From: Verrucomicrobiia bacterium
GTDB lineage: Bacteria; Verrucomicrobiota; Verrucomicrobiia; Limisphaerales; JADLHS01
Reading direction: 5' to 3'
Assembly (NCBI GenBank): GCA_011525685.1
Contig: WYBW01000020.1
Span: forward strand, 1 to 64,000
Length of the DNA stretch: 64,000 nucleotides
The number at the start of each line of letters is the position of its first letter. Within the stretch, counting starts at the first letter, position 1. This document shows positions 1 through 64,000 of the stretch, piece after piece. The notes under the pieces are model-generated. The model did no database searches and had not been told where the DNA came from. It saw only the letters and a program-made list of their open reading frames with translations. A program made the translations under genes and the position numbers.

Positions 1-60
1 GCTGGCGTTGAGGTTGATGACCGTCAGAAAGTCCGGCTGGGCTTGAGGTTTTCCGCGCAT
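1..60 (-). CDS. Partial transposase N-terminus (IS5-like, probable)
   Basis: The minus strand opens with an ATG at 58-60 and reads MRGKPQAQPDFLTVINLN before leaving the window. The MRGKP start followed by a short phenylalanine/asparagine stretch resembles the N-terminus of IS5-type DDE transposases, which I recognise only by pattern. Only 20 residues are visible, so no catalytic residue can be checked. The sequence between this start and the TPR gene looks like an IS terminal segment, which supports the call. It could instead be an unrelated small protein. Confidence 0.45.
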   Translation of the reverse strand, partial: MRGKPQAQPDFLTVINLNAS

Positions 61-124
61 GGATTTCAGACGCAAGTCAATGCGGCCTGTTCAAATTTGC
101 GTGAGACTATTTCAACAACCTGCT
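61..124 (-). mobile_element. Putative outer end of the insertion sequence
   Basis: These bases lie between the transposase-like start at 60 and the last codons of the TPR gene. Read on the minus strand they begin with CAGGTTGTTGAAATAGTC, which resembles the terminal inverted repeats of IS5-type elements. The last codons and stop of the TPR gene lie in this segment, as if the element had landed in the 3' end of that gene. The opposite end is outside the window, so the inverted repeat and target duplication cannot be verified. Confidence 0.35.
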
Positions 125-957
125 AGCAGACACCTCCTGAGAATGATGACTCTCTGGTAGTAGTCTCTGGGCGGAAAATTTCGATTCTTGTCGGAAAGCA
201 GAATTGCGAGTTCCAATTTTGGCGAAAGTGAGAGTTTCTTGAACGGCTGCACGTCCAGATTGCGGAACGCCGACCCAATGGTCAGCGCGCCTTCGACCAG
301 CCCGCCGAATGGCGCATCACTGGAAACCTTGCCAGCAATGTCCTCGGCACGACGTACAAATTCAGAAGCCAACTCAGGTTGTTCTACATGGCGGTGAAGC
401 AGCGCCAAACCAAGCAAAGCGGGCAAAATCTCGGAACGATCGTTTGCTAATGCCTTTAATCGTATGCCAACGCTGCGATGAAAGAGCGGAAACGCTCGAT
501 CGTAATCACCACGCCGAAGATGAATCAGCGCCAAGAGATCCAATCCTTCGGCCAAATTGAGATGGTCTTTTCCAAGGTGCTTTTCTTGGATTTCAAGGCT
601 GCGTTGAATGGCAGTTGTTGCTCCCTCGTATTTTCCCTGAAATTGATAAAGAATTGCCAAGTCGGTTAATTTGTTCGCAACAAGCATGTCGTCCGGGCCT
701 CCGGCCTCCTTATACATTCTAAGGCTTTCCTCTACCAGTTGCGCCGCCAACTCGTAGTTGCCGGCAACGCGAGCGTTGATGGCACTAACCGCAAGCTGCA
801 ACAGACTTGTTTTTTGAAGCCCTGATAGCTCTCTGCTGAAAGGCACTTCTTCAGGAGCAGCGTCCGCAGCGAACGCAACGAAACTAGAGAGCAACATAAT
901 CACGACCAAAGCGCCGCCCCTGCAAGCGACCGTTTGTGGAGGCGCTTGGTCACCCAT
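112..957 (-). CDS. Exported tetratricopeptide-repeat protein, possibly 3'-truncated
   Basis: The protein is about 281 aa from the ATG at 957; an upstream TTG at 981 would overlap the previous gene's stop. An N-terminal hydrophobic segment (GGALVVIMLLSSFVAFAADA) looks like a signal peptide. The body contains at least three TPR-like helical pairs of the kinesin-light-chain style (YELAAQLVEESLRMYKE, YEGATTAIQRSLEIQEKHLG, YDRAFPLFHRSVGIRLK). These scaffolds mediate protein-protein contacts; no partner is evident. The last residues (RRCLLAGC) are atypical and fall in sequence that looks like an IS end, so the true C-terminus may be lost. It lies just downstream of a small hypothetical gene on the same strand. 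Confidence 0.7.
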   Translation of the reverse strand: MGDQAPPQTVACRGGALVVIMLLSSFVAFAADAAPEEVPFSRELSGLQKTSLLQLAVSAINARVAGNYELAAQLVEESLRMYKEAGGPDDMLVANKLTDLAILYQFQGKYEGATTAIQRSLEIQEKHLGKDHLNLAEGLDLLALIHLRRGDYDRAFPLFHRSVGIRLKALANDRSEILPALLGLALLHRHVEQPELASEFVRRAEDIAGKVSSDAPFGGLVEGALTIGSAFRNLDVQPFKKLSLSPKLELAILLSDKNRNFPPRDYYQRVIILRRCLLAGC

Positions 958-977
958 GCCAGCCCAACAGGGCGCTC

Positions 978-1301
978 TCAATATCCCTCCAACTCTCGAA
1001 TTCTTTCAGACAGTTCCGCGTATCTCTCGTCAATACCCGTCGGTCTAAAAGCTGGGTCATTTCTCGTGGCGAACGAAGCGTCATCAGAGAGTTCAACCAG
1101 CGACTCTATGATCTTGTGCCATTCCTTCCGTCTCGGACCGCTTTCTGTCTTGGCGTGACGTCGAATATCGCTGATCAGATGACTGATGGTATAGAAGAAT
1201 TCTGAATGCGCCTTTGTTACCAGTTCTCGATCCTTCGGGTCCGTGGCAAGCAGCAGTTTGTGCCGGCGCTGCGTGGCTGCCAAATCGTTTATGAAGCGCA
1301 T
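978..1301 (-). CDS. Hypothetical protein of 107 aa
   Basis: I do not recognise this protein. The ATG at 1301 is chosen because AGGA lies about nine bases upstream; a longer form would need a TTG at 1367. The sequence is charged and apparently all-helical (MRFINDLAATQRRHK, then FFYTISHLISDIRRHAKTES and ELSERIRELEGY), with no signal peptide or membrane segment, so it is probably cytoplasmic. It ends about 20 bases before the TPR gene on the same strand and may be cotranscribed with it. Confidence 0.55.
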   Translation of the reverse strand: MRFINDLAATQRRHKLLLATDPKDRELVTKAHSEFFYTISHLISDIRRHAKTESGPRRKEWHKIIESLVELSDDASFATRNDPAFRPTGIDERYAELSERIRELEGY

Positions 1302-1388
1302 AGGCTGTTTCCTGTTTTCATCTCGTACAGCAGTTTCAAAACACAGTTGTAGTAAGGTCAATGGCAAAATCCGCCGCGTAAAGCGAAG

Positions 1389-1414
1389 GGTCGGCGGGCT
1401 CTGCCACGCCGACC
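1389..1414 (-). terminator. Hairpin downstream of the 1440-1931 gene
   Basis: GGTCGGCG (1389-1396) pairs perfectly with CGCCGACC (1407-1414) around a 10-base loop, just past the stop of the minus-strand secreted-protein gene. No good T-tract follows, so it may be a weak terminator or only an mRNA-end hairpin. Confidence 0.3.
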
Positions 1415-1439
1415 ATACATTATCAAACCCCGGAGACTT

Positions 1440-1931
1440 CTACCACCCGTAAAGCGATGTGTAGGAGGTGTTGCCGATAGTGGTCGTCGTGCCGGAAACG
1501 TATCCGCCGTCCGATGAGGAATAATTGTGAAATGTCGTCCCGCCGAGTTGCGTGCTGCTGCCGTAAACGCTGTAGCTGCTCGGGTAACTGAAGCAACTGG
1601 ATCTGTAGCTCGGGCATGTCGTGGACGAACACGTGTAGGTCGCGTAGCCGCCGGTGTAGGGCAGCGTTCTCGGAACAGAATTTCGGTAGCTGGGCAACGG
1701 CGTAGGCCGACTCCAACCGCTGTAACTGCGGGGCGAAACGTAGCCCGGTTGCTGCGAGGGATAGCCGCGATAGCTGAGGTTGTCGTAGGGCGTGCCGTTG
1801 GCGGGCGTCCGGTAATAGGGCGCGACATACGTTCCGTTGCCTCGGAAGTGGCCACGCACCGTCCCGGCTTGGGCGGCGAAGGCGCTGATCAGGATCACGG
1901 CAGCGAGGGCGAGTTTGGTCAGAGTTTTCAT
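1440..1931 (-). CDS. Small secreted Tyr/Ser/Gly-rich protein
   Basis: The start is placed at the ATG at 1931, which opens directly on a signal peptide (MKTLTKLALAAVILISAFAA, cleavage likely after AQA). The mature part, about 140 residues, is low-complexity: it is rich in Tyr, Ser, Gly, Thr and Pro with YRGYPSQQPGY-like stretches and four cysteines near the middle (YTCSSTTCPSY, SSCFSY). No enzymatic domain is visible. Such composition suggests an extracellular or surface structural protein, but I cannot assign a function. No strong Shine-Dalgarno precedes the start. Confidence 0.6.
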   Translation of the reverse strand: MKTLTKLALAAVILISAFAAQAGTVRGHFRGNGTYVAPYYRTPANGTPYDNLSYRGYPSQQPGYVSPRSYSGWSRPTPLPSYRNSVPRTLPYTGGYATYTCSSTTCPSYRSSCFSYPSSYSVYGSSTQLGGTTFHNYSSSDGGYVSGTTTTIGNTSYTSLYGW

Positions 1932-2028
1932 AATTGTTGTTATGTCGTTTATTCTTGGCGGCGGTTCGTATTGAACTGCCTTCACCTGCTACATCGCAAA
2001 CGGCGGAGGGCTTCTTACAAGTTTTTTG

Positions 2029-2383
2029 AACCACGGATTACGCAGATGAACACGGAGGTAATTCACCGCAAGACAACGCGCAAAACACAAAGCGACACCT
2101 ACCCAAAGCCCTCACCCCCAGCCCCTTGCTACTCCCCGCGAACACCTCATCCGACCTGCGGCCACGTTGACTCACTCGCGCCCGACTCGTTCGGCCTCTC
2201 GGCCTTCGCTGGTGCGAATTCCTCTCACCGTTTCCCAAACGGTTCGAGTCTCCCCATCCGATGCGGAGAAGGAGACTCCGTTGGGTGAGGGTAGCGTTGG
2301 ACTCTCCCCGACCGAGGCGAAGAGGGTGCCGGTCGGGACAGGTCAGGGTTTAAACCCGTGTCCAACGGTGTCCATCCGTGGTT
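2029..2383. repeat. Intergenic repeat island bounded by inverted AACCACGGAT / ATCCGTGGTT
   Basis: A gene-free stretch of about 520 bases (1932-2452) contains an island whose left edge AACCACGGAT (2029-2038) is the exact inverse of ATCCGTGGTT (2374-2383). The similarity extends outward as degenerate copies of a CACGGATTACGCAGATGAAC-like phrase. Between the arms are fragments such as AGCCCTCACCCCCAGCC and GGTGAGGGTAGCG in opposite orientations. No plausible coding frame is present. It looks like a composite of short non-coding repeats. Confidence 0.6.
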
Positions 2384-2417
2384 AAACTTCTTTGTGCCCC
2401 CCGAGTTCTTTCGCGGC

Positions 2418-2446
2418 TTGCCGGGGATGATTACGCAGGTTAGGCT
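2418..2446 (+). promoter_or_regulatory. Possible promoter for the toxin-antitoxin pair
   Basis: TTGCCG (2418-2423) and TAGGCT (2441-2446) are spaced by 17 bases. The -10-like box ends six bases before the antitoxin ATG at 2453, so the transcript would be leaderless or nearly so. The boxes match the sigma70 consensus only partly. Confidence 0.25.
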
Positions 2447-2452
2447 ACTGCC

Positions 2453-2674
2453 ATGATCACGGTGGAAAAGACGGATACCGACGTGCGGGTGACGATTCCC
2501 AAGGACGCCGTGCCGCCGAAACGCCTCAACGCCCTGCTGGACTGGCTGCGGTTGGAGGAAGTCGTGCAGCGCAGCCGCCTGACCGAGGCCGACGCCGACC
2601 GCATCGCCGATGACATCAAGGCGGAGTGGTGGAAGGCCAACAAGGAGAAGTTCATTCCGCCTGATGAGCGATGA
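2453..2674 (+). CDS. Antitoxin-like protein of a PIN-type toxin-antitoxin pair
   Basis: This 73-residue protein has a short N-terminal beta segment (MITVEKTDTDVRVTIPKDAV) followed by acidic helices (LTEADADRIADDIKAEWW). That layout fits a VapB-like antitoxin: an N-terminal DNA-binding part and a toxin-wrapping C-terminus. Its stop overlaps the start of the PIN-domain gene by four bases (ATGA, 2671-2674), which implies translational coupling. The identification rests mostly on its partner; sequence alone would not name the family. Such antitoxins usually repress their own operon. Confidence 0.65.
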   Translation: MITVEKTDTDVRVTIPKDAVPPKRLNALLDWLRLEEVVQRSRLTEADADRIADDIKAEWWKANKEKFIPPDER

Positions 2675-3087
2675 ACGGGGATTGCGTCATCGTTGACGCG
2701 AACATCGCGTTCAAATGCTTGCATTCGGGGCGGGGCGATTTGCGGGAGTGCATCGGGCCGGGAGGACATCCCAAGTTTTTCAGTCCGCGTTTTCTTTTCG
2801 TGGAGTTGTTCAAACACAAGGAGCGGTTGGAACGCGCGAGCGGTCTGCCGGAAACAGAATTGCTGGCGGGACTGCACACGTTGTTGAGCCAGTTGGAATT
2901 CATCAATGAGGCCAATATCCCCGTGGGGACCTGGGTGGAGGCGTACCGGCTGTGCAAGGCCACGGACGAAAATGACACGGCTTACGTGGCGTTGACGTTG
3001 CACCTGGATGGGAGGTTTTGGACGGAGGACAACGAATTGAAGGTCGCGCTGCGTGCGCGGGGTTTTGACCGGTTCTTCGAGCAGTGA
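2671..3087 (+). CDS. PIN-domain ribonuclease toxin (VapC-like)
   Basis: The 138-residue protein shows the four acidic positions expected of a PIN nuclease: Asp9 in VIVDANIAF, Glu45 in FLFVELFKHK, Asp102 in ENDTAYVAL and Asp120 in FWTEDNEL. PIN toxins cleave tRNA or rRNA in a Mg-dependent way and are neutralised by the cognate antitoxin, here the overlapping upstream gene. The length is typical of the family. Beyond being a PIN protein the subfamily is uncertain; a housekeeping PIN role is possible but unlikely with this gene arrangement. Confidence 0.8.
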   Translation: MNGDCVIVDANIAFKCLHSGRGDLRECIGPGGHPKFFSPRFLFVELFKHKERLERASGLPETELLAGLHTLLSQLEFINEANIPVGTWVEAYRLCKATDENDTAYVALTLHLDGRFWTEDNELKVALRARGFDRFFEQ

Positions 3088-3115
3088 GCGGACGCGCCTT
3101 GCGACTGCTTCCAAG

Positions 3116-3688
3116 ATGAATCCTCCAGATCTGCGCGCTCTCCAATCCGGCGACGCGGACGCGTGGAACGCGGCTTTCGACTGGCTCTGGCCCACGGCGT
3201 TCGCGGTGGCGCAATTGAAACTTCAACCTTTTCTCCCGGATGAAATCGAGGACGTGGCGATTGAATCGCTGGAGGAATTGGTGGAGAAGGTGCGCACGGT
3301 GAAATCCGTGGAAGAACTCAGGCCGCTGGCGGCGAGCATCGCGCATAATCGGGCAGTGAGTCTGCTGCGGGAGCGGTTTGCCAAGAAGCGGGGCGAGGGA
3401 AAGACGGAATCTTTGGACGCCCCAGCGGATGACGGCGGCAGCCCGCATGACCCGCCATCAAACGATTCTCCACTCGCGGATTTGGAGCAAAAGGAACTGG
3501 CGCAACGGCTCGGCCAGTCAATCGCGGAACTTAAACCGCCGCTCGGTGAAATCCTCTCCGATTTCTTTCTTCACGGTTTGCGTTACGAGGAGATAGCGGA
3601 AAAGCGCGGCGTGGCGGTCGGCTCGGTGGGTGTTTACTTGAAGCGTGGGCTGGAAGCGCTGCGGCGCATCTGGCGCAAGAACGATTAA
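3116..3688 (+). CDS. ECF-type RNA polymerase sigma factor
   Basis: The ATG at 3116 begins a 190-aa protein (MNPPDLRALQSGDADAWNAA); an upstream in-frame start at 3053 would run into the PIN gene. Residues about 5-85 resemble sigma region 2 and residues about 125-185 region 4, with a helix-turn-helix (LRYEEIAEKRGVAVGSVGVY) followed by LKRGLEALRRIW. A proline/aspartate-rich linker separates them, as usual in ECF factors. It would recruit core polymerase to a dedicated promoter set. The next gene encodes a membrane protein that fits as its anti-sigma factor, 44 bases downstream. Confidence 0.85.
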   Translation: MNPPDLRALQSGDADAWNAAFDWLWPTAFAVAQLKLQPFLPDEIEDVAIESLEELVEKVRTVKSVEELRPLAASIAHNRAVSLLRERFAKKRGEGKTESLDAPADDGGSPHDPPSNDSPLADLEQKELAQRLGQSIAELKPPLGEILSDFFLHGLRYEEIAEKRGVAVGSVGVYLKRGLEALRRIWRKND

Positions 3689-3691
3689 GCT

Positions 3692-3713
3692 GAGGATTAA
3701 GATTAAGAGTAAG
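3692..3713. repeat. Short GATTAAG-type simple repeat
   Basis: The spacer between the sigma and anti-sigma genes carries GAGGATTAAGATTAAGAGTA, an iteration of a GATTAAG-like unit. Related phrases occur at 13993-14060 and 18938-18980 in this window. Confidence 0.45.
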
Positions 3714-3732
3714 AAAACAACGAGCATTTGCG

Positions 3733-4449
3733 ATGAACTCAATGAATGACGAACGCTTCTTCGATCTGGCCATGAAGGTCATCGCCCGCCAGGCCACGGA
3801 CGCGGAGCGCGCCGAACTGGACGCGATGCTGGCGCGCCAGCCGGAATTGAACACGGAGCTTGAACGCTTGCAAGCGGACGTGCGGACAGCGAAAGACGCG
3901 CTGCCGCTCATGGATGCGACGCAGGCAACGGCGCGTGAGCTTCCTGCCTACGCCCGCGGGCGGCTCCAAACAAAAGTGAGGCAGACACTCGGCCGACCGG
4001 AACCAAAAAAGGAGCAGGATCGCAGTCTGGCGTGGGGCTGGCGTTGGGTATTGGGGTTGGCGACGGCAGCGGCAGTCGTTGTCATTGTGCTCGTTCCCGT
4101 GCTTCGGCCGCAGCCAGAGACTCTGATCCAGGTTGCCGTGCTTGACGTGGCTGGCATTGTTCGTGGCGCTGACACCAACGAAATTCGATTGCTGCAACAA
4201 AGCTGGACGAACGCGACGATTGATTCCTTTTCGGAATCCCAGTCGTTACGCTCGTGGGAAACGAACTGGCTTGCAACGGGAAGAGCCGAAGTTGTGAAGA
4301 TCGTCTATGACCGGGCTGCCGCAGAAATACGCATTTCAGGAAAAGGAGGCGGGCGCGAGTTTAGCAAAACACTTCCGGTTGAAGATGATCTTGCGAGCGC
4401 CTTGAAACTGGCCAGAGATTACATTGCGGAGCAAATGCGCTGGAAATAG
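3733..4449 (+). CDS. Membrane-bound anti-sigma factor
   Basis: The 238-aa protein starts MNSMNDERFFDLAMKVIARQ, and a second ATG lies three codons in. Residues 1-90 form an acidic helical domain (TDAERAELDAMLARQPELNT) like the cytosolic zinc-free anti-sigma domains that hold ECF factors. One transmembrane helix follows (WRWVLGLATAAAVVVIVLV, about 105-124). The remaining 110 residues would be periplasmic and match no domain I know. It lies directly behind the ECF sigma gene, so the two are probably cotranscribed. The signal it senses is not apparent. Confidence 0.75.
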   Translation: MNSMNDERFFDLAMKVIARQATDAERAELDAMLARQPELNTELERLQADVRTAKDALPLMDATQATARELPAYARGRLQTKVRQTLGRPEPKKEQDRSLAWGWRWVLGLATAAAVVVIVLVPVLRPQPETLIQVAVLDVAGIVRGADTNEIRLLQQSWTNATIDSFSESQSLRSWETNWLATGRAEVVKIVYDRAAAEIRISGKGGGREFSKTLPVEDDLASALKLARDYIAEQMRWK

Positions 4450-4539
4450 GCGAGCACCTTTGCTTCACTCACTTGATCGTCGCCCCAGCTTCCGGGCTTC
4501 CGGAGTTTCCGCTTGATGGGCCTCACCTGTTACACTAGA

Positions 4540-4552
4540 GGTTTCTGAAACC
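4540..4552. promoter_or_regulatory. 13-bp palindrome before the acetyltransferase-like gene
   Basis: GGTTTCTGAAACC is a perfect palindrome with a central T, ending six bases before the ATG at 4559. A TACACT box lies just upstream at 4531. It could be an operator or chance; no second copy was found nearby. Confidence 0.25.
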
Positions 4553-4558
4553 AATACC

Positions 4559-5806
4559 ATGCGTACCCCCGGTCCGACTGCCACCGCCGAATCCCGCCCG
4601 TCACCGACTACCGCTGCCAGCCAGCGCCTGATGTCGCTCGATGCGCTGCGCGGGTTTGACATGTTCCTCATCATCGGCGCGGACACACTCGCCGGGGCGC
4701 TGCATCGGATGAAGGAAACGCCGGCGACCCATTTCATCGCGACGCAACTGGAACACGTGGATTGGGAAGGCTTCAGGTTTTACGACCTGATCTTTCCTCT
4801 ATTCATCTTCATGGTCGGCGTGGCGCTGGTGTATTCGCTCACCAGGACCATTGAGCAGGTGGGGCGCGCGCAGGCGCTCAAAAGGGTGTTCGTTCGCAGC
4901 GTCCTCCTGTTCGCGCTGGGTATTTTTTATTCGGGCGGTCTGACGAATCCCTGGCCGGACATTCGCCTGATGGGGGTTTTGAACCGCATCGCGCTGGCCT
5001 ACTTCTTTGCGGGATTGTTGTTCTGCTTCTTCAAACCGCGCGCGCTGGCCGGCCTCTGCGCCGGGTTGCTCGTGGGTTATTGGGCGCTGCTGTCGTTCGT
5101 GCCTTTCCCCGATCTCCGCCCAACGCCGAAGGTTACGGTCATTGCAAAGGAAACGGGCTTCACGAACGTCACCCAGCTCAACTGGAGCAGCACCAATCTG
5201 CTGCGCGGCACGTTCGACAAGGGAGTCAACCTCACAAATTACGTTGATCAAAAGTATCTGCCGGGTCGCAAATACGACGGCACGTGGGATCCGGAAGGCA
5301 TCCTGAGCACGATACCCGCCATTGCGACGTGCCTGCTGGGGGTGTTCGCTGGATTCCTGTTGCGCGACCGAAAGATCACCGACTCGCGAAAGCTGATTTT
5401 CCTTTTGGCCGGCGGTGCGGCAGCCGTGGTGCTGGGCTGGTTGTGGGGGCTCCCATTCCCGGTGATCAAGAAAATCTGGACCTCATCCTATGTCCTCGTC
5501 TCGGGCGGTTACAGCGCGATGTTGCTGGGCCTGTTTTACCTGATCGTGGATGTGTGGCAACGACGGACCTGGTGCCAGCCGTTCGTGTGGATCGGCATGA
5601 ACTCGATCACGCTTTACATCGCCAGCAGTCTGTTCGACGAGTTCCGCAGGCTTTCCGTCCGGCTGGCGGGCGGTGACCTCAAGAATTTCTTCGATGCTCG
5701 GGTGACGCAAGGTTTCGGCGATCTGATGATCGTCATCGTCGGATTGCTGCTGGCGTTCTGGCTGGCGCACTTCCTCTACAAACGGAAAATCTTCCTGCGG
5801 CTCTGA
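4559..5806 (+). CDS. HGSNAT/NagX-like multi-pass acyltransferase family protein (DUF5009-type)
   Basis: The 415-aa protein has the family opening RLMSLDALRGFDMFLIIGAD after a short Pro/Thr-rich leader, and about ten hydrophobic segments (for example LIFPLFIFMVGVALVYSL and GVLNRIALAYFFAGLLF). A long extracytoplasmic stretch ends in YDGTWDPEGILSTIPAIATC, which is typical of bacterial relatives of heparan-alpha-glucosaminide N-acetyltransferase. These proteins are thought to move an acetyl group from cytosolic acetyl-CoA to an amino sugar across the membrane. I do not see a histidine in the conserved pre-DPEG position, so catalysis is uncertain. Its gene stands alone between the anti-sigma and PQQ-propeller genes. 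Confidence 0.75.
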   Translation: MRTPGPTATAESRPSPTTAASQRLMSLDALRGFDMFLIIGADTLAGALHRMKETPATHFIATQLEHVDWEGFRFYDLIFPLFIFMVGVALVYSLTRTIEQVGRAQALKRVFVRSVLLFALGIFYSGGLTNPWPDIRLMGVLNRIALAYFFAGLLFCFFKPRALAGLCAGLLVGYWALLSFVPFPDLRPTPKVTVIAKETGFTNVTQLNWSSTNLLRGTFDKGVNLTNYVDQKYLPGRKYDGTWDPEGILSTIPAIATCLLGVFAGFLLRDRKITDSRKLIFLLAGGAAAVVLGWLWGLPFPVIKKIWTSSYVLVSGGYSAMLLGLFYLIVDVWQRRTWCQPFVWIGMNSITLYIASSLFDEFRRLSVRLAGGDLKNFFDARVTQGFGDLMIVIVGLLLAFWLAHFLYKRKIFLRL

Positions 5807-5840
5807 CAGCCTTGGCAGCGTCAGATCGAAGAGGAGTTTT

Positions 5841-5975
5841 AACCACGAAACACGCGAAATGACACGAAACAGCAATGCATTCATGCTGAAACCCATCCAC
5901 CAAGCCGGTGAACGTGTTCCACGGAGGCGGACCACTGCGCCGTGTGTTTTCGTGTGTTTGGTGTATTTCGCGGTT
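5841..5975. repeat. Inverted repeat of AACCACGAAA type, partly inside a coding start
   Basis: Left arm 5841-5870 begins AACCACGAAACACGCGAAAT. The right arm 5944-5975 reads as a degenerate inverse ending GTGTATTTCGCGGTT. The arms lie about 75 bases apart. The left arm carries the first ATG of the next gene, and the right arm encodes its hydrophobic signal segment. Confidence 0.6.
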
Positions 5976-7325
5976 CATCTCAATGCCGCGGATTGGCCGC
6001 AATTCCTCGGCCCGAATGCGAACGGAGTGTCAGCCGAAACAAATCTGCAGGATCGCTGGCCCACCTCCGGCCCACCGCTGGTTTGGGACAGGAGAATCGG
6101 CACGGGCTACAGCGCACCTTCAGTCCGCGATAACCGGCTCGTGCTCCACCATCGAATCGGGGGAGAGGAGCTTGTCGAAGCGTTCGAAGCCGACACAGGC
6201 AAATCACTCTGGCGTTACGCTTATCCCAGCAGTTTCACTGATCCCTTTGGCTACAATAACGGGCCGCGCTGCACACCGCTGCTGACGACGAATCGCTGCT
6301 ACACGTTCGGTGCCGAGGGGAAATTGCTTTGCCTCGAACTGGCGACGGGAAAGAAAATGTGGGAGCGCAATACCGACAAGGACTGGGATGTGCCCGAAGC
6401 GTTCTTTGGCGTCGGCAGCACGCCGATTCTTGAAAACGACTTGCTGATCGTGATGGTCGGCGGCCAGCCGAATTCCGGCGTCGTGGCCTTCAACGCAGAA
6501 ACGGGCAAGACCGTATGGGAAAGCGTCGGCGAAAAGAACTGGCAGGGTCAGCCCATGATGGGCTGGCCGGGCGAGCCGCCGGTGAACTGGATGAACCACT
6601 GGAAGCAGGCCAGCTATGCCACACCGGTCGCGGCGACGATCCACGGAAGGCGGCAGATCCTCTGCCTGATGCGACAAGGACTCGTATCGCTTGAGCCGAA
6701 AACCGGTGAGGTGAACTTCAGCCGCTGGTTTTGCTCGACGGTGAACGAGTCCGTCAACGCGGCGAACCCGGTGGTGGTTGATGACCTGGTTTTCCTTTCC
6801 GCCGCCTATTATCGCGTCGGCTCGGTGTTGTTAAGGGTGAAACCGGATGGGAAATCGTTCGAGGCAGCCTGGCGCAGTCCGCGTGATTCGCGCGAACGCG
6901 ACCCGGCCACCGGCCGACCGGTCCAGCCGGTGCTGGAGATCCACTGGAGCACGCCCATCCATCACGATGGTTATCTCTACGCCTTGAGCGGGCGCAACGA
7001 GCCGGACGCGAGGTTTCGTTGCGTGGAGTTCAAGACCGGCAAACTGATGTGGGATCGTGACGAAAGCTGGCGACCGCACGGCACGAAACAGCCCAATGCC
7101 TTCGGGCGTGGCTCGTTGATCATGGCCGACGGCAAACTCATCGTGCTCGGCGAAGGCGGCCTGCTTGGCTTGTTCAAGGTGAATCCGGAGAGGCCGGAAC
7201 AATTGTCGCGTTATCAAGTGCCGCAGTTGCAGTACCCGTGCTGGGCCGGGCCGGTGCTGGCGAACAAAAAACTTTACCTGCGAAGCGAGGACCGGCTGGT
7301 TTGCCTGGAGCTGGCGGCGAAGTAA
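5859..7325 (+). CDS. Exported PQQ-binding-like beta-propeller protein
   Basis: The protein is 488 aa from the ATG at 5859, or 480 aa from the ATG at 5883. A cleavable signal peptide has the hydrophobic core CVFVCLVYFAVHLNA, and the mature part begins ADWPQFLGPNANGV, a hallmark of quinoprotein-like propellers common in planctomycetes and verrucomicrobia. Repeated blades carry the tryptophan-docking phrases DTGKSLWRYAY, ATGKKMWERN, ETGKTVWESVG and KTGKLMWDRD. Many such proteins have no bound PQQ and may act in extracytoplasmic binding or redox. The signal segment and first ATG fall within an inverted repeat element. Neighbouring genes give no functional hint. Confidence 0.75.
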   Translation: MTRNSNAFMLKPIHQAGERVPRRRTTAPCVFVCLVYFAVHLNAADWPQFLGPNANGVSAETNLQDRWPTSGPPLVWDRRIGTGYSAPSVRDNRLVLHHRIGGEELVEAFEADTGKSLWRYAYPSSFTDPFGYNNGPRCTPLLTTNRCYTFGAEGKLLCLELATGKKMWERNTDKDWDVPEAFFGVGSTPILENDLLIVMVGGQPNSGVVAFNAETGKTVWESVGEKNWQGQPMMGWPGEPPVNWMNHWKQASYATPVAATIHGRRQILCLMRQGLVSLEPKTGEVNFSRWFCSTVNESVNAANPVVVDDLVFLSAAYYRVGSVLLRVKPDGKSFEAAWRSPRDSRERDPATGRPVQPVLEIHWSTPIHHDGYLYALSGRNEPDARFRCVEFKTGKLMWDRDESWRPHGTKQPNAFGRGSLIMADGKLIVLGEGGLLGLFKVNPERPEQLSRYQVPQLQYPCWAGPVLANKKLYLRSEDRLVCLELAAK

Positions 7326-7392
7326 CTCCCGCTTCCGGGCAGCATTGAGCGGATGCGCCCCCTCCGCAGTCTTGATGGAGACCTCCGCATCC

Positions 7393-7450
7393 TTGGCGTT
7401 CAGGCAAAACGCAGAGGACGAAAGGGTCATCGCGGAGCGCGCAGAGTTTT
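7393..7450. repeat. Degenerate AACGCAGAGG-type intergenic repeat
   Basis: The space between two convergent genes has GGCGTTCAGGCAAAACGCAG and then CGCGGAGCGCGCAGAGTTTT. These look like variants of a short phrase iterated in opposite contexts. It overlaps the last codons of tag at 7427-7450. Confidence 0.35.
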
Positions 7451-8044
7451 GCACCCCTTCAGTTGCGCGTGCCGGAAGCAATCCACCGTATGATCGTTCA
7501 CCATGCCGACGGCTTGCATGAAGGCGTAACAAATCGTCGAGCCGACGAATTTGAACCCGCGTCTCAGCAGGTCCTTGCTCATTGCGTCCGACTCCGAGGT
7601 ACGCGCCGGAATGTCCTTGAGCGAACGCCGCCGGTTCTGGATGGGCCGACCGCCCACGAACTGCCAGAGATAGCGCTCGAAGCTGCCGAACTCTCTTTGC
7701 ACGGTCAGAAAAGCCTTCGCGTTCTGGATGGCGGCCGCGATCTTCAAGCGGTTGCGCACGATGCCGGGATCGGCCAGCAGGTGTTTGACCTTGCGCGCGT
7801 CGTATTTCGCCATCTTGCGGGCGTCGAAGTGGTCGAAAGCGCGCCGGTAGTTCTCGCGCTTCTTCAGGATGGTTGACCAGCTCAAGCCGGCCTGCGCGCC
7901 TTCGAGAATCAGAAATTCAAACAGCAACCGGTCGTCATGCACGGGCACACCCCATTCACGATCGTGATAAACGATGTCGAGTTCTGTCCTGGACCAGGCG
8001 CAACGTTTGGGTTCCGGGTGCATGGGTTTTGTCGGCGACCGCAT
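7427..8044 (-). CDS. tag: DNA-3-methyladenine glycosylase I
   Basis: This base-excision repair enzyme removes 3-methyladenine from DNA. The 205-aa form from the ATG at 8044 aligns throughout with E. coli Tag: RCAWSRTELDIVYHDREWGV, EGAQAGLSWSTILKKRENY, then GFKFVGSTICYAFMQAVGM and VNDH. The four zinc ligands are in place (Cys15, His27, His185, Cys189), with the same four-residue spacing at the C-terminal end as in E. coli. An ATG at 8023 would give a start nearer the E. coli one; a TTG at 8071 is less likely. It is transcribed divergently from the MFS gene. Confidence 0.93.
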   Translation of the reverse strand: MRSPTKPMHPEPKRCAWSRTELDIVYHDREWGVPVHDDRLLFEFLILEGAQAGLSWSTILKKRENYRRAFDHFDARKMAKYDARKVKHLLADPGIVRNRLKIAAAIQNAKAFLTVQREFGSFERYLWQFVGGRPIQNRRRSLKDIPARTSESDAMSKDLLRRGFKFVGSTICYAFMQAVGMVNDHTVDCFRHAQLKGCKTLRAPR

Positions 8045-8107
8045 ATTATTTTGCTGAAATCGAAACCGCAACTTGACACGTGCGCACCCGCACCATGAAA
8101 TGCGCGC

Positions 8108-9460
8108 GTGAGTGCGCCCTTACCCAGCAGTCCGGCCCCGTCCACGGGGGCACCCGAGAAAATCACGGTCTATCACTGGCTCGTGGTGATCATCGCCTCC
8201 GCCGGCTGGTTGTTCGACTGCATGGACCAGCGGTTGTTTGTGCTGGCGCGGGAATCGGCATTGAAGGAGTTGCTGCAAAACGACGCCGAGGCGCTGGCCC
8301 AGTTGAAGACCTACATCGGCTACGCCACGACGTCCATGATCCTGGGCTGGGCGACCGGCGGCATCTTCTTTGGCATGATGAGCGACAAGTGGGGGCGGGT
8401 GAAAACCATGGTGGCCACGCTGCTCGTCTATTCGGGCTTTACCGGACTATGCGGCTTTGCCCAAGGCTGGGTGGACTTCACCATCTACCGCTTTCTCGTG
8501 GGGCTGGGCGTGGGCGGCATGTTCGGCGCCGCCACCACCCTCGTGGCGGAAAGCGTGCCGGGCCGGATGCGGGCGGTGGCGCTGGGTTCGCTGCAGGCCT
8601 TGTCCGCCTGCGGCAACATGATGGGATCGCTGATCAGCCTGCACGTTCAGCCGGGTGCGGAAAACTTCTGGGGCAATTTTTCCGGCTGGCGCGTGTTGTT
8701 CTTCGTCGGAATCCTGCCGTCCCTGCTGGCGGTGCCGATCATTTTCATCCTGCGGGAGCCCGAACCCTGGAAGCAGGCGCGGGCCGCCGCACGCAGCGGG
8801 GCCGCGCACAAGCAGGTCGGCTCGGTGAAGGAGTTGTTCGCCAATCCGCGCTGGCGGCGCAGCAGCATCGTCGGCTTGCTGCTCGGGGTGTCCGGCATGA
8901 TCGGACTCTGGGGCATCGGTTTCTTTTCGCCGGAACTGATCAGCACGGCGCTCAAGGACGCTCCGCAGAAGACGGTGGACACGGTGCGGGCCTGGGGCAC
9001 GTTGTTTCAGGACGCGGGGGCGTTCGCCGGCATGGTGGTTTTCACCTTCGTCGCCTCCTGGTTGAGCCGGCGACTGGCGTTCCTGTGCGCGTTTGTTCTC
9101 TGCCTCTTCACCACGGCCTACGTGTTTTACAATCTCCGCTCCGCCACCGACGCCTACTGGATGCTGCCCATGATGGGGTTCGCCCAGCTCGCGGTGTTCG
9201 CCGGCTACTCCATCTACTTTCCGGAAATCTTCCCCACGCGACTGCGCGGCACCGGCGTCGGCTTCTGTTACAACACGGTGCGCTACCTGGCGGCGCCCGC
9301 GCCCATCGTGCTGGGGCAACTGAGCCTCGCGCTGACGCAATACGGCGTGGTGGAACCGTTCCGCGTGGCGGCGGTAATCATGTGCTCGGTTTACATCATC
9401 GGCATCGTGGCGTTGATCTGGGCGCCGGAAACCAAGGGCAAACCGCTGCCCGAGGATTGA
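8108..9460 (+). CDS. Major facilitator superfamily transporter
   Basis: The 450-aa membrane protein has about twelve hydrophobic helices. MFS signatures include the loop 2-3 motif GMMSDKWGRVKTMV, RFLVGLGVGGMFGAATTLVA in helix 4, and PTRLRGTGVGFCYN plus a terminal APETKGK, as in the sugar-porter and aromatic-acid/H+ symporter branches. The substrate cannot be told from sequence. Translation appears to start at the GTG at 8108; the nearby ATG at 8095 is in another frame. An unusual insertion lies between helices 1 and 2 (ALKELLQNDAEALAQLKT). It is divergent from tag, with a short intergenic region that must hold both promoters. Confidence 0.88.
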   Translation: MSAPLPSSPAPSTGAPEKITVYHWLVVIIASAGWLFDCMDQRLFVLARESALKELLQNDAEALAQLKTYIGYATTSMILGWATGGIFFGMMSDKWGRVKTMVATLLVYSGFTGLCGFAQGWVDFTIYRFLVGLGVGGMFGAATTLVAESVPGRMRAVALGSLQALSACGNMMGSLISLHVQPGAENFWGNFSGWRVLFFVGILPSLLAVPIIFILREPEPWKQARAAARSGAAHKQVGSVKELFANPRWRRSSIVGLLLGVSGMIGLWGIGFFSPELISTALKDAPQKTVDTVRAWGTLFQDAGAFAGMVVFTFVASWLSRRLAFLCAFVLCLFTTAYVFYNLRSATDAYWMLPMMGFAQLAVFAGYSIYFPEIFPTRLRGTGVGFCYNTVRYLAAPAPIVLGQLSLALTQYGVVEPFRVAAVIMCSVYIIGIVALIWAPETKGKPLPED

Positions 9461-9479
9461 GCAGACCACGATGGCGGAC

Positions 9480-9507
9480 AAAAAAGCCTGTTCCAGTGGA
9501 ACAGGCT
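9480..9507 (-). terminator. Rho-independent terminator of the ribosomal superoperon
   Basis: On the minus strand, AGCCTGTTCC and GGAACAGGCT form a perfect 10-bp stem with a 3-base loop, followed by six T residues (9480-9485). It lies 31 bases past the rplQ stop, and no further gene on that strand precedes it. It also lies behind the convergent MFS gene and may act weakly in that direction. Confidence 0.85.
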
Positions 9508-9538
9508 CGGTTCTGATTGCTACACGGAGGCAGCGACC

Positions 9539-10060
9539 CTACTTCGATTCTTCCTTCTTTTCCTCGGGCTTGGCGGCGGCGTCAGCCGGGGTTTCGGTGG
9601 CAGCCGGTGTCGCCGGCGCCGTGATGATCGTGTCCACCCATTCCAGAATGGCGCGTTGCGCGGCGTCGCCCTGGCGCTGGCCGGCCCACTGGCCCTTGGT
9701 GCCTCCCAGTTTGACAATCCGGGTGTAGCCACCATTGCGTTCCTTGAACGCGGGCGCGATTTCGTCGAAGAGGATGCGCACCACGTCCTCCTGCTCGCGC
9801 CACTTCTTCTTTTCGGCCTTGCGGAGCTGGACGGCGGGGCCGCGGGCGTGCAGCCGCGCTTTGACCAGGCGACGGGCATGGACTGTGCCCCGTTTGCCGA
9901 GCGTCACCACCTTTTCCGCCACGGAGCGCGCGGCCCTCGCCTTGGCGAGGGTGGTGGTCACGCGTTTGTGTTTGATGAGACTGCACACCAAGTTGGCCAG
10001 CATCGCGTTCCGATGCTCGAAGGTCCGGCCCAGCTTGGCGGTTCGCTTGAGGTGTCGCAT
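9539..10060 (-). CDS. rplQ: 50S ribosomal protein L17
   Basis: The opening MRHLKRTAKLGRTFEHRNAM is diagnostic of L17, which lines the exit side of the large subunit. The conserved core runs to about residue 148. The last 25 residues form an Ala/Pro/Glu/Lys-rich tail (ATETPADAAAKPEEKKEES) not found in the roughly 120-aa E. coli protein. It is the last gene of the superoperon, six bases after rpoA and just before the terminator. Confidence 0.97.
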   Translation of the reverse strand: MRHLKRTAKLGRTFEHRNAMLANLVCSLIKHKRVTTTLAKARAARSVAEKVVTLGKRGTVHARRLVKARLHARGPAVQLRKAEKKKWREQEDVVRILFDEIAPAFKERNGGYTRIVKLGGTKGQWAGQRQGDAAQRAILEWVDTIITAPATPAATETPADAAAKPEEKKEESK

Positions 10061-10066
10061 AAGCGG

Positions 10067-11083
10067 TTACAACGTTGGCTTGGGCTCCTCCTTGCCGGAC
10101 TCCAGCAGTTCCGGCTCGAAGGTCATGCCCAGGGTCAGGCCGAGGGCCTGGAGTTTGTCTTTGATCTCGTTCAGCGATTTCTTGCCGAAGTTGCGGTATT
10201 TGAGCATCTCCTGCTCGGATTTCATCGCCAACTGGCCGACGGTGGTGATGTTGGCGTTGTTGAGGCAGTTGGCGGCGCGCACGCTCAATTCGATCTCGTT
10301 GACGCTCATGTTGAGCAGTTTCTTGAGCTTGGATTTCTCCTCGTCCTGCTTGTCCACCACTTCTTCGAACTCGACGGCGTTCTTGTCGTAGCCGACAAAG
10401 ACGTCGAGGTGATGCTGCAAAATTGCCGAGGCCTGCGTGAGCGCGTCGTCCGGCGAAATCCGCCCGTCGGTCCAGACTTCGAGGACCAACCGATCGTAGT
10501 CCGTCCGCTGGCCGACGCGGGCGGCCTCGACGGAGTAGCGCACGCGGGTGACCGGCGAGAACAGCGAATCTATGGCAATGACGCCGATAGGCTGGCCGGG
10601 CTTCTTGTTTTCGTCGCCGGGACAAAAGCCGCGCCCGATCTTCACTTCGAGTTCCATCTCGAACTTCTTCTTCTTGTCGAGCGTGCAGATGATCTGATCG
10701 GGGTTGACCAGCTCCACGTTCTGATTGAGCTGGATGTCGGCGGCGGTCACCGCGCCCTCCTTGTTGACCGAGAGCAACAGGGTTTGCGGGTCGCGGGTAT
10801 GGGCCTTGAACTTGATCTTCTTGAGGTTGAGGACCAGATCGGTGACGTCCTCCACCACGCCCTCAATGGCGGCGAATTCGTGCATGGCGCCATCCACCTT
10901 GATCGAGGTGATGGCCGCGCCCTCCAGCGAGGAGAGCAGCACGCGGCGGAGCGAGTTGCCGATGGTGTGGCCGTAACCGGTTTCAAACGGCTCGGCGATG
11001 AACTTGGCGTAGGTTTCCGTGGCGGTGGACTCGTCCTTGGTCAACCGCTTGGGCATTTCGAATCGTCCCAGACGTACTGGCAT
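10067..11083 (-). CDS. rpoA: DNA-directed RNA polymerase subunit alpha
   Basis: The 338-aa alpha subunit dimerises to nucleate polymerase assembly. The N-terminal domain (to about residue 230) has the family block ETGYGHTIGNSLRRVLLSSL. The C-terminal domain carries the helix-hairpin-helix that contacts UP elements and activators (NCLNNANITTVGQLAM, YRNFGKKSLNEIKDKL). The start at 11083 is favoured by an AAAGGA about six bases upstream; an in-frame start at 11134 would add non-conserved residues. It sits between rpsD and rplQ, the standard alpha-operon order. Confidence 0.97.
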   Translation of the reverse strand: MPVRLGRFEMPKRLTKDESTATETYAKFIAEPFETGYGHTIGNSLRRVLLSSLEGAAITSIKVDGAMHEFAAIEGVVEDVTDLVLNLKKIKFKAHTRDPQTLLLSVNKEGAVTAADIQLNQNVELVNPDQIICTLDKKKKFEMELEVKIGRGFCPGDENKKPGQPIGVIAIDSLFSPVTRVRYSVEAARVGQRTDYDRLVLEVWTDGRISPDDALTQASAILQHHLDVFVGYDKNAVEFEEVVDKQDEEKSKLKKLLNMSVNEIELSVRAANCLNNANITTVGQLAMKSEQEMLKYRNFGKKSLNEIKDKLQALGLTLGMTFEPELLESGKEEPKPTL

Positions 11084-11114
11084 GGTGTTCCTTTCAACAA
11101 TTTTAATCTGGCGG

Positions 11115-11172
11115 CGCGTTGTTATTCCCGGCAACGCGGCGGCCCGTATAATTGTTTTTGACCACGCATGAA
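11115..11172 (-). promoter_or_regulatory. rpoA leader with hairpin and possible internal promoter
   Basis: The 119-base space between rpsD and rpoA is unusually long for this operon. On the minus strand TTCATG (11172-11167) and TATACG (11150-11145) are 16 bases apart and could form a promoter. CGCGTTG and CAACGCG (11115-11121, 11132-11138) then form a 7-bp stem. Either could allow rpoA-rplQ to be set apart from upstream ribosomal genes. Confidence 0.3.
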
Positions 11173-11202
11173 CCGGGGGCTCATGGGCGGTCGGGTTTGG
11201 CT

Positions 11203-11811
11203 CTAACGGGAATAAAATTCAACGACGGCCTGTTCGTTGGCAATGGGGTTGATTTCCTCGCGCGTGGGGATGCGCATCACCACGCCCTTGAAATCCTCCT
11301 TGTTCAACGAGAGCCAGTCCGGCACCGCGCGGCTGGTGGCCATCTCCAGGTTCTTGGTCGCCAACTGGCGCGACACGGTGGTATTCTTCACCTGCACCGA
11401 GTCATTCACCTTCAGCGCGTAAGAAGGAATGCTGACCTTGCGGTCGTTCACCCGGATGTGGCCGTGAGCGACCAACTGGCGCGCGGCGGCCCGGCTGTTG
11501 GCGAATCCGAGGTGATACACCACGTTGTCCAGGCGCGTCTCCAGGATTTGCAGCATCTGCTCGCCGGTGACACCACGGCGCTTCAGCGCCTTCTCGTAAA
11601 CGCCACGAAACTGGCGCTCCAGCAGGCCGTAGTAATACCGCAGCTTCTGCTTTTCGATCAGGCCCAGCCCGTAATCGGTCACCTTGCGGCGGGACTTGGG
11701 GCCATGGACGCCGGGCGGATAATTGCGGCGCTCAAGGTATTTTGTCGGGCCGAACATCGGCAGGCCGAAGCGGCGGCTGATGCGAACGCGAGGACCAGTG
11801 TAACGAGCCAT
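11203..11811 (-). CDS. rpsD: 30S ribosomal protein S4
   Basis: The 202-aa primary rRNA-binding protein has the S4 RNA-binding fold (LDNVVYHLGFANSRAAARQL, VAHGHIRVNDRKVSIPSY). Its N-terminus, MARYTGPRVRISRRFGLP, lacks the four-cysteine zinc knuckle of some S4 proteins, so this is the zinc-independent type. In E. coli S4 feeds back on its own operon; no matching pseudoknot could be identified here. It is spaced 34 bases from rpsK. Confidence 0.97.
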   Translation of the reverse strand: MARYTGPRVRISRRFGLPMFGPTKYLERRNYPPGVHGPKSRRKVTDYGLGLIEKQKLRYYYGLLERQFRGVYEKALKRRGVTGEQMLQILETRLDNVVYHLGFANSRAAARQLVAHGHIRVNDRKVSIPSYALKVNDSVQVKNTTVSRQLATKNLEMATSRAVPDWLSLNKEDFKGVVMRIPTREEINPIANEQAVVEFYSR

Positions 11812-11845
11812 ACTTTATGATTGCAAATTTGAGATTTGAGCCTGC

Positions 11846-12448
11846 TCAGACGCGGCGCTTCTTGCGCGGACGGCAGCCGTTGTGCGGAATGGGGGTGACG
11901 TCCTTGATGCAGGTGATCTCCAAACCGATCGCCTGCAAGGCGCGAATGGCCGACTCCCGGCCGGAACCCGGCCCTTTCACGCGGACTTCCACCTCGCGCA
12001 TCCCGTGCGACATCGCCTGCCGCGCGGCGTCCTGGGCGACCTGCTGGGCCGCGTAGGCCGTGCTCTTGCGCGAACCCTTGAAACCGACGCGACCGGCACT
12101 TGACCAACCGATGAGATTGCCGTGCAGGTCGGTGATCGTGACCTGTGTGTTGTTGAAAGTGGCGAGGATGTTGGCCACGCCCGAAGCGACGTTCTTCGCG
12201 TGCTTGGCCTTGATGATCTTCTTGGCAGCGGCGTCTTCGCCCAGCAACTCGGCGGCCGTGGGCGCCGCTCCCGCCACGGGCGCTTGCGCCTCCGCCGGCT
12301 TGGGCGCTTCGGCGGGTGTGCCCGCTTCTCCGGCCGGGGCCGCTTTTTTGACCTTTTCCTCGGCCGGTTTGGCCGCGGGCTTGTCCGCCGAGGCCTCGGG
12401 TTTGGCTTCCTTCTTGGGCGCGGGCTTTTTCTTGGTTTCTTCAGCCAT
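11846..12448 (-). CDS. rpsK: 30S ribosomal protein S11 with long N-terminal extension
   Basis: The C-terminal part, about 120 residues, is ordinary S11 ([35 protein letters not shown], ending [11 protein letters not shown]). It is part of the platform of the small subunit. It is preceded by about 75 residues of low-complexity Ala/Lys/Pro/Glu sequence ([20 protein letters not shown] and onward). The ATG at 12448 is 12 bases after rpsM, and there is no obvious later start with a ribosome site, so the extension is probably translated. Its role is unknown. Confidence 0.95.
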
Positions 12449-12459
12449 AGGAAATCAGT

Positions 12460-12855
12460 TTAGTGGATGCCGGTCTTGGCGTTGGGATTGCGCTGCACGC
12501 CGACCGTCTTGCGCGGACCCTTGCGCGTGCGCGCGTTGGTCTGGGTGCGCTGGCCGCGAACCGGCAGGCTGCGCATGTGACGAATGCCGCGATAACACTT
12601 GATGGCCTGGAGGCGCTTGAGGTTCATGCCGATCTCGCGGCGCAGGTCGCCTTCGATGACGTATTTGCCATCCTGGATGGCATGGACGATTTGCGAAAGC
12701 TGTTGCTCGGTCAGGTCCTTGGCGCGGATGCTCGGATCAATGTTGGCGCGTTCCAGCACCTCCCGGGCGTTGGTCGGGCCGATGCCGTAAATGTAGCGCA
12801 GCGCGATTTCGATGCGCTTGTTGGGCGGTACTTCCACCCCGATGATGCGTGCCAT
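12460..12855 (-). CDS. rpsM: 30S ribosomal protein S13
   Basis: The 131-aa protein starts [20 protein letters not shown] and shows the helix-hairpin-helix ([20 protein letters not shown]) and the basic tail ([18 protein letters not shown]) typical of S13. S13 sits in the head of the small subunit and contacts the P-site tRNA and large-subunit bridges. It is 47 bases downstream of rpmJ, in the canonical alpha-operon order. Confidence 0.97.
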
Positions 12856-12902
12856 AGTGTGTTAATTCGTTTGCGGTTGATTCGTCAAGCCGGCGAAGGG
12901 TC

Positions 12903-13016
12903 TCAGCCCTGCCGCTGCTTGTGGCGTTTGTTGGAGCAAATGACACGAATGACGCCGCGGCGGCGCACAATCTTGCAGTGCTCGCATAGTTTCTTCACCG
13001 ATGCGCGAACTTTCAT
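12903..13016 (-). CDS. rpmJ: 50S ribosomal protein L36
   Basis: A 37-aa gene reads [20 protein letters not shown] and continues to NKRHKQRQG. Cys11, Cys14, Cys27 and His32 make the zinc ribbon of the standard L36. It begins two bases after the stop of infA and precedes rpsM, as in most bacteria. Confidence 0.95.
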
Positions 13017-13018
13017 AC

Positions 13019-13243
13019 TCAAATTGTCTTTGACTCGATCAAAATCCGCCCTTGCGACAGATCGTAAGGCGTCAATTGCAGCCTTACCCGGTCGCCGACG
13101 GCCAGCCCGGCAAATCGCAGCCGGGCCCGTCCCGCTACAAACGCCAGCAGCCGGTGTCCATTGGCCAGTTGGACGCGATAAGTCCCGTTCGGGAGCACCT
13201 CGCTCACGACACCTTCAACCTGGAAGGCATCTGCTCCGGCCAT
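13019..13243 (-). CDS. infA: Translation initiation factor IF-1
   Basis: The 74-aa OB-fold protein occupies the ribosomal A site during initiation. It matches IF-1 along its length: [29 protein letters not shown], then [16 protein letters not shown]-like residues near the end. The ATG at 13243 aligns with the E. coli start, so the first 40 bases truly overlap the end of map (stop at 13204) in another frame. The N-terminal lysines of the E. coli protein are replaced by AGADAF. Confidence 0.94.
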
Positions 13244-13980
13244 GTTAAAATCTCCGGCTCACCCTCAGTAATGAGCACCGTATGCTCAAAATGGGCCGAT
13301 AGTGAACCATCCTGCGTCACCACTGTCCAGCCATCATTCAAAACTTTTACGCCCGGCTGGCCGGCGTTGACCATCGGCTCGATGGCGATGGTCATGCCCG
13401 GGCGCAACCGCTGGTTGCACTTGGCGTCCACATAGTTGGGCACCTGCGGGTCTTCATGCACCGACCGGCCGACCCCATGCCCCACAAACTCGCGCACCAC
13501 GCTGTAACCGTTGCTCTCGACGAAGGTCTGTATCGCCCGCGAGATGTCCGTGACCCGGTTGCCGGGCGTTGCCTGGGCGATGCCCTCATAGAGGGCGCGC
13601 TCCGTGATGTCCATCAACCGCTGCGCCGCCACGCCGCAACCACCCACCGCCACGGTGCGGGCGTTGTCCCCCACGTACCCGTGGTAAAACACCCCCACGT
13701 CCACGCTCACAATGTCGCCGAATCGCAACTGACGCGAGTTGGCCAAGCCATGCACCACTTCGTCGTTCACCGAGATGCAGGTGTAGCACGGGTACTTCCG
13801 ATACCCGTGAAAGGCGCTGCGCGCCCCGTGATGTTTCATGCGCGCCGCCGCAAACTCATCCACCTCCCGGGTGGTGACTCCCGGCCGAATGAACGCCGCC
13901 ACCTCGTTGAGGACGGTACTGGCCACGGCACAAGCCGGCCGCATCGCCTCCAGGTCTCGCTCGCTCTTCAGAATGATCAT
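13204..13980 (-). CDS. map: Methionine aminopeptidase, type I
   Basis: The 258-aa enzyme removes initiator methionine from nascent proteins. All five metal ligands sit at family spacing: Asp94 (SVDVG), Asp105 (GDNARTV), His168 (FVGHGVG), Glu201 (IAIEPMV) and Glu232 (FEHTVLIT), with the catalytic His77. The type I layout lacks the extra insert of type II enzymes. It lies between secY and infA, as in many bacteria. Its 3' end overlaps infA by 40 bases. Confidence 0.96.
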
Positions 13981-13992
13981 CTTCTTCTCCGT

Positions 13993-14060
13993 CTTGATCT
14001 TGGGCTTGCTCTTAACCTTGATCTCCCGGCGAACGGATTGGGATTAAGATGAAGATCAAG
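13993..14060. repeat. GATTAAG/CTTGATC repeat hairpin between secY and map
   Basis: The spacer between secY and map and the first codons of map hold CTTGATCTT (13993-14001) and its exact inverse AAGATCAAG (14052-14060), plus related phrases CTCTTAACCTTGATCTC and GGGATTAAGATGAAG. The arms could fold into a hairpin in the secY-map message. Confidence 0.5.
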
Positions 14061-14069
14061 CGGCAGGAG

Positions 14070-15455
14070 CTATAAACGTCCCCTCAGCCGACCCTTCTTC
14101 AGGAACCCGTCGTAATGGCGCATCAACAGGTGCGACTCGATCTGCCGCATCGTGTCCAGCATCACGCCCACCATGATCAACATGCTGGTGCCGCCAAAAA
14201 ATTGCGAGACATGATAAGGGATGGTCATTTCGCTGGTCAGAATGATCGGGATCACGGCAATCACCGTCAGAAAAATCGCCCCCGCCAGGGTGATGCGGCT
14301 CATGGCGTTGTGCAGGTAGTCAGCGGTGGCCTGGCCTGGCCGGACGCCCGGGATGTAACCGCCGTTCTTTTTCAAGTCATCCGCGATCTGCAACTCATTG
14401 AACTGGGTGGCCACCCAGAAATAGGAGAAGAACAAGATCATGGCGCCATAGAACAGCAGGTAGAGCAACGCCCCCTCGTTGAGCGCCACGGCAATCTCCT
14501 TGAAGAATTTCACATCGAGAAAACTGCCCAGCCTCGAGAAAATCTGCTGCGGGAACATCAGAATGGCCTGCGCGAAAATGATCGGCATCACGCCAGCGTA
14601 ATTGACCTTCAACGGCAGGAAGGACGTGCCGCCGGAGTACACCTTTCGGCCCACGGCGCGCTGGGCGTACTGCACCGGCACCTTGCGCTGGGCCTGGGTC
14701 ACGGCGATGACTCCGGCCACCACTCCCACGAGCAACAACACCAGGGCGACGGCGTGACCGAGATTGTACTTGGCCTCCACACCCGGGCCGGTGAAAAACA
14801 TGTCGCGCAGCGCCGTTGCGGCCTGGGGCAGCCGGGCCACGATGCCGATGGTGATGACCAATGACACGCCATTGCCGATGCCGCGCTCCGTGATCTGTTC
14901 GCCCAACCACATCAACAGCATCGTGCCGGTGGTCAGGACCAGCGTGGTCTGGATGCGATACCACCAGAGGTATTCATCCGGGTAGATCACAATCCGACCT
15001 ATTCCCTGCCCGAACAGGGCCTCGGGCCGCTCCCATCCCACCGTGGTCACCGCGCCCCAGACCAGACACAAGACCACCGTGAAATAGCGGCCGTACTGGA
15101 TGATCTTGGCCCGGCCACCCTCCTCGCGTGCCAGTTTGCTCAAACGAGGAATGACGGCGGTGAGCAACTGGAGAATGATTGTGGCACTAATGTAAGGCAT
15201 GATGCCCAGCGCACCCACCGCGCACTGCTCGAGCGCGCCGCCGGTGAACAGACTGTAAAGACCGAGCACTCCGCCGCTGCCGCTGGCGCTTTGCTCCTTG
15301 AAGAAACGCATCAACGCTTCGCCGTCCAAACCCGGCACAGGCACGTAGGCAATCAACCGGCAGATGGCCAGCAGGGCGGCCGTGAACAAAATCCGGGACT
15401 TCAACTCCGGGATTTTGAAGCAGTTGGTGAACGTGTTGAGGATGGGAGCGAGCAT
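14070..15455 (-). CDS. secY: Preprotein translocase subunit SecY
   Basis: The 461-aa channel subunit of the Sec translocon has ten predicted helices. Family marks include the plug-region start RLIAYVPVPGLDGEALM, ITERGIGNGVSLVITIG, the cytoplasmic-loop residues QRKVPVQYAQRAVGRK, and the late segment LKKNGGYIPGVRPGQATADY. It exports most secreted proteins encoded in this window. It lies between rplO and map. Confidence 0.97.
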   Translation of the reverse strand: MLAPILNTFTNCFKIPELKSRILFTAALLAICRLIAYVPVPGLDGEALMRFFKEQSASGSGGVLGLYSLFTGGALEQCAVGALGIMPYISATIILQLLTAVIPRLSKLAREEGGRAKIIQYGRYFTVVLCLVWGAVTTVGWERPEALFGQGIGRIVIYPDEYLWWYRIQTTLVLTTGTMLLMWLGEQITERGIGNGVSLVITIGIVARLPQAATALRDMFFTGPGVEAKYNLGHAVALVLLLVGVVAGVIAVTQAQRKVPVQYAQRAVGRKVYSGGTSFLPLKVNYAGVMPIIFAQAILMFPQQIFSRLGSFLDVKFFKEIAVALNEGALLYLLFYGAMILFFSYFWVATQFNELQIADDLKKNGGYIPGVRPGQATADYLHNAMSRITLAGAIFLTVIAVIPIILTSEMTIPYHVSQFFGGTSMLIMVGVMLDTMRQIESHLLMRHYDGFLKKGRLRGRL

Positions 15456-15473
15456 GGGTCGAGGCGCAGAGGG

Positions 15474-15944
15474 CTATCCTTGAACCGCCGCCGGTTTCGC
15501 GGCGACCAGTTCGCACGTCCCGCCTTTCGCTTCAATCTTGGCCCGGGCTGAACTGCTGAAAGCGTGAGCGCAGACGGTCAGCTTGCGACTCAGGTCGCCG
15601 TCGCCCAGCACCTTGACCCCGTCGCCCCGGCCATTGACCAGGCCGGCGGCGCGCAGCGTGGACTCATCCACCCGCGCGCCTTCCTCGAACACATTCAACG
15701 CGGTCACGTTGACCGGGATGTACCGCGTGGCAAAACGGGCGTTGTTGAACCCGCGCTTGGGGATGCGCCGGATGAGCGGCATCTGGCCGCCCTCAAAGCC
15801 GATGCGGATGGAGCTGCCCGAGCGCGCGGTCTGGCCTTTGCCGCCGCGACCGCTGGTCTTGCCGTGGCCGCTGGATTCACCCTGGCCAAGTCGCTTGCGG
15901 CGGTGCTTCGCGCCGGGGCGGGGTTTCAAATCATGTAATCGCAT
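15474..15944 (-). CDS. rplO: 50S ribosomal protein L15
   Basis: The 156-aa protein begins MRLHDLKPRPGAKHRRKRLG with the glycine-rich QGESSGHGKTSGRGGKGQTA segment that defines L15, an assembly and stability protein of the large subunit. It follows rpsE by six bases; no rpmD (L30) gene stands between them. Confidence 0.97.
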   Translation of the reverse strand: MRLHDLKPRPGAKHRRKRLGQGESSGHGKTSGRGGKGQTARSGSSIRIGFEGGQMPLIRRIPKRGFNNARFATRYIPVNVTALNVFEEGARVDESTLRAAGLVNGRGDGVKVLGDGDLSRKLTVCAHAFSSSARAKIEAKGGTCELVAAKPAAVQG

Positions 15945-15950
15945 AGAAAA

Positions 15951-16574
15951 TCAGGCAGTTGGCGGAATGGCCTGCGGCGGCTCGGGGGCTTTCACGGATT
16001 TAATTTCCAAGCCGCGGCTCTGGTAGATGTCTTCGCGGCGGCGCAGACTCAGGAGCGCGTGCAACGTGGCCTTGACCACATTGGCGGCGTTCTTCGAGCC
16101 GAGAGACTTGCTCAATACGTCCTTCACGCCGGCCGACTCCAACACCGCGCGCACGGTCTTGCCGGCGATGACGCCCGTGCCGGGCGAGGCGGGCCGCAAC
16201 AAAACCTTCGCGCCGCCGTATTCGTAGAGCACCTCGTGAGGGATGGTCGCGTCTTTGAGCGAAACGGAAACCATCTGGGTCCGCGCCAGTTCACCGCCGC
16301 GACGGATGGCGTCGGCCACCTCGCCGGCCTTGCCAAGACCGACTCCCACACGACCTTTCTTGTCGCCGACCACAACCAGGGCGCTGAAATTGAACCGGCG
16401 TCCGCCCTTCACCACCTTGGCGGAACGGTTGATGAACACGACCTTCTCGACGATTTCTTCCGCCGCCTGACCGTCCAGACCCGCCTCCGTCGGATCGGGC
16501 GCCGGGCGGCGCCGGCCGCGCGGACCGCGGGCAAATCGTTGTGTGTCGCCTTCGGATGGATTGATGTCAGCCAC
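15951..16574 (-). CDS. rpsE: 30S ribosomal protein S5
   Basis: The 207-aa protein has the double-stranded RNA-binding fold of S5 ([39 protein letters not shown]) and the second domain [21 protein letters not shown]5 contributes to decoding accuracy at the mRNA entry. A 40-residue charged N-terminal extension ([20 protein letters not shown]) is longer than in E. coli. Confidence 0.97.
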
Positions 16575-16588
16575 AGTTTTGTTCTCCG

Positions 16589-17002
16589 TTAAAATTGCAG
16601 ACCCGCCTGGCGGGCGGCATCGGCCAGCGCGGCCAGTTTGCCCAACACGGGCGTGGATTCCTGGCCCTTTTCCTCCCGGCCCTTGGACCAGTGGTAGCGC
16701 GCGCCGCCCCGGTCGAATACCACCGCCTTGATGCCCTTGGCCAGCGCGGTTTCCGCGGCCAGTTTGCCCACCACCTTCGCGCTGGCCACGTTGGCGGCCA
16801 GATTTTCCCGGTCCGGCGTGGCCTTGGCGCGCGTGGACGCGGAGGCCAGCGTGCGGCCCGCGGTGTCGTCAATGAACTGCACGTAAATGTGCTCGTTGGT
16901 GAAGCGCACGCTCATGCGCGGGCGTTCGCTGGTGCCGCGCACCTTCTTGCGCACACGCCAGTGGCGCAGTTTCGCGAGTTGATTTTTCTTGTCCGTTCTC
17001 AT
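16589..17002 (-). CDS. rplR: 50S ribosomal protein L18
   Basis: The protein binds 5S rRNA with L5. [20 protein letters not shown] and [20 protein letters not shown] are diagnostic. At 137 aa it is about 18 residues longer than usual because of an insert around [16 protein letters not shown] before the C-terminal [12 protein letters not shown]. Confidence 0.96.
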
Positions 17003-17044
17003 GGCAATGTTTCACGGATTTGGCCGTGAACTCAAAAGTCAACG

Positions 17045-17581
17045 CTACTGAACCGTCTTGCCTTCCTTGCGCTGGACGTGTTCGCCCGCATAGCGCACGC
17101 CCTTACCCTTGTAGGGTTCGGGCGGATAGAAGCCGCGAATCTCCGCGGCCACCTGGCCGACCACCCGCTTGTCCGGTCCTTCGATGGTCAGTTTGGTGTT
17201 TTCCTCGACCGTCACTTTGACCTGGTCGGGAATCGGATAATTGATGGGATGCGAATAGCCGAGCAGGAGATTGACCACCTTGCCCTGCACGGCGGCCTTG
17301 AAGCCGACGCCTTGAATCTCCAGCTTTTTCACAAAACCATCGCTGACGCCTTTGACCATGTTGTTGACCAAAGCCCGGCTCAAGCCGTGCAGCGCCTTGG
17401 CTTGCGAGTCTTCGCCCGCGCGGCTAACGACGATCTTGCCATCCTCAACTTTGAGATTCATGCGCTTGGGCAGGTCCCAGTCCAGTTTTCCCTTCGGTCC
17501 TTCGACCACGACCTTCTGGCCCTTGACCTCCACCTTCACCTTCGGCGGAATGACAATCGGTTGTTTTCCAATTCGCGACAT
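17045..17581 (-). CDS. rplF: 50S ribosomal protein L6
   Basis: The 178-aa protein has two tandem L6 folds. It begins MSRIGKQPIVIPPKVKVEVK and ends with the conserved RGFYPPEPYKGKGVRYAGE block close to the factor-binding site. It follows rpsH and precedes rplR in spc-operon order. Confidence 0.97.
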   Translation of the reverse strand: MSRIGKQPIVIPPKVKVEVKGQKVVVEGPKGKLDWDLPKRMNLKVEDGKIVVSRAGEDSQAKALHGLSRALVNNMVKGVSDGFVKKLEIQGVGFKAAVQGKVVNLLLGYSHPINYPIPDQVKVTVEENTKLTIEGPDKRVVGQVAAEIRGFYPPEPYKGKGVRYAGEHVQRKEGKTVQ

Positions 17582-17617
17582 GGCTTCGTTAAATGATTGA
17601 GTGGTTGAGTCGTTCGA

Positions 17618-18004
17618 TCACCAGATGTAGCAGACCACCTCGCCTCCGAGGTTTTTCTTGCGAGCCTGCACGCCGGTCATCAGGCCTTCGGAGGTGGAAA
17701 TCACCGCCACGCCCAGCCCTCCGCGCACGCGCGGGATTTCGGTGGCACCGACGTAATGACGCAGCCCGGGTTTGCTGATGCGGCGCAGGCCCTCGATCAC
17801 CGTCTTCTTGCCCTGATACTTGAGCCGGATGTTGAGGGTCTTGATGGTCTTGCCCTCGACCGCCACGTCCGCGACGTAGCCTTCCTGCTTGAGGATGCGC
17901 GCGATGCTTTCCTTCATGCGCGAATGGGGCACCTCGACCACCGGGCGCAGCGCCTGACCGCCATTGCGAATGCGCGTCAACATGTCTGAAATCGGATCAA
18001 CCAT
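17618..18004 (-). CDS. rpsH: 30S ribosomal protein S8
   Basis: The 128-aa rRNA-binding protein begins MVDPISDMLTRIRNGGQALR and carries the C-terminal RVRGGLGVAVISTSEGLMTG motif that contacts helix 21 of 16S rRNA. In E. coli S8 represses the spc operon; I cannot identify a target here. Confidence 0.97.
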   Translation of the reverse strand: MVDPISDMLTRIRNGGQALRPVVEVPHSRMKESIARILKQEGYVADVAVEGKTIKTLNIRLKYQGKKTVIEGLRRISKPGLRHYVGATEIPRVRGGLGVAVISTSEGLMTGVQARKKNLGGEVVCYIW

Positions 18005-18034
18005 ACCTGGGCTTTAATCTTGGAGGTTATCGGC

Positions 18035-18304
18035 TCACCAACTGGCTTTCACCACGCCGGGGATCAGGCCGTTCAGCGCGGCCTCGCGGAACGTGAGGCG
18101 GGAGCAGCCAAACTTGCGCAGATACCCATGCCGGCGTCCGCTCATCGAGCAGCGGTTCACCAATCGCGACGGGCTCGCGTCCCGCGGCAGCTTCGCCAGC
18201 CCCGCGTAATCGCGCTTCGCCTTCAACTCGGCGCGCTTGGCGGCGTACTTCTTGACCGTCTCCTGCTTGCGCTTGTTGCGCTCAAACCATGCTTTCTTGG
18301 CCAT
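18035..18304 (-). CDS. rpsN: 30S ribosomal protein S14, zinc-independent type
   Basis: The 89-aa protein reads [20 protein letters not shown] with the conserved [19 protein letters not shown] and ends IPGVVKASW. Only two cysteines are present and the CxxC pairs of the short zinc form are missing, so it is the long type, somewhat shorter than the 101-aa E. coli protein. It lies between rplE and rpsH. Confidence 0.96.
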
Positions 18305-18366
18305 AATCTGTTTTTCTTGTCCTCCTTGCTCGCCCTTGAATCTCGGTCACGAGGAGGAGGATCAAC

Positions 18367-18912
18367 TCATTTTGCTTCGGCAAACGGGAAACCCATCAAC
18401 TTCAACAGGTCCAAGGCTTCGTTGTCCTTCCGGGCGCTGGTCACAATTGTGATGTCCATGCCCTGGGTCCGTTTGATCTTGTCCAGTTCGATTTCTGGGA
18501 AAATGGTCTGGTCCGCCACCCCGAAGGTGTAATTGCCCCGGCCATCGAACTTCCGGGGAGACAACCCTCGGAAGTCGCGAATCCGCGGCAGCGTCACCGA
18601 GACCAGCCGGTCAAAGAACTCATACATCGCCTCCCGGCGCAACGTGACGCGACAGCCGATGGGCTGGTTGAGCCGCAACTTGAAGTTCGCGATGTTATGC
18701 CGCGACTTGCTGATGGCGGCCTTGCGGCCCGTGATCAAGGCCAGGTCCTTGGCCGCGTCCTCGACCGCCGTCTTCTCGAGCGAGGCGCTGACGCCCATGT
18801 TCACCACGATTTTCTCCATTCGCGGAATCTGGTGGACATTGGTGTAGCGGTGCTTCTCTTTGAGCGCCGGCACCACTTCGTTCACGTATTTGTTGTAAAG
18901 TCTGGCTTTCAT
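18367..18912 (-). CDS. rplE: 50S ribosomal protein L5
   Basis: The 181-aa 5S rRNA-binding protein forms a bridge to S13. RMEKIVVNMGVSASLEKTAV, ITGRKAAISKSRHNIANFKL, and RDFRGLSPRKFDGRGNYTFG are standard L5 blocks. A 68-base spacer carrying a short repeat separates it from rplX. Confidence 0.97.
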   Translation of the reverse strand: MKARLYNKYVNEVVPALKEKHRYTNVHQIPRMEKIVVNMGVSASLEKTAVEDAAKDLALITGRKAAISKSRHNIANFKLRLNQPIGCRVTLRREAMYEFFDRLVSVTLPRIRDFRGLSPRKFDGRGNYTFGVADQTIFPEIELDKIKRTQGMDITIVTSARKDNEALDLLKLMGFPFAEAK

Positions 18913-18937
18913 CTCACTTCGCCACGGATTTTGCCGT

Positions 18938-18980
18938 GACTGACAATCTCAATCTTGATCTTTATCCTGATCTCCAATCT
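18938..18980. repeat. GATTAAG/AATCTTGATC simple repeat between rplX and rplE
   Basis: The spacer reads CAATCTCAATCTTGATC and then TTTATCCTGATCTCCAATCT, degenerate iterations of the same unit that lies at 13993-14060. It interrupts an otherwise tightly packed operon. Confidence 0.45.
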
Positions 18981-19259
18981 CTAAGCTGTGGCCGCGGCCC
19001 CGCCCCGTTTGGCCGCGCGGGCGTCAAACCGGTCCGCCTTCATCACGTTGGAGAGGTGAATTGTCCCTTCGCGCTCGACGATGGCGCCCTGCGGATGCTG
19101 CTGGCTCTTGCGCATGTGCCGCTTGATCATGCGCGCCCCCTCCACGATGACTCGGCCCTTCTTGGCATTGACGGCGATGATCCGCCCGCGCTTGCCCTTG
19201 TCCGCGCCGGCAATCACCACCACCTCGTCGCCCTTTTTTACGTGTGCAGAATTGGCCAT
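18981..19259 (-). CDS. rplX: 50S ribosomal protein L24
   Basis: The 92-aa KOW-domain protein ([20 protein letters not shown]) initiates large-subunit assembly. Its last residues are an Ala-rich stretch ([13 protein letters not shown]). It follows rplN by four bases. Confidence 0.96.
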
Positions 19260-19263
19260 AACT

Positions 19264-19629
19264 TCAAATCACTTCCGGCGCCAGCGAGATGATCTTCATA
19301 AACTTCTTCTCGCGCAACTCGCGCGCCACCGGCCCGAAGATGCGCGTGCCCTTCGGATTGTGCTCGGCGTCAATGATCACCACCGCGTTGCTGTCAAATC
19401 GCAGATACGAGCCGTCATTACGACGAATGGCCTTGCGGGTGCGAACGATCACCGCGTTGTGAACCTCGCCCTTCTTCACCTGCCCGTCCGGCGCGGCGTC
19501 CTTTATGTGGACCTTGATGACGTCGCCAATGCCCGCATAGCGCTGGTTGCGGCCCAGCACCCCGATGGCCCAAGCCACCTTGGCCCCGGTGTTGTCCGCC
19601 ACGTCCAGATGAGATCGTACTTGTAACAT
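19264..19629 (-). CDS. rplN: 50S ribosomal protein L14
   Basis: The 121-aa protein starts at the ATG at 19629 ([20 protein letters not shown]), with GAGGG just upstream inside the rpsQ-rplN junction; a longer open frame to 19680 is not conserved. [20 protein letters not shown] and the final [12 protein letters not shown] confirm L14, which forms an intersubunit bridge. Confidence 0.97.
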
Positions 19630-19639
19630 AAACCCTCGC

Positions 19640-19942
19640 TCAGGCCGCCGGGCGCTCCACGCCGCTGCCGCGGTCCACAATTTCCATCAACCGCCAGCGC
19701 TTGGTCCGCGACAACGGGCGGGTTTCCTCGATGCGCACGCGGTCGCCCACCTTCGCCTCCGACTTTTCGTCGTGGGCGTAAAACTTCTTGTAAGCCGTGA
19801 CGACCTTCTTGAAGCGCGGATGCGGAAAGCGCCGCTCGACCCGCACCACGATGGTCTTGGCCATCTTGTTGGAAATGACCTCGCCGGTGCGCTGCTTGCG
19901 GTTGCCGCGCGGGGTCTCGGTTGTCTTGACAGTTTCAGCCAT
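19640..19942 (-). CDS. rpsQ: 30S ribosomal protein S17
   Basis: The OB-fold protein of about 100 aa has the core [20 protein letters not shown] and [20 protein letters not shown] followed by [13 protein letters not shown]. It has short extra residues at both ends compared with E. coli. It lies between rpmC and rplN. Confidence 0.96.
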
Positions 19943-19950
19943 ACAAAATC

Positions 19951-20148
19951 CTATGCCGCCTGGTTGCGAAGCTGGGAAATTCGCGTCTCCAGCCGGGCAA
20001 TGTCCCGTCGCAGCGTGCGCAGCCGCGCCGGTTTCTCCAACTGGGCGCTGGCCTGTTGCAGCCGCAGGTTGAACATCTCCTGGCGCAGGTCGCGGCTCTT
20101 GGCCGTCAATTCCACCAGGGTCATGTCTTTGGTTTCCGAAAATTTCAT
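19951..20148 (-). CDS. rpmC: 50S ribosomal protein L29
   Basis: The 65-aa helical protein matches L29 through its two antiparallel helices ([38 protein letters not shown]). It sits near the nascent-chain exit, where it helps dock trigger factor and SRP. Confidence 0.95.
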
Positions 20149-20164
20149 AGCCTGACCTTCCTGC

Positions 20165-20584
20165 CTAGCCCATCCGATGCCGCGAAATGAATTTGGTCTT
20201 GATCGGCAGCTTGGTCGCCGCCAGCCGCAGCGACTCGCGCGCTATGGCCTCGGTCACTCCGTCCACCTCAAACAGCACATTGGCCGGGCGAATCACCGCC
20301 ACCCAGGACTCCAGCGGCCCCTTGCCCTTGCCCATCCGAGTCTCCAGCGGCTTCTTGGTGAAGGACTTTTGCGGGAAGATGCGAATCCACATCTTGCCGT
20401 GCCGCTTCATGTTGCGGGCGATGGCCACGCGCGCGGCCTCGATCTGCTTGGTGTCCAGCCAGCAGCGTTCCAACGACATCAATCCGTACTCGCCAAACGC
20501 CACCGTGCTGCCACGGTAGGCCAGCCCCGCGCGATTTCCGCGGTGCATCTTGCGGTACTTCACTCTTTCCGGCATCAACGGCAT
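20165..20584 (-). CDS. rplP: 50S ribosomal protein L16
   Basis: The 139-aa protein begins [20 protein letters not shown] with AAAGGAAA about nine bases upstream. It includes [20 protein letters not shown] and [20 protein letters not shown], the loops reaching the A-site tRNA. It lies between rpsC and rpmC. Confidence 0.97.
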
Positions 20585-20605
20585 GACAAAATTTCCTTTC
20601 CTCGC

Positions 20606-21268
20606 TTAATTGGCGGCCGCCTCGGCGGCCGCGGCTTTCTGCGGTTTCGTATCGCCTTTGCAAATCCAGCACTTGACCCCGAGCTTGCCGTAAAGCGTGT
20701 GCGCCTCGGCAAAACCGTAATCAATGTTCGCCCGCAGGGTGTGCAGCGGCACCCGACCCCAGTGATACATCTCCACGCGCGCCAGCTCGGCGCCGCCCAG
20801 CCGGCCCGCGCAACGAATCTTGATTCCCTCCGCGCCGTTGTCCCGGGCCGTTTGCAGCGCCTTCTTCATCGCGCGCCGAAATGAAACGCGGCGTTCCAAT
20901 TGGAGCGCCACGTTCTCGGCCACAAGCTGGGCATCAATCTCGGGCTGTTTGACCTCAATGATGTCCACGTAAATTTCCTTGCCCGTCATCTTGCTCAATT
21001 CTTCCTTGATCTTGTCAATCTCCGCGCCCTTGCGTCCGATGACCACCCCGGGCCGCGCGGTGAGAATGGTGATGCGGCAACGGCTGGCGGCGCGTTCGAT
21101 CAAAATCTTCGGCACGGACGCCGACTCGAGCTTCTTCTTGAGCAGCTCGCGAATCTGGCGATCTTCGCTGAGCAGCGTCCCGAATTCCTTCTTGCCGGCG
21201 TACCACTTGGAACGCCAGTCGCGATTGACCGCGACGCGCAGACCGACTGGATTGGTTTTTTGGCCCAT
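20606..21268 (-). CDS. rpsC: 30S ribosomal protein S3
   Basis: The 220-aa protein starts at the ATG at 21268 ([20 protein letters not shown]); the open frame continues upstream but without conservation. A KH domain ([19 protein letters not shown]) is followed by the C-terminal block [10 protein letters not shown]-like residues. S3 forms part of the mRNA entry channel. The last ten residues are an Ala-rich tail. Confidence 0.96.
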
Positions 21269-21273
21269 ACGGA

Positions 21274-21627
21274 TTACTCGTCTGATAACACGATGCGGAT
21301 GTGGCTGCGGCGCTTGAGGATCGGCCCCGCCGAACCGCGCGCCTTGGGCGTGAAACGCTTGATGATCATGGCCTTGCCGGCCACCGCCTCCTTCACCCAC
21401 AAGTTGTCCGTGCGCAGGCCCTTGTATTCCTGCTTGTGTTCCTTGAGATCGTCGGCGTTGGCGATGGCCGACTTGAGCGTCTTGGCCACGAACCGGGCCG
21501 ACTTGCGCGGCACCTCCTGCAACACCGCCTGCGCCTCCAGCGCCGGCAGCCCCTGAATCTGGCGCACGACCTCGCGCACCTTCTGCGGCGACATCGGCAC
21601 GTTTTTCATGATCGCTTGAACTTGCAT
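21274..21627 (-). CDS. rplV: 50S ribosomal protein L22
   Basis: The 117-aa protein has the L22 helices ([38 protein letters not shown]) and the hairpin that reaches into the exit tunnel, with the conserved [20 protein letters not shown]. It follows rpsS by one base. Confidence 0.97.
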
Positions 21628-21628
21628 G

Positions 21629-21910
21629 TTACTTCGCCTCCGCCTTGGCCGTATGCGCGCCGTGTTTCTTGAACGTTCGCGTGGGGGAAAACTCCCCGAG
21701 CCGGTGGCCCACCATGTTTTCCGTCACGAACACCGGGTTGAAAATCTTCCCGTTGTGGACATTGAACGTCAGCCCCACGAAATCCGGAGTGATCATCGAA
21801 CGCCGCGACCACGTCTTGATCGGCGACTTGGACTTCGTGTCCTTCGCCTTCCGGATTTTTTCCAGCAGGTGATGCTCGACAAACGGACCTTTTTTGATGG
21901 AACGCCCCAT
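21629..21910 (-). CDS. rpsS: 30S ribosomal protein S19
   Basis: The 93-aa protein begins [20 protein letters not shown] and has [20 protein letters not shown] and the [19 protein letters not shown] block. It works with S13 in the head of the small subunit. It lies six bases after rplB. Confidence 0.97.
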
Positions 21911-21916
21911 AGCTGC

Positions 21917-22771
21917 TTACTTGTTCTTCATCGGCCGGCCATCGCGACGCACGACGATGAAGCGGTTCGAATGTTTCTTCTTGTGCCGGGTCTTGTAACC
22001 CTTCGCGAGCAAACCCCACGGCGAGGTCAACTGCTGCCAACCGCCGCCCGACTTCGATTTGCCGGCGCCGCCGCCGTTTGGGTGATCCACCGGATTGCGC
22101 GTCACCCCGCGATTGATCGGGCGGATGCCGCGATGCCGCGAGCGGCCGGCCTTGCCGAGAATGACGTTCTCGTGCTCCGTATTGCCGACCTGGCCGATGG
22201 TGGCATAACAGTTTTCGTTGACCCGGCGGATTTCGCCCGAGGGCAGGCGGATTTGCGCGTACCCTTCGTCGCGCGACATCAACGTCGCCGCGCCGCCCGC
22301 CGTGCGCACCATCTGGGCGCCGCGACCGGGGATGAGTTCGATGTTGTGAATCGCCAGACCGACCGGGATGGACTTGAGCGGGAGACAATTCCCGATTTCC
22401 GGCGGAGCGGTCGGGCCGCTCACGACCTTGCCCCCCACTTGAATCCCACTGGGGGCGATGATGTAAGCCTTCTCGCCGTCCTGGTACTGCAGCAACGCCA
22501 GGCGCGCCGAGCGCATCGGATCGTATTCAATGGCGGACACGGTCGCCTCGACGCCGTGCTTGTTCCGCTTGAAATCCACCAGGCGGATCTTCTGCTTGTG
22601 CCCACCCCCGATGCCCCGCGCGGTCACGCGACCGTAGCAATTGCGCCCGCCGGTCTTCTTGCGAATCTCGACCAGGCTCTTCTCGGGCTTGGTCTTCGTC
22701 ACATCGCTGTAATCAGCGAACGTGACGTAGCGCAAAGACGGCGTTAGCGGTCTAAAGGTTTTAACTGGCAT
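21917..22771 (-). CDS. rplB: 50S ribosomal protein L2
   Basis: The 284-aa protein of the peptidyl-transferase region shows KTFRPLTPSLRYVTFADYSD, the middle block VGNTEHENVILGKAGRSRHR, and PVDHPNGGGAGKSKSGGGW with the essential histidine region. It is the first gene of this operon. The four genes that normally precede it (rpsJ, rplC, rplD, rplW) are not in the upstream sequence. Confidence 0.97.
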   Translation of the reverse strand: MPVKTFRPLTPSLRYVTFADYSDVTKTKPEKSLVEIRKKTGGRNCYGRVTARGIGGGHKQKIRLVDFKRNKHGVEATVSAIEYDPMRSARLALLQYQDGEKAYIIAPSGIQVGGKVVSGPTAPPEIGNCLPLKSIPVGLAIHNIELIPGRGAQMVRTAGGAATLMSRDEGYAQIRLPSGEIRRVNENCYATIGQVGNTEHENVILGKAGRSRHRGIRPINRGVTRNPVDHPNGGGAGKSKSGGGWQQLTSPWGLLAKGYKTRHKKKHSNRFIVVRRDGRPMKNK

Positions 22772-22986
22772 AAATCAAAAATTCCAAGTCAGCAAAGCTT
22801 GGAGTCGGCGGACCATCATTCCTGTCCCCGGCGGGGATCAGTTATCGGCCCGCAGTCATGCTGTTCCCCGGCCCGGTGGCCAAGGGGCGCAAAAACTAGC
22901 AAAGCGGCCTCCGGGTGCAAGCGTTATTTTGAGAATTCTGGCGTCCTTCCGTAAACAAGCACCAAATACCCGGAAAGACCGGGCAA
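22772..22986. other. Gene-free leader region upstream of rplB
   Basis: Between rplB and the transporter remnant no reading frame resembles rplW or any other ribosomal gene. A promoter for the whole superoperon is expected here, but I could not choose convincing boxes. CCCGG (22969-22973) and CCGGG (22979-22983) make a short hairpin followed, on the minus strand, by TATTTGGTGCTTGTTT. This may be a leftover terminator of the decayed transporter gene. Confidence 0.4.
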
Positions 22987-23200
22987 CTACCGGAGCAGCA
23001 CCAGCACCCACCAGTGGCAAATCGAGATGATCGCGCCGATGCCGAACAAATCGAGCACCAGCCCGTGCCGAACACGATGGCGTTGGGCGGCGTGGACACC
23101 GGCAGCATGCACGCCAGCGACGCACGACGGCACGCCACCGCAGCACGCGGCACCGAATTGAACTGCGCGACTTTGGCCACTGCAGCGGCCACCTGACAGC
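22987..23200 (-). pseudogene. Remnant of the 3' end of an SLC13/DASS transporter gene
   Basis: About 210 bases are closely similar to the last part of the intact transporter gene at 25520-27049. On the minus strand the remnant reads LPVSTPPNAIVFGTG, loses frame, then resumes with CHWWV and its own stop TAG at 22987-22989. Relative to the intact gene, 34 bases are missing exactly between two copies of CAGCCCGTGCCG (25592-25603 and 25626-25637), as expected of slipped replication. Similarity fades upstream of about 23200. The final residues differ from the intact copy (LVLLR against PWVMR), so this was a diverged paralogue or an old duplicate. Confidence 0.85.
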
Positions 23201-23373
23201 GCCTCGCGAGCATTGTCTCATCACACATTGAACTTGGGTAACATGTACGGGGTATGGGCGTTGTCGTGGTCGCGGGCTGGGCGTTGGGCGCGGGGATTTG
23301 CCAAACCGCCACGCCAGTGCGTGGACCTTTCGTTCCATTTACCGGCACACAGCCACCACGTAGGGTGCGCGCC

Positions 23374-25386
23374 ATGCATCGAATTCTAGTCTTTATCTTG
23401 CTCTCTGGTTTTGGCCCGGGCTTTCCGGTTGGCTCACGGGCCGACGTGGTGCACCTCCCGCTCCGCAAGTTCGGATTGGGTGATCTGCTGCACGTGACCA
23501 TCTCGCCGGACGGACAATGGATGGCGACGGCCGGTTCGGGCGGCGCGTTTCTCTGGAATTTTCAAACTGGCACGATGCAGCATCGGCTCGAAGCTCATCA
23601 CGCGCGCGTCTCCGCCGTCTGTTTCTCGCCCGACGGTGCGGCGCTGCTCACGGGTGGGTTCGACCGCGTGATTCGTGCGTGGAAGGTGGAAACGGGCGAA
23701 GAGATTCGTTCCTTCACCGGCCACCTTGGTCCAATCTCGGACCTGGTCTTCTCGCCGGATGGGCAATCATTTGTCTCGGCAGGCGACAACACCGCGCGGG
23801 TCTGGTCGTTCAACACCGGCGAGTTGTTGCACACCTTGACCGTGCCGGGGGCGAGCATCACACGCGTCCTGTTCGCACCGGATACCAATCAAGTTGTGAC
23901 CGTGGATGGCGCGTGGACGAACAACGTCCGGGTTTGGGAACTGAACACCGGACAAACGGTTCGGAGTTTTGGCCATCTGGTTCAGGAACTGGCTTTCGTG
24001 GCCGGTGGCCATCTGGTGACCGCGGGCAGCGACCTTGCCGTGAAGGTCTGGAATATCGAAACCGCCGAGATCATTCGTCCGCTGACGGGCGCGACAAACA
24101 TGGTCATCGGATTGAGGGGCGACACGAGCAGCGCCCTGGCCATCGCCGGCTGCCACGATGGGCGGGTGATCACGTGGGACACTTCCACGGGGCAAATCAA
24201 GCATGACTTCTTCGGCGAACCGCTCGGGTCCATCGCGGTGATTCCCGGAACAAACCAGATTCTCACGGGACATCACAACAATCTGGTGCGCGTGAAGAAT
24301 CGCGAGGTCGGCGACCACCTGCGCGTCTTTGGCGGGCACACCACCAGCACAACCACCGGAGTTGGATTCTCTCCAGACGGACGCCATGTGGTCTCCGGCG
24401 GCATTGAGATATTCACGCGACTTTGGAATCGGACCAATGGGGCGCCGCATATCGTTTTGCCAGGGCATGGCGCCGGCACTCAGAGCGCCGCGTTTTCACC
24501 GCATGGCCACCTCATCCTCACCACATTTGGCGCGCCCGTTTATTCTGCGCGACTGTGGAATGCCGGGACCGGTTTGCTGGAACGCGAATTTATCGGCCAT
24601 ACCAGTTGGTTGCTTACCGCAGGGTTTTCGCCCGATGGCCAGCGCGTCGTGACCGGCGCCCAGGATGGAACCGCCCGTCTTTGGGATGTCGCGACGGGCG
24701 CACTCATTCGCACATTCGCGAGTCCTGGCAGCTTGATTCGTTCCGTGGCCGTCTCTGCCAATGGAATGTATCTCGCCAGCGGTGATACGGGCGGAATCGT
24801 TCGTTTGTGGAACACAACCGATGGTCAACAACTGCGCACCTTCGAGTTGAACGCCGGCGCGGTAACAAGCCTGGCGTTTTCGCCGGCGACAGGTGAATTG
24901 CTCGTCACGTGGGCGGATGGCTTTCTGCGCACGTATGATCCGGCCACGGGAAAATTGAAACTCGATTCCATTACGCCGGCCGCATTTCTGGAAACCGCGG
25001 CGTTCTCACCGGACGGCCGGTTCATTCTGGGTGGTGAGGGCTGGCCCACTTTCACGGCGCGCCTGTGGGATGCCGCCGATGGAAGAGAGCTCCGCGTCTT
25101 CGCCGGTCATGCCGCGCCAGTGAGTTCTGTTGCGTTCAACGCCACCGGCACGAGCATCCTCACGGGCAGCGACATCGTCCGGCTCTGGAGCATCGCCGAC
25201 ATCGCAGCGCGCTTGGAAGGCTGGCGTGGTCCCTCCGGTTTGGAATTGCGCTGGCACGCCGGCACACTTCAACACACCGCCAATGTGAACGGCCCGTGGC
25301 TTGACGTCACCAATGCCGTCAGCCCGTGGGTCGTGCCCACGGATCAACCCGCGGCGTTCTTTCGAGTGAAAGCAAGGGAGGAATGA
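23374..25386 (+). CDS. Secreted WD40-repeat protein with FFRV-type C-terminal tail
   Basis: The 670-aa protein starts at the ATG at 23374, which opens on a signal peptide (MHRILVFILLSGFGPGFPVG). At least twelve WD40 units follow, recognisable by FSPDGxxxxTGxxDxxxRxWxxxTG phrases (for example FSPDGAALLTGGFDRVIRAW and FSPDGQRVVTGAQDGTARLW), enough for two propellers. The last 50 residues (LELRWHAG to AAFFRVKAREE) are outside the propellers and resemble the tails of four other secreted proteins here. It likely binds partners outside the cytoplasm; no enzymatic domain is seen. It is flanked on both sides by transporter sequence on the other strand. Confidence 0.85.
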   Translation: MHRILVFILLSGFGPGFPVGSRADVVHLPLRKFGLGDLLHVTISPDGQWMATAGSGGAFLWNFQTGTMQHRLEAHHARVSAVCFSPDGAALLTGGFDRVIRAWKVETGEEIRSFTGHLGPISDLVFSPDGQSFVSAGDNTARVWSFNTGELLHTLTVPGASITRVLFAPDTNQVVTVDGAWTNNVRVWELNTGQTVRSFGHLVQELAFVAGGHLVTAGSDLAVKVWNIETAEIIRPLTGATNMVIGLRGDTSSALAIAGCHDGRVITWDTSTGQIKHDFFGEPLGSIAVIPGTNQILTGHHNNLVRVKNREVGDHLRVFGGHTTSTTTGVGFSPDGRHVVSGGIEIFTRLWNRTNGAPHIVLPGHGAGTQSAAFSPHGHLILTTFGAPVYSARLWNAGTGLLEREFIGHTSWLLTAGFSPDGQRVVTGAQDGTARLWDVATGALIRTFASPGSLIRSVAVSANGMYLASGDTGGIVRLWNTTDGQQLRTFELNAGAVTSLAFSPATGELLVTWADGFLRTYDPATGKLKLDSITPAAFLETAAFSPDGRFILGGEGWPTFTARLWDAADGRELRVFAGHAAPVSSVAFNATGTSILTGSDIVRLWSIADIAARLEGWRGPSGLELRWHAGTLQHTANVNGPWLDVTNAVSPWVVPTDQPAAFFRVKAREE

Positions 25387-25519
25387 GTTGAGCAGGTTCA
25401 GTGAAAGCCGGAAGTCTGCGTTTGAATCTGGCTGAACGGGCCTCTCGTCATCGCAGGAGGCGACCCAGCTCATCACTTCTTCACGGTGATTGTGGCGCCG
25501 GACTGCCTTGGTTTGCGTC

Positions 25520-27049
25520 TTACCGCATCACCCACGGCACCCACCAGTGGCAAATCAAGATGATCGCGCCGATGCCGAACAGATCGAGCACCAGCCCGTG
25601 CCGCACCATTTTCAACAGTGGCACACAGCCCGTGCCGAACACGATGGCGTTGGGCGGCGTGGACACCGGCAGCATGAAAGCCAACGACGCGCCCAGGCAC
25701 GCGGCCACAGCGGGCGGTACCGGATTGACCTGCGCGGCCTCCGCCACGGCGATGGCCACCGGCACCACCATGCTGGCCGTGGCCGTGTTCGAGGTCGTTT
25801 CGGTCAGCAGCACGCCGATGACGGCAAACAGCATCGTCAAGCCCAACGCCGAGTGAGCGTTCAGCGAGTGGGCCAGTCCCTCCCCAATCCAGCGCGCGAG
25901 ATCCGTCGTGAACATCGCCTCGCCCATCGCCAGACCGCCGCCGAACAGCAGAATCGTTCCCCAATCAATCCGCCGCGCCTGCGCCCAACCGATCGTGAAT
26001 TCCCCCCGACGGAAATTTACCGGCAGCACGAACAGCAACGTCGCTCCCAGCAACGCCGCGGCAGCCTCGGGCAGATGCCGTTCCAGCCCCTTGAAAAGCG
26101 GAGCGTTCACGCCTGCGGCCACCGCTACGATTCCCGGCAACAACCACAAACTGACCGTCACCCCAAACGCGACCAACACGTTCACTTCACCGCGGGTCAG
26201 TGATCCCAGTTTTGCGCGCTCGGTTTGAATCCAGGCCGTGCCGCCCTCGAACAAGCCCGTCTCGGCCGGGCAGGCGCGATTGAGATAAACCACCAGCACC
26301 CCGAGCATCACCACCGCCAGCGGCACGCCGAACGCCATCCATTGAAAGAAGGTGAGCTTCACATTCCGGCTTTCCTCCAGAAAACCGATGCCGATCAAGT
26401 TGGGCGGCGTACCCACGGGCGTGGCCATGCCGCCGATCGAAGCCGCGAACGCCGTGGCCAGCATCAGCCCGGTGCCGAATTTCAACTCCGTCAGGCGCAC
26501 CTCACGTCCTTCGCGCTCGGACTGTCGCCGGGCCATCTCGCTGAGGATGGCCACGCCGATGGGCAACATCATGGCCGCGGCGGTCGTGTTGGATATCCAC
26601 ATCGAGAGAAAACCGGCAATGCCCGCGAAGGCCCACACCAGGCGATTGGGACTGCGGCCCACCCAGCGCAAACTCAAAATCCGGAACGCGATCCGACGGT
26701 TGAGGCCATGGTGCAACATCCCTTCCGCCAGCAGGAAGCTGCCCATGAACAGAAAAATGATCGGATGTCCAAAGCTCTTGAACATCTCCTTGTCGGTGCT
26801 GATGCCGCAGATCACACACAAGGTCGGCCCCAGCAGGGCCGTGACAGCGAGAGGAATGGCCTCCGTGAGCCAAAGCGTGACCACCAATCCGAACACCGCC
26901 AGCAACCGATGCGCCTCCATGGACAAGCCTGAGAGCGGCAACGACCACAACACAAGGAACACCACCGGCGCCGCCAGCAGGCCAACCCGGCGGCGCTGGC
27001 GGTCAAACCCGTCGCGCGCACCGATTGGTTGAGTTCCAACCGCGTTCAT
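25520..27049 (-). CDS. SLC13/DASS-family sodium:anion (dicarboxylate) symporter
   Basis: The 509-aa protein starts at the ATG at 27049; a TTG at 27061 is the alternative. About eleven hydrophobic segments span the membrane. The two family signatures are visible: IGGMATPVGTPPNLIGIGF in the first half, and TETTSNTATASMVVPVAIAV followed by LPVSTPPNAIVFGTG in the second. The paired SNT-type motifs bind sodium and the carboxylate. Substrates in the family include succinate, citrate and sulfate; this sequence does not decide. A degenerate copy of its 3' end lies beyond the WD40 gene. Confidence 0.9.
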   Translation of the reverse strand: MNAVGTQPIGARDGFDRQRRRVGLLAAPVVFLVLWSLPLSGLSMEAHRLLAVFGLVVTLWLTEAIPLAVTALLGPTLCVICGISTDKEMFKSFGHPIIFLFMGSFLLAEGMLHHGLNRRIAFRILSLRWVGRSPNRLVWAFAGIAGFLSMWISNTTAAAMMLPIGVAILSEMARRQSEREGREVRLTELKFGTGLMLATAFAASIGGMATPVGTPPNLIGIGFLEESRNVKLTFFQWMAFGVPLAVVMLGVLVVYLNRACPAETGLFEGGTAWIQTERAKLGSLTRGEVNVLVAFGVTVSLWLLPGIVAVAAGVNAPLFKGLERHLPEAAAALLGATLLFVLPVNFRRGEFTIGWAQARRIDWGTILLFGGGLAMGEAMFTTDLARWIGEGLAHSLNAHSALGLTMLFAVIGVLLTETTSNTATASMVVPVAIAVAEAAQVNPVPPAVAACLGASLAFMLPVSTPPNAIVFGTGCVPLLKMVRHGLVLDLFGIGAIILICHWWVPWVMR

Positions 27050-27149
27050 GGACACGCACAATGCCTGGACATGGGCGTGTTTTACCCGACCGAAGCGTGG
27101 TCTGAAAGTTGAAACCCCACCGCGCGACCGCAGTCAGGGAAGGTCAAAG

Positions 27150-30100
27150 TCACTGGCCCCGCACCCGATAAAACGCCGCGCCGTTGGTGGGCGAGAGGGC
27201 AAGGCTGTTGGTGGACAGATCCGAGGCAATAAATTCCCAGAGCGGTTCCGTGAGATTCGTGGTCATCTGCACCTGGTAGGGGGGCAAACCCCCGCTCCAG
27301 AGCAACCAGACTTCGGTCCCCTGCAAGGCCACAGCCAGAGTGATGGGCCCAGCCACGGTGAGGTTCATGGTGGCGTTGGCAAACAAGCCGGACGAGTCGG
27401 TGGCCCGCACGATGAAGCTGTTCTCCCCGACATTGCCGGCCAGCGGTGTGCCGGCAATGGCGCCATTGCCCGCCACACTCAGCCACGCCGGGCCGCTGAT
27501 TTTCGCGAAGGTGATTGCGTCGCCGTTCGGGTCGCTGGCGCGGTCGGCAATCGTCCCGGCGTACGCCTGACCGGCGCTGGCCGGCGGCGGGCTGAACGGA
27601 TTCGCCACAAACATCGGCGGCACATTGGTCCGGGCGTTGTAACGCGTCTGCACCTGGGCCGCGGACAGCGCATAACCGTAGATCGCCACTTCGTCAATCC
27701 AGCCGACGAACTGGTTGTTGTACGCACCGGCGGCGGCCTGCCTGGAGCCGATGGAGACCGCGTTGGCGGAACTCAAAATCCCGCTGCCGGCGGTGATGGT
27801 GCCGCTGGCGTTGGAGACGCCGTTGACATACAGAATCACCTGACCGGCCGTCATATTGCACACGCCCACGACGTGCTGCCAGGTGGCGTTGGGCGAAATG
27901 TTGCCATTGGCCACTCGCGCACTGCCGCCGGCGTCGCGCACGAAAAAGCGGAACGCGCGCGCGGCGCCCGACCCGGTGTCGAGGTTGAACTGCTCACCGC
28001 CGCCGCCCGTGCCCTTGGTCACGATGCCGGCGTCGGTGGTTTGCAGGCCGCCGCGCACCCAGGCCTCGACGGAGAAGGAGACGCTGCCATTGGTGGCGAA
28101 ATCCAGCGGGATGTTGCCCACGTAACTGTTGATCCCCGGCCCGAATCGCGCCGAGCGGTCGGGGTCCACCGGATTGTACCCCGCCTGATTGAGTATGACG
28201 TTGGTGTAAGTACCGTTGCGTCCGTTGACGTAATCATGCGCCACATTGCCGGCGGATTCATTGAGCCGCCAATAACCGAGCGGCTGGCCGGACAACACCG
28301 ATTGGACATAAGGAAAGTTGGTGGGCGACGGCGCCACCGTCAGCGACACGACGCTGCTGGTGACCATGCCAAAAGCATTGCTGACCAGGACGGTGTAATT
28401 GCCGGACTGACTGGGTTGCAGGTTGATGAGGCTGTAGTTGGAACTCGCGCCAAACGCCACGGGCGTGTCGTCGCGGTGCCAGTAATAGGTGAGCGGCAGG
28501 GCGCCGAACGCCCCCACCGACAATGTCGTACTCCGGCCAGTGAACAGCGACAGGCTCGCCGGACTGGGCTGCCGGGTGATCACTGGTTCGCGATGCAAGG
28601 TCAGGGTCGCCACCGCGCTGGTCGCGGCGCTGAGACTGTTGGTCACCACGACCCGAAAGCTGCCCGCGTCGCCGCTCTCGAGCACGGGGTTGAGGACCAG
28701 GTTGGAACTGGTCTGACCCTCGAGCGGAACAAAAGTGCCGGGGAGACCGTCCGGGCTGAAATACCACTGCCAGGCCAGCGGCGGCGTGCCCATCGCGGTG
28801 ACGCTGAAGCTGGCGCCCTGCGCCGGGAGATTGTTGGTCACCGAGCGCGGTTGCTGCGTGAGGATGACCTCCGGCGGCATGGCCCGGCCGCTGACGGCCA
28901 ACACGCCGGAGTTGAGGCTGCTGCCGCCAGCGGGATTGGTGAAGGTGATCGAAGCGATGGCCTCGTTCAACCCCAACGCTCCCAAATCAATCGTCGTATG
29001 GTAAAGGTTGGGGTTGTTCCAGCCAGGGTCCTCCGTGTTCAACAAAGCCTGGCCCACTCGCAGCCGGCCAAATCCCTCGATCGCCACGTTCGTGTCCGTG
29101 TTGTACCAGTCCTGCGCCCGGAGGCTGAAGACCTGGCTGCGGGTGCCGTTCGTGAAGTTGAGCACCAGAGTGCCGTTGCCACCGCCATTGGCCGAGGCCG
29201 CGAGGATGGCCAGGGAATTGTAGGCCCGCGGCTCGGCCAGCGTGAGGGTGCCAAAGCGCGGATAAGTGTTGCCCAGCATGAGGGCATTGGTGCCGCCATA
29301 GGGCCCGAGTTGAAAGACGCTGCCGTCGAACTGGCTCAGGATTCTTCCGTCGGGCGGCAAACCCTGGAGACCGCCGCTGCCGCCCACCTGCGTGTTGCCG
29401 CTCAAGCCGGCCTGGTAGAGAGCCCAGTTGTTCGCGATGTCAAAACCCGTCGCCTTGGGCAGCGCCGGGGTGGCGTTGTACGGCACCAACACACCCGCGT
29501 TCCAGCCGGTCAGGGCAATTGGCTGATTGACGGTCGAGTCAAGCACGCTGACCACGACGCGCCGGTTCAACTCGGTCAGGTCCGGGTCGTTCAAGTTGGT
29601 GAGGTTGACGAACAACTCGAACCGCACGGCGAGCATGGTGTTCGTGGCCAGCCGCCGGTAGTCCAGCCAGGCGTTATCCGCTGCGATGAGATCGCCATTC
29701 TCGGTGATCGAAAACGTGTTGCCCGTGTTGCCCGCGACGATCGCGTAGGCGTGCGGGTCCTCCGGATTGGTGGGCGGCACGTTACCAACCACCGTGCCGA
29801 TGGGGACGCGCTCCATCACACTCAACCGCGTGGGCAGCCGCGCGCCCTGGATTGAGCCAACCACGGAGTAATAGCCCAGACTGCCGTAGGCGCTGAAGCC
29901 GTTGGTCAACGGACTCTGCCGGCCCGCACCCGTCACGCGGAAGAGGTAAGTGCCCGCGGGCAGGTTGGTGCGGATGGTGGAGTGGAGCACGTTCTGGGGG
30001 CTGTTGCTGAACAGCACGCTGCCGCCCGCATCCGTCAGCGTGGCCGAGATGGCCAGGTTGGCCCAATCTCCCACCGGCCGGGCGGTGAGCGCCAGCGCGC

Positions 30101-31526
30101 CACCGGTGGTGGTGAAACGGAACGCATCCGTGTCGCCAGTGCGCTCGATCACACCCTCGGCAGTCGCGGCGAAGTCCGGAAAGATTTCCAGATACCGCGC
30201 GGTGGCCAGGGTCGCGCCGGTGTCATCGGGCCGATAAACCACGCCGTTCTGGGAGACAATCACGTTGAGATTATTCTGCGCGTTGTTGGCGTTGAGGTAT
30301 TCTCCCCGCGCCCAACTGGTGACGGGCCGCGAATAACCCAGCCCCATGATCGGCGCCCAGGCAGTCGCGCCGCTGCCGTGGCCGTCGAAGTATTCGTCGC
30401 TGCTGGTGCCCTGGTGGCCCAGGCCGAGGGTGTGTCCCGTTTCGTGCGTGCCGACTTCCGCGCCGGACTTGCCGGTCGTGTAAATGGACCAGCACACGGT
30501 ATCGTTGCCCCAGTTCCACGAGCCAATATAGGCCACGCCCGCCGCGCCGGATGGCATGGCGGACGTGGAGGGCGTGAAGACACAGCGCTGCCGGCTGTTG
30601 GCGGGCGCGGCCCTGAAGACCTCGATGTCGGTGGTGACGTTGATGTTGAACGGCAGGAAATCCTCCGCGACCCGCTTCCACAAATCCCGGATCTGCGCGT
30701 TGCTGACGTTCGGTTTGGGGTAACTGACCCCGCCCCACGTGGGCGTGTAACCGCCAAAGAAGTCCAGCAACAACACCGCCGGCGATCCCGGATAGCTTTG
30801 CAGCGAAACAATGTTGCTGTTGTGGGCGGGCACGTATTCCGGCACCAGGTCCGGTCGCAGCGGCGGAATCTCCTCGGGCGTTTCCGCGTGGGCTTCGACT
30901 TCGGGATTCAGCGGCAGGTTGACGCAAACCACCTCGTCCAGATGCCGTTGCCACAACTCCGGTCCACCACCCGGCGCGGTCGGCTCGATGCGATACGCGA
31001 TCTGGCTGGCGGGAAACTCGATCACGCCCACGGCTGCCCCCGCTCTGCCGCCCGGCGGTGGCGTCAGGAAGAAGAACCGGCCCGCCTCCGGTTCGCTGAG
31101 TTCGCCGGCGAGATACACCAGTTCGCCATCGCGATGTTGGCGGAGGTTCACCATGCCCACCGCCACCCGGCCCTCGGTAAGTTCAAACCGGATGGCATCG
31201 CCGCTGTTCACCTGCTCGAAACCCCGGAGAAAATTCTCATCCCAGGAACGCTTCGATCTTCCCGGCGATCGCAGCCCCGCCGCGTACGGATTGACCGCAA
31301 GGTCGAACTCCGGCGGCAGCGACTGATGGGTGGCTGCCATTGCCAACTCACCACCACGCGACGGCAAACCCGCAGCGGATACAGTCGCCGTACCGGGTGC
31401 GTGCATTGCGGTCGCAGGAGAATTTCCAAAGTCGCCACTTTCCGGGGAGGAGCGCAAGGCGATGAACAACCATCCGGCTGCAATGACCACCCCCAACCCC
31501 GCGAATAGAATGATAAACTTCTTCAT
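27150..31526 (-). CDS. Giant secreted zinc metallopeptidase with Ig, LamG and unknown modules
   Basis: The 1458-aa protein starts at the ATG at 31526 (MKKFIILFAGLGVVIAAGWL, a signal peptide or anchor). After a propeptide-like region, HETGHTLGLGHQG at about residue 361 gives the HExxHxxGxxH zinc site of metzincin-type peptidases; MGLGYSRP further on may supply the Met-turn. Then come roughly: a cadherin-like repeat (566-666), a GFN/DWFN module (669-886), two Ig-like domains (886-1062), a LamG domain (1079-1295), a putative-Ig domain (1306-1390), and the tail ending AAFYRVRGQ. It probably degrades or binds external polymers. It lies just after the lamin-tail/CotH gene on the same strand. Confidence 0.82.
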   Translation of the reverse strand: MKKFIILFAGLGVVIAAGWLFIALRSSPESGDFGNSPATAMHAPGTATVSAAGLPSRGGELAMAATHQSLPPEFDLAVNPYAAGLRSPGRSKRSWDENFLRGFEQVNSGDAIRFELTEGRVAVGMVNLRQHRDGELVYLAGELSEPEAGRFFFLTPPPGGRAGAAVGVIEFPASQIAYRIEPTAPGGGPELWQRHLDEVVCVNLPLNPEVEAHAETPEEIPPLRPDLVPEYVPAHNSNIVSLQSYPGSPAVLLLDFFGGYTPTWGGVSYPKPNVSNAQIRDLWKRVAEDFLPFNINVTTDIEVFRAAPANSRQRCVFTPSTSAMPSGAAGVAYIGSWNWGNDTVCWSIYTTGKSGAEVGTHETGHTLGLGHQGTSSDEYFDGHGSGATAWAPIMGLGYSRPVTSWARGEYLNANNAQNNLNVIVSQNGVVYRPDDTGATLATARYLEIFPDFAATAEGVIERTGDTDAFRFTTTGGALALTARPVGDWANLAISATLTDAGGSVLFSNSPQNVLHSTIRTNLPAGTYLFRVTGAGRQSPLTNGFSAYGSLGYYSVVGSIQGARLPTRLSVMERVPIGTVVGNVPPTNPEDPHAYAIVAGNTGNTFSITENGDLIAADNAWLDYRRLATNTMLAVRFELFVNLTNLNDPDLTELNRRVVVSVLDSTVNQPIALTGWNAGVLVPYNATPALPKATGFDIANNWALYQAGLSGNTQVGGSGGLQGLPPDGRILSQFDGSVFQLGPYGGTNALMLGNTYPRFGTLTLAEPRAYNSLAILAASANGGGNGTLVLNFTNGTRSQVFSLRAQDWYNTDTNVAIEGFGRLRVGQALLNTEDPGWNNPNLYHTTIDLGALGLNEAIASITFTNPAGGSSLNSGVLAVSGRAMPPEVILTQQPRSVTNNLPAQGASFSVTAMGTPPLAWQWYFSPDGLPGTFVPLEGQTSSNLVLNPVLESGDAGSFRVVVTNSLSAATSAVATLTLHREPVITRQPSPASLSLFTGRSTTLSVGAFGALPLTYYWHRDDTPVAFGASSNYSLINLQPSQSGNYTVLVSNAFGMVTSSVVSLTVAPSPTNFPYVQSVLSGQPLGYWRLNESAGNVAHDYVNGRNGTYTNVILNQAGYNPVDPDRSARFGPGINSYVGNIPLDFATNGSVSFSVEAWVRGGLQTTDAGIVTKGTGGGGEQFNLDTGSGAARAFRFFVRDAGGSARVANGNISPNATWQHVVGVCNMTAGQVILYVNGVSNASGTITAGSGILSSANAVSIGSRQAAAGAYNNQFVGWIDEVAIYGYALSAAQVQTRYNARTNVPPMFVANPFSPPPASAGQAYAGTIADRASDPNGDAITFAKISGPAWLSVAGNGAIAGTPLAGNVGENSFIVRATDSSGLFANATMNLTVAGPITLAVALQGTEVWLLWSGGLPPYQVQMTTNLTEPLWEFIASDLSTNSLALSPTNGAAFYRVRGQ
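28870..29520 (-). other. GFN/DWFN module, copy in the metallopeptidase
   Basis: Encodes IALTGWNAGVLVPYN through DWYNTDTNVAIEGFGRLRVG to GVLAVSGRAMPP. The lead motif is degenerate compared with the other three copies, but the later blocks TLTLAEPRAYNSLAIL and LAVSG are retained. Confidence 0.65.
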
Positions 31527-31645
31527 GACAGTCTCGCTCCCCACCGCACGCCGGCTCTGAACCAACCGTAGCGGCGCCCCATGTTGCCGCGGACCGGTTT
31601 CATCCCGTCACCGCGCGCGCTCACGTTAGATTGCGGCCGGGCACT

Positions 31646-34600
31646 TCACAAACGAATCCGGTAAAATTTTCGGGCCGAAGAAAGATCCACTTCAAAAGGC
31701 GGGATGGACGTTACGTCCACATACGGCCCGGAGACTTCGTCCGCCTCCTGCAACGTGCCTCTGGGCCACGTGAGCAGCATCTGATCTCCATCCACGATCA
31801 CGCCGATGGCCGGCGGCACATGCACTGTCACTTGAAAAGTCTTCGTGTCGCTCAGGCTCGGGATGCCGTCGTCCGTCACGATCACGCTGATCACGAGCGT
31901 CGCCGGGGCGGCGGTGGGCGTCCAGGAGAACTGACCGGTCAGGGCATTGATGAGCGCGCCGGGGGGCGCCTCCGGGCCGAGCGTGAAGATCAGGGTTTGC
32001 GCCGGCACGTCGCTGTCGCCGGCGCTGGCCGTGAACACCAGCGTCTGGCCCAGCGTCACCTCCTTGTCACTGATGGGATCCAAGGTGGGTGGCGTGTTGG
32101 GCAGCACGTTGCCGGCGCGCGGCGTGGGTGTGGGCATGGCAAAAATGGCGGCGGCCCCGTTCGGAAAGCGTCCTTCGCTCACGTCGCTGGTTTGCGGCCC
32201 GAACTCCAACGCGTCAATCTGGGTGCCGTCCGCGGCGAACAGTCCGATGGCTTCGCCGTTCAGGCTCAAGGCAAAGTCCACGTGGAGGTCCGCCCGGTTG
32301 GTGCTGTTCTGGTTGCTCTCGTTGTCGGCCCAGACCAGCAGATAACCACCAGGCGGCACAACGTAGTGGCCGTTGTTCGGCACGCGGAACTTGAACTTGT
32401 CCGCCAGATTGTCCGTGAGGTAGTAGCCGCCCACGTCCACCGCGTTCGTGCCCGGATTATACAACTCGAACCAATCCTCGAAGCCGCCGTCCGCCGGGTC
32501 GGCCAGCGTCCGCGTGTTGTCAGCCATCCATTCGTTGATGAAGACGGTGATGGGCGGGGAAGCGGCGTTGTTGGTGCCGCCGGGCGTGGTGAAAAACATG
32601 TTGCCGCGATAAAAGGGCTGTCCATCGGGCAGGTCGCCGTAGGACCAGTTCGCGGGCAGGCCGGTGTAGGTCAAATAGTCCACCAGTTGATTCGTGCCGC
32701 TCAACAACCGCGAAAGCGCGACCTGGCCGCTGCCGGAAGGCAACCGAAAATTGGTGTGCGGCGCGCCCGGCGCCGACTGGTTGGTCTGGTTGTCGCACCA
32801 GACGACCAGGAAACCGCCGGCGGGAATGGACGTGCCGGGGGGGAAATTCCACTTCGCCAGGTTGGTGTAGCTGTCCGACAAATAAAATCCGGTCATGCTG
32901 AGGGGGTTGTTGCCGGCATTGTAAATTTCCACCCACGGTTCGTGCTGGCCCAGGTTGTCCACCGGCCCGCTGAGATTGTCCGCCTGCAATTCATTCAACC
33001 ACACAAGCGGAAACGCCGGCAAAGTGGCCGCCACGGAATTGACCGCGCCGGGGGTTCCCACCTCGCCGGAAGTGCCCGCGAAGTTGGCATCCAGCTTCAG
33101 GCCAAAAGTGATGTCGGAACTGCCCGTGGTGTTCTGATGCACGGACACGGCAATCACGTTGTTCCCCGGCACAAAGAACGACGCCGGAATGAGGAAGGTG
33201 TCCGGGTTCAACGCATCGCCACCAGGCGGTTGGCCGGTGGCCAGCGTGGTGTTGGTGACCGTCACACCCTCCGTCACCCGCACCCGCTGCACTTCATTGC
33301 CGTTCACGTAAAACACCGCGCCGTCGTCCAGGTAGGCGCTGGCGTTGATGGTGAACCCGGTCAGGTTGCTGGCAAGGTTGATCGTTGTCCGGAAATAATA
33401 GGCGTGGCCCCCGGACAGGCCGTTGGTGGCGATGCGCGGATCCTTGAGGGTGGTCTGGATCAACGGCACGATGCTGGCGTTGTTCTCGAAGGCCAGCAAC
33501 CCGGGGCCGGACGGCCAGGCCGAATCGTTGTAGGCCGGCGCGGTCCAGTTGACGCTGTCGAGGTTGGACACCTGCATGAACTTCCACACGCTGGAAAAAT
33601 CCAGCAACGGCAGCGACTGCGGCGGGAGCGCGAACGCGGGGGCCACGTCCCAGTTGGCCACGCGGCTGTTGTCCTGCGCCGGGTCGCGCAGTTGCAGCGC
33701 GACCTTCCCGGTGGTGGCCGGCCACGGCGCGACCGCTTCGTAACGGACCCGGTCCACGACCGTGGGCGCTTCGGGCAGCGGGCCGGGCTGGAGCAGGCTC
33801 AATGTTTCCCCGTCGAACTGGAGGTTGCCGGAAAATCTGTCCTGCACCCGAACGCCGGCCCCATACGCCGTGTGGAACGCCGTGCGATCCTGGGCCAGCA
33901 CCAGGTAACTCCGCGGGCCGATCAGCGTGCCGCCCGGAAACGTGTAGCTCAGGCCGTTGAACTGCCAGCCCGACAAATCGAACGTGTAGTTGCTGGCGGT
34001 GTTGAAAAGCTCGACATACTTCGCCAGCGGCACCGCCGGGTTGAACATGATCTCATTGATCACCACCGCGTCCACGGGTGAGAGCACCGGACCGGTGTAA
34101 ACCACCGCAACGGTGTTGCTCGCGCCCGCAACCGGCTGACCGTTGACATCCAGTCCCACCAAGCTGAACACATTGTTGCCGGCCTGCAACGGCACCCGCG
34201 CCGTCCAGTTGTTCACGCTGGTCCAGGTCACCGTCCAGGGTGTGCCGTTCACCCCGATGGTCCTGGCGGCAATCGGCGCGCTGCCGCTGATCACTCCAAA
34301 GCCGTTGCTCACCGTCACGGAGGGATTCACCGTGAACGGCGAAGCGACCGTGGCCAGTTGGTTCAACAGGAACGCGCGCCGCTCGCTGAACCATTGTTTG
34401 ACCGCCGACGGGTTGGCGAGGGCCTGGCCATCGCACAGCGTCACACCGTTCTCCACCAGCGAGCGGTACTTGGCGTCCATCACCGGATCGCAATTCGCGG
34501 CCAGCAGCGGGCCGTCCACCGCCGCCTGCACGGCGCGGAAATAGGCGCGGCGGAAGGGCGGGTGGTTGTACAGGCGCGTGACGGTGGGGTCTTCGCTGGC

Positions 34601-37600
34601 GAACAACGGCCCGTTGCTCGCGGTGAAATTGCCGGGCCCGCCCACCGACACCAGCATCAGCCAATCGAGGTCGAAGGCGTAAAGCTGCCATTTCCCGCCC
34701 ACCGGCTTGTAATGGTACATGTTCTTGCCGATGTTGTGGCCCCAACTGTCGAAATTGTTGATGATGTGCTCGAAGGCGAACATGCCCATCATCTGTTCGA
34801 TGTCCACCAGCCCCTCGGTGTGGGTGGTGTACGGCTCGGGGGAGGTCGCGTTGAGCGCATCCACCAGCGCAAACAGGCTGGAAAAGTCGTGCGCGCGATG
34901 ATAGGCGCGCTTGAGCCAGGTCCAGCGATAGCGCTCGGTCTTTTTCTTCGTGCCCCCGTTCACCAGGTCCGGCGTGGTGTAGTCCTGGAGGCGAGGCATC
35001 GGTTCGGCCACCCGGCTGCCGCCGTCGCTGAACTCGAACGCGCGGTCAATCTTGAAGAAATCGCCCTCCGGCTGGTCGGGCATCCAAGCTTCAATGAACT
35101 CGCGTCCCGGTTGAATGACCGCTTCGAAGACGCCCCCGCGTTGCATGTCGCTGACACCGTTGACGCGCAGGCGGATGTGGTAGCGATGGCTGTAGGCCAG
35201 GTTCATCCGGTCGGCCATCCAGTAAGCCATCTGCTCCTGAATGGCGGTGTTCTCGCGCCCGTGACCGCCCGGCCAGTCAAGCACCAGTCCCGAGCTTCCG
35301 AGGAAGCGATCGTCAGAGGGCAACTCAATGCTGTAACCGCAACGATTGCCCGAGGGCGTGTTGAAACCGGGGGCGATGTAAGGGCTGCCGGCGTAACACG
35401 CGCCCGCGTTGTAAATCGCCCGCTGATTGCCCAGCACGAAGGTGATGTCGTTGAGCCGGTTGTCGAGGTTGTTCCGGTTGTCCCAGTTGTTGAAACTGGC
35501 CTGCGTCATCCAGAGGCCATACACGGGGAAGTTGCCGGTGGGAATCGTTTCGCCAAACCGGACCAGGCACTCGCGCGCCGGTGCGTTGCGCGGGAACGTG
35601 GCGGTGGCCGCGGGCGCAAATCCATCCGTGGCCTGAACGTGAAAGGCCACCAGCACGTTGGCGGCCTGACCCGGGATGGTCGCGCTGAAGAGCCCATCGT
35701 TGGCCACGGCGTCGCCGCCCGTACCGTTGTCGTTCATCGTGACGTCGGTGATCGTGGCGGAAGGGTCCACGCGATAGCGGAGTTGCATGGAAACCACGCC
35801 CTGCGGGTCGTGCGCACGGGCCGTCACCACCACGGGTTCGCCGGCGGCAGGCGTGACCGGCGCATGAGAGACTTCGTAAATCGCCGGTGGGGCGTTGTTG
35901 ACCCGGCGGCTGTTGGGCGCGCCGGGCGTGCCGAGATTGGTGGGCAGGGTCATGGTACCGGCGGCCTCGAGCCAGTTGCCGCGCAAGCGCAACAGGATTT
36001 CCGGATGGCCGCGCAGCCAGCGCACCCGGGCGCGCAAGGTCGCGGTCGAGTTGGCGGGCAGCGACACCGACAGCGGCGTGCGGGTGCGGTTCAACTGATT
36101 ATCGCCACGGCTCTCGGCACGCAGGCGGTACGAGCGCGCGCTCGCGTAGCCTTCGGCTGTTTCCCAACCGGACGGCGCCTGCGTGCCCTCGGAAGTCCAG
36201 CCGGTACTGCTGGCTTCGAAGGTGGAATTCGCGATGCGATTGGTATTGCCGGCGTCCAGCACCTCCACGTCGTCAATCAAACACTCGCCCGCACCCAGCA
36301 AGAGCACTTGCAGCGAGTCCGCCGCCACGTTCCCGTTGTCCAGCCGGCCCGTTTGCGAAACGAGCGTCCAGGGCGCCTTGGCCGATTCGTCACTGTCCGC
36401 CCAGTTGGCCGCCAGCCGGTTGTTGGCGTGCGGATCAATCAACTCCAGGCTGCTGCCGCCGCCATCGGACCACGATGGGCCGTCGCCCTGCGACCCCCAG
36501 CGGCCGCCGTCGTGATAGGTCACTTCATTGACCACGATGTGAAAGAAGTTCGTAACCACCACGCTGCCGTTGGTGCTGACGATGCTGTCCGGTTTGCGCA
36601 GCGCGACGCGCTCGCCGCGCCCGGACAGGTTGCCGCCAAAGTTTCCGAAGACGATACCGGGGTTCACCGCCGGGTGGTTGGTGAGGAACCGCGCGCGGTT
36701 GTTGGCCACCACCACATACCCGTTGGCCGCTATGACCGCGTGTTCGGGAAAGGTGTAACTGATCCCGTCGCTCAAGGTCCAGCCGCCGAGATTCACCGGG
36801 CCGGCGGCGCGGTTGTAAAGCTCGACGTATTGGTCGGCGTCTTCGCCGCTGATCGGATGGTACATCAGTTCATTGAGGACCACGTCGCTGATGAGAATGG
36901 GGGCGTTGTTCGTGCCTGGCGTCTTGGCCGCGAGCCGGTAAAACTGCTCCGCACCGTCGGGCGAGCGGCCCGTGGCAATGTCGTTTTCCTGACCGCGGAA
37001 ACGCACCGCGTCCAACACGCGCGTGCGGTCCGGGTTTTTGAAATAGATCGTTTCGCCATCCGCGCTGAGGGCGAAGCCCAGCGTCGTTTCCGTGAAGAAG
37101 CGGAAGCCGCGCGGTGGAATCGTCGTGCCCGCCGGGATGATGAACTTGTCCACGGCCGGGTTGTCCGAGAGCACGCAATGCGAGAGGTCCACCGCTTCGT
37201 TGCCGCGGTTGTAAAGCTCGACGTAATCCAGCACCGGCAGATCGGTGTGCGCGAGGAATTCGTTGAGGACCACGTTCCGGAGCGGGTCGGGCGTGAACGG
37301 ATCAAGCCGCCCGGGAGAACCGCCCACCGCGTCGCTGGCCGCCCAGGCGCGTGGATCGTTCTCACCATACGAGGGCCGCGCCAGCACCAGCGAATGGCCC
37401 GCGCCATCGGCCGCGGCCGGCCAAGGAACATCGTCGGTGTAATTGACCTCGAGAAAAACCGCGCCCATCGGGTTGCGCAACCGCACCCGTCCGGCGTCGT
37501 TGGGCAGATTGTTGGTAAACGGTCCAAGCACTCCGGTGACGCCGTACGCGTCCTGCAAATCCACCGGCGACCGCGCCACCACCAGCAAGCCGCCGCCGGG

Positions 37601-39637
37601 AATGACCGTGCCCGGCGGGAACGTGTAAGCAATGTCGCCACTGAGCCGGTAACCGCTCAGGTCCTCCGGTTCGCCCCGCGTGTTGAACAACTCAACGAAC
37701 TCGAGGACCGCGTTGGTGGGATGATACATGATTTCCGAGATCACCAGGCTCGTCAGCCGGCTGGACTGGCCCGGCATCTCAAAAGGCAGTGAGGCGTTCG
37801 CGCCCGCGGCTGTCACGTCCGACAAGTCACGAAACGCCGCCGTGGCCGTCTGGGCTGCGTTATGGCTGGCAACCCCGAAGCCGAGATAAACCGTCGCCGG
37901 CAACGGCAGGCTGGCCGTGCCCAACTGCGTCCAGTTCTGGCCGTCGAACCCGGCGAAGCCGGTGAACACATTGCCGACGCGCCGCAACCGCAGCCAGGTG
38001 TGGGGATAATTCACGCGAAACACGCCGGACAGCGTGGTGCTGCCGTTGGTCGCGGCGCGCGCCTGGAAATAGCAGCCGCTGATGCTCGGCGTGGCCATGA
38101 CGCTCGCCGACCGCGCGCCCGGGGTGAGACCCTCGCGCGCCACCAGACCCGCCTCGCTCCAGGCGTCGGCCAGTGTCAGCGACTCCAACCGCACCTTCAC
38201 GTCAAAGTCGCCGGTGCGCGTCTCGTGACTGAATTGGAATTGGTCGTTCAATCCGCCGAGATCGGCGCCGCCGCCGGTGAGATTCAGTCCGTTGCCCGCC
38301 ACGACCTGGCCGCCGGCCGGCAGCGGATTGCCGATGCCCACCGTGGCATACCGGCTGGCCATGAACCCCGCCTGCGAGTTGTTTGTGATGACGTTTCCGC
38401 CTGCGGACTGGTCCGCGACGTTGTTCACCGTCAGCGTGTAAAAGGCTCGATCCACCAAGGCGGAAACGGTGAGCAGGACGTTGCTTTGCGAGGCATCCAA
38501 CGTGGCGGCGGAAACGGTCACCGGCCCGTTGGTGCCCGTCACCGAATAGTTGCTGGGATTCCCGGCGGTGGCGGGCGCGAGTCGTTCGGAAAAGGCCGCC
38601 AGCACCTGCCCCAAGCCTTGCGATTGAGCGCCGAGCAGCACGGGCGGATTGGTGTCGGCCAGCACCGTGAGCGTGGCGGCCGGGCTGGTGACCACCTGGC
38701 TGATGCTGTTGATCACGTTGGAAGCCACGAGCCGGATGGCGGCGTTGTGGTGGCTCATGCTCGCCGTGAAGGTCCAGGTGGAATTCGTGGCGCCGGCCAT
38801 CGGTGTCCCGTTGAGCAACCATTGCAACGCCGGCGAGGGATTTCCCGTCACCACCGCGCTGAAGCTGGCGGGCGTGGCCTCCACCACCGTCAGGCTGCTT
38901 GGTCCGCTGAGAATCGCGGGGGGCGATTCCGGCGACACCTCTCCGCTCACGGCATAGATGCCGGTCGAACCCGCCGCAGCCTTGCCGAAGGTGAGACTGG
39001 CCAGCGGCTTGTTGGTCGGGCCGAGCAGGACACTCAGGTCAAGGGTGGTCTGGTAAAAGCGCGGGTTGGTGGTCGCGCCCGAGGTGCTGCCGTTGGAAAG
39101 GTTGATGCGTTCGACGCCCAGCAACGCCGCGCCGCTGTTGTTGAACCAGTCGGGCGCGTCGTAGGTGGTGACGAAGGAAGTGCCATCGGTGAAATTCAAC
39201 GTCAACCCCGCCGAACTGCCGCCGCTGGCCGAGTTGGCAATGACCGCAATGCGGCGGTACGTCCGCGGCGTGGTCAACGTCAACGTCCCTTCGGTCAGAC
39301 CGGTGGCGCTGCTCAATACCAGGACATTGTTGGCGGTGTAAGGTTGAAACTGGAAGACCGTGCCATCGCCCAGCGCGCTGACAAAGCTGCCGCTGACCGG
39401 CAATCCGTAGGTCTTGCCCGGCAGACCGCTCTGGTAGAAGGAAAGGTTCTCGCCCGGATTCAACTCGACGGCAACGCCCACATAGGGCGGGCCGGCGGCG
39501 GTGTTCTCCACCACCACGTCCCGGTTGAAGCCGGTGACCGTGATCGGCGTCATGTCCGCGGCCAGCGCCGCCGACATCAGGCAGCCGAGAGCGGTGAACG
39601 CCAAAACCCCCTGCTCCATCCTAAGACTGATCAACAT
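31646..39637 (-). CDS. 2663-aa secreted lamin-tail/CotH multidomain protein
   Basis: A signal peptide (VLAFTALGCLMSAALAA) precedes, in rough order: a GFN/DWFN module (30-240), an Ig-like domain (to 330), a DUF1349/concanavalin-like segment (450-613), three lamin-tail domains (from 628, 788 and 920; LVISEIMYHPTNAVLEFVEL), a CotH-kinase-like region (about 1360-1760), three more lamin-tail domains (from about 1860, 2212 and 2365), a putative-Ig domain, and the tail RKFYRIRL. The CotH signature NNFDSWGHNIGKNMYHY with LYAFDLDW is intact. CotH proteins phosphorylate secreted proteins in spores; the role here is unknown. A second ATG lies six codons in. It is among the largest genes one would expect in such a genome. 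Confidence 0.83.
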   Translation of the reverse strand: MLISLRMEQGVLAFTALGCLMSAALAADMTPITVTGFNRDVVVENTAAGPPYVGVAVELNPGENLSFYQSGLPGKTYGLPVSGSFVSALGDGTVFQFQPYTANNVLVLSSATGLTEGTLTLTTPRTYRRIAVIANSASGGSSAGLTLNFTDGTSFVTTYDAPDWFNNSGAALLGVERINLSNGSTSGATTNPRFYQTTLDLSVLLGPTNKPLASLTFGKAAAGSTGIYAVSGEVSPESPPAILSGPSSLTVVEATPASFSAVVTGNPSPALQWLLNGTPMAGATNSTWTFTASMSHHNAAIRLVASNVINSISQVVTSPAATLTVLADTNPPVLLGAQSQGLGQVLAAFSERLAPATAGNPSNYSVTGTNGPVTVSAATLDASQSNVLLTVSALVDRAFYTLTVNNVADQSAGGNVITNNSQAGFMASRYATVGIGNPLPAGGQVVAGNGLNLTGGGADLGGLNDQFQFSHETRTGDFDVKVRLESLTLADAWSEAGLVAREGLTPGARSASVMATPSISGCYFQARAATNGSTTLSGVFRVNYPHTWLRLRRVGNVFTGFAGFDGQNWTQLGTASLPLPATVYLGFGVASHNAAQTATAAFRDLSDVTAAGANASLPFEMPGQSSRLTSLVISEIMYHPTNAVLEFVELFNTRGEPEDLSGYRLSGDIAYTFPPGTVIPGGGLLVVARSPVDLQDAYGVTGVLGPFTNNLPNDAGRVRLRNPMGAVFLEVNYTDDVPWPAAADGAGHSLVLARPSYGENDPRAWAASDAVGGSPGRLDPFTPDPLRNVVLNEFLAHTDLPVLDYVELYNRGNEAVDLSHCVLSDNPAVDKFIIPAGTTIPPRGFRFFTETTLGFALSADGETIYFKNPDRTRVLDAVRFRGQENDIATGRSPDGAEQFYRLAAKTPGTNNAPILISDVVLNELMYHPISGEDADQYVELYNRAAGPVNLGGWTLSDGISYTFPEHAVIAANGYVVVANNRARFLTNHPAVNPGIVFGNFGGNLSGRGERVALRKPDSIVSTNGSVVVTNFFHIVVNEVTYHDGGRWGSQGDGPSWSDGGGSSLELIDPHANNRLAANWADSDESAKAPWTLVSQTGRLDNGNVAADSLQVLLLGAGECLIDDVEVLDAGNTNRIANSTFEASSTGWTSEGTQAPSGWETAEGYASARSYRLRAESRGDNQLNRTRTPLSVSLPANSTATLRARVRWLRGHPEILLRLRGNWLEAAGTMTLPTNLGTPGAPNSRRVNNAPPAIYEVSHAPVTPAAGEPVVVTARAHDPQGVVSMQLRYRVDPSATITDVTMNDNGTGGDAVANDGLFSATIPGQAANVLVAFHVQATDGFAPAATATFPRNAPARECLVRFGETIPTGNFPVYGLWMTQASFNNWDNRNNLDNRLNDITFVLGNQRAIYNAGACYAGSPYIAPGFNTPSGNRCGYSIELPSDDRFLGSSGLVLDWPGGHGRENTAIQEQMAYWMADRMNLAYSHRYHIRLRVNGVSDMQRGGVFEAVIQPGREFIEAWMPDQPEGDFFKIDRAFEFSDGGSRVAEPMPRLQDYTTPDLVNGGTKKKTERYRWTWLKRAYHRAHDFSSLFALVDALNATSPEPYTTHTEGLVDIEQMMGMFAFEHIINNFDSWGHNIGKNMYHYKPVGGKWQLYAFDLDWLMLVSVGGPGNFTASNGPLFASEDPTVTRLYNHPPFRRAYFRAVQAAVDGPLLAANCDPVMDAKYRSLVENGVTLCDGQALANPSAVKQWFSERRAFLLNQLATVASPFTVNPSVTVSNGFGVISGSAPIAARTIGVNGTPWTVTWTSVNNWTARVPLQAGNNVFSLVGLDVNGQPVAGASNTVAVVYTGPVLSPVDAVVINEIMFNPAVPLAKYVELFNTASNYTFDLSGWQFNGLSYTFPGGTLIGPRSYLVLAQDRTAFHTAYGAGVRVQDRFSGNLQFDGETLSLLQPGPLPEAPTVVDRVRYEAVAPWPATTGKVALQLRDPAQDNSRVANWDVAPAFALPPQSLPLLDFSSVWKFMQVSNLDSVNWTAPAYNDSAWPSGPGLLAFENNASIVPLIQTTLKDPRIATNGLSGGHAYYFRTTINLASNLTGFTINASAYLDDGAVFYVNGNEVQRVRVTEGVTVTNTTLATGQPPGGDALNPDTFLIPASFFVPGNNVIAVSVHQNTTGSSDITFGLKLDANFAGTSGEVGTPGAVNSVAATLPAFPLVWLNELQADNLSGPVDNLGQHEPWVEIYNAGNNPLSMTGFYLSDSYTNLAKWNFPPGTSIPAGGFLVVWCDNQTNQSAPGAPHTNFRLPSGSGQVALSRLLSGTNQLVDYLTYTGLPANWSYGDLPDGQPFYRGNMFFTTPGGTNNAASPPITVFINEWMADNTRTLADPADGGFEDWFELYNPGTNAVDVGGYYLTDNLADKFKFRVPNNGHYVVPPGGYLLVWADNESNQNSTNRADLHVDFALSLNGEAIGLFAADGTQIDALEFGPQTSDVSEGRFPNGAAAIFAMPTPTPRAGNVLPNTPPTLDPISDKEVTLGQTLVFTASAGDSDVPAQTLIFTLGPEAPPGALINALTGQFSWTPTAAPATLVISVIVTDDGIPSLSDTKTFQVTVHVPPAIGVIVDGDQMLLTWPRGTLQEADEVSGPYVDVTSIPPFEVDLSSARKFYRIRL
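38925..39555 (-). other. GFN/DWFN module, copy in the lamin-tail/CotH protein
   Basis: Follows the signal peptide directly: ITVTGFNRDVVVEN, then GTLTLTTPRTYRRIAVI, NFTDGTSFVTTYDAPDWFNN, and GIYAVSGEVSP. It is one of the two clearest copies. Confidence 0.75.
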
Positions 39638-39686
39638 GCTGCGTCATTATACTCATCAGGGGCGGATTACCCAAGTGTCTCATTGG

Positions 39687-39717
39687 AAAAAAAGGCCGGG
39701 CACGAGGCCCGGCCTTT
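39687..39717 (-). terminator. Rho-independent terminator after the lectin/LamG gene
   Basis: On the minus strand AAAGGCCGGGC pairs with GCCCGGCCTTT in an 11-bp perfect stem with a 5-base loop, followed by seven T residues (39687-39693). It lies 30 bases after the stop at 39747 and ends that transcript before the next gene starts at 39637. Confidence 0.88.
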
Positions 39718-39746
39718 GAACTCCGTTCACCCGCGGGTCAACCACC

Positions 39747-42700
39747 TCATGGCACAAGCCGCAGCCGGAAGAAGCTGTCGCTGTCCGAAACCGGCACGGT
39801 CAGTTCGCCATTGGTGGTCGTGGGAACGTCCACCCATGGACCCGCATCCACGACGCGGTTGGATTGCACCACGTAGCCGCCAATCGAAGTCGGCCACGTG
39901 AGTTGAACCGTGTCCGGGCCGGTGGACTGAAGCGCGAGGGTCGGCAACGGCACAAACGTGAAGTTGGAGATCGTCTGGGTCGAGACGACGCCACCGTCCG
40001 CGCCGGTGAAACCGACGTAGGCCGTTTGCGATCCAAGCACCGCTGGCAGGTTGATGGCGACATTCGTGACGAACGTGGCGGCGGTCACCGCATCCGTCAG
40101 CGACAGTTGCAGCCCGCCCGAGACGTAGCGGACCCGGGCATTGATGCGATTGCCGCTGGCTACGTTCAATGGCGTGGTCACCGTGTAGCCCCCCGCAGCC
40201 GGGATGGCGCCATTCAGACTCAAGGCAATGCCGATGGTGTTGGGGGCATAGACATTGAACAGCACGGCCGCACTGGGCGTGATGCCGGAGTAACCCAGGC
40301 TGCCACCGCCCCCGCCGAGGGCCGTGGTGCCGCGCGGATCATTGTGAAGGACGAAGGCCATGCCGTCCGCCGCGCCGGCGCCGGGCAGTTCCTGATACGT
40401 GAACCCGGCCTCGAACGCGCCGATGAACATCGGGTAGGCGTAGAAGGCACTGCGAGCGGTGTTGCCAGCGCCCACCGTCAGCGTCAGCACGCCATCCGTG
40501 ATGGTGGCCGGTCCCGGAGTGCCGTTCATCGTCCAACCGGCTCCGTTGGTGTTGAGCTGCGGCACTGATTGGACAAACACCGACGACAAGGTGCTGCTCA
40601 CCGGGCCGCCGGCGGCGCTGGTGGCATGCACCTGATAAACCCCGGTGTCGCTGGTCTGCGCGTTGGCAATCTGCAACTGCCGGGTCTGGGCGCCGCTCAC
40701 GCGACCGCCGTCCGACAAGTTCACCGAGTTGCGCTGCCATTGATAGGAAATGGGCTCCGTGCCGCCGGTTTCGACGGTCAAGGTGAGCGTGCGCCCGGCG
40801 TACACCACCGAACTGGCCGGCAGGTCGGTGATGAAGAATGGCGGCCCGCTATTGATCGTCAGTTGCACAGCCGGGAAGGCATTCGGATCGGGATTGATCA
40901 CCGAGCCGTACGGGTTGCTGGCCGCCACACGGTAGGAACTGCCGTTCATGGCGAGCGTCACCGGGCTCAACACCAGATTGTTGGAAGTCCCGATCGGACC
41001 CGGAACCGGGACACCCGGCTCGCCCGCGGTGACATTGTACCATTGGTAAGTTATCGGACCCGGTCCATAAGCAGACGAGTAGAAGATGGCCGTGCCGCCT
41101 TCGTTGACCGTCGTGTTGGTCGGTCCGTAGCTGAATACCGGCGGGTACTGGCCGGCATAGAAGTGGTTGAGCACCTGGCTGGGACTCAACGCGTAATTGT
41201 AAACCGCCACATCGTCAATCACGCCCACGAATTGCATGTTGAAGTCGGTCGCGCCGCTCTGACGGGCGCCGATGCTTACCGGGCTGAGGGTGTTGAGTGC
41301 CCCGCTGCCCGCCGGAGCCAGACCGGAAGCAGCCAACACACCGTCCACGTAGAGCAAGACCTCGCCATTGGCCTGATCCACTACGCCGACGACGTGATGC
41401 CATGCGCTGTTCAAGGTCACGGAACTGGAGGCCAGCCGCGCCACGCCCGCCGCGTCGCGGTAGAAGAACCGCAGGCCGTTGCCGGCGCCGCCGAAGTCGA
41501 GGTTGAACTGTTCCCCACCGCCGCCGGTGCCCTTGGTGATGACACCCGCCCCGGCGGTTTGCGCGGGACCGTTGAGCCAGGCTTCCACCGAGAAGTTCAC
41601 CGTGGCGTTGGAGGCGGCAAAGCTCAGGCCTTGGATGTCCGACACCCGGCTGTCCGAGAAGAAGGGCGTACCGAATTGGGCCGCCCTGTCCGCGTCAGCG
41701 GTCGGGTTGTAACCCGGCACCTGAACGACGGCATTGAGGTAGGTCCCGTTACGGCCACCGCGGTAATCCCGGGCCACAAGACCGACGTTGCCACCGCCGT
41801 CGTCCGGACCTTCGTTCAAACGCCAGTAGGCGATTGGATTGTCGGCCAGGATTGCCGCCGGGTAAGGCTCCGTCGGAGGCGAAATCACCATCAGCGTCAC
41901 CGCCGTGCTGTTGATGGAACCGAAGATGTTGTTGGCCACACAATGGAATGTGGCGCCCGAATCACCCAACTGGGCGCCCACCAGGGTGTAGGTGGAATTG
42001 GTGGCGCCGGTAATGAGCGTGGTGCCGTTCCGATACCACTGATAGGTGGGCGGCGGATAGCCGGACGCGGAGACTCCGAACGTGGGAGAGGCGCCGGCAT
42101 ACACGGTCGCACTTGACACCGGCTGGCGCGTCCAAACCGGCGGGTTGGGCACCAGCGTGCCCAACAACTCGATCTCGCCAATCTGCATCAGCGCCTGGCG
42201 GAAACGGTCGAAGGTGTTGGTGATGGTAAACCGGTAGGACCGGTAACCGGTGGTGTTGGCAAAGTCCACCTCCAGCACACTTTGCGTCAACGGATTCAAC
42301 GCGGTGGCACCCGTGCCATTCCGGGCGGTCGGTATGATCAGCGATCCTTTCAAGACGCCACCCGTGATGTGGTTCCAAGTGCCGCCTCCATCGTTCGAGC
42401 CTTCGAGAGTGTAATCCATCGGGTCGCGGCCGAGCGTGTCATTGGCCGCGTAAAACCGGATGGAGGTGACAATCGAATCACCGGATACCGGCGTCACTAC
42501 ATACCCGACCGGTCCGGTGAAAGGAAGGACCTGGTTGTTCTGCCCCCAGCTCAGCCACTTCTGGGCCACGCGGTCTATGGCGTGGTCCACACTCTCCGCC
42601 GCCGGCGCGCCTTCACCAGTGTAACCGGCGATGGTGTCTCCGCCGGACAAGCCCACCAGAATGCTCTGGTTGGTCGTCAACACCATTACCGTCGCCACAA

Positions 42701-44498
42701 AGCTGGTGAAGGAGCCGTGGGGATTCGAGGCGATCACGAGGTAATCCGCCGTATCGGCAAGGGTAGCGTTGCTGATGACCAGCGAACTGGTGGTGGCGCC
42801 GGAAATCCGGCCGCCATCCACGACGTCCGAAAACGCCGCATAATCAATGGTATAAAGCCAGTCGCTCCACCCGGTGCCGCGCGGCGCTTTCTTCCATTGA
42901 TAAGTGACCGGTGCGGTTCCGGCCCGGGTGGTAACCGAGAGGGTGACGTTGTTCGTGCCTTCCCAAGTCTTGACCATCGTGACGTTGTTGGCCACCGCGC
43001 CGCCGGGTTGGGTGGCCAGGACCGGAGGAACGCTGGCGGCGGGCGCGCCGCTCACCGCAAAGATGGCCGCGGTGGCGGTGGTGACGCCGTTGGTCCGGGT
43101 GAGGGCGATGTTGGTGATGGCGACGGAACTGTTCGTGACGTTAATCACCGCGTTGAAGAGCCGGGGCACCGGCGTGGCCAGCCCCCGCGGTTCGAGCATC
43201 ACCGGCCCCGCGAAGGGGTTGACGAACTGATCGGGAGTCTGGTTGAGCGACCGCGTGGCGGGCAGCACCCGGCCGAAAGAGAGATAAGCCCAAGGATCCG
43301 TCCGGTTGAACCAGTCGAGCACGGTGATGGCGTTGGTTTCGGTGGTGCCGTCCTGGAACTCGATGACGCAGGGAATGGTGGTGGCCCCGTTGGCGCCGGC
43401 GCAGAGAAACGCCAGCGCTCCATACGCGGCCGGCGTGGCGAAACTGATGTTCGCTGTCGGAACATTGGAAGCTAGGAACACCGCGCAGTTCCCGTTGTAA
43501 CTGGCGGGCATCGTGAATTGCGCGGCCAGTGAGGTGCTGGTGAAGCTCGCTCCCGGCGCCGGCAGGCCGGTGTTGGGGGCGGCGGCGTAGTAACCGCGCT
43601 CATACCAGGTGTTGTTCAACAGACTGGTGCCGCCGTCCATCGTGGCCGTCACCACCCCGGCCGGCATCGGCGTGTTGAGCGGCCCGTCCGCCTCCATCAC
43701 CACGTCGTAATTGAAACCCGTCACCGCCACGGGGGTGTAGTTCACGGCATCCGGCGAGCCGGCAACCGCAAAGATGGCGGTGCGCCCGTTGTTGTTCGTG
43801 TTGCCGTTGCCGCCCGAGCCGTCGTAGAAAAAGTCAATGCGCGCGACGTTGGCCGCGGGGTTGCCGAGGAAAATGTCCGCCGCGTAAAGCTGCGCCGCCC
43901 GCTCGCCCACGGCCCGCACGTCGTAAGCGCCCGTGCCGATGTTGATTCGGCCGCGGTTCGTGTAAACCGCATTGTCGTTGTTGAACCAATCCAAGGAGAT
44001 GAACACACCCTCCTCGGTGCTCGTATCGGCATAATGGATCACGTAACGCACCCGGACCGGGCCGTTGCCCGCTGCATTGAGGAAGGACAACGCCCCGAAA
44101 GGCGCCGGCGTGGTCAGGGTGAGCGTGCCGGCCGGGATCAACGGCGTGGCGGCGCCGGCGTTGCGACCCACCAGCAAAGCGTTATTGGCCCGGTAATCCG
44201 GCGGAAGCTGGAACACCCTGGTGCCCGCCGCGTTGGCGAGCAGCGAGCCGGCCGGAGGCATGCCCGTGTCCAGCGCCGCGGCATTGGTGTTGTATCCGCG
44301 TTCGTAAAACGTGTTGCCCGTCTTGTTGGTGCCGCCGTCCATGGTGGCGGTGACCGCGCTGCTCAACGGCGGCGGCGCGGTCTGCTCGACCACGACGTCC
44401 TGATTGTAACTTTCCGGCGCCAGCGGAATCGGTGTGAACTGGGCCTGCGCCGAGGCCGCAAAAGCCAGGGCCAATGTGAGCGTGAGATTTCGTTTCAT
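39747..44498 (-). CDS. 1583-aa secreted lectin/LamG protein with two GFN/DWFN modules
   Basis: A signal peptide (MKRNLTLTLALAFAASAQA) leads into two tandem GFN/DWFN modules (about 22-255 and 255-487). Then follow an F5/8-type carbohydrate-binding-like region (615-785; FYAANDTLGRDPMDYTLEGS), Ig-like domains, a LamG domain (888-1110; FSVEAWLNGPAQTAGAGVIT), further Ig-like domains, and an L-type lectin-like domain (1313-1518; DGMAFVLHNDPRGTTALGGG). The tail ends DSFFRLRLVP. No catalytic domain is visible, so a role in surface adhesion or polysaccharide binding is likely. It is followed by a strong terminator. A pseudopilin gene lies upstream on the same strand. Confidence 0.82.
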   Translation of the reverse strand: MKRNLTLTLALAFAASAQAQFTPIPLAPESYNQDVVVEQTAPPPLSSAVTATMDGGTNKTGNTFYERGYNTNAAALDTGMPPAGSLLANAAGTRVFQLPPDYRANNALLVGRNAGAATPLIPAGTLTLTTPAPFGALSFLNAAGNGPVRVRYVIHYADTSTEEGVFISLDWFNNDNAVYTNRGRINIGTGAYDVRAVGERAAQLYAADIFLGNPAANVARIDFFYDGSGGNGNTNNNGRTAIFAVAGSPDAVNYTPVAVTGFNYDVVMEADGPLNTPMPAGVVTATMDGGTSLLNNTWYERGYYAAAPNTGLPAPGASFTSTSLAAQFTMPASYNGNCAVFLASNVPTANISFATPAAYGALAFLCAGANGATTIPCVIEFQDGTTETNAITVLDWFNRTDPWAYLSFGRVLPATRSLNQTPDQFVNPFAGPVMLEPRGLATPVPRLFNAVINVTNSSVAITNIALTRTNGVTTATAAIFAVSGAPAASVPPVLATQPGGAVANNVTMVKTWEGTNNVTLSVTTRAGTAPVTYQWKKAPRGTGWSDWLYTIDYAAFSDVVDGGRISGATTSSLVISNATLADTADYLVIASNPHGSFTSFVATVMVLTTNQSILVGLSGGDTIAGYTGEGAPAAESVDHAIDRVAQKWLSWGQNNQVLPFTGPVGYVVTPVSGDSIVTSIRFYAANDTLGRDPMDYTLEGSNDGGGTWNHITGGVLKGSLIIPTARNGTGATALNPLTQSVLEVDFANTTGYRSYRFTITNTFDRFRQALMQIGEIELLGTLVPNPPVWTRQPVSSATVYAGASPTFGVSASGYPPPTYQWYRNGTTLITGATNSTYTLVGAQLGDSGATFHCVANNIFGSINSTAVTLMVISPPTEPYPAAILADNPIAYWRLNEGPDDGGGNVGLVARDYRGGRNGTYLNAVVQVPGYNPTADADRAAQFGTPFFSDSRVSDIQGLSFAASNATVNFSVEAWLNGPAQTAGAGVITKGTGGGGEQFNLDFGGAGNGLRFFYRDAAGVARLASSSVTLNSAWHHVVGVVDQANGEVLLYVDGVLAASGLAPAGSGALNTLSPVSIGARQSGATDFNMQFVGVIDDVAVYNYALSPSQVLNHFYAGQYPPVFSYGPTNTTVNEGGTAIFYSSAYGPGPITYQWYNVTAGEPGVPVPGPIGTSNNLVLSPVTLAMNGSSYRVAASNPYGSVINPDPNAFPAVQLTINSGPPFFITDLPASSVVYAGRTLTLTVETGGTEPISYQWQRNSVNLSDGGRVSGAQTRQLQIANAQTSDTGVYQVHATSAAGGPVSSTLSSVFVQSVPQLNTNGAGWTMNGTPGPATITDGVLTLTVGAGNTARSAFYAYPMFIGAFEAGFTYQELPGAGAADGMAFVLHNDPRGTTALGGGGGSLGYSGITPSAAVLFNVYAPNTIGIALSLNGAIPAAGGYTVTTPLNVASGNRINARVRYVSGGLQLSLTDAVTAATFVTNVAINLPAVLGSQTAYVGFTGADGGVVSTQTISNFTFVPLPTLALQSTGPDTVQLTWPTSIGGYVVQSNRVVDAGPWVDVPTTTNGELTVPVSDSDSFFRLRLVP
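43040..43740 (-). other. GFN/DWFN module, second copy in the lectin/LamG protein
   Basis: Encodes YTPVAVTGFNYDVVMEA, then TPAAYGALAFLCAGANG, IEFQDGTTETNAITVLDWFN and ATAAIFAVSGAPA. It abuts the first copy with almost no linker. Confidence 0.75.
43750..44440 (-). other. GFN/DWFN module, first copy in the lectin/LamG protein
   Basis: Encodes SYNQDVVVEQTAPPP, TLTLTTPAPFGALSFLNAAG, EEGVFISLDWFNNDNAVYTN and RTAIFAVAGSPD. G-F in the lead motif is replaced by S-Y. Confidence 0.7.
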
Positions 44499-44660
44499 AA
44501 CGGTGGGGTGTTTGCCGAAACTCGTCGGGGTTGGAGGTTGAGGAATAGGAACTACTCTGGCGGGAAATTGGTCTGCAAAATCATTTCATGTCGGTGCGTA
44601 GAAACAAATCCCGCTGACCGTGAGCCTGGCGCTCCGTGAACAGCAGCAAGAAACTCTGAA

Positions 44661-44687
44661 CCTCTGCCCGTTCACAGATGGCAGAGG
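44661..44687 (-). terminator. Hairpin after the pseudopilin gene
   Basis: CCTCTGCC (44661-44668) pairs with GGCAGAGG (44680-44687) around an 11-base loop, followed on the minus strand by TTCAGAGTTTCTTG. It lies 44 bases past the stop. The T-tract is interrupted, so termination may be partial. Confidence 0.4.
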
Positions 44688-44730
44688 GAGGCGAAAGACC
44701 GATCATCCAGCGAGCCGACGCCCGCCCACC

Positions 44731-45645
44731 TTACCTCAGCCGCTGAGTCGTCCGCTCGGCCAGCCAGTCCCAGTCCATGCGGTTTGGGGAACCGATCGGC
44801 CCTACCGTGCTAGGTGGGGTGCCATTGGCGGGATAATTCAAGCCCTTCCACTTCTTGATCTCCGAGTGTCCGTCCGCGAAGGCCAGTCCACCAGCCTTGT
44901 TGTGATAAATGGCCGGAAAATCCACCCAGCGAATGTTGGACGCATTTGGTCCCGGATGCGCGGCACCCGCGTCGTTGATGCTGTTATGATGCTCGTCAAT
45001 AAACACCCAGGTCATGGCTGGATTCACAAAGTCACTGTCCTTGCCAAACGTGCGGAAGGTGGTCCCCGCCCGATGCGTGTGGTTGCCATCCAGCCACGGA
45101 CCGTCCGTGGTCACATTGGGAATGCCGGAGTGTCCCCCCGCGCCATTCCGGAAGCCAGGGCAGATTGTACCGACGGCCTGGCTCATGGCGAAGCTTCGGA
45201 CTCGCTCGATGCGGGCGGCGCCAACCTGGGCGGTCGAAGGATCCGCCGGGCACTTGTAAATCTTGATGTTGTTGCCGGTGTAGGGAGCCAGCACATTATA
45301 CCTAGAGTCGCTCAACAGCAACGTGTTGGTCGCATCGGGCAGATTGGCGGCGTGGCCAATGATCCATACGTGGCCCGGAGGCGCGCCGGAACTGTCTTCA
45401 TTCGGCGCCAGGAGATTGTTGAAATCTCCTGAATACGTTTTCCAGGCAATCATCATTTGTTTGCCGTTGTTCATGCAGAGGATGCCTTGGGCCTTGGTCT
45501 TGGCCTTGGCCAATGCGGGCAACAGCATCGCCGCCAGAATGGCGATGATGGCAATGACAACCAGAAGTTCGATGAGGGTAAAGGCGCCGCGCAGGCTGCG
45601 GGAGGGAACGCCCAGTCCGGTTTGACGTGGAGTGTGACGTGTCAT
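44731..45645 (-). CDS. Type II secretion/pseudopilin-like prepilin protein
   Basis: The 304-aa protein starts at the ATG at 45645; a longer frame to 45699 is not family-like. After a basic leader, GAFTLIELLVVIAIIAILAA is the prepilin cleavage and membrane segment, followed by MLLPALAKAKTKAQGILC. The globular part ends with GGLAFADGHSEIKKWKG, the C-terminal block common to the large verrucomicrobial/planctomycetal pseudopilin family. These proteins are made in many variants per genome and are thought to form surface or secretion pseudopili. It is upstream of the lectin/LamG gene on the same strand. Confidence 0.85.
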   Translation of the reverse strand: MTRHTPRQTGLGVPSRSLRGAFTLIELLVVIAIIAILAAMLLPALAKAKTKAQGILCMNNGKQMMIAWKTYSGDFNNLLAPNEDSSGAPPGHVWIIGHAANLPDATNTLLLSDSRYNVLAPYTGNNIKIYKCPADPSTAQVGAARIERVRSFAMSQAVGTICPGFRNGAGGHSGIPNVTTDGPWLDGNHTHRAGTTFRTFGKDSDFVNPAMTWVFIDEHHNSINDAGAAHPGPNASNIRWVDFPAIYHNKAGGLAFADGHSEIKKWKGLNYPANGTPPSTVGPIGSPNRMDWDWLAERTTQRLR

Positions 45646-46006
45646 GGAGAAAAAATAATTTGAGGTTGTACTTGAAGCAAGCTGTAAATCACTGGCCACT
45701 GGTTTTTAACTTTCCTCCCAGAGCTTACCACGAGGGTCAGCCGGTTGTCATCAAACAAAAAGCCTCGGATGCGGTCCTGGTTACATCCCGGCTTGTTGTC
45801 AGTCCGCCAGTCAGCCGGAGGGGCGACTTACCAGCCGCCCTACAGGCCAGGCGGCTGGCAAGCCGTCTGTCCAGCGTCCACGCCATCCACGCGGCCACAG
45901 GCAGGCAGACCCGGTTGCGAGAAAGTGAGTTGCGTCTTCCGGCCGTTCCGCATCACGGGCTTGCTCCAAGGCTTTCGTGACGGCCACGCGCCTGACTCGT
46001 CCCGCC
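45646..46006. other. Gene-free region upstream of the pseudopilin gene
   Basis: The 360 bases have no supportable gene. CCAGCCGCC (45831-45839) and GGCGGCTGG (45850-45858) form a 9-bp stem with a 10-base loop. The stretch near 45646-45715 is less GC-rich (TAATTTGAGG, GTTTTTAACTTT) and probably holds the pseudopilin promoter, but I could not assign boxes. Confidence 0.4.
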
Positions 46007-46381
46007 CTACCCCGATGGCGGGGAGGATTTTCCGGCGAGGAAGGCCAGCCACAACCAGCCGACCAGGAAACTCATCCCACCCAGCGGGGTGATCGCGCCC
46101 AGCCAGCGGACATTCGTCACCGCCAGCAAATACAACGAGCCCGAGAAGATCACAATGCCCGCCAGGAAACTGAACCACGGCCCGGTCCGGAGGGGTTTGC
46201 CTTGGATGACCAGGAACAGCATCACGGTGTGGATGAAGTGATAGAACACCGCCGTTTCCCAGATTGCGGCGGTTTCGTTGCGCGCCAGAACCTCCTTCAA
46301 TCCGTGCGCCCCGAAGGCGCCAAGAGCCACGGCCAGAAAGCCGGACACGGCCGCCAAGCGGGTTGCTGTGGTAGTGGTCAT
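46007..46381 (-). CDS. DUF423 family small membrane protein
   Basis: The 124-aa protein has four hydrophobic segments and the DUF423 marks LAAVSGFLAVALGAFGAHGL near the start, WETAVFYHFIHTVMLFLV, and TPLGGMSFLVGWLWLAF. E. coli YgdD is the best-known relative; its function is not established. It is downstream of the outer-membrane barrel gene, 88 bases away, on the same strand. Confidence 0.88.
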   Translation of the reverse strand: MTTTTATRLAAVSGFLAVALGAFGAHGLKEVLARNETAAIWETAVFYHFIHTVMLFLVIQGKPLRTGPWFSFLAGIVIFSGSLYLLAVTNVRWLGAITPLGGMSFLVGWLWLAFLAGKSSPPSG

Positions 46382-46469
46382 CTGCTTTCCAAGCGTCTGT
46401 CCATGTCATTTCGCAGGTGCGGGCCGCGCCCTGCCATCAGTTGCGGAATCTGTCTGCCGTCGCACCCCC

Positions 46470-47615
46470 TCAAAACGGCCAGTTGACACCCGCGGTGAAA
46501 TAAACGCCGCCGGACAGGTCCAGTCGCGCCTCGCGCCCGCTGCCGCTGATGGTTGCGCTGCCCAACGACATGTATTGGGCGCCCACGTAAAAGTCGCCGT
46601 GCTTTTCCGCGTGAAACATCAGCGTCGCGCCCACATAGCCGCCAAACACGAACTCCGATCCCTCCACCCGCCCGCTGTTCTGTCCGCTGCCGCCGTCGGC
46701 GGACACGACCCGCTCATCAAACCGCAGGTCGCCATCCAGGTAACCTGCCGCTCCTCCGACGCCCAAGGACACCGCCCAGCGCGGATGGAGTTCCCAATGC
46801 AACAACGGTCCCAGCCGGATCAGGAACAAGGTCGTATCGAGCGTGCGCGAGCCGGTGATGGTGCCCGCGGTGGCATCATCCGCCAGGGCCGTGGCCACGT
46901 CGGAAATGACCGGTCCGATTCCACCCGGGTCGCCGTTGTAAGGCGCCGTAGGCGGCAGAATCCCGCCGGTGCTGAACGCGTGGACGGTGCGGTTGATGTC
47001 CGCGGTCACCGGCTGGTTGTCCTTGATCTTGATGGGCAGATAGCCGAAGCCGAATTCCCACCCGATCTGCGTCCGTCCCATCCTCCAGGGCTTGGCGCCG
47101 TAGGCCACGTCCAGCCCGAGATACGGTGAGTCGTCGCTCTTCGCCCCGCCGCTCGCGCTGAACGACTTGGCGCTGTGGAAGGTGAGGGTCTGCGCGACCG
47201 GATCGAATTGGGACGCGCTCTGGTAACCCCAGTAAGAGGTCAGTCCGAGCGCGTTGCCCGTGTCGTCCACCAGCACGTAACCGTCATCGTAAAGATGGTC
47301 CACTCCCGAGACACCCGGCTCGCCGGGATTGGCGCCGGACACACTGAACTGGCCGCTCATCTTGAACTGCGCCTTCACGTTGATGCCCAGCAACGCCCCG
47401 ACCCGGAAATGCCGCGTGGATTCGTTCAGTCGGGGCGGAGGCATGTCAATCCACACGTGCTGCGGCGGCGGATCGCTGGGAGGGGGCGTCTGCTGCGCCA
47501 CGACACTGCCCGAGGAGCCGGCCAGCACAGCCGCCGCGATCCACATGCCAAACCTCCATTGCCGACACACGTGATCCGTTCGCCCTCGTAAGCTGGATGG
47601 ACAATCAGTGGTCAT
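46470..47615 (-). CDS. Outer-membrane beta-barrel protein
   Basis: The 381-aa protein has a signal peptide; the core WIAAAVLAGSSGSVVAQQ follows a second possible start at 47546 that would give a cleaner signal. After a Pro-rich linker (TPPPSDPPPQHVWIDMPPPR) alternating strands appear (FRVGALLGINVKAQFKM, WEFGFGYLPIKIKD, FVFGGYVGATLMFHAEKHG), and the chain ends in a terminal Phe (GVNWPF), the usual Omp assembly signal. This suggests a small porin-like or OmpA-barrel protein. It is the third gene after the S1/P1 nuclease and DUF11 genes and may share their transcript. Confidence 0.7.
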   Translation of the reverse strand: MTTDCPSSLRGRTDHVCRQWRFGMWIAAAVLAGSSGSVVAQQTPPPSDPPPQHVWIDMPPPRLNESTRHFRVGALLGINVKAQFKMSGQFSVSGANPGEPGVSGVDHLYDDGYVLVDDTGNALGLTSYWGYQSASQFDPVAQTLTFHSAKSFSASGGAKSDDSPYLGLDVAYGAKPWRMGRTQIGWEFGFGYLPIKIKDNQPVTADINRTVHAFSTGGILPPTAPYNGDPGGIGPVISDVATALADDATAGTITGSRTLDTTLFLIRLGPLLHWELHPRWAVSLGVGGAAGYLDGDLRFDERVVSADGGSGQNSGRVEGSEFVFGGYVGATLMFHAEKHGDFYVGAQYMSLGSATISGSGREARLDLSGGVYFTAGVNWPF

Positions 47616-47643
47616 GGGCGGTGGCGTTGGATCTGGCGTCGCA

Positions 47644-49053
47644 TCACGGAGTTTGAATCACCCGATAAAAGCGCGCACCCACACTGGCGGGCCGGCTGAC
47701 CGTTTTGGGCGGACCATCGTCAATCCACTGCACGCGATCGGCCGGGGCCACGATGGAGGGCAAGGCCGCCCGCTCGTCGGCGAACCCGGGATCGCTGCTG
47801 TAAAGCACCGTGTAACGCTGGCCCGGCACGGACGGAAACTCGATGAGGATGTCGCCATTGGCCAGATTGGTCACCAGCGTAACCAGCAGGGGACTCCCCG
47901 CCGGCGGGTTCAACTCCATCGCCAGCATCGGGAAGGCGCGCAATTGCGCATCCTCCACGATCACGGGCAACCGGCTGGGCACAAAATACTCCAGCAGGAG
48001 GTCCACGCTCTGATCGGTTTCCAGTGACGCGGCATGAATGACGAACGGATTGCCGTCGTTCGTGCCCACGGCATTGTAAAGACGGTTGGTCAGGTCCACG
48101 ACGATCAGGCGCGACGACGGCACGGCCAAGGGGCCGACATTAAGCACGCGCACGGTCTGTTCCATCAGACCGGTTTGGGGATTGAACGTCATCGCCGAGG
48201 CATTGCTGGCCACCAACAATCCGGGCAAGAGCGGTCCCACCAGGAGGTTCGTGGTCGCAGTGTTGTTCACGAGGTTGGTATCGAGCACGTTGGGGGCGCT
48301 GATCGCGGCGTGGATTTCCGCCAGGCCCGCGTTGGTGAGCTGCAGGGTCACCTTCAGTTCGCGCGCGTCGCCAATTCCCAACCGGCCCACGCTCCACTCC
48401 AGCACGTTGCTCACCGTGGTGACACCGTTGGAGGGAGAGAGGCTGATGAGCTTCACGTCCGCTGGCAGATTGTTGCTGACGGTGACATTTTGCGCCGCGT
48501 TTCCGCCCTCGTTGCTCGCTGCCAGCGTGTAGCTCACCCAATCGTTGACCAACACGGGATGCGCCGGACCCCGAATGGCAATGGCGAGATCGGGCTGACC
48601 CTCGATCACCCGGGTGATGACGTTGGTCACGGCATTGGTGGTCACGGGATTGAAGGACGTGACGGTGATGGTGTTGGTGAGATCCCCGAACCCCAGGGGC
48701 CGAACCCCCAGCGACAGGAGCGTGAACTGGCCGCCGCCGGGAAACGAGCTGATCACAAAAGTCACGGTGTTGGACGTGACGAGGACCGTCGCGGGCCGGC
48801 TGTTGGTTGTGCCCACCAATTGAACCGGACCGGAGAAGCGGTTGGTCACGGCCACGTCCGGCAGGAGGAAACCGGTGACGTTGGTGACGTTGATGAAATA
48901 AGTCAGCGTCTGGTTGGCCTGAATCGGATCCGGTGCATCGCTCACCGAAAGGGTGAAACTGGGCTGCGCCAGGCTGCGGCCAGCCATCAGGACCGTCAGG
49001 AGCCCGACCGCGAACGCCGCCCGTCTCACACCGCGCTGAAAGGACTTTGTCAT
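47644..49053 (-). CDS. Secreted DUF11-type repeat protein with FYRV tail
   Basis: The 469-aa protein starts at the ATG at 49053, which overlaps the upstream gene's stop by four bases (ATGA). The signal peptide is FAVGLLTVLMAGRSLAQ. At least two DUF11-type beta domains follow (DAPDPIQANQTLTYFINVTN, IAIRGPAHPVLVNDWVSYTL and NNLPADVKLISLSPSNGV), which are typical of bacterial surface proteins. The final part (ILIEFPSVPGQRYTVLYSS to ARFYRVIQTP) matches the tail shared with other secreted proteins in this window. No catalytic residues are seen. Confidence 0.78.
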   Translation of the reverse strand: MTKSFQRGVRRAAFAVGLLTVLMAGRSLAQPSFTLSVSDAPDPIQANQTLTYFINVTNVTGFLLPDVAVTNRFSGPVQLVGTTNSRPATVLVTSNTVTFVISSFPGGGQFTLLSLGVRPLGFGDLTNTITVTSFNPVTTNAVTNVITRVIEGQPDLAIAIRGPAHPVLVNDWVSYTLAASNEGGNAAQNVTVSNNLPADVKLISLSPSNGVTTVSNVLEWSVGRLGIGDARELKVTLQLTNAGLAEIHAAISAPNVLDTNLVNNTATTNLLVGPLLPGLLVASNASAMTFNPQTGLMEQTVRVLNVGPLAVPSSRLIVVDLTNRLYNAVGTNDGNPFVIHAASLETDQSVDLLLEYFVPSRLPVIVEDAQLRAFPMLAMELNPPAGSPLLVTLVTNLANGDILIEFPSVPGQRYTVLYSSDPGFADERAALPSIVAPADRVQWIDDGPPKTVSRPASVGARFYRVIQTP

Positions 49054-50096
49054 TTTTTCCCCGACTTCGCGGCCTTGCGCTCGGTCAGTTGCCGGATGAG
49101 GTATCGGTCTTCCGTCGCCTGTTGCCAAGCAGAAAACCACAGGTCACCGAGCATCTGGCCGGCGGCCACCAGACGCGCCTCCAGAAAAACGCGGCCCTCG
49201 CCGGACGCCGGATTCTCCGGAGTCAACTTGCCCTCCTGATTCAAACGATAGAGCGGCTCGACGAACCGATGCGTCTCCAGCAGATAAGCCATGATCTGCC
49301 GGAACAAATCCTCGGGCCTGGTCGGATCGCCCACAATCTTTGCCGGACGGATTTTTCCAATCAGCGGTTCCGCCTTTACGCCACCGGTCATGCGAAAAAA
49401 ACCGCCGTCAATCCACGAATGAATGCTGCTGTTGGTCGCGTAGCCGTTTGGATTTTCGCCCACCCAGCCGTGATGATGCTTCGTGACGTGCAACGGCTGC
49501 GCGCAATCGCCGACGTAATGTCCCATCACGCCCATGATGTAGAGGAGGTTCTCCTGCGCGTTGGCGATCTCCTCCGCCGTGCCGCCGTATTCCTGGAACG
49601 CCTTGAGATACGAGAAGCCCGACTTGAGCTTGCCGCAATACTCGGCAATGGCCCACGGCGCGAACCCGACCAGTTCCCGCGTGCGATCCTTGTTCTTGAG
49701 CGGATCCATGGCCGGGAACTTCTCGGGATGCGCCGCGCGCGCCAGCGCCAGTTGCGCGGTGAATTCATATCGGAATATCGGCAGCGTCTCGGGTTTGAGT
49801 CCAAACTTCTCAAGATCGTCCAAGTCGAAATAATGGTCCGGTCCGTTGAAATGCGCCAGTGGCAGGTCATCACCGCGATTGCGCCAGCGATCCGGTTCGC
49901 CGCCCAAGAACGCGATCCGCTCGCGGGCCTTCGCGGTCTTGGCGAACGCCGGAAAGTCCTTCGGCAACGAGGCCAGCGCCAGTTGATTCACCACCCGATG
50001 ACCCTCGTAATCCCAGCCAAGCACCGCTTGGGCGACCAACATCCCCCCGACCAGGGGCGCAACGAAACGAAAGCGGTGGAGGTTCATTTTCATCAT
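49050..50096 (-). CDS. Secreted S1/P1-type zinc nuclease / phospholipase C fold
   Basis: The 348-aa protein has a signal peptide ending ...AQAVLG, which exposes Trp28 as the mature N-terminus. The nine zinc ligands of S1/P1 nucleases are all found at family spacing: Trp28, His33, Asp69, His88, His193, Asp197, His203, His226 and Asp230 (MGHYVGDCAQPLHV and IHSWID). These enzymes degrade single-stranded nucleic acids and remove 3' phosphates, with three zinc ions. A lysine-rich tail (ERKAAKSGKK) closes the protein. It is translationally coupled to the DUF11 protein. Confidence 0.87.
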   Translation of the reverse strand: MMKMNLHRFRFVAPLVGGMLVAQAVLGWDYEGHRVVNQLALASLPKDFPAFAKTAKARERIAFLGGEPDRWRNRGDDLPLAHFNGPDHYFDLDDLEKFGLKPETLPIFRYEFTAQLALARAAHPEKFPAMDPLKNKDRTRELVGFAPWAIAEYCGKLKSGFSYLKAFQEYGGTAEEIANAQENLLYIMGVMGHYVGDCAQPLHVTKHHHGWVGENPNGYATNSSIHSWIDGGFFRMTGGVKAEPLIGKIRPAKIVGDPTRPEDLFRQIMAYLLETHRFVEPLYRLNQEGKLTPENPASGEGRVFLEARLVAAGQMLGDLWFSAWQQATEDRYLIRQLTERKAAKSGKK

Positions 50097-50195
50097 GGAT
50101 TGGTTTCGAGTCCGGCCAGCTTAGCGACGCGAGCTTGAAATGCAAAATTCAAATGCTGGCCGGGGTGCGAATGAAAGCGGCGGTCAATCTGAGTG

Positions 50196-50322
50196 GTGGC
50201 AGTGCTCGCGCCGCGAGCACTCCGCCCGCGCGGAGCGGGCGGTTCGTCGCGGTGAAGGGTTGCACCGCCACACGCCGCTTTACGGCTCGCAGCGCGAGCC
50301 GTTCCACCCCGAGGACTGCCAC
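50196..50322. repeat. Cluster of GC-rich hairpins within an 8-bp inverted repeat
   Basis: GTGGCAGT (50196-50203) and ACTGCCAC (50315-50322) enclose three perfect stem-loops: 50202-50220 (GTGCTCG/CGAGCAC), 50222-50242 (CCGCCCGC/GCGGGCGG) and 50283-50301 (CGGCTCGC/GCGAGCCG). A fourth, weaker one is around 50250. It lies in the 330-base gap upstream of the deacetylase gene. It shares the phrase CCGAGGACTGCC with the element downstream of that gene. Confidence 0.65.
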
Positions 50323-50424
50323 TCTCAACCGCACCCGTGTCGGCGCGTGATCTGTTTGCGTTCGATGGCCGGAAGGCGAAAAATTCGTGTCCAATCCCCT
50401 TCATTCTTGGTTCAATCCGCCGCC

Positions 50425-51288
50425 GTGAGAATCATCACTGACGAAAACTGCACCCGTTATTCCAGCCCCGGCCATCCCGAACGGCCCGCGCGCATCACGA
50501 AATCGCTCGAGAAACTGCGCCAACAAAAAGAGCTGGTCATCACTTGGGCGACCCCGGGCAAAGTCGAGGACGCCGCGCTCCTGCGCGCTCACGAGCCCAA
50601 GCACCTGTCACGACTGATGATCCCGCGCGACTTCGACGCCGACACCGCCTACCATGCAGACATACACGAAATTGCCCGCACCGCAGTCGCCGCCGGACTC
50701 GACGCGTTGAAAGCCTCCCGCGCCGGCGAAACGGTGTTCAGTCTCATGCGCCCACCGGGCCATCACGCGACCCGGAATCGCGCGATGGGCTTTTGCTATT
50801 TGAATTCCATCGCCATCGCGGTGCTGGAGGCGCAGGCCACCGGCACCAAACGCGTTGCCGTTTACGATTTCGACGTGCATCACGGCAACGGCACGGAAGC
50901 CATCCTGCTGGACAAGCCGGGCACGGCATTTTTTTCTATCCACCAGCACCCATGCTATCCGGGCACCGGCACGGAAAACGTCGGCCAGAATTGTTTCAAC
51001 TACCCGGTCCTGCCGTACACGCCCCGGGAGGAATACCGCAAGGTGCTGGAGCGCGCGCTCAATGACCTGAAAAAGTTCAAGCCCGACCTCGTCGCCGTGT
51101 CCGCCGGCTTCGACGCCTACGCGCACGACCCCATCGCCCAGGAAACGCTGGAGGCCGAGGACTTTCACTGGCTCGGACAGGAATTGCGCAAGCTTTCCCT
51201 GCCCCTGTTCAGCCTGCTGGAGGGCGGTTACAGCGATGACTTGCCGGAATTGATCTTCGCCTACCTCAAGGGGTTGACCGGGAAGTGA
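50425..51288 (+). CDS. Histone deacetylase-family (AcuC/acetylpolyamine amidohydrolase-like) deacetylase
   Basis: A GTG at 50425 starts the conserved protein (287 aa, RIITDENCTRYSSPGHPERP); an ATG at 50365 would add non-conserved residues. The zinc hydrolase core is complete: His113-His114 in MRPPGHHATRNRAMGFCYLN, Asp150 and His152 in VYDFDVHHGNGTEAI, Asp230 in VSAGFDAYAHDP, and Tyr269 in LLEGGYSDD. Bacterial members deacetylate polyamines, lysines or small molecules; the substrate here is open. It is the only plus-strand gene between 27 kb and 61 kb and is flanked on both sides by related repeat elements. Confidence 0.9.
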   Translation: MRIITDENCTRYSSPGHPERPARITKSLEKLRQQKELVITWATPGKVEDAALLRAHEPKHLSRLMIPRDFDADTAYHADIHEIARTAVAAGLDALKASRAGETVFSLMRPPGHHATRNRAMGFCYLNSIAIAVLEAQATGTKRVAVYDFDVHHGNGTEAILLDKPGTAFFSIHQHPCYPGTGTENVGQNCFNYPVLPYTPREEYRKVLERALNDLKKFKPDLVAVSAGFDAYAHDPIAQETLEAEDFHWLGQELRKLSLPLFSLLEGGYSDDLPELIFAYLKGLTGK

Positions 51289-51295
51289 ACCAACC

Positions 51296-51400
51296 GCGCT
51301 GCCGTGCGGTTTTGGGCTGCGCCAACCCTCTGGCGCTTTCGCGCTGCCCAAAGCCCCCAAAGCGGCCGAGGACTGCCGCACTCCAGACGCTCCATGCCCC
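51296..51400. repeat. Intergenic repeat downstream of the deacetylase gene
   Basis: The element includes GCGCTGCCGTGCGGTTTTGG, CTGCGCCAACCCTCTGGCGC, and CCGAGGACTGCCGCACTCC, which resembles the hairpin cluster upstream of the gene. The remaining stretch 51401-51671 before the sialidase stop has nothing I can assign. Confidence 0.5.
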
Positions 51401-51671
51401 CTGATGGTTCGCTCTCGGTTTATTTCGCGCGGAAAGGAATTCCCTGCGTCCACATCGAAGCCGCCTGAATCATCTCAACGCACAAATCGAAACGGTGCGG
51501 TTAACAGGACAAGTGTTGGTTGAAACCGTTCCGGCGGCGAACTGGCAAGAGCGATCAGCTGTGATTCTCGCCCCGAGGTGTCACGCGTTCGCAACGCTGG
51601 ACACACCGGGAAGCACGCAGGAGACGCCAGGACCAACTGACTCATCCTGTCGCTCTTGAAATCCCATTGGC

Positions 51672-52988
51672 TCACTTTTCATTTCTCTCGCCTGCCGGGG
51701 CGGCAGTCTCCTCCAGCCAGCCCAAGGGAAACCTTCCGAAGGTGATGGTTTCATAAGGACTCCGGTCACCGCGTTCGTAGAGACAACCGATGGTCTGGTC
51801 CGGCAGCGCCACCAGGCAGGAATAGGCGGACGGCCCGGGGTGCAGTTCCCTGCCGGCTGACCAGCTCGCGCCTTCGTCACAGCTCCACCTCACGGTCATT
51901 TTCTCCCGCTTGGTGCTGGCGGGATTGGAGAACAGGAGAACGCCCTGCCGCTCCCCGTCCGGCCAGGAGTAACGGCGCAGGCTCGCCTGGCAGATCGGCT
52001 CAATCAATTCCGGCGCGTGCCGCTGATCGGTCCAGCTTGCTCCACCGTCGTGGCTGACCGCGGTTTGCCGGGTCCGTTGGGCGCGGTCGTAGTTGCGCAT
52101 GTTCAGCATCAGCCGATTGCCGGTCAGTTCCACCACCTCGCACTCGTTGACCTGGTCGCGCGGCGAACTGCCGCCCAATTGCCAGGTTGTGCCGTGGTGG
52201 TCGGAATAAATGACGTGCGAGAAGTAACGCTTTGTGCCGGCCTCGATGTGATCGCACGGGATGACCAACCGCCCCGCATGTGGCCCGCACTCGATTTGAA
52301 TCCCCGCACCAGGCCCGGTCGCGTACCAGGTCCAGTTCGTCAGCTTGGTCGTGGCCGTGATCTCCTTCGGCTTGGCCCAAGTCCGCCCCTCGTCCGTCGA
52401 GGAGGTGACGAACACGCGGCGGGTGTCGCGGCTGGTTTCGGCGATGATCCGCGACTCGGCGTCGTCGCCGCGATTCCACGTCAGCAACAGCCAGATCGTG
52501 CCGGTCCGCCGGTCCACCACGGGACAAGGGTTGCCACAGGTGTTTGGGCCGTCGTCCCATAGCACGGCCAGTTCGCTCCAGGAGCGTCCGCCATCCGAAC
52601 TGCGCTTGAACACCAGGTCAATGTCGCCGGTGTCACTGGCAGAATGTTTCCGCCCCTCGGCAAAGGCCAGCACGTCGCCGCCCGGGGTCAAGACCGTGGC
52701 CGGGATGCGGAACGTGTGATAACCCTCCTGACCGCTGGTAAACACCCGCACCTGCTCCGGTGGAGTGGTGTTTGAGCCTTGGATGGCCGACGACGGCTTT
52801 GGGGAACTTTCCGCTGCCAACGCCGACATAAGCGAGGCGCAAATCATCAGTCCGGCGCCGGCCGGGCGCCACGATGGGCGGCTTGGGCCGGCTCGCCTGG
52901 TTTCATGTCGCCGGCAGACCGGATCGCTCACACTTGGCAAGGACAGGACGGACGAAGAGGTTGCTTGAGGGAGTGTGAACCGGTTCAT
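51672..52988 (-). CDS. nanH: Secreted exo-alpha-sialidase (GH33, BNR repeats)
   Basis: The 438-aa protein shows the sialidase FRIP motif (HTFRIPATV, Arg94), an acidic segment after EGRKHSASDTGDID, and five Asp-box repeats (SSDGGRSW, STDEGRTW, YSDHHGTTW, SHDGGASW, SCDEGASW) around the six-bladed propeller, plus late NECEVVEL and PSAYSCLVAL. It would release terminal sialic acids. Its start overlaps the stop of the symporter gene by four bases (ATGA). The hydrophobic segment (AGLMICASLMSALAAES) is about 45 residues in, so either the start or the signal is unusual; an ATG at 52847 would give a normal signal peptide. Confidence 0.88.
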   Translation of the reverse strand: MNRFTLPQATSSSVLSLPSVSDPVCRRHETRRAGPSRPSWRPAGAGLMICASLMSALAAESSPKPSSAIQGSNTTPPEQVRVFTSGQEGYHTFRIPATVLTPGGDVLAFAEGRKHSASDTGDIDLVFKRSSDGGRSWSELAVLWDDGPNTCGNPCPVVDRRTGTIWLLLTWNRGDDAESRIIAETSRDTRRVFVTSSTDEGRTWAKPKEITATTKLTNWTWYATGPGAGIQIECGPHAGRLVIPCDHIEAGTKRYFSHVIYSDHHGTTWQLGGSSPRDQVNECEVVELTGNRLMLNMRNYDRAQRTRQTAVSHDGGASWTDQRHAPELIEPICQASLRRYSWPDGERQGVLLFSNPASTKREKMTVRWSCDEGASWSAGRELHPGPSAYSCLVALPDQTIGCLYERGDRSPYETITFGRFPLGWLEETAAPAGERNEK

Positions 52989-55603
52989 ATTGAAGTTGAG
53001 TTGGCGTTTTCTGATTCAAGTTTACCTCTGCTTCTCAAAGAGTGAATCGTCAGACCAGATGTGCCTTGCCCTTGCGCCGGCAGGAGGAGGCTGGCCAGCC
53101 AGCCAACGGTCGTGCAACTGACCACGCCCACGACGGCGTAGCAGAAGAAGTGCGCGTTGGTGAAGGTCTTCACGCAGAACACCAACGCCGCGCTCGAAAC
53201 CGCTCCCACCAGCGCGCCCGGCCCGCTGGCGCGGCGGCTGAAAATGCCCAATGCGAACAGGCCCGAGATCGTGCCCCCGAACAGACTGATCACGGCGATG
53301 AACGTTTCCCACAGCGACCGCACGTCCGATTGCGCCAGGACCAATGCCGCCACCGTGCCCGCCAGACCGACCAGAGCCGTCAGCCATCGCGCCAACCGCA
53401 AACACGAGCGATCGGTGGCGGCGGGCCGGAAGCGGCGGTAAAAGTCCGTCACGCAGGCCGTGGCCACGCTGTTGAGGCTGCTGGCCAGGGTGGACTGCGC
53501 GGCGGCAAACACGCCGGCCACCAGCAGGCCCGCGAGGCCGGCGGGCAGTTCCCGCACGATGAACAACGGAAAGATGGCGTCCGTTTGCAGGGTTGGTTCG
53601 AGCCGCTCCGGATGTTGCGAGTAAAAGACAAACAGCGCCGTTCCAATTGCGAAAAACACCGCCTGGGCCAGCGGCGCGAACAAGGCGTTGAGCCAGATCG
53701 CCCGCGCCGCGCCCTTTTCGTCGGCCGTCGTGACGTAGCGTTGGACGACATCCTGGCTGGCGGTGTAGGGAAAGAGATTCGTGAAGATGCTGCCAATCAT
53801 GATGATCCATGCGGCGCCGATGGTGTAATCAAGCCGCCACGGGACGGATTCAAAAAACTTACCGTGCGCTGCCGCGGTGGACAGGATCGCGCCCAGTCCG
53901 CCGTCCACCCGAGCCAGAATGGTGACCAGCGCCCACACCGCGCCACCCAGGAGGATGACGGCCTGGGCCGCATCGGTCCACACCACCGCTTCAATGCCGC
54001 CGAGCACCGTGTAGGTGATGCACAACACTCCCATCACCAGAATGCAGGTGTTCACCTCGAGGTTGCTCACCGCCGCCAGCGCCAGCGACGGCAAATAGAG
54101 CACGATGGCCACGCGGCCCAGTTGGAACAAAATGAACAACGCGCTGGCGAGCAACCGCGTGGCCACGTTGAACCGGCGCTCCAGGTATTCGTAAGCCGAA
54201 GTGACGTTGAGTCTGCGATAGAACGGCAGATATACCGCCACGATCAACGGCGTCAGCACCAGATACGAGTTCGCCAGAAACAGATTCCAACCAACGCTGT
54301 AGCTTTGCGCCGGGATGGCCATGAACGTGATCGAACTGAGCATCGTCGCGAAAATGCTCAAGCCCGCCGCCCACCAGGGAATCCGCTGACCGCCGCGGAA
54401 GAAGTCATTGGTCGTCCGGGTGCGACTCGCGAAACTCGAACCCAGCCAGACCATCGCTCCCAGGTACAGCGCGAGCGTGGCGTAGTTCAACCAGCCGAAA
54501 TTCGACTTCCTGCCGGTCGCCTCGCAGACCCACACTTCGGGCGAGCGCACGCCGGGTCGCATCTCGCCGCTCGGGATGGCGAATCTGCCGCGCCAGTCCA
54601 CGACCGGGACCGTCACGCGCGACGTGGGCAGTTCGCCGAACGAGGTCCAAGTGTCGGTGATGGTGTGATACCCCAGCACGGTCTTCGAGAATCCAGGATG
54701 CCGGGCCAGCGGCTCGAAGCCGATTTTCGATCCATCGTCGCCGCCGAGCACAAGGAAATGAGATTGGCCCAGGGGAGGCGCCGGCGAAGGGGCGGCCACG
54801 ACCGGTCGTGGCACATCGGCGATGCGTTTCCAACCGGCATCCGGCGTGAAATGATAGGCGTCCGTCAGGTATCGCCGCACCGGCTTGCCTTGCGCGTCCC
54901 CTGACAACTCGGCGCCGCTGACGAGAAAAAACGCGCCGCCCTGAACCGCCGCCACGGCGAGCATCCGCGCCGGCCCTGGCCACGGTTCCAGTTCGCGCCA
55001 GCGCGGCGAAGCCTCGGAGAGATCAAGCGCCCAGAAATTCCGCAGCGCATTCGTCGCGTCTGGAGTCACGAGGCCGCCCGCGACATAAACCGTTTCGCCC
55101 AGGAGCGCCCCGCAGGCGTTCGCCAGCGGTTGCGGCAACGCCGGCAGGGATTCGGTCTCAATCCGACCGCCCCGCCAACGGAGCAGGAAGACTTCGCGGA
55201 AGTGTTCCTGCGCGTCTCCGCCACCCGCGCAGAGGATGCCCTTCTTGGTGGTGACGGAAACGCCGTAGCCAATCGGCCGCGGCAGCTTGAATCCGGAGAC
55301 CCACGCTCCGTCGGGCTTGGGCAACACAAACACCGAATCGTGCCAGACTTTCCGCCCGCCTTCCCACGGCATCGCCTCCGGAAAGTTCGCGCCGCCAGCC
55401 ACCAGCAGGGCGTCCCCGCTGACTCCTGCGAAAGGCGCGGCCACGCCGGTCGCGTCGGGGATTGGCGGGAGTTGCGACCACTGGAGCAGTGAGTCCCGAC
55501 CTTCCGCGGACGCCGGCAGCCGGCAACAAATCACGAGGAGCAAGAACGGCGACAGGAGCGCCGCCCATTTTCCAGCGACCTGTCTGACGGAAAGCGGATG
55601 CAC
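52985..55603 (-). CDS. Sialic acid mutarotase-like kelch domain fused to sodium:solute symporter
   Basis: The 872-aa fusion starts at GTG 55603. A signal peptide (LLSPFLLLVICCRLPASAEG) and a kelch propeller (about 40-365; LLVAGGANFPEAMPWEGG, VYVAGGLVTPDA, FLVLGGDDGSK) resemble the NanM-type cyclically permuted N-acetylneuraminate mutarotase. From about residue 380 come about thirteen helices of an SSS symporter (ATMLSSITFMAIPAQSYSVG, VYLPFYRRLNVTSAYEYLER). The mutarotase part would be periplasmic, interconverting Neu5Ac anomers next to the importer. It lies 20 bases after nanA and overlaps nanH by ATGA. Transport of sialic acid is inferred from context. Confidence 0.87.
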   Translation of the reverse strand: MHPLSVRQVAGKWAALLSPFLLLVICCRLPASAEGRDSLLQWSQLPPIPDATGVAAPFAGVSGDALLVAGGANFPEAMPWEGGRKVWHDSVFVLPKPDGAWVSGFKLPRPIGYGVSVTTKKGILCAGGGDAQEHFREVFLLRWRGGRIETESLPALPQPLANACGALLGETVYVAGGLVTPDATNALRNFWALDLSEASPRWRELEPWPGPARMLAVAAVQGGAFFLVSGAELSGDAQGKPVRRYLTDAYHFTPDAGWKRIADVPRPVVAAPSPAPPLGQSHFLVLGGDDGSKIGFEPLARHPGFSKTVLGYHTITDTWTSFGELPTSRVTVPVVDWRGRFAIPSGEMRPGVRSPEVWVCEATGRKSNFGWLNYATLALYLGAMVWLGSSFASRTRTTNDFFRGGQRIPWWAAGLSIFATMLSSITFMAIPAQSYSVGWNLFLANSYLVLTPLIVAVYLPFYRRLNVTSAYEYLERRFNVATRLLASALFILFQLGRVAIVLYLPSLALAAVSNLEVNTCILVMGVLCITYTVLGGIEAVVWTDAAQAVILLGGAVWALVTILARVDGGLGAILSTAAAHGKFFESVPWRLDYTIGAAWIIMIGSIFTNLFPYTASQDVVQRYVTTADEKGAARAIWLNALFAPLAQAVFFAIGTALFVFYSQHPERLEPTLQTDAIFPLFIVRELPAGLAGLLVAGVFAAAQSTLASSLNSVATACVTDFYRRFRPAATDRSCLRLARWLTALVGLAGTVAALVLAQSDVRSLWETFIAVISLFGGTISGLFALGIFSRRASGPGALVGAVSSAALVFCVKTFTNAHFFCYAVVGVVSCTTVGWLASLLLPAQGQGTSGLTIHSLRSRGKLESENANSTSI

Positions 55604-55623
55604 CGGAGCGAGACAACCGCGGG

Positions 55624-56550
55624 TTAGGCCTGATGGGATGCGCCTCTGACCGGCGACGGAAAACCGACCGGCTGCAGCGCCCGACGGAGAGTCTCCACCT
55701 CTCCGGGCGAAAGATTCCGCAACGGCGGCCGAACCGGGCCGCAGTCAATCCCGATCAGGCTCATCATCGCTTTGCCCGCGGGTAGTCCGCCGTGCTGGAG
55801 CATGACCGTAATGACTTGCATCGCGGCGGCTTGAAGCCGGCGGGCCGAGGCCAGGTCGCCGCGCCCGAAAGCTGCCAGGAGTTCGCGATAGAGCGGCGCC
55901 ATAAAATTGTAGGTGCTGCCGACGGCGCCGGTCGCGCCCATCGCCAGCGCGGCCAGCAGCATTTCATCGCGCCCGAACAGGATGTCGAACCGACCGCCCT
56001 CAAAACTCAGGCACTGGCTGTAACTCAGCAGGTTCTCATCGGTGAACTTGAGGCCGGCGAAGTTCGGGATGGCTCGGCTGGCGCGCTGGAGGAATTCGAT
56101 CATCGGCACGCTCAAACCCGTCATGGAGGGAATGTGATAGTAGTAAAACGGCAGACTGGGCGCGGCTTCCGCCACGCGCCCGCAAAAGTCCGTGAGCTGT
56201 TCGGCATGGGCGGGACGGAAAAACGTCGGCCCCATCGTGGCCACGGCGTCAGCGCCAATCTTCTCGGCGTGCGCCGCGAGTTCCCGGGCCTCGCCCACAC
56301 TGTTGTGCCCGACATGCACGATCACTTTCAATCGCCGCGCGGCCGCCGCCACCCAGCGTTCGGCCACCTGCTTCCGCTCGGCAACGGTAAGCGAAAGGCC
56401 CTCGCCCGTCGTGCCGCAGACAAACGCGCCGGCCACCCCGTCGGCCACGAGCAAGGCCGCTTGCTGGTCAATCACGCCCAGGTTCAGCCCGCCATCCGGC
56501 TGAAAGGCGGTAAACGGCGCGGCAATCAATCCATGGAATTTCGGCTTCAT
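55624..56550 (-). CDS. nanA: N-acetylneuraminate lyase (DapA superfamily)
   Basis: The 308-aa TIM barrel contains GTTGE (46-50), the tyrosine at about 137 in FYYYHIPSMTG, and the Schiff-base Lys168 in FAGLKFTDENLLS. The YYxHIPxxTG and LKFTDxN blocks fit N-acetylneuraminate lyase better than dihydrodipicolinate synthase. It would split Neu5Ac into ManNAc and pyruvate. It lies between the 2-epimerase gene (156 bases upstream) and the symporter gene (20 bases downstream), which supports the assignment. Confidence 0.88.
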   Translation of the reverse strand: MKPKFHGLIAAPFTAFQPDGGLNLGVIDQQAALLVADGVAGAFVCGTTGEGLSLTVAERKQVAERWVAAAARRLKVIVHVGHNSVGEARELAAHAEKIGADAVATMGPTFFRPAHAEQLTDFCGRVAEAAPSLPFYYYHIPSMTGLSVPMIEFLQRASRAIPNFAGLKFTDENLLSYSQCLSFEGGRFDILFGRDEMLLAALAMGATGAVGSTYNFMAPLYRELLAAFGRGDLASARRLQAAAMQVITVMLQHGGLPAGKAMMSLIGIDCGPVRPPLRNLSPGEVETLRRALQPVGFPSPVRGASHQA

Positions 56551-56706
56551 ATTCTCCGGCTCAAAGAAACACGATGCTCAGTCACCGCCAAGAAGATTTC
56601 CCGCCAAAGACTCTGCCTGACTCCACAGAACCTGCTGCCTCACGCGCAGCCGGCACAATCTGAGCGAAGCAACATCGCGGCACCGCGAGAATCGCCGAGC
56701 CCTGCG

Positions 56707-57909
56707 TCATTCCGGCAGCTTTCCTTCGCACAGCCGCCAGCAGTACCACAACATCCGCGGCAGGTGAAACGGGCCTTTCCACAGGTTGCCTTTCAACCGC
56801 ACCGAAACCCGGCCATCACGATGCAGGTAGCCGTACCACTCGCCAAACTCCGGGTCGGAAAAATGTTTGAAGCTCCATTCGTGAACCCGCCGGTGCCAGC
56901 GCGCGTACTTCTCCTGACCGGTAAGTTGAAACGCCAGCAACGTGGCAATGATGGCCTCGCACTGCGGCCACCAGAATTTCATGTCGTGCCAGTACTCCTG
57001 CACCGGCAGCCCGCGCAGGTCGCGGAAGTAAAACAAGCCGCCGTGTTCCTCGTCCCAGCCGCGCGACCACATCCAGTCCAGCAGGTTCAACCCGAGTTGA
57101 ATGAACTTGTGTTCCCCGCGCAATCTTCCCTCGCGCAGAATGAACCAGGCACATTCGATGGCGTGACCGGGATTCAGTGTGCGGCCGTCAAAGTGATCCA
57201 GGATTTCGCCGCGCGGCCCGACGGTTTCCATCACTGCTTCGAGGTCGGGCTTGACGAAATCGCGCTCGATCTCGGCGATGTTCCAGTCAACCCACTCCGT
57301 GCAGGTCCGCCCGGCCACCTCAACGTCACCCAGATTCGCCCGCAGCTCCTGGGCGGTGACGATGGCGATCAGATGCGGGCCGAGGCCTTTCATCGGCCGC
57401 GCTGGCTCATACTTCGGCGGCATCACGCCCGGCGTGAAACTGTGGCGCAGGAAAGTGGCAAAAGTCGTGAGCGCGTCCTCGGCGGCTCGCGCATCGCCGC
57501 CGGCCTTCGCGCAGACCGCGTTGGCGATGGCCGCAAACGCCTCGCTGAAAACGTAGCGCCGCATCCGCAACGGTCTCCCTTCGCGCGTGACGGTGAAATA
57601 CAGCTTGCCCGCCGGCGAGAAACAGTGCCGCCGCAGAAACTCGATGCACGAACGCGCCGCCTCCAGCCACTCGGCGCGCTGTTCCACCGTGTTGTGAAGC
57701 GTGGCGAACATCCAGGCTGCCCGGCCCTGAAACCAGACCGACTTGTCCGTGTCGAGAATCGCACCGTCGCGGTCGAGCGAGGTGATGATGCCGCCGAACT
57801 CGTGGTCCATTCCCTGTCGAAGCCAGAAGGGGATGACGTCCTGGAGCAACGCGGCCCGGTAAACCGCGGCATATTGCCTCAGAACCTCGGCCGGCATGGT
57901 CGAAATCAT
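56707..57909 (-). CDS. N-acylglucosamine 2-epimerase (AGE/RnBP family)
   Basis: The 400-aa protein has the alpha/alpha-barrel marks of the family: YRAALLQDVIPFWLRQGMDH, FGGIITSLDRDG, SVWFQGRAAWMFATLHN, TLNPGHAIECAWFILREG, and WSRGWDEEHGGLFYFRD with EYWHDMKFWWPQCEAI. It would convert ManNAc to GlcNAc, the step after the lyase, as in the Bacteroides-type nanLET route, rather than using ManNAc kinase and NanE. It overlaps the preceding sialidase-like gene by four bases (ATGA). An in-frame ATG four codons later is an alternative start. Confidence 0.88.
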   Translation of the reverse strand: MISTMPAEVLRQYAAVYRAALLQDVIPFWLRQGMDHEFGGIITSLDRDGAILDTDKSVWFQGRAAWMFATLHNTVEQRAEWLEAARSCIEFLRRHCFSPAGKLYFTVTREGRPLRMRRYVFSEAFAAIANAVCAKAGGDARAAEDALTTFATFLRHSFTPGVMPPKYEPARPMKGLGPHLIAIVTAQELRANLGDVEVAGRTCTEWVDWNIAEIERDFVKPDLEAVMETVGPRGEILDHFDGRTLNPGHAIECAWFILREGRLRGEHKFIQLGLNLLDWMWSRGWDEEHGGLFYFRDLRGLPVQEYWHDMKFWWPQCEAIIATLLAFQLTGQEKYARWHRRVHEWSFKHFSDPEFGEWYGYLHRDGRVSVRLKGNLWKGPFHLPRMLWYCWRLCEGKLPE

Positions 57910-59078
57910 TTCGCGCTCGGGCCGGAGGCTTTGGCGGCGCGCGCGTCCAGTTCATTCAACTTGAACCGCACGCTCACGATGTACGGCGCTTCGTTGCTGG
58001 ACCAATGTCCGTAAGTGGTGGTCACGAACGTGCCGTCCGGCAGCAACTCGACACCGGGATACGCGCAGTCCGCGGCCTTGAGATTGTCCATCAACCGCAC
58101 GCGGTATTGCCCTTCGCGCCCTTTCACGATGTCGTCATACGTTCCCACCCAGCCCACCCAGTCGCCCTTGGTCGGGCTTTCCAGCGTGGTGTCGCGAAAG
58201 CTGATGAACAACCGGCCATCGGGGGCGTATTTGCCGGTGTGCCGGTCGCCGGTGAGCGCGCCGGGCAGTTCGCGGGGTGCGGTCCAGGTTTTCGCCTCGT
58301 CATCAGAGAAGATGACGTGCGAGTTCCTGCGGCGGGAGTTTTCCCGGAGCAAGACAGCCAGTTGTTGGCCGTCCGGCGAACGGATCAACCCGGGTTCGCA
58401 GAGATGAAGCTCGCTGCCTCTCCACACTTCCTCGGGAAAGGACCACGTCAAACCGCCGTCCCGCGAAAAGGTCTTGAACAGCTTGAACACAACCGGTTTT
58501 TCCTGATGCGGCTTGGACGTGAAGAAACGCCCGTCGTCATGGAACATCGCCAGGTAATGGCCCGCGCCCGTCCGGATCGGTTCGGTGAAACCCATCACCA
58601 CAATGCCGCCCCAATCGCCCGCCGGTTCGAGTTCGCTCCAGGTTTTCCCATCGTCCTCCGTCACGGCCAGTCGCGCGGGATACAGCCCGGACCACATGAT
58701 GATTCGCTTCCTGCCATCCGGACCGACGACCCGATGCAGGGTGGGCACTTCCTTGCTGGTGGCCCAACTCTTGGGTGTGGGCAGACGCTCGCTCCACGTC
58801 AGGCCGCCATCGCTGCTGCGTTTGTAAACGATGGCGCCGCGACCATGGCCCTTGGGATAGACGCAAAGGATCGTCCTGCCATCTTCGAGCAGCACCGTCG
58901 TTGGATGGCCGAGATACTGGCCGGCCTCCCGGTCCACGACGACCTGCCGATGGGTTTCGGCGGCCAGGTCAATCAGCGGGATGGTGTAGCCGCGCGGGGG
59001 TTCGGCCTGCAAGCGAGCCAGCGACAGTGCCAGAAAGAGGGGAAACGTGATGTGCTGCACGAAACCATCTGGAGCCAT
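57906..59078 (-). CDS. Secreted BNR/sialidase-family protein
   Basis: The 390-aa protein has a signal peptide (FPLFLALSLARLQAE) and at least four Asp-box-like repeats (SSDGGLTW, TEDDGKTW, SRDGGLTW, SDDEAKTW), so it is a six-bladed sialidase-type propeller. A clear FRIP motif is not visible, and it resembles the cd15482-type exo-sialidase relatives often found in verrucomicrobial and planctomycetal genomes. Activity on sialic acid is likely from context but unproven. It is the first gene of the sialic acid cluster. Confidence 0.8.
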   Translation of the reverse strand: MAPDGFVQHITFPLFLALSLARLQAEPPRGYTIPLIDLAAETHRQVVVDREAGQYLGHPTTVLLEDGRTILCVYPKGHGRGAIVYKRSSDGGLTWSERLPTPKSWATSKEVPTLHRVVGPDGRKRIIMWSGLYPARLAVTEDDGKTWSELEPAGDWGGIVVMGFTEPIRTGAGHYLAMFHDDGRFFTSKPHQEKPVVFKLFKTFSRDGGLTWSFPEEVWRGSELHLCEPGLIRSPDGQQLAVLLRENSRRRNSHVIFSDDEAKTWTAPRELPGALTGDRHTGKYAPDGRLFISFRDTTLESPTKGDWVGWVGTYDDIVKGREGQYRVRLMDNLKAADCAYPGVELLPDGTFVTTTYGHWSSNEAPYIVSVRFKLNELDARAAKASGPSAK

Positions 59079-59165
59079 TTACGCCGCGCGCGCAAGCCTT
59101 CCTTGAAGCCTGCGCCCAAACAGGGCGTATCTCATTTTCTTTAAGGAAATCGCCGGGACGATGCC

Positions 59166-59296
59166 GTAGCGCGGACTTCCAGTCTGCCGGGGCGCGGATT
59201 TCCAATCCGCAAACGCGGCGAACTCCTGGCCTGCCACGCCGTGCCTGGGCCAGCCGACTGGAAGTCGGCGATACCGCAGGTTGGGAAACCTGCGCT
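59166..59296. repeat. Four 7-bp-stem hairpins, two in each orientation
   Basis: Units of form GCGGAxT-TCC-A(g/a)TCCGC at 59169-59186 and 59193-59210 are followed by inverse-sense units GCCGACTGGAAGTCGGC (59253-59269) and GCAGGTTGGGAAACCTGC (59277-59294). Stems are 7 bp with 3-4 base loops; loops TCC in the first pair and GGA/GGGA in the second show the reversal. The gene-free span runs 59079-59373. Confidence 0.65.
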
Positions 59297-59373
59297 CCGC
59301 CAGGAATGCCTGCCTGCAATAAACTGAGATGCGCACGCCAAGACAGTTCCGCGGGACAGTCGTCGAGCCCGTC

Positions 59374-60713
<1,340 letters not shown>

Positions 60714-60717
<4 letters not shown>

Positions 60718-61490
60718 AATTTTTTGTGGCGGCCCGGGGCGCAGGCTTGCGCAAAGGCCGCGAAAATGGCCCGGTGCTCCGGATGACGGTCCACCAGGCG
60801 TTCGGGATGAAATTGCACACTCAACAAGAACGGCAGCAAGTGCGCGGCTTCGGGTTTCAATTGCATGCTTTCCACGATCTGATCACGGCTGCGACCGGTG
60901 ACCGTCAAAATCCCCGCCGGTCGGGCCACGGCCTGATGGTGCGTGCTGTTCACGCCCAGAGTCTGAACGCCCGCTATCTTGGCCAGTAACGACCCTTCTG
61001 TCAAATGCACATCATGGACCACTTGATGGCGACGGTCCTGACGTTGATGATCCAGCGCGCCCGGCGTTTGCTGGCGAATATCCAAAACCAACGTCCCGCC
61101 CAGGGCGACATTGAGAACTTGATGTCCGCGGCAAATGGCCAGCAGCGGTTTGCGCTGCCGGAACACTTCGTCCACCAACATGAATTCCTGCAAATCCCGC
61201 GTGCCGTCGTCCGGGGTCAGCGTCACCGTGCGGCGCAACCGTGCCGGAATCCGCTTTGCGTAGAGACGGGGATTGACGTCCTCCCCGCCGGTGAGCAGGA
61301 CTCCATCCGCGCGACGCACGCACTCGGCCAACAGTTCGCGTGAGCGCGTGGCGGGCAGGGTCAACGGGATCGCCCCGACCTGCATCAAGGCACGGGGATA
61401 ATTCAGGGAAAGACTGAGTGACGCATCGGCAAACTCGGCCCCCTTCTTCTCGATGCAGGGTGAAATCAGGATCAGCGGTGGTCGGCTCAT
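60714..61490 (-). CDS. Peptidase C26 (gamma-glutamyl-GABA hydrolase-like, class I GATase)
   Basis: The 258-aa protein carries the nucleophile Cys120 in LLAICRGHQVLNVALGG and the His228/Glu230 pair in SVQFHPE, with GVLLTGGEDVNP near the front. PuuD-type members cleave gamma-glutamyl-GABA in putrescine breakdown; closely related proteins are common and not all do this. It is cotranscribed with the sigma54 regulator, which might control nitrogen-related genes, but that link is inference. Confidence 0.87.
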
Positions 61491-61599
61491 CGCGCGATGG
61501 AAGTTAACCGGAGCTACGGCGGTTTGTCAGGGCAAAAGTCCCCAAGGCCGGCAGTGGGCACGGTGGCTCGATTCACCAGCGCACGCAGTTGAGTGAACA

Positions 61600-61733
61600 T
61601 CCGAAATCCGAGGGCCGAAGGAAGTCCGAAATCCGAAGCCCGAAACTCTCGCCTGTCTGATCGCGCGGTCACGGCTCGGATTCCGGGCTTCGGGCATCTT
61701 TCGGATTTCGGCTTTTCGGACTTCGGACCTCGA
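61600..61733. repeat. TCCGAAATCCGAA palindromic repeat element
   Basis: The left arm (61600-61645) contains TCCGAAATCCGAAGCCCGAA. The right arm (61676-61733) has its inverse in variant form (TTCCGGGCTTCGGGCATC, TTTCGGATTTCGGC, TTTTCGGACTTCGGAC). The arms could fold into a large imperfect stem. No gene lies in 61491-61779. Confidence 0.6.
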
Positions 61734-61779
61734 CCAGCATCCAACGCTTGCTTTCGACTTGGGAGCGGCCCCGCCGAAG

Positions 61780-64000
61780 ATGGGATTGCGTCGGCTTGTG
61801 CTTGCCAGCCCGATTCATGCTCAACAAAATCCGGTTGTGCCCGAGTATCCAGACCGCCTTCGCCACCCTCCACCGAGCAGGATTGGGTTGGCGCTGTCAG
61901 GTCTGCTCGTGGCCGGACTTTCGTTCGTCGGCGCCGCCCCCAACGCCGCGAGTTACTTTACCCACGTCTGGCAGACCGAGGACGGGTTACCGCAGAACGC
62001 GGTGACGGCCATCGTGCAGACGCGCGACGGTTACCTGTGGCTCGGCACCTACAACGGTCTGGCGCGGTTTGACGGAGTGCGCTTCACCGTGTTCACCGAC
62101 AGCACCACGCCGGGGCTGCAAAGCAGCCGGGTGACCAGCCTGTTCGAGGATGAGACAGGGCAGCTTTGGATTGGCCATGAGACCGGCGGGCTGACCCGTT
62201 TCAAGCAGGGCAGGTTCGAAGCCATGGAGATTCGCGCCGCCTGGAGCGGTGGGAAAATCCTGGCGCTCGGCGCGGACGCGGCGAAGGACCTCTGGCTGGT
62301 CAACGAAGCGGGATTGCTGGCGCGGTGGCGCGATGGTCTGGTGCTGACCCCGCGGGCCGGTGTGGCGCCGGGCATCGTTTCGTTTGCCACCGACACGCAG
62401 GGCGGGGTGTGGATTGCGCGCGATGGCAAGGTCTCGATGCTCAAAGGCGAGAAACTGGTGCCGGTGGATTTCGGCGCCGGCGACGGGGAAGGCTACGTGC
62501 AGGGCATTTGCGCCAGTCGCAGCGGCGGACTGTGGGTGGCCAGCGACGGCCAGGTTCGCAGGTGGCGCGGCAACCGGTGGGTCAACGACCTGGGCGCCGC
62601 GCCGTGGGGATACAGCGGGATTTTGCCGTTGATCGAATTGCAGAGCGGCGCGCTAGCCGCCGGCACGGTGGATTCAGGGTTGCACCTGTTGATTCCCGGC
62701 AATGGCGCGTTGCATTTCAACCGCACCAACGGACTGCCGCAGAACTGGGTGCGCTCGTTGTGCGAGGACCGCGAAGGCAACTTGTGGATCGGCGCGGGCA
62801 GTGGCGGGCTGGTGGCCCTGCGCGCCGGCAAAGTTGCCACTGTCAATCCGCCGGATGCCTGGCAGGGCCGCGCCGTCATGTCCGTCACGCTGGCGCGGGA
62901 CGGGGCCATGTGGATCGGCACCGAGGGGGCGGGGCTATACCGGTTTCACGACGGTGACTGGACGCGCCTAGCCGAGGAGCAAGGTCTGGCCAACCTGTTC
63001 GTGTGGTCCGTGGCCGAGGACGCGCGGGGCCGGCTCTGGGCCGGGACGTGGGGCGGCGGATTGTTCACCATGAGCGGCGATCGTTTCGAGCGCGTGCCCG
63101 GACTGGAGCAATTGACCGCGCCGGCCACGGCGTTGTTGCACGCGCCGGACGGCACCACCTGGGTCGGAACGGGCGAGGGCTTGCTGCAACACGAGGCCGG
63201 CGGCCTCACGTGGTTCGGGCGGCAGCAAGGTTTGCAACTGCCCGACGTGCGCGCGGTGGCGCAGGCAAGGGATGGCACGATCTGGTTCGGCATGTCGGGC
63301 GGAGGCCTTGGCCGGCTCAAGGACGGCGCGGTGCGGCAGTTCTGGAAACGCGACGGCCTCTCCAGTGATTTTGTCCACTGCCTCCGCGTCGAGGATGATG
63401 GCACGCTCTGGATCGGCACCGCGGGAAACGGATTGAACCGATTCAAGGACGGGCGATTCGCGATCATCAGCACGCGCCAAGGTCTGCCTGATGGCGTGAT
63501 CTGCCACATCGAGGAGGATGATCGCGGATATTTCTGGATGAGCACACATGGCGGCATCCTGCGCGTGCGGAAGGAGGAATTGAACCATTGCGCGGATGGC
63601 GACATTCCTTCGGTGACGTGTCTGACCTACGGCAAGGGTGACGGTTTGCCGACGCTGGAATGTTCCGGCGGCTTCCAGCCCGCCGGTTGCCGGACCGCCG
63701 ACGGCCGGCTGTGGTTTCCCACCACCAAGGGGCTGGTGGTGGTGAATCCAGCCGACGTGAAGCGCAATCAACTGCCGCCCCCGGTCGTGATCGAGGAGGT
63801 GCTGGTGGAGGGTCAGCCGCTGACCGGCAACGGGAGCGAGTCATCGCCCCTGCGCATTCCCGCCGGCCGGCAACAGGTGGAGTTTCGATACACCGGACTG
63901 AGCTTCAAGGTTCCCGAAAAGGTCCGCTTCAAGCACCGGCTCGAGGGATTGGAAACCCGGTGGACGGACGCCGGGACCGCGCGCTCGGTCAATTACAGCT
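61780..64000 (+). CDS. Two-component regulator propeller sensor, partial at right edge
   Basis: An open frame from the ATG at 61780 runs uninterrupted past the window end (740 codons so far). A hydrophobic segment (LALSGLLVAGLSFVGAA) leads to repeated propeller units with VWQTEDGLPQNAVTAIVQTR, DGYLWLGTYNGLARFDG, REGNLWIGAGSGG and DDGTLWIGTAGNGLNRF, matching the two-component propeller family. From about residue 670 the Y_Y_Y-type beta domain begins (LRIPAGRQQVEFRYTGLSF). A kinase or HTH output domain should follow off-window. A TTG at 61888 is a possible later start. No function can be given beyond extracellular sensing. Confidence 0.88.
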   Translation, partial: MGLRRLVLASPIHAQQNPVVPEYPDRLRHPPPSRIGLALSGLLVAGLSFVGAAPNAASYFTHVWQTEDGLPQNAVTAIVQTRDGYLWLGTYNGLARFDGVRFTVFTDSTTPGLQSSRVTSLFEDETGQLWIGHETGGLTRFKQGRFEAMEIRAAWSGGKILALGADAAKDLWLVNEAGLLARWRDGLVLTPRAGVAPGIVSFATDTQGGVWIARDGKVSMLKGEKLVPVDFGAGDGEGYVQGICASRSGGLWVASDGQVRRWRGNRWVNDLGAAPWGYSGILPLIELQSGALAAGTVDSGLHLLIPGNGALHFNRTNGLPQNWVRSLCEDREGNLWIGAGSGGLVALRAGKVATVNPPDAWQGRAVMSVTLARDGAMWIGTEGAGLYRFHDGDWTRLAEEQGLANLFVWSVAEDARGRLWAGTWGGGLFTMSGDRFERVPGLEQLTAPATALLHAPDGTTWVGTGEGLLQHEAGGLTWFGRQQGLQLPDVRAVAQARDGTIWFGMSGGGLGRLKDGAVRQFWKRDGLSSDFVHCLRVEDDGTLWIGTAGNGLNRFKDGRFAIISTRQGLPDGVICHIEEDDRGYFWMSTHGGILRVRKEELNHCADGDIPSVTCLTYGKGDGLPTLECSGGFQPAGCRTADGRLWFPTTKGLVVVNPADVKRNQLPPPVVIEEVLVEGQPLTGNGSESSPLRIPAGRQQVEFRYTGLSFKVPEKVRFKHRLEGLETRWTDAGTARSVNYS

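What the first reader, a model, noticed from the sequence alone, without database searches (positions are those of the whole stretch)
28870..44440. Unnamed ~200-residue GFN/DWFN module, four copies in three adjacent giant secreted proteins
Seen: the segments at 43750-44440, 43040-43740, 38925-39555 and 28870-29520 share, in order, (T)GFNxDVVVE, GTLTLTTPxxYxxLAxLxA, FxDGTxxxxxxxxDWFN, a G/R-rich turn, then AIFAVSGxxxP. They occur next to the signal peptide in two proteins and in mid-chain in the third. The rest of each protein is a different mix of Ig, LamG, lectin, protease and CotH parts. I do not recognise a named family. Inference: a beta-sandwich surface or glycan-binding module spreading among these proteins.
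Basis: partly seen in the sequence, partly recalled or inferred. Interest (0 to 1): 0.76.

Follow-up and report, generated by a model that had tools for sequence, protein, structure and literature searches.

The report
Unregistered glycan-binding-like module, AziU3/U2 fold
Three neighbouring secreted bacterial proteins carry four old copies of an unnamed beta-sandwich module whose closest solved fold is an antibiotic-making enzyme complex (AziU3/U2), and whose relatives sit on mannan- and N-glycan-cutting enzymes, so it is probably a new kind of sugar-targeting module.

Summary
The four segments are homologous copies of one ~205-residue module (pairwise scores 135-296; shuffle maximum 78), in proteins of 1583, 2663 and 1471 residues. 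No Pfam or NCBIfam model covers them.

The family is in 22% of sampled genomes of the window's order (Verrucomicrobiota subdivision 3), is rarer in other Verrucomicrobiota, and also occurs in Planctomycetota and Bacteroidota. Models of two divergent copies (pLDDT 96 and 92) have the same best PDB match, the aziridine synthase AziU3/U2, at Z 16.0 and 17.6; the next best scores about 8.

Copies group by host-protein type, not by genome. Each window copy has its own orthologues elsewhere and the gene order recurs, so recent 'spreading' among these neighbours is not supported.

Relatives are fused to GH76 mannanases (12 of the 28 long GH76 proteins in the order, in two arrangements), to GH85 N-glycan endoglycosidases (one in a GH92/GH125/GH130 locus), to a GDSL hydrolase and to proteases, or stand alone with PEP-CTERM-like anchors.

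Best reading: a secreted accessory module that binds glycan, probably mannose-rich. Binding is inferred, not shown. New variant of a known kind, with a surprising fold relationship.

The parts
43755..44417 (-). module copy c1, first of the N-terminal tandem of P0001
   Evidence: model m3a78bd6a8821, pLDDT 91.6
43023..43733 (-). module copy c2, second of the tandem of P0001
38930..39550 (-). module copy c3, next to the signal peptide of P0002
   Evidence: model m30f4058d113e, pLDDT 96.4
28872..29516 (-). module copy c4, mid-chain in P0003
39747..44498 (-). P0001, 1583 aa: signal peptide, two modules, Ig domains, LamG, legume-lectin-like domain
   Evidence: orthologues
31646..39637 (-). P0002, 2663 aa: signal peptide, module, Ig-like, six lamin-tail domains, CotH kinase
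   Evidence: orthologues
27150..31565 (-). P0003, 1471 aa (likely start ATG at 31526): zinc metalloprotease (HETGHTLGLGH), module, Ig, LamG, He_PIG
   Evidence: orthologues L080 and L084
39693..39710 (-). terminator-like hairpin between P0001 and P0002
   Evidence: one site found, 0.3 expected from shuffles, so only weak evidence

Best explanation
Each segment is one copy of an undescribed, about 205-residue extracellular beta-sandwich module. It shares the AziU3/U2 fold, which resembles carbohydrate-binding modules only in general shape. It most likely works as an accessory binding module. The host protein is exported by its signal peptide, the module holds a glycan or glycoprotein surface, and the other parts (GH76 or GH85 glycosidase, zinc protease or subtilase, GDSL hydrolase, CotH kinase, lectin/LamG domains, or a PEP-CTERM-like anchor) act there or tie the complex to the cell. 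Mannose-rich glycans (alpha-mannan, high-mannose N-glycans) are the best guess for the ligand of at least part of the family. Shown: homology, fold by prediction, secretion signals, and the association with alpha-mannan and N-glycan enzymes. Inferred: that the module binds, and what it binds. Likelihood: glycan-binding accessory module about 0.55; mannose-rich ligand for many members about 0.35.
For: Fusion to GH76 in two arrangements: after GH76 in L075, L076, L083 and as a tandem before GH76 in L086; the copies of these two kinds fall in different clades. Twelve of the 28 GH76 proteins of at least 900 aa in 293 genomes carry the module. GH85 endoglycosidases of Segatella and Prevotella end in it; the Segatella gene lies beside two GH92, a GH125 and a GH130 gene. 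These families act on N-glycans or alpha-mannose (PMC10154615). Sole domain of five small secreted proteins with PEP-CTERM-like tails. All-beta models whose background matches, well below AziU3/U2, are largely carbohydrate-binding modules. Signal peptides in the host proteins.
Against: No binding data. The closest fold is an enzyme complex, not a binding module, and the CBM matches at Z 7-8 are no better than the usual background. Many host proteins, including all three in the window, carry no glycosidase, and the window's genome has no GH76 match. GH76 co-occurrence was not corrected for kinship or genome size.
Confidence: 0.55

Rival explanations
1. A structural or protein-binding module: a spacer or assembly domain of the cell envelope that binds other proteins or keeps catalytic parts away from the cell, with no specific glycan ligand.
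For: It occurs in very different proteins, often in tandem beside Ig and LamG domains, and alone with PEP-CTERM-like tails.
Against: It is associated with alpha-mannan and N-glycan enzymes in two separate lineages of Verrucomicrobiota copies and in Bacteroidota. A strictly kept Asp-Trp pair and other polar or aromatic residues are more than a plain spacer needs, although they may serve the fold.
Confidence: 0.22
2. A far-diverged member of an already known carbohydrate-binding or F5/8-type (galactose-binding-like) family that sequence models miss.
For: General beta-sandwich shape; Z 7-8 matches to CBM29, CBM86, CBM11 and CBM32 structures.
Against: No Pfam match in any member at relaxed cut-offs. 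AziU3/U2 matches over 174-178 residues at Z 16-17.6, while CBMs align over only about 110-125 residues.
Confidence: 0.13
3. A catalytic domain related to AziU3/U2, for example one that acts on sulfated or otherwise activated sugars.
For: The best fold match is an enzyme complex that forms an aziridine by sulfate displacement (PMC12559475). The Asp-Trp pair is kept in nearly all copies.
Against: Only 10-15% identity to AziU3/U2 and no detectable sequence link. It is an extracellular domain, often in tandem, attached to proteins that already have catalytic domains.
Confidence: 0.05

Closest known systems
AziU3/U2 aziridine synthase of azinomycin biosynthesis, Streptomyces sahachiroi (PDB 7wuw, 8gs1)
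   Same: Fold over nearly the whole module: Z 16.0, 178 residues, 3.3 A for c3; Z 17.6, 174 residues, 2.6 A for c1.
   Different: 10-15% identity, no sequence-profile match in the PDB sequences. AziU3/U2 is a biosynthetic enzyme complex; this is an extracellular accessory domain. Which of the two subunits the matched chains are could not be read from the tools.
Carbohydrate-binding modules with a beta-sandwich fold (CBM29, CBM86, CBM11, CBM32 and others)
   Same: General beta-sandwich shape, similar place in secreted glycosidases.
   Different: Structural Z only 7-8, which is background level; no sequence match; longer (about 205 against 120-170 residues).
F5/8 type C (discoidin) domain, PF00754
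   Same: Used as accessory domains in the same kinds of secreted proteins, even in the same GH85 proteins.
   Different: Pfam finds the F5/8 domain elsewhere in those proteins (764-880 of L093) and not over the module (1157-1354).

Membership tests
AziU3/U2-type fold family | same three-dimensional fold over the domain | tested here: met
   two independent models, Z 16.0 and 17.6, next chains at 7.9 and 8.6; predicted, not solved
AziU3/U2-type fold family | sequence homology to AziU3 or AziU2 | tested here: inconclusive
   profiles A4, A5 and A8 do not reach the PDB chains; the AziU3/U2 sequences were not at hand for a direct profile comparison
AziU3/U2-type fold family | catalytic residues and aziridine-forming activity | not tested
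Carbohydrate-binding module (CAZy CBM) | contiguous module attached to carbohydrate-active enzymes | tested here: met
   GH76 and GH85 fusions; not in the window's own three proteins
Carbohydrate-binding module (CAZy CBM) | shown carbohydrate binding | not testable with these tools
   needs purified protein
Carbohydrate-binding module (CAZy CBM) | sequence match to an existing CBM family | tested here: inconclusive
   no match to the Pfam or NCBIfam models; CAZy and dbCAN models were not available
F5/8 type C domain (PF00754) | matches the Pfam model over the module | tested here: not met
   no match over the module in any member; Pfam finds F5/8 domains elsewhere in the same proteins

The most novel reading that the evidence does not exclude
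A new family of secreted mannose-glycan-binding modules, spread across Verrucomicrobiota, Planctomycetota and Bacteroidota, is the extracellular parent or sister family from which the aziridine synthase AziU3/U2, whose fold was reported as new, was recruited as an enzyme.
Probability: 0.2. Interest if true: 0.75.

Novelty: new variant of a known kind. Interest (0 to 1): 0.52.

Why it matters
If the module binds sugar, it founds a new carbohydrate-binding module family with a ligand hypothesis that can be tested directly. It would help annotate many giant Verrucomicrobiota surface proteins of unknown purpose. The AziU3/U2 match, if it is real kinship, gives a relative to an enzyme fold that had been presented as new, and a possible route from binding module to antibiotic-making enzyme.

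Tried and rejected
Recent spread of the module between the three adjacent genes: rejected by the tree. A known Pfam or NCBIfam domain: none. Phage origin: no tblastn hit in phage records, none confirmed in viral contigs, and only weak, partial matches among viral structure predictions. A sequence link to AziU3/U2 through PDB searches: none found. Identity of the unnamed N-terminal domain of the roughly 990-1080 aa mid-chain relatives (A7): no PDB sequence match. A literature description of the module in Limisphaerales: none found in the held library. One exact DNA pattern for the GFN motif found nothing, because the pattern was too strict.

Full report
OBSERVATION. The three minus-strand reading frames hold four copies of one module at 43755-44417, 43023-43733, 38930-39550 and 28872-29516. 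All pairs align far above shuffled controls (scores 135-296; highest shuffle 78). The window's genome of 6.7 Mb has these four copies and no others at E <= 0.001. P0001 and P0002 start with signal peptides (read by eye from the sequence). P0003 has an N-terminal hydrophobic segment and its likely start is the ATG at 31526. A terminator-like hairpin lies between P0001 and P0002.

NO NAMED FAMILY. Pfam and NCBIfam do not cover the segments in the three proteins, nor does either library match sets of aligned relatives above noise (Pfam: 60, 21 and 12 members; NCBIfam: 60 members). PDB sequences give nothing. CAZy models were not available.

DISTRIBUTION. A scan of 84,980 species genomes gave 37 loci, nearly all in Verrucomicrobiota subdivision 3 (Limisphaerales, Pedosphaera), with two Phycisphaerales. 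In the window's order 65 of 293 genomes have it, some with ten copies, the most that were scored per genome. In the rest of the phylum sample 10 of 288 do. It is also on a plasmid of Frigoriglobus tundricola (Planctomycetota) and in Prevotella and Segatella (Bacteroidota). None were found in phage records or confirmed in viral contigs. The one sampled genome of the same genus lacks it, so it is patchy.

FOLD. AlphaFold2 with 60 and 39 aligned natural sequences gave confident all-beta models for c3 (pLDDT 96.4) and c1 (91.6), two copies about 30% identical. Both have the same best match among solved structures: AziU3/U2 of azinomycin biosynthesis (7wuw, 8gs1), Z 16.0 with 178 residues and Z 17.6 with 174 residues. 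The next chains are at Z 7.9 and 8.6, mostly PAPP-A and carbohydrate-binding modules. Foldseek alone agrees (E 1e-5 and 1e-7). Two separate models guard against a chance hit, and the gap to the background is large. The AlphaFold 3 paper describes the AziU3/U2 complex as having a novel fold (PMC11168924). Its reaction is described as sulfate displacement to form an aziridine (PMC12559475; PMC9570651). The primary paper (JACS 2022, 10.1021/jacs.2c07243) was not readable here. Kinship with AziU3/U2 is therefore inferred from shape alone.

HISTORY. On a tree of 108 copies, copies group by type of host protein far more than under shuffled labels (20 changes against a mean of 64.5). c1 pairs with the first module, and c2 with the second module, of the same P0001-like protein in L026 (supports 97 and 98). 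c4 pairs with the metalloprotease orthologue L080 (support 97), with L084 next. c3 lies among the CotH orthologues. Full-length orthologues of P0001, P0002 and P0003 occur in other genomes. A P0001-like gene directly upstream of a P0002-like gene recurs in L026, L031, L035, L040 and L089, and a P0003-like gene directly downstream of a P0002-like gene is seen in L029. The four copies are thus old and inherited with their genes.

COMPANY. The module is on GH76 enzymes in two arrangements: one copy after GH76 and BACON-like domains (L075, L076, L083), and two copies before GH76 (L086). Of 83 GH76 proteins in 293 genomes, 12 carry it, all among the 28 that are at least 900 aa long (the printed module list was cut, so 12 is a lower bound). 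Genomes with GH76 have the module in 37 of 52 cases, others in 28 of 241; kinship and genome size are not corrected for. In Segatella hominis it lies at the end of a GH85 endoglycosidase beside two GH92, a GH125 and a GH130 gene. Two adjacent Prevotella proteins have it; the one scanned is GH85, and SusC/SusD-like genes follow. GH85 enzymes characterised so far act on N-glycans only, and GH92 and GH125 demannosylate them (PMC10154615). It is also on a GDSL hydrolase (L069), a subtilase (L061) and metalloproteases (P0003, L084). It is the sole domain of five small proteins with PEP-CTERM-like tails. The window's genome has two GH92 genes but no GH76 match.

MECHANISM. Shown: one family, exported proteins, predicted fold, and non-random company. 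Inferred: the module binds glycans so as to hold enzyme or cell to substrate, in the manner of a carbohydrate-binding module. Mannose-rich glycans are the best first candidate because GH76, GH85, GH92, GH125 and GH130 act on mannans, N-glycans or their products. The repeated, separate association with such enzymes is the main argument against a mere spacer. Within the window, P0003 (zinc protease) may cut glycoproteins, P0001 may be an adhesin or lectin, and the role of CotH in P0002 is open. These last roles are guesses from domain names.

MEMBERSHIP. It has the fold of AziU3/U2 but no shown sequence kinship or chemistry, so it is not filed as an AziU3/U2 enzyme. It behaves like a carbohydrate-binding module in position, but binding is untested and no CBM family could be matched. 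It is not an F5/8 type C domain by Pfam.

VERDICT. A real, unregistered domain family with a testable ligand hypothesis and an unexpected fold relative. New variant of a known kind (accessory binding modules of secreted proteins).

Noticed in passing
window 51672-59078 (-): A run of genes that looks like a sialic-acid utilisation cluster: two BNR-repeat (sialidase-like) proteins, a NanM-like epimerase fused to a sodium:solute symporter, a DHDPS-family (NanA-like) gene and a GlcNAc 2-epimerase; a sigma-54 response regulator follows at 59374-60717.
   Followed up: partly
ends of P0001, P0002, P0003 (39747-39940, 31646-31810, 27150-27340); L068 776-3733: The three proteins, and a relative, end in a similar ~60-residue tail with a central W and a terminal F(Y/F)R; possibly a shared C-terminal sorting or attachment domain.
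   Followed up: partly
L063-L067: Five small proteins (269-321 aa) from other Verrucomicrobiota lineages consist of signal peptide, one module and a PEP-CTERM-like tail.
   Followed up: partly
L071 5738-8971, L072, L073, L074, L077-L079, L081, L068 (alignment A7): The c4-type module often follows a conserved ~300-residue N-terminal domain with invariant Asp-Asp-Glu and an LQCYDGG-like motif. It looks like a glycosidase-type barrel by eye, but Pfam (checked on L068, L071, L073, L078) and PDB sequences do not name it.
   Followed up: partly
L091 (Frigoriglobus tundricola plasmid pPL17-1, 1921-3663): The annotated WD40 protein start (2326) lies inside the module, whose match begins near 2150; the gene probably starts further upstream.
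   Followed up: no
G033 contig C18, 213-223 kb: One genome has six module copies side by side, including a GH76-bearing protein next to a 2852-aa open frame with c3-type modules.
   Followed up: no
window 23254-25386 (+): A 710-residue WD40-repeat protein resembling eukaryotic-type beta-propellers.
   Followed up: no
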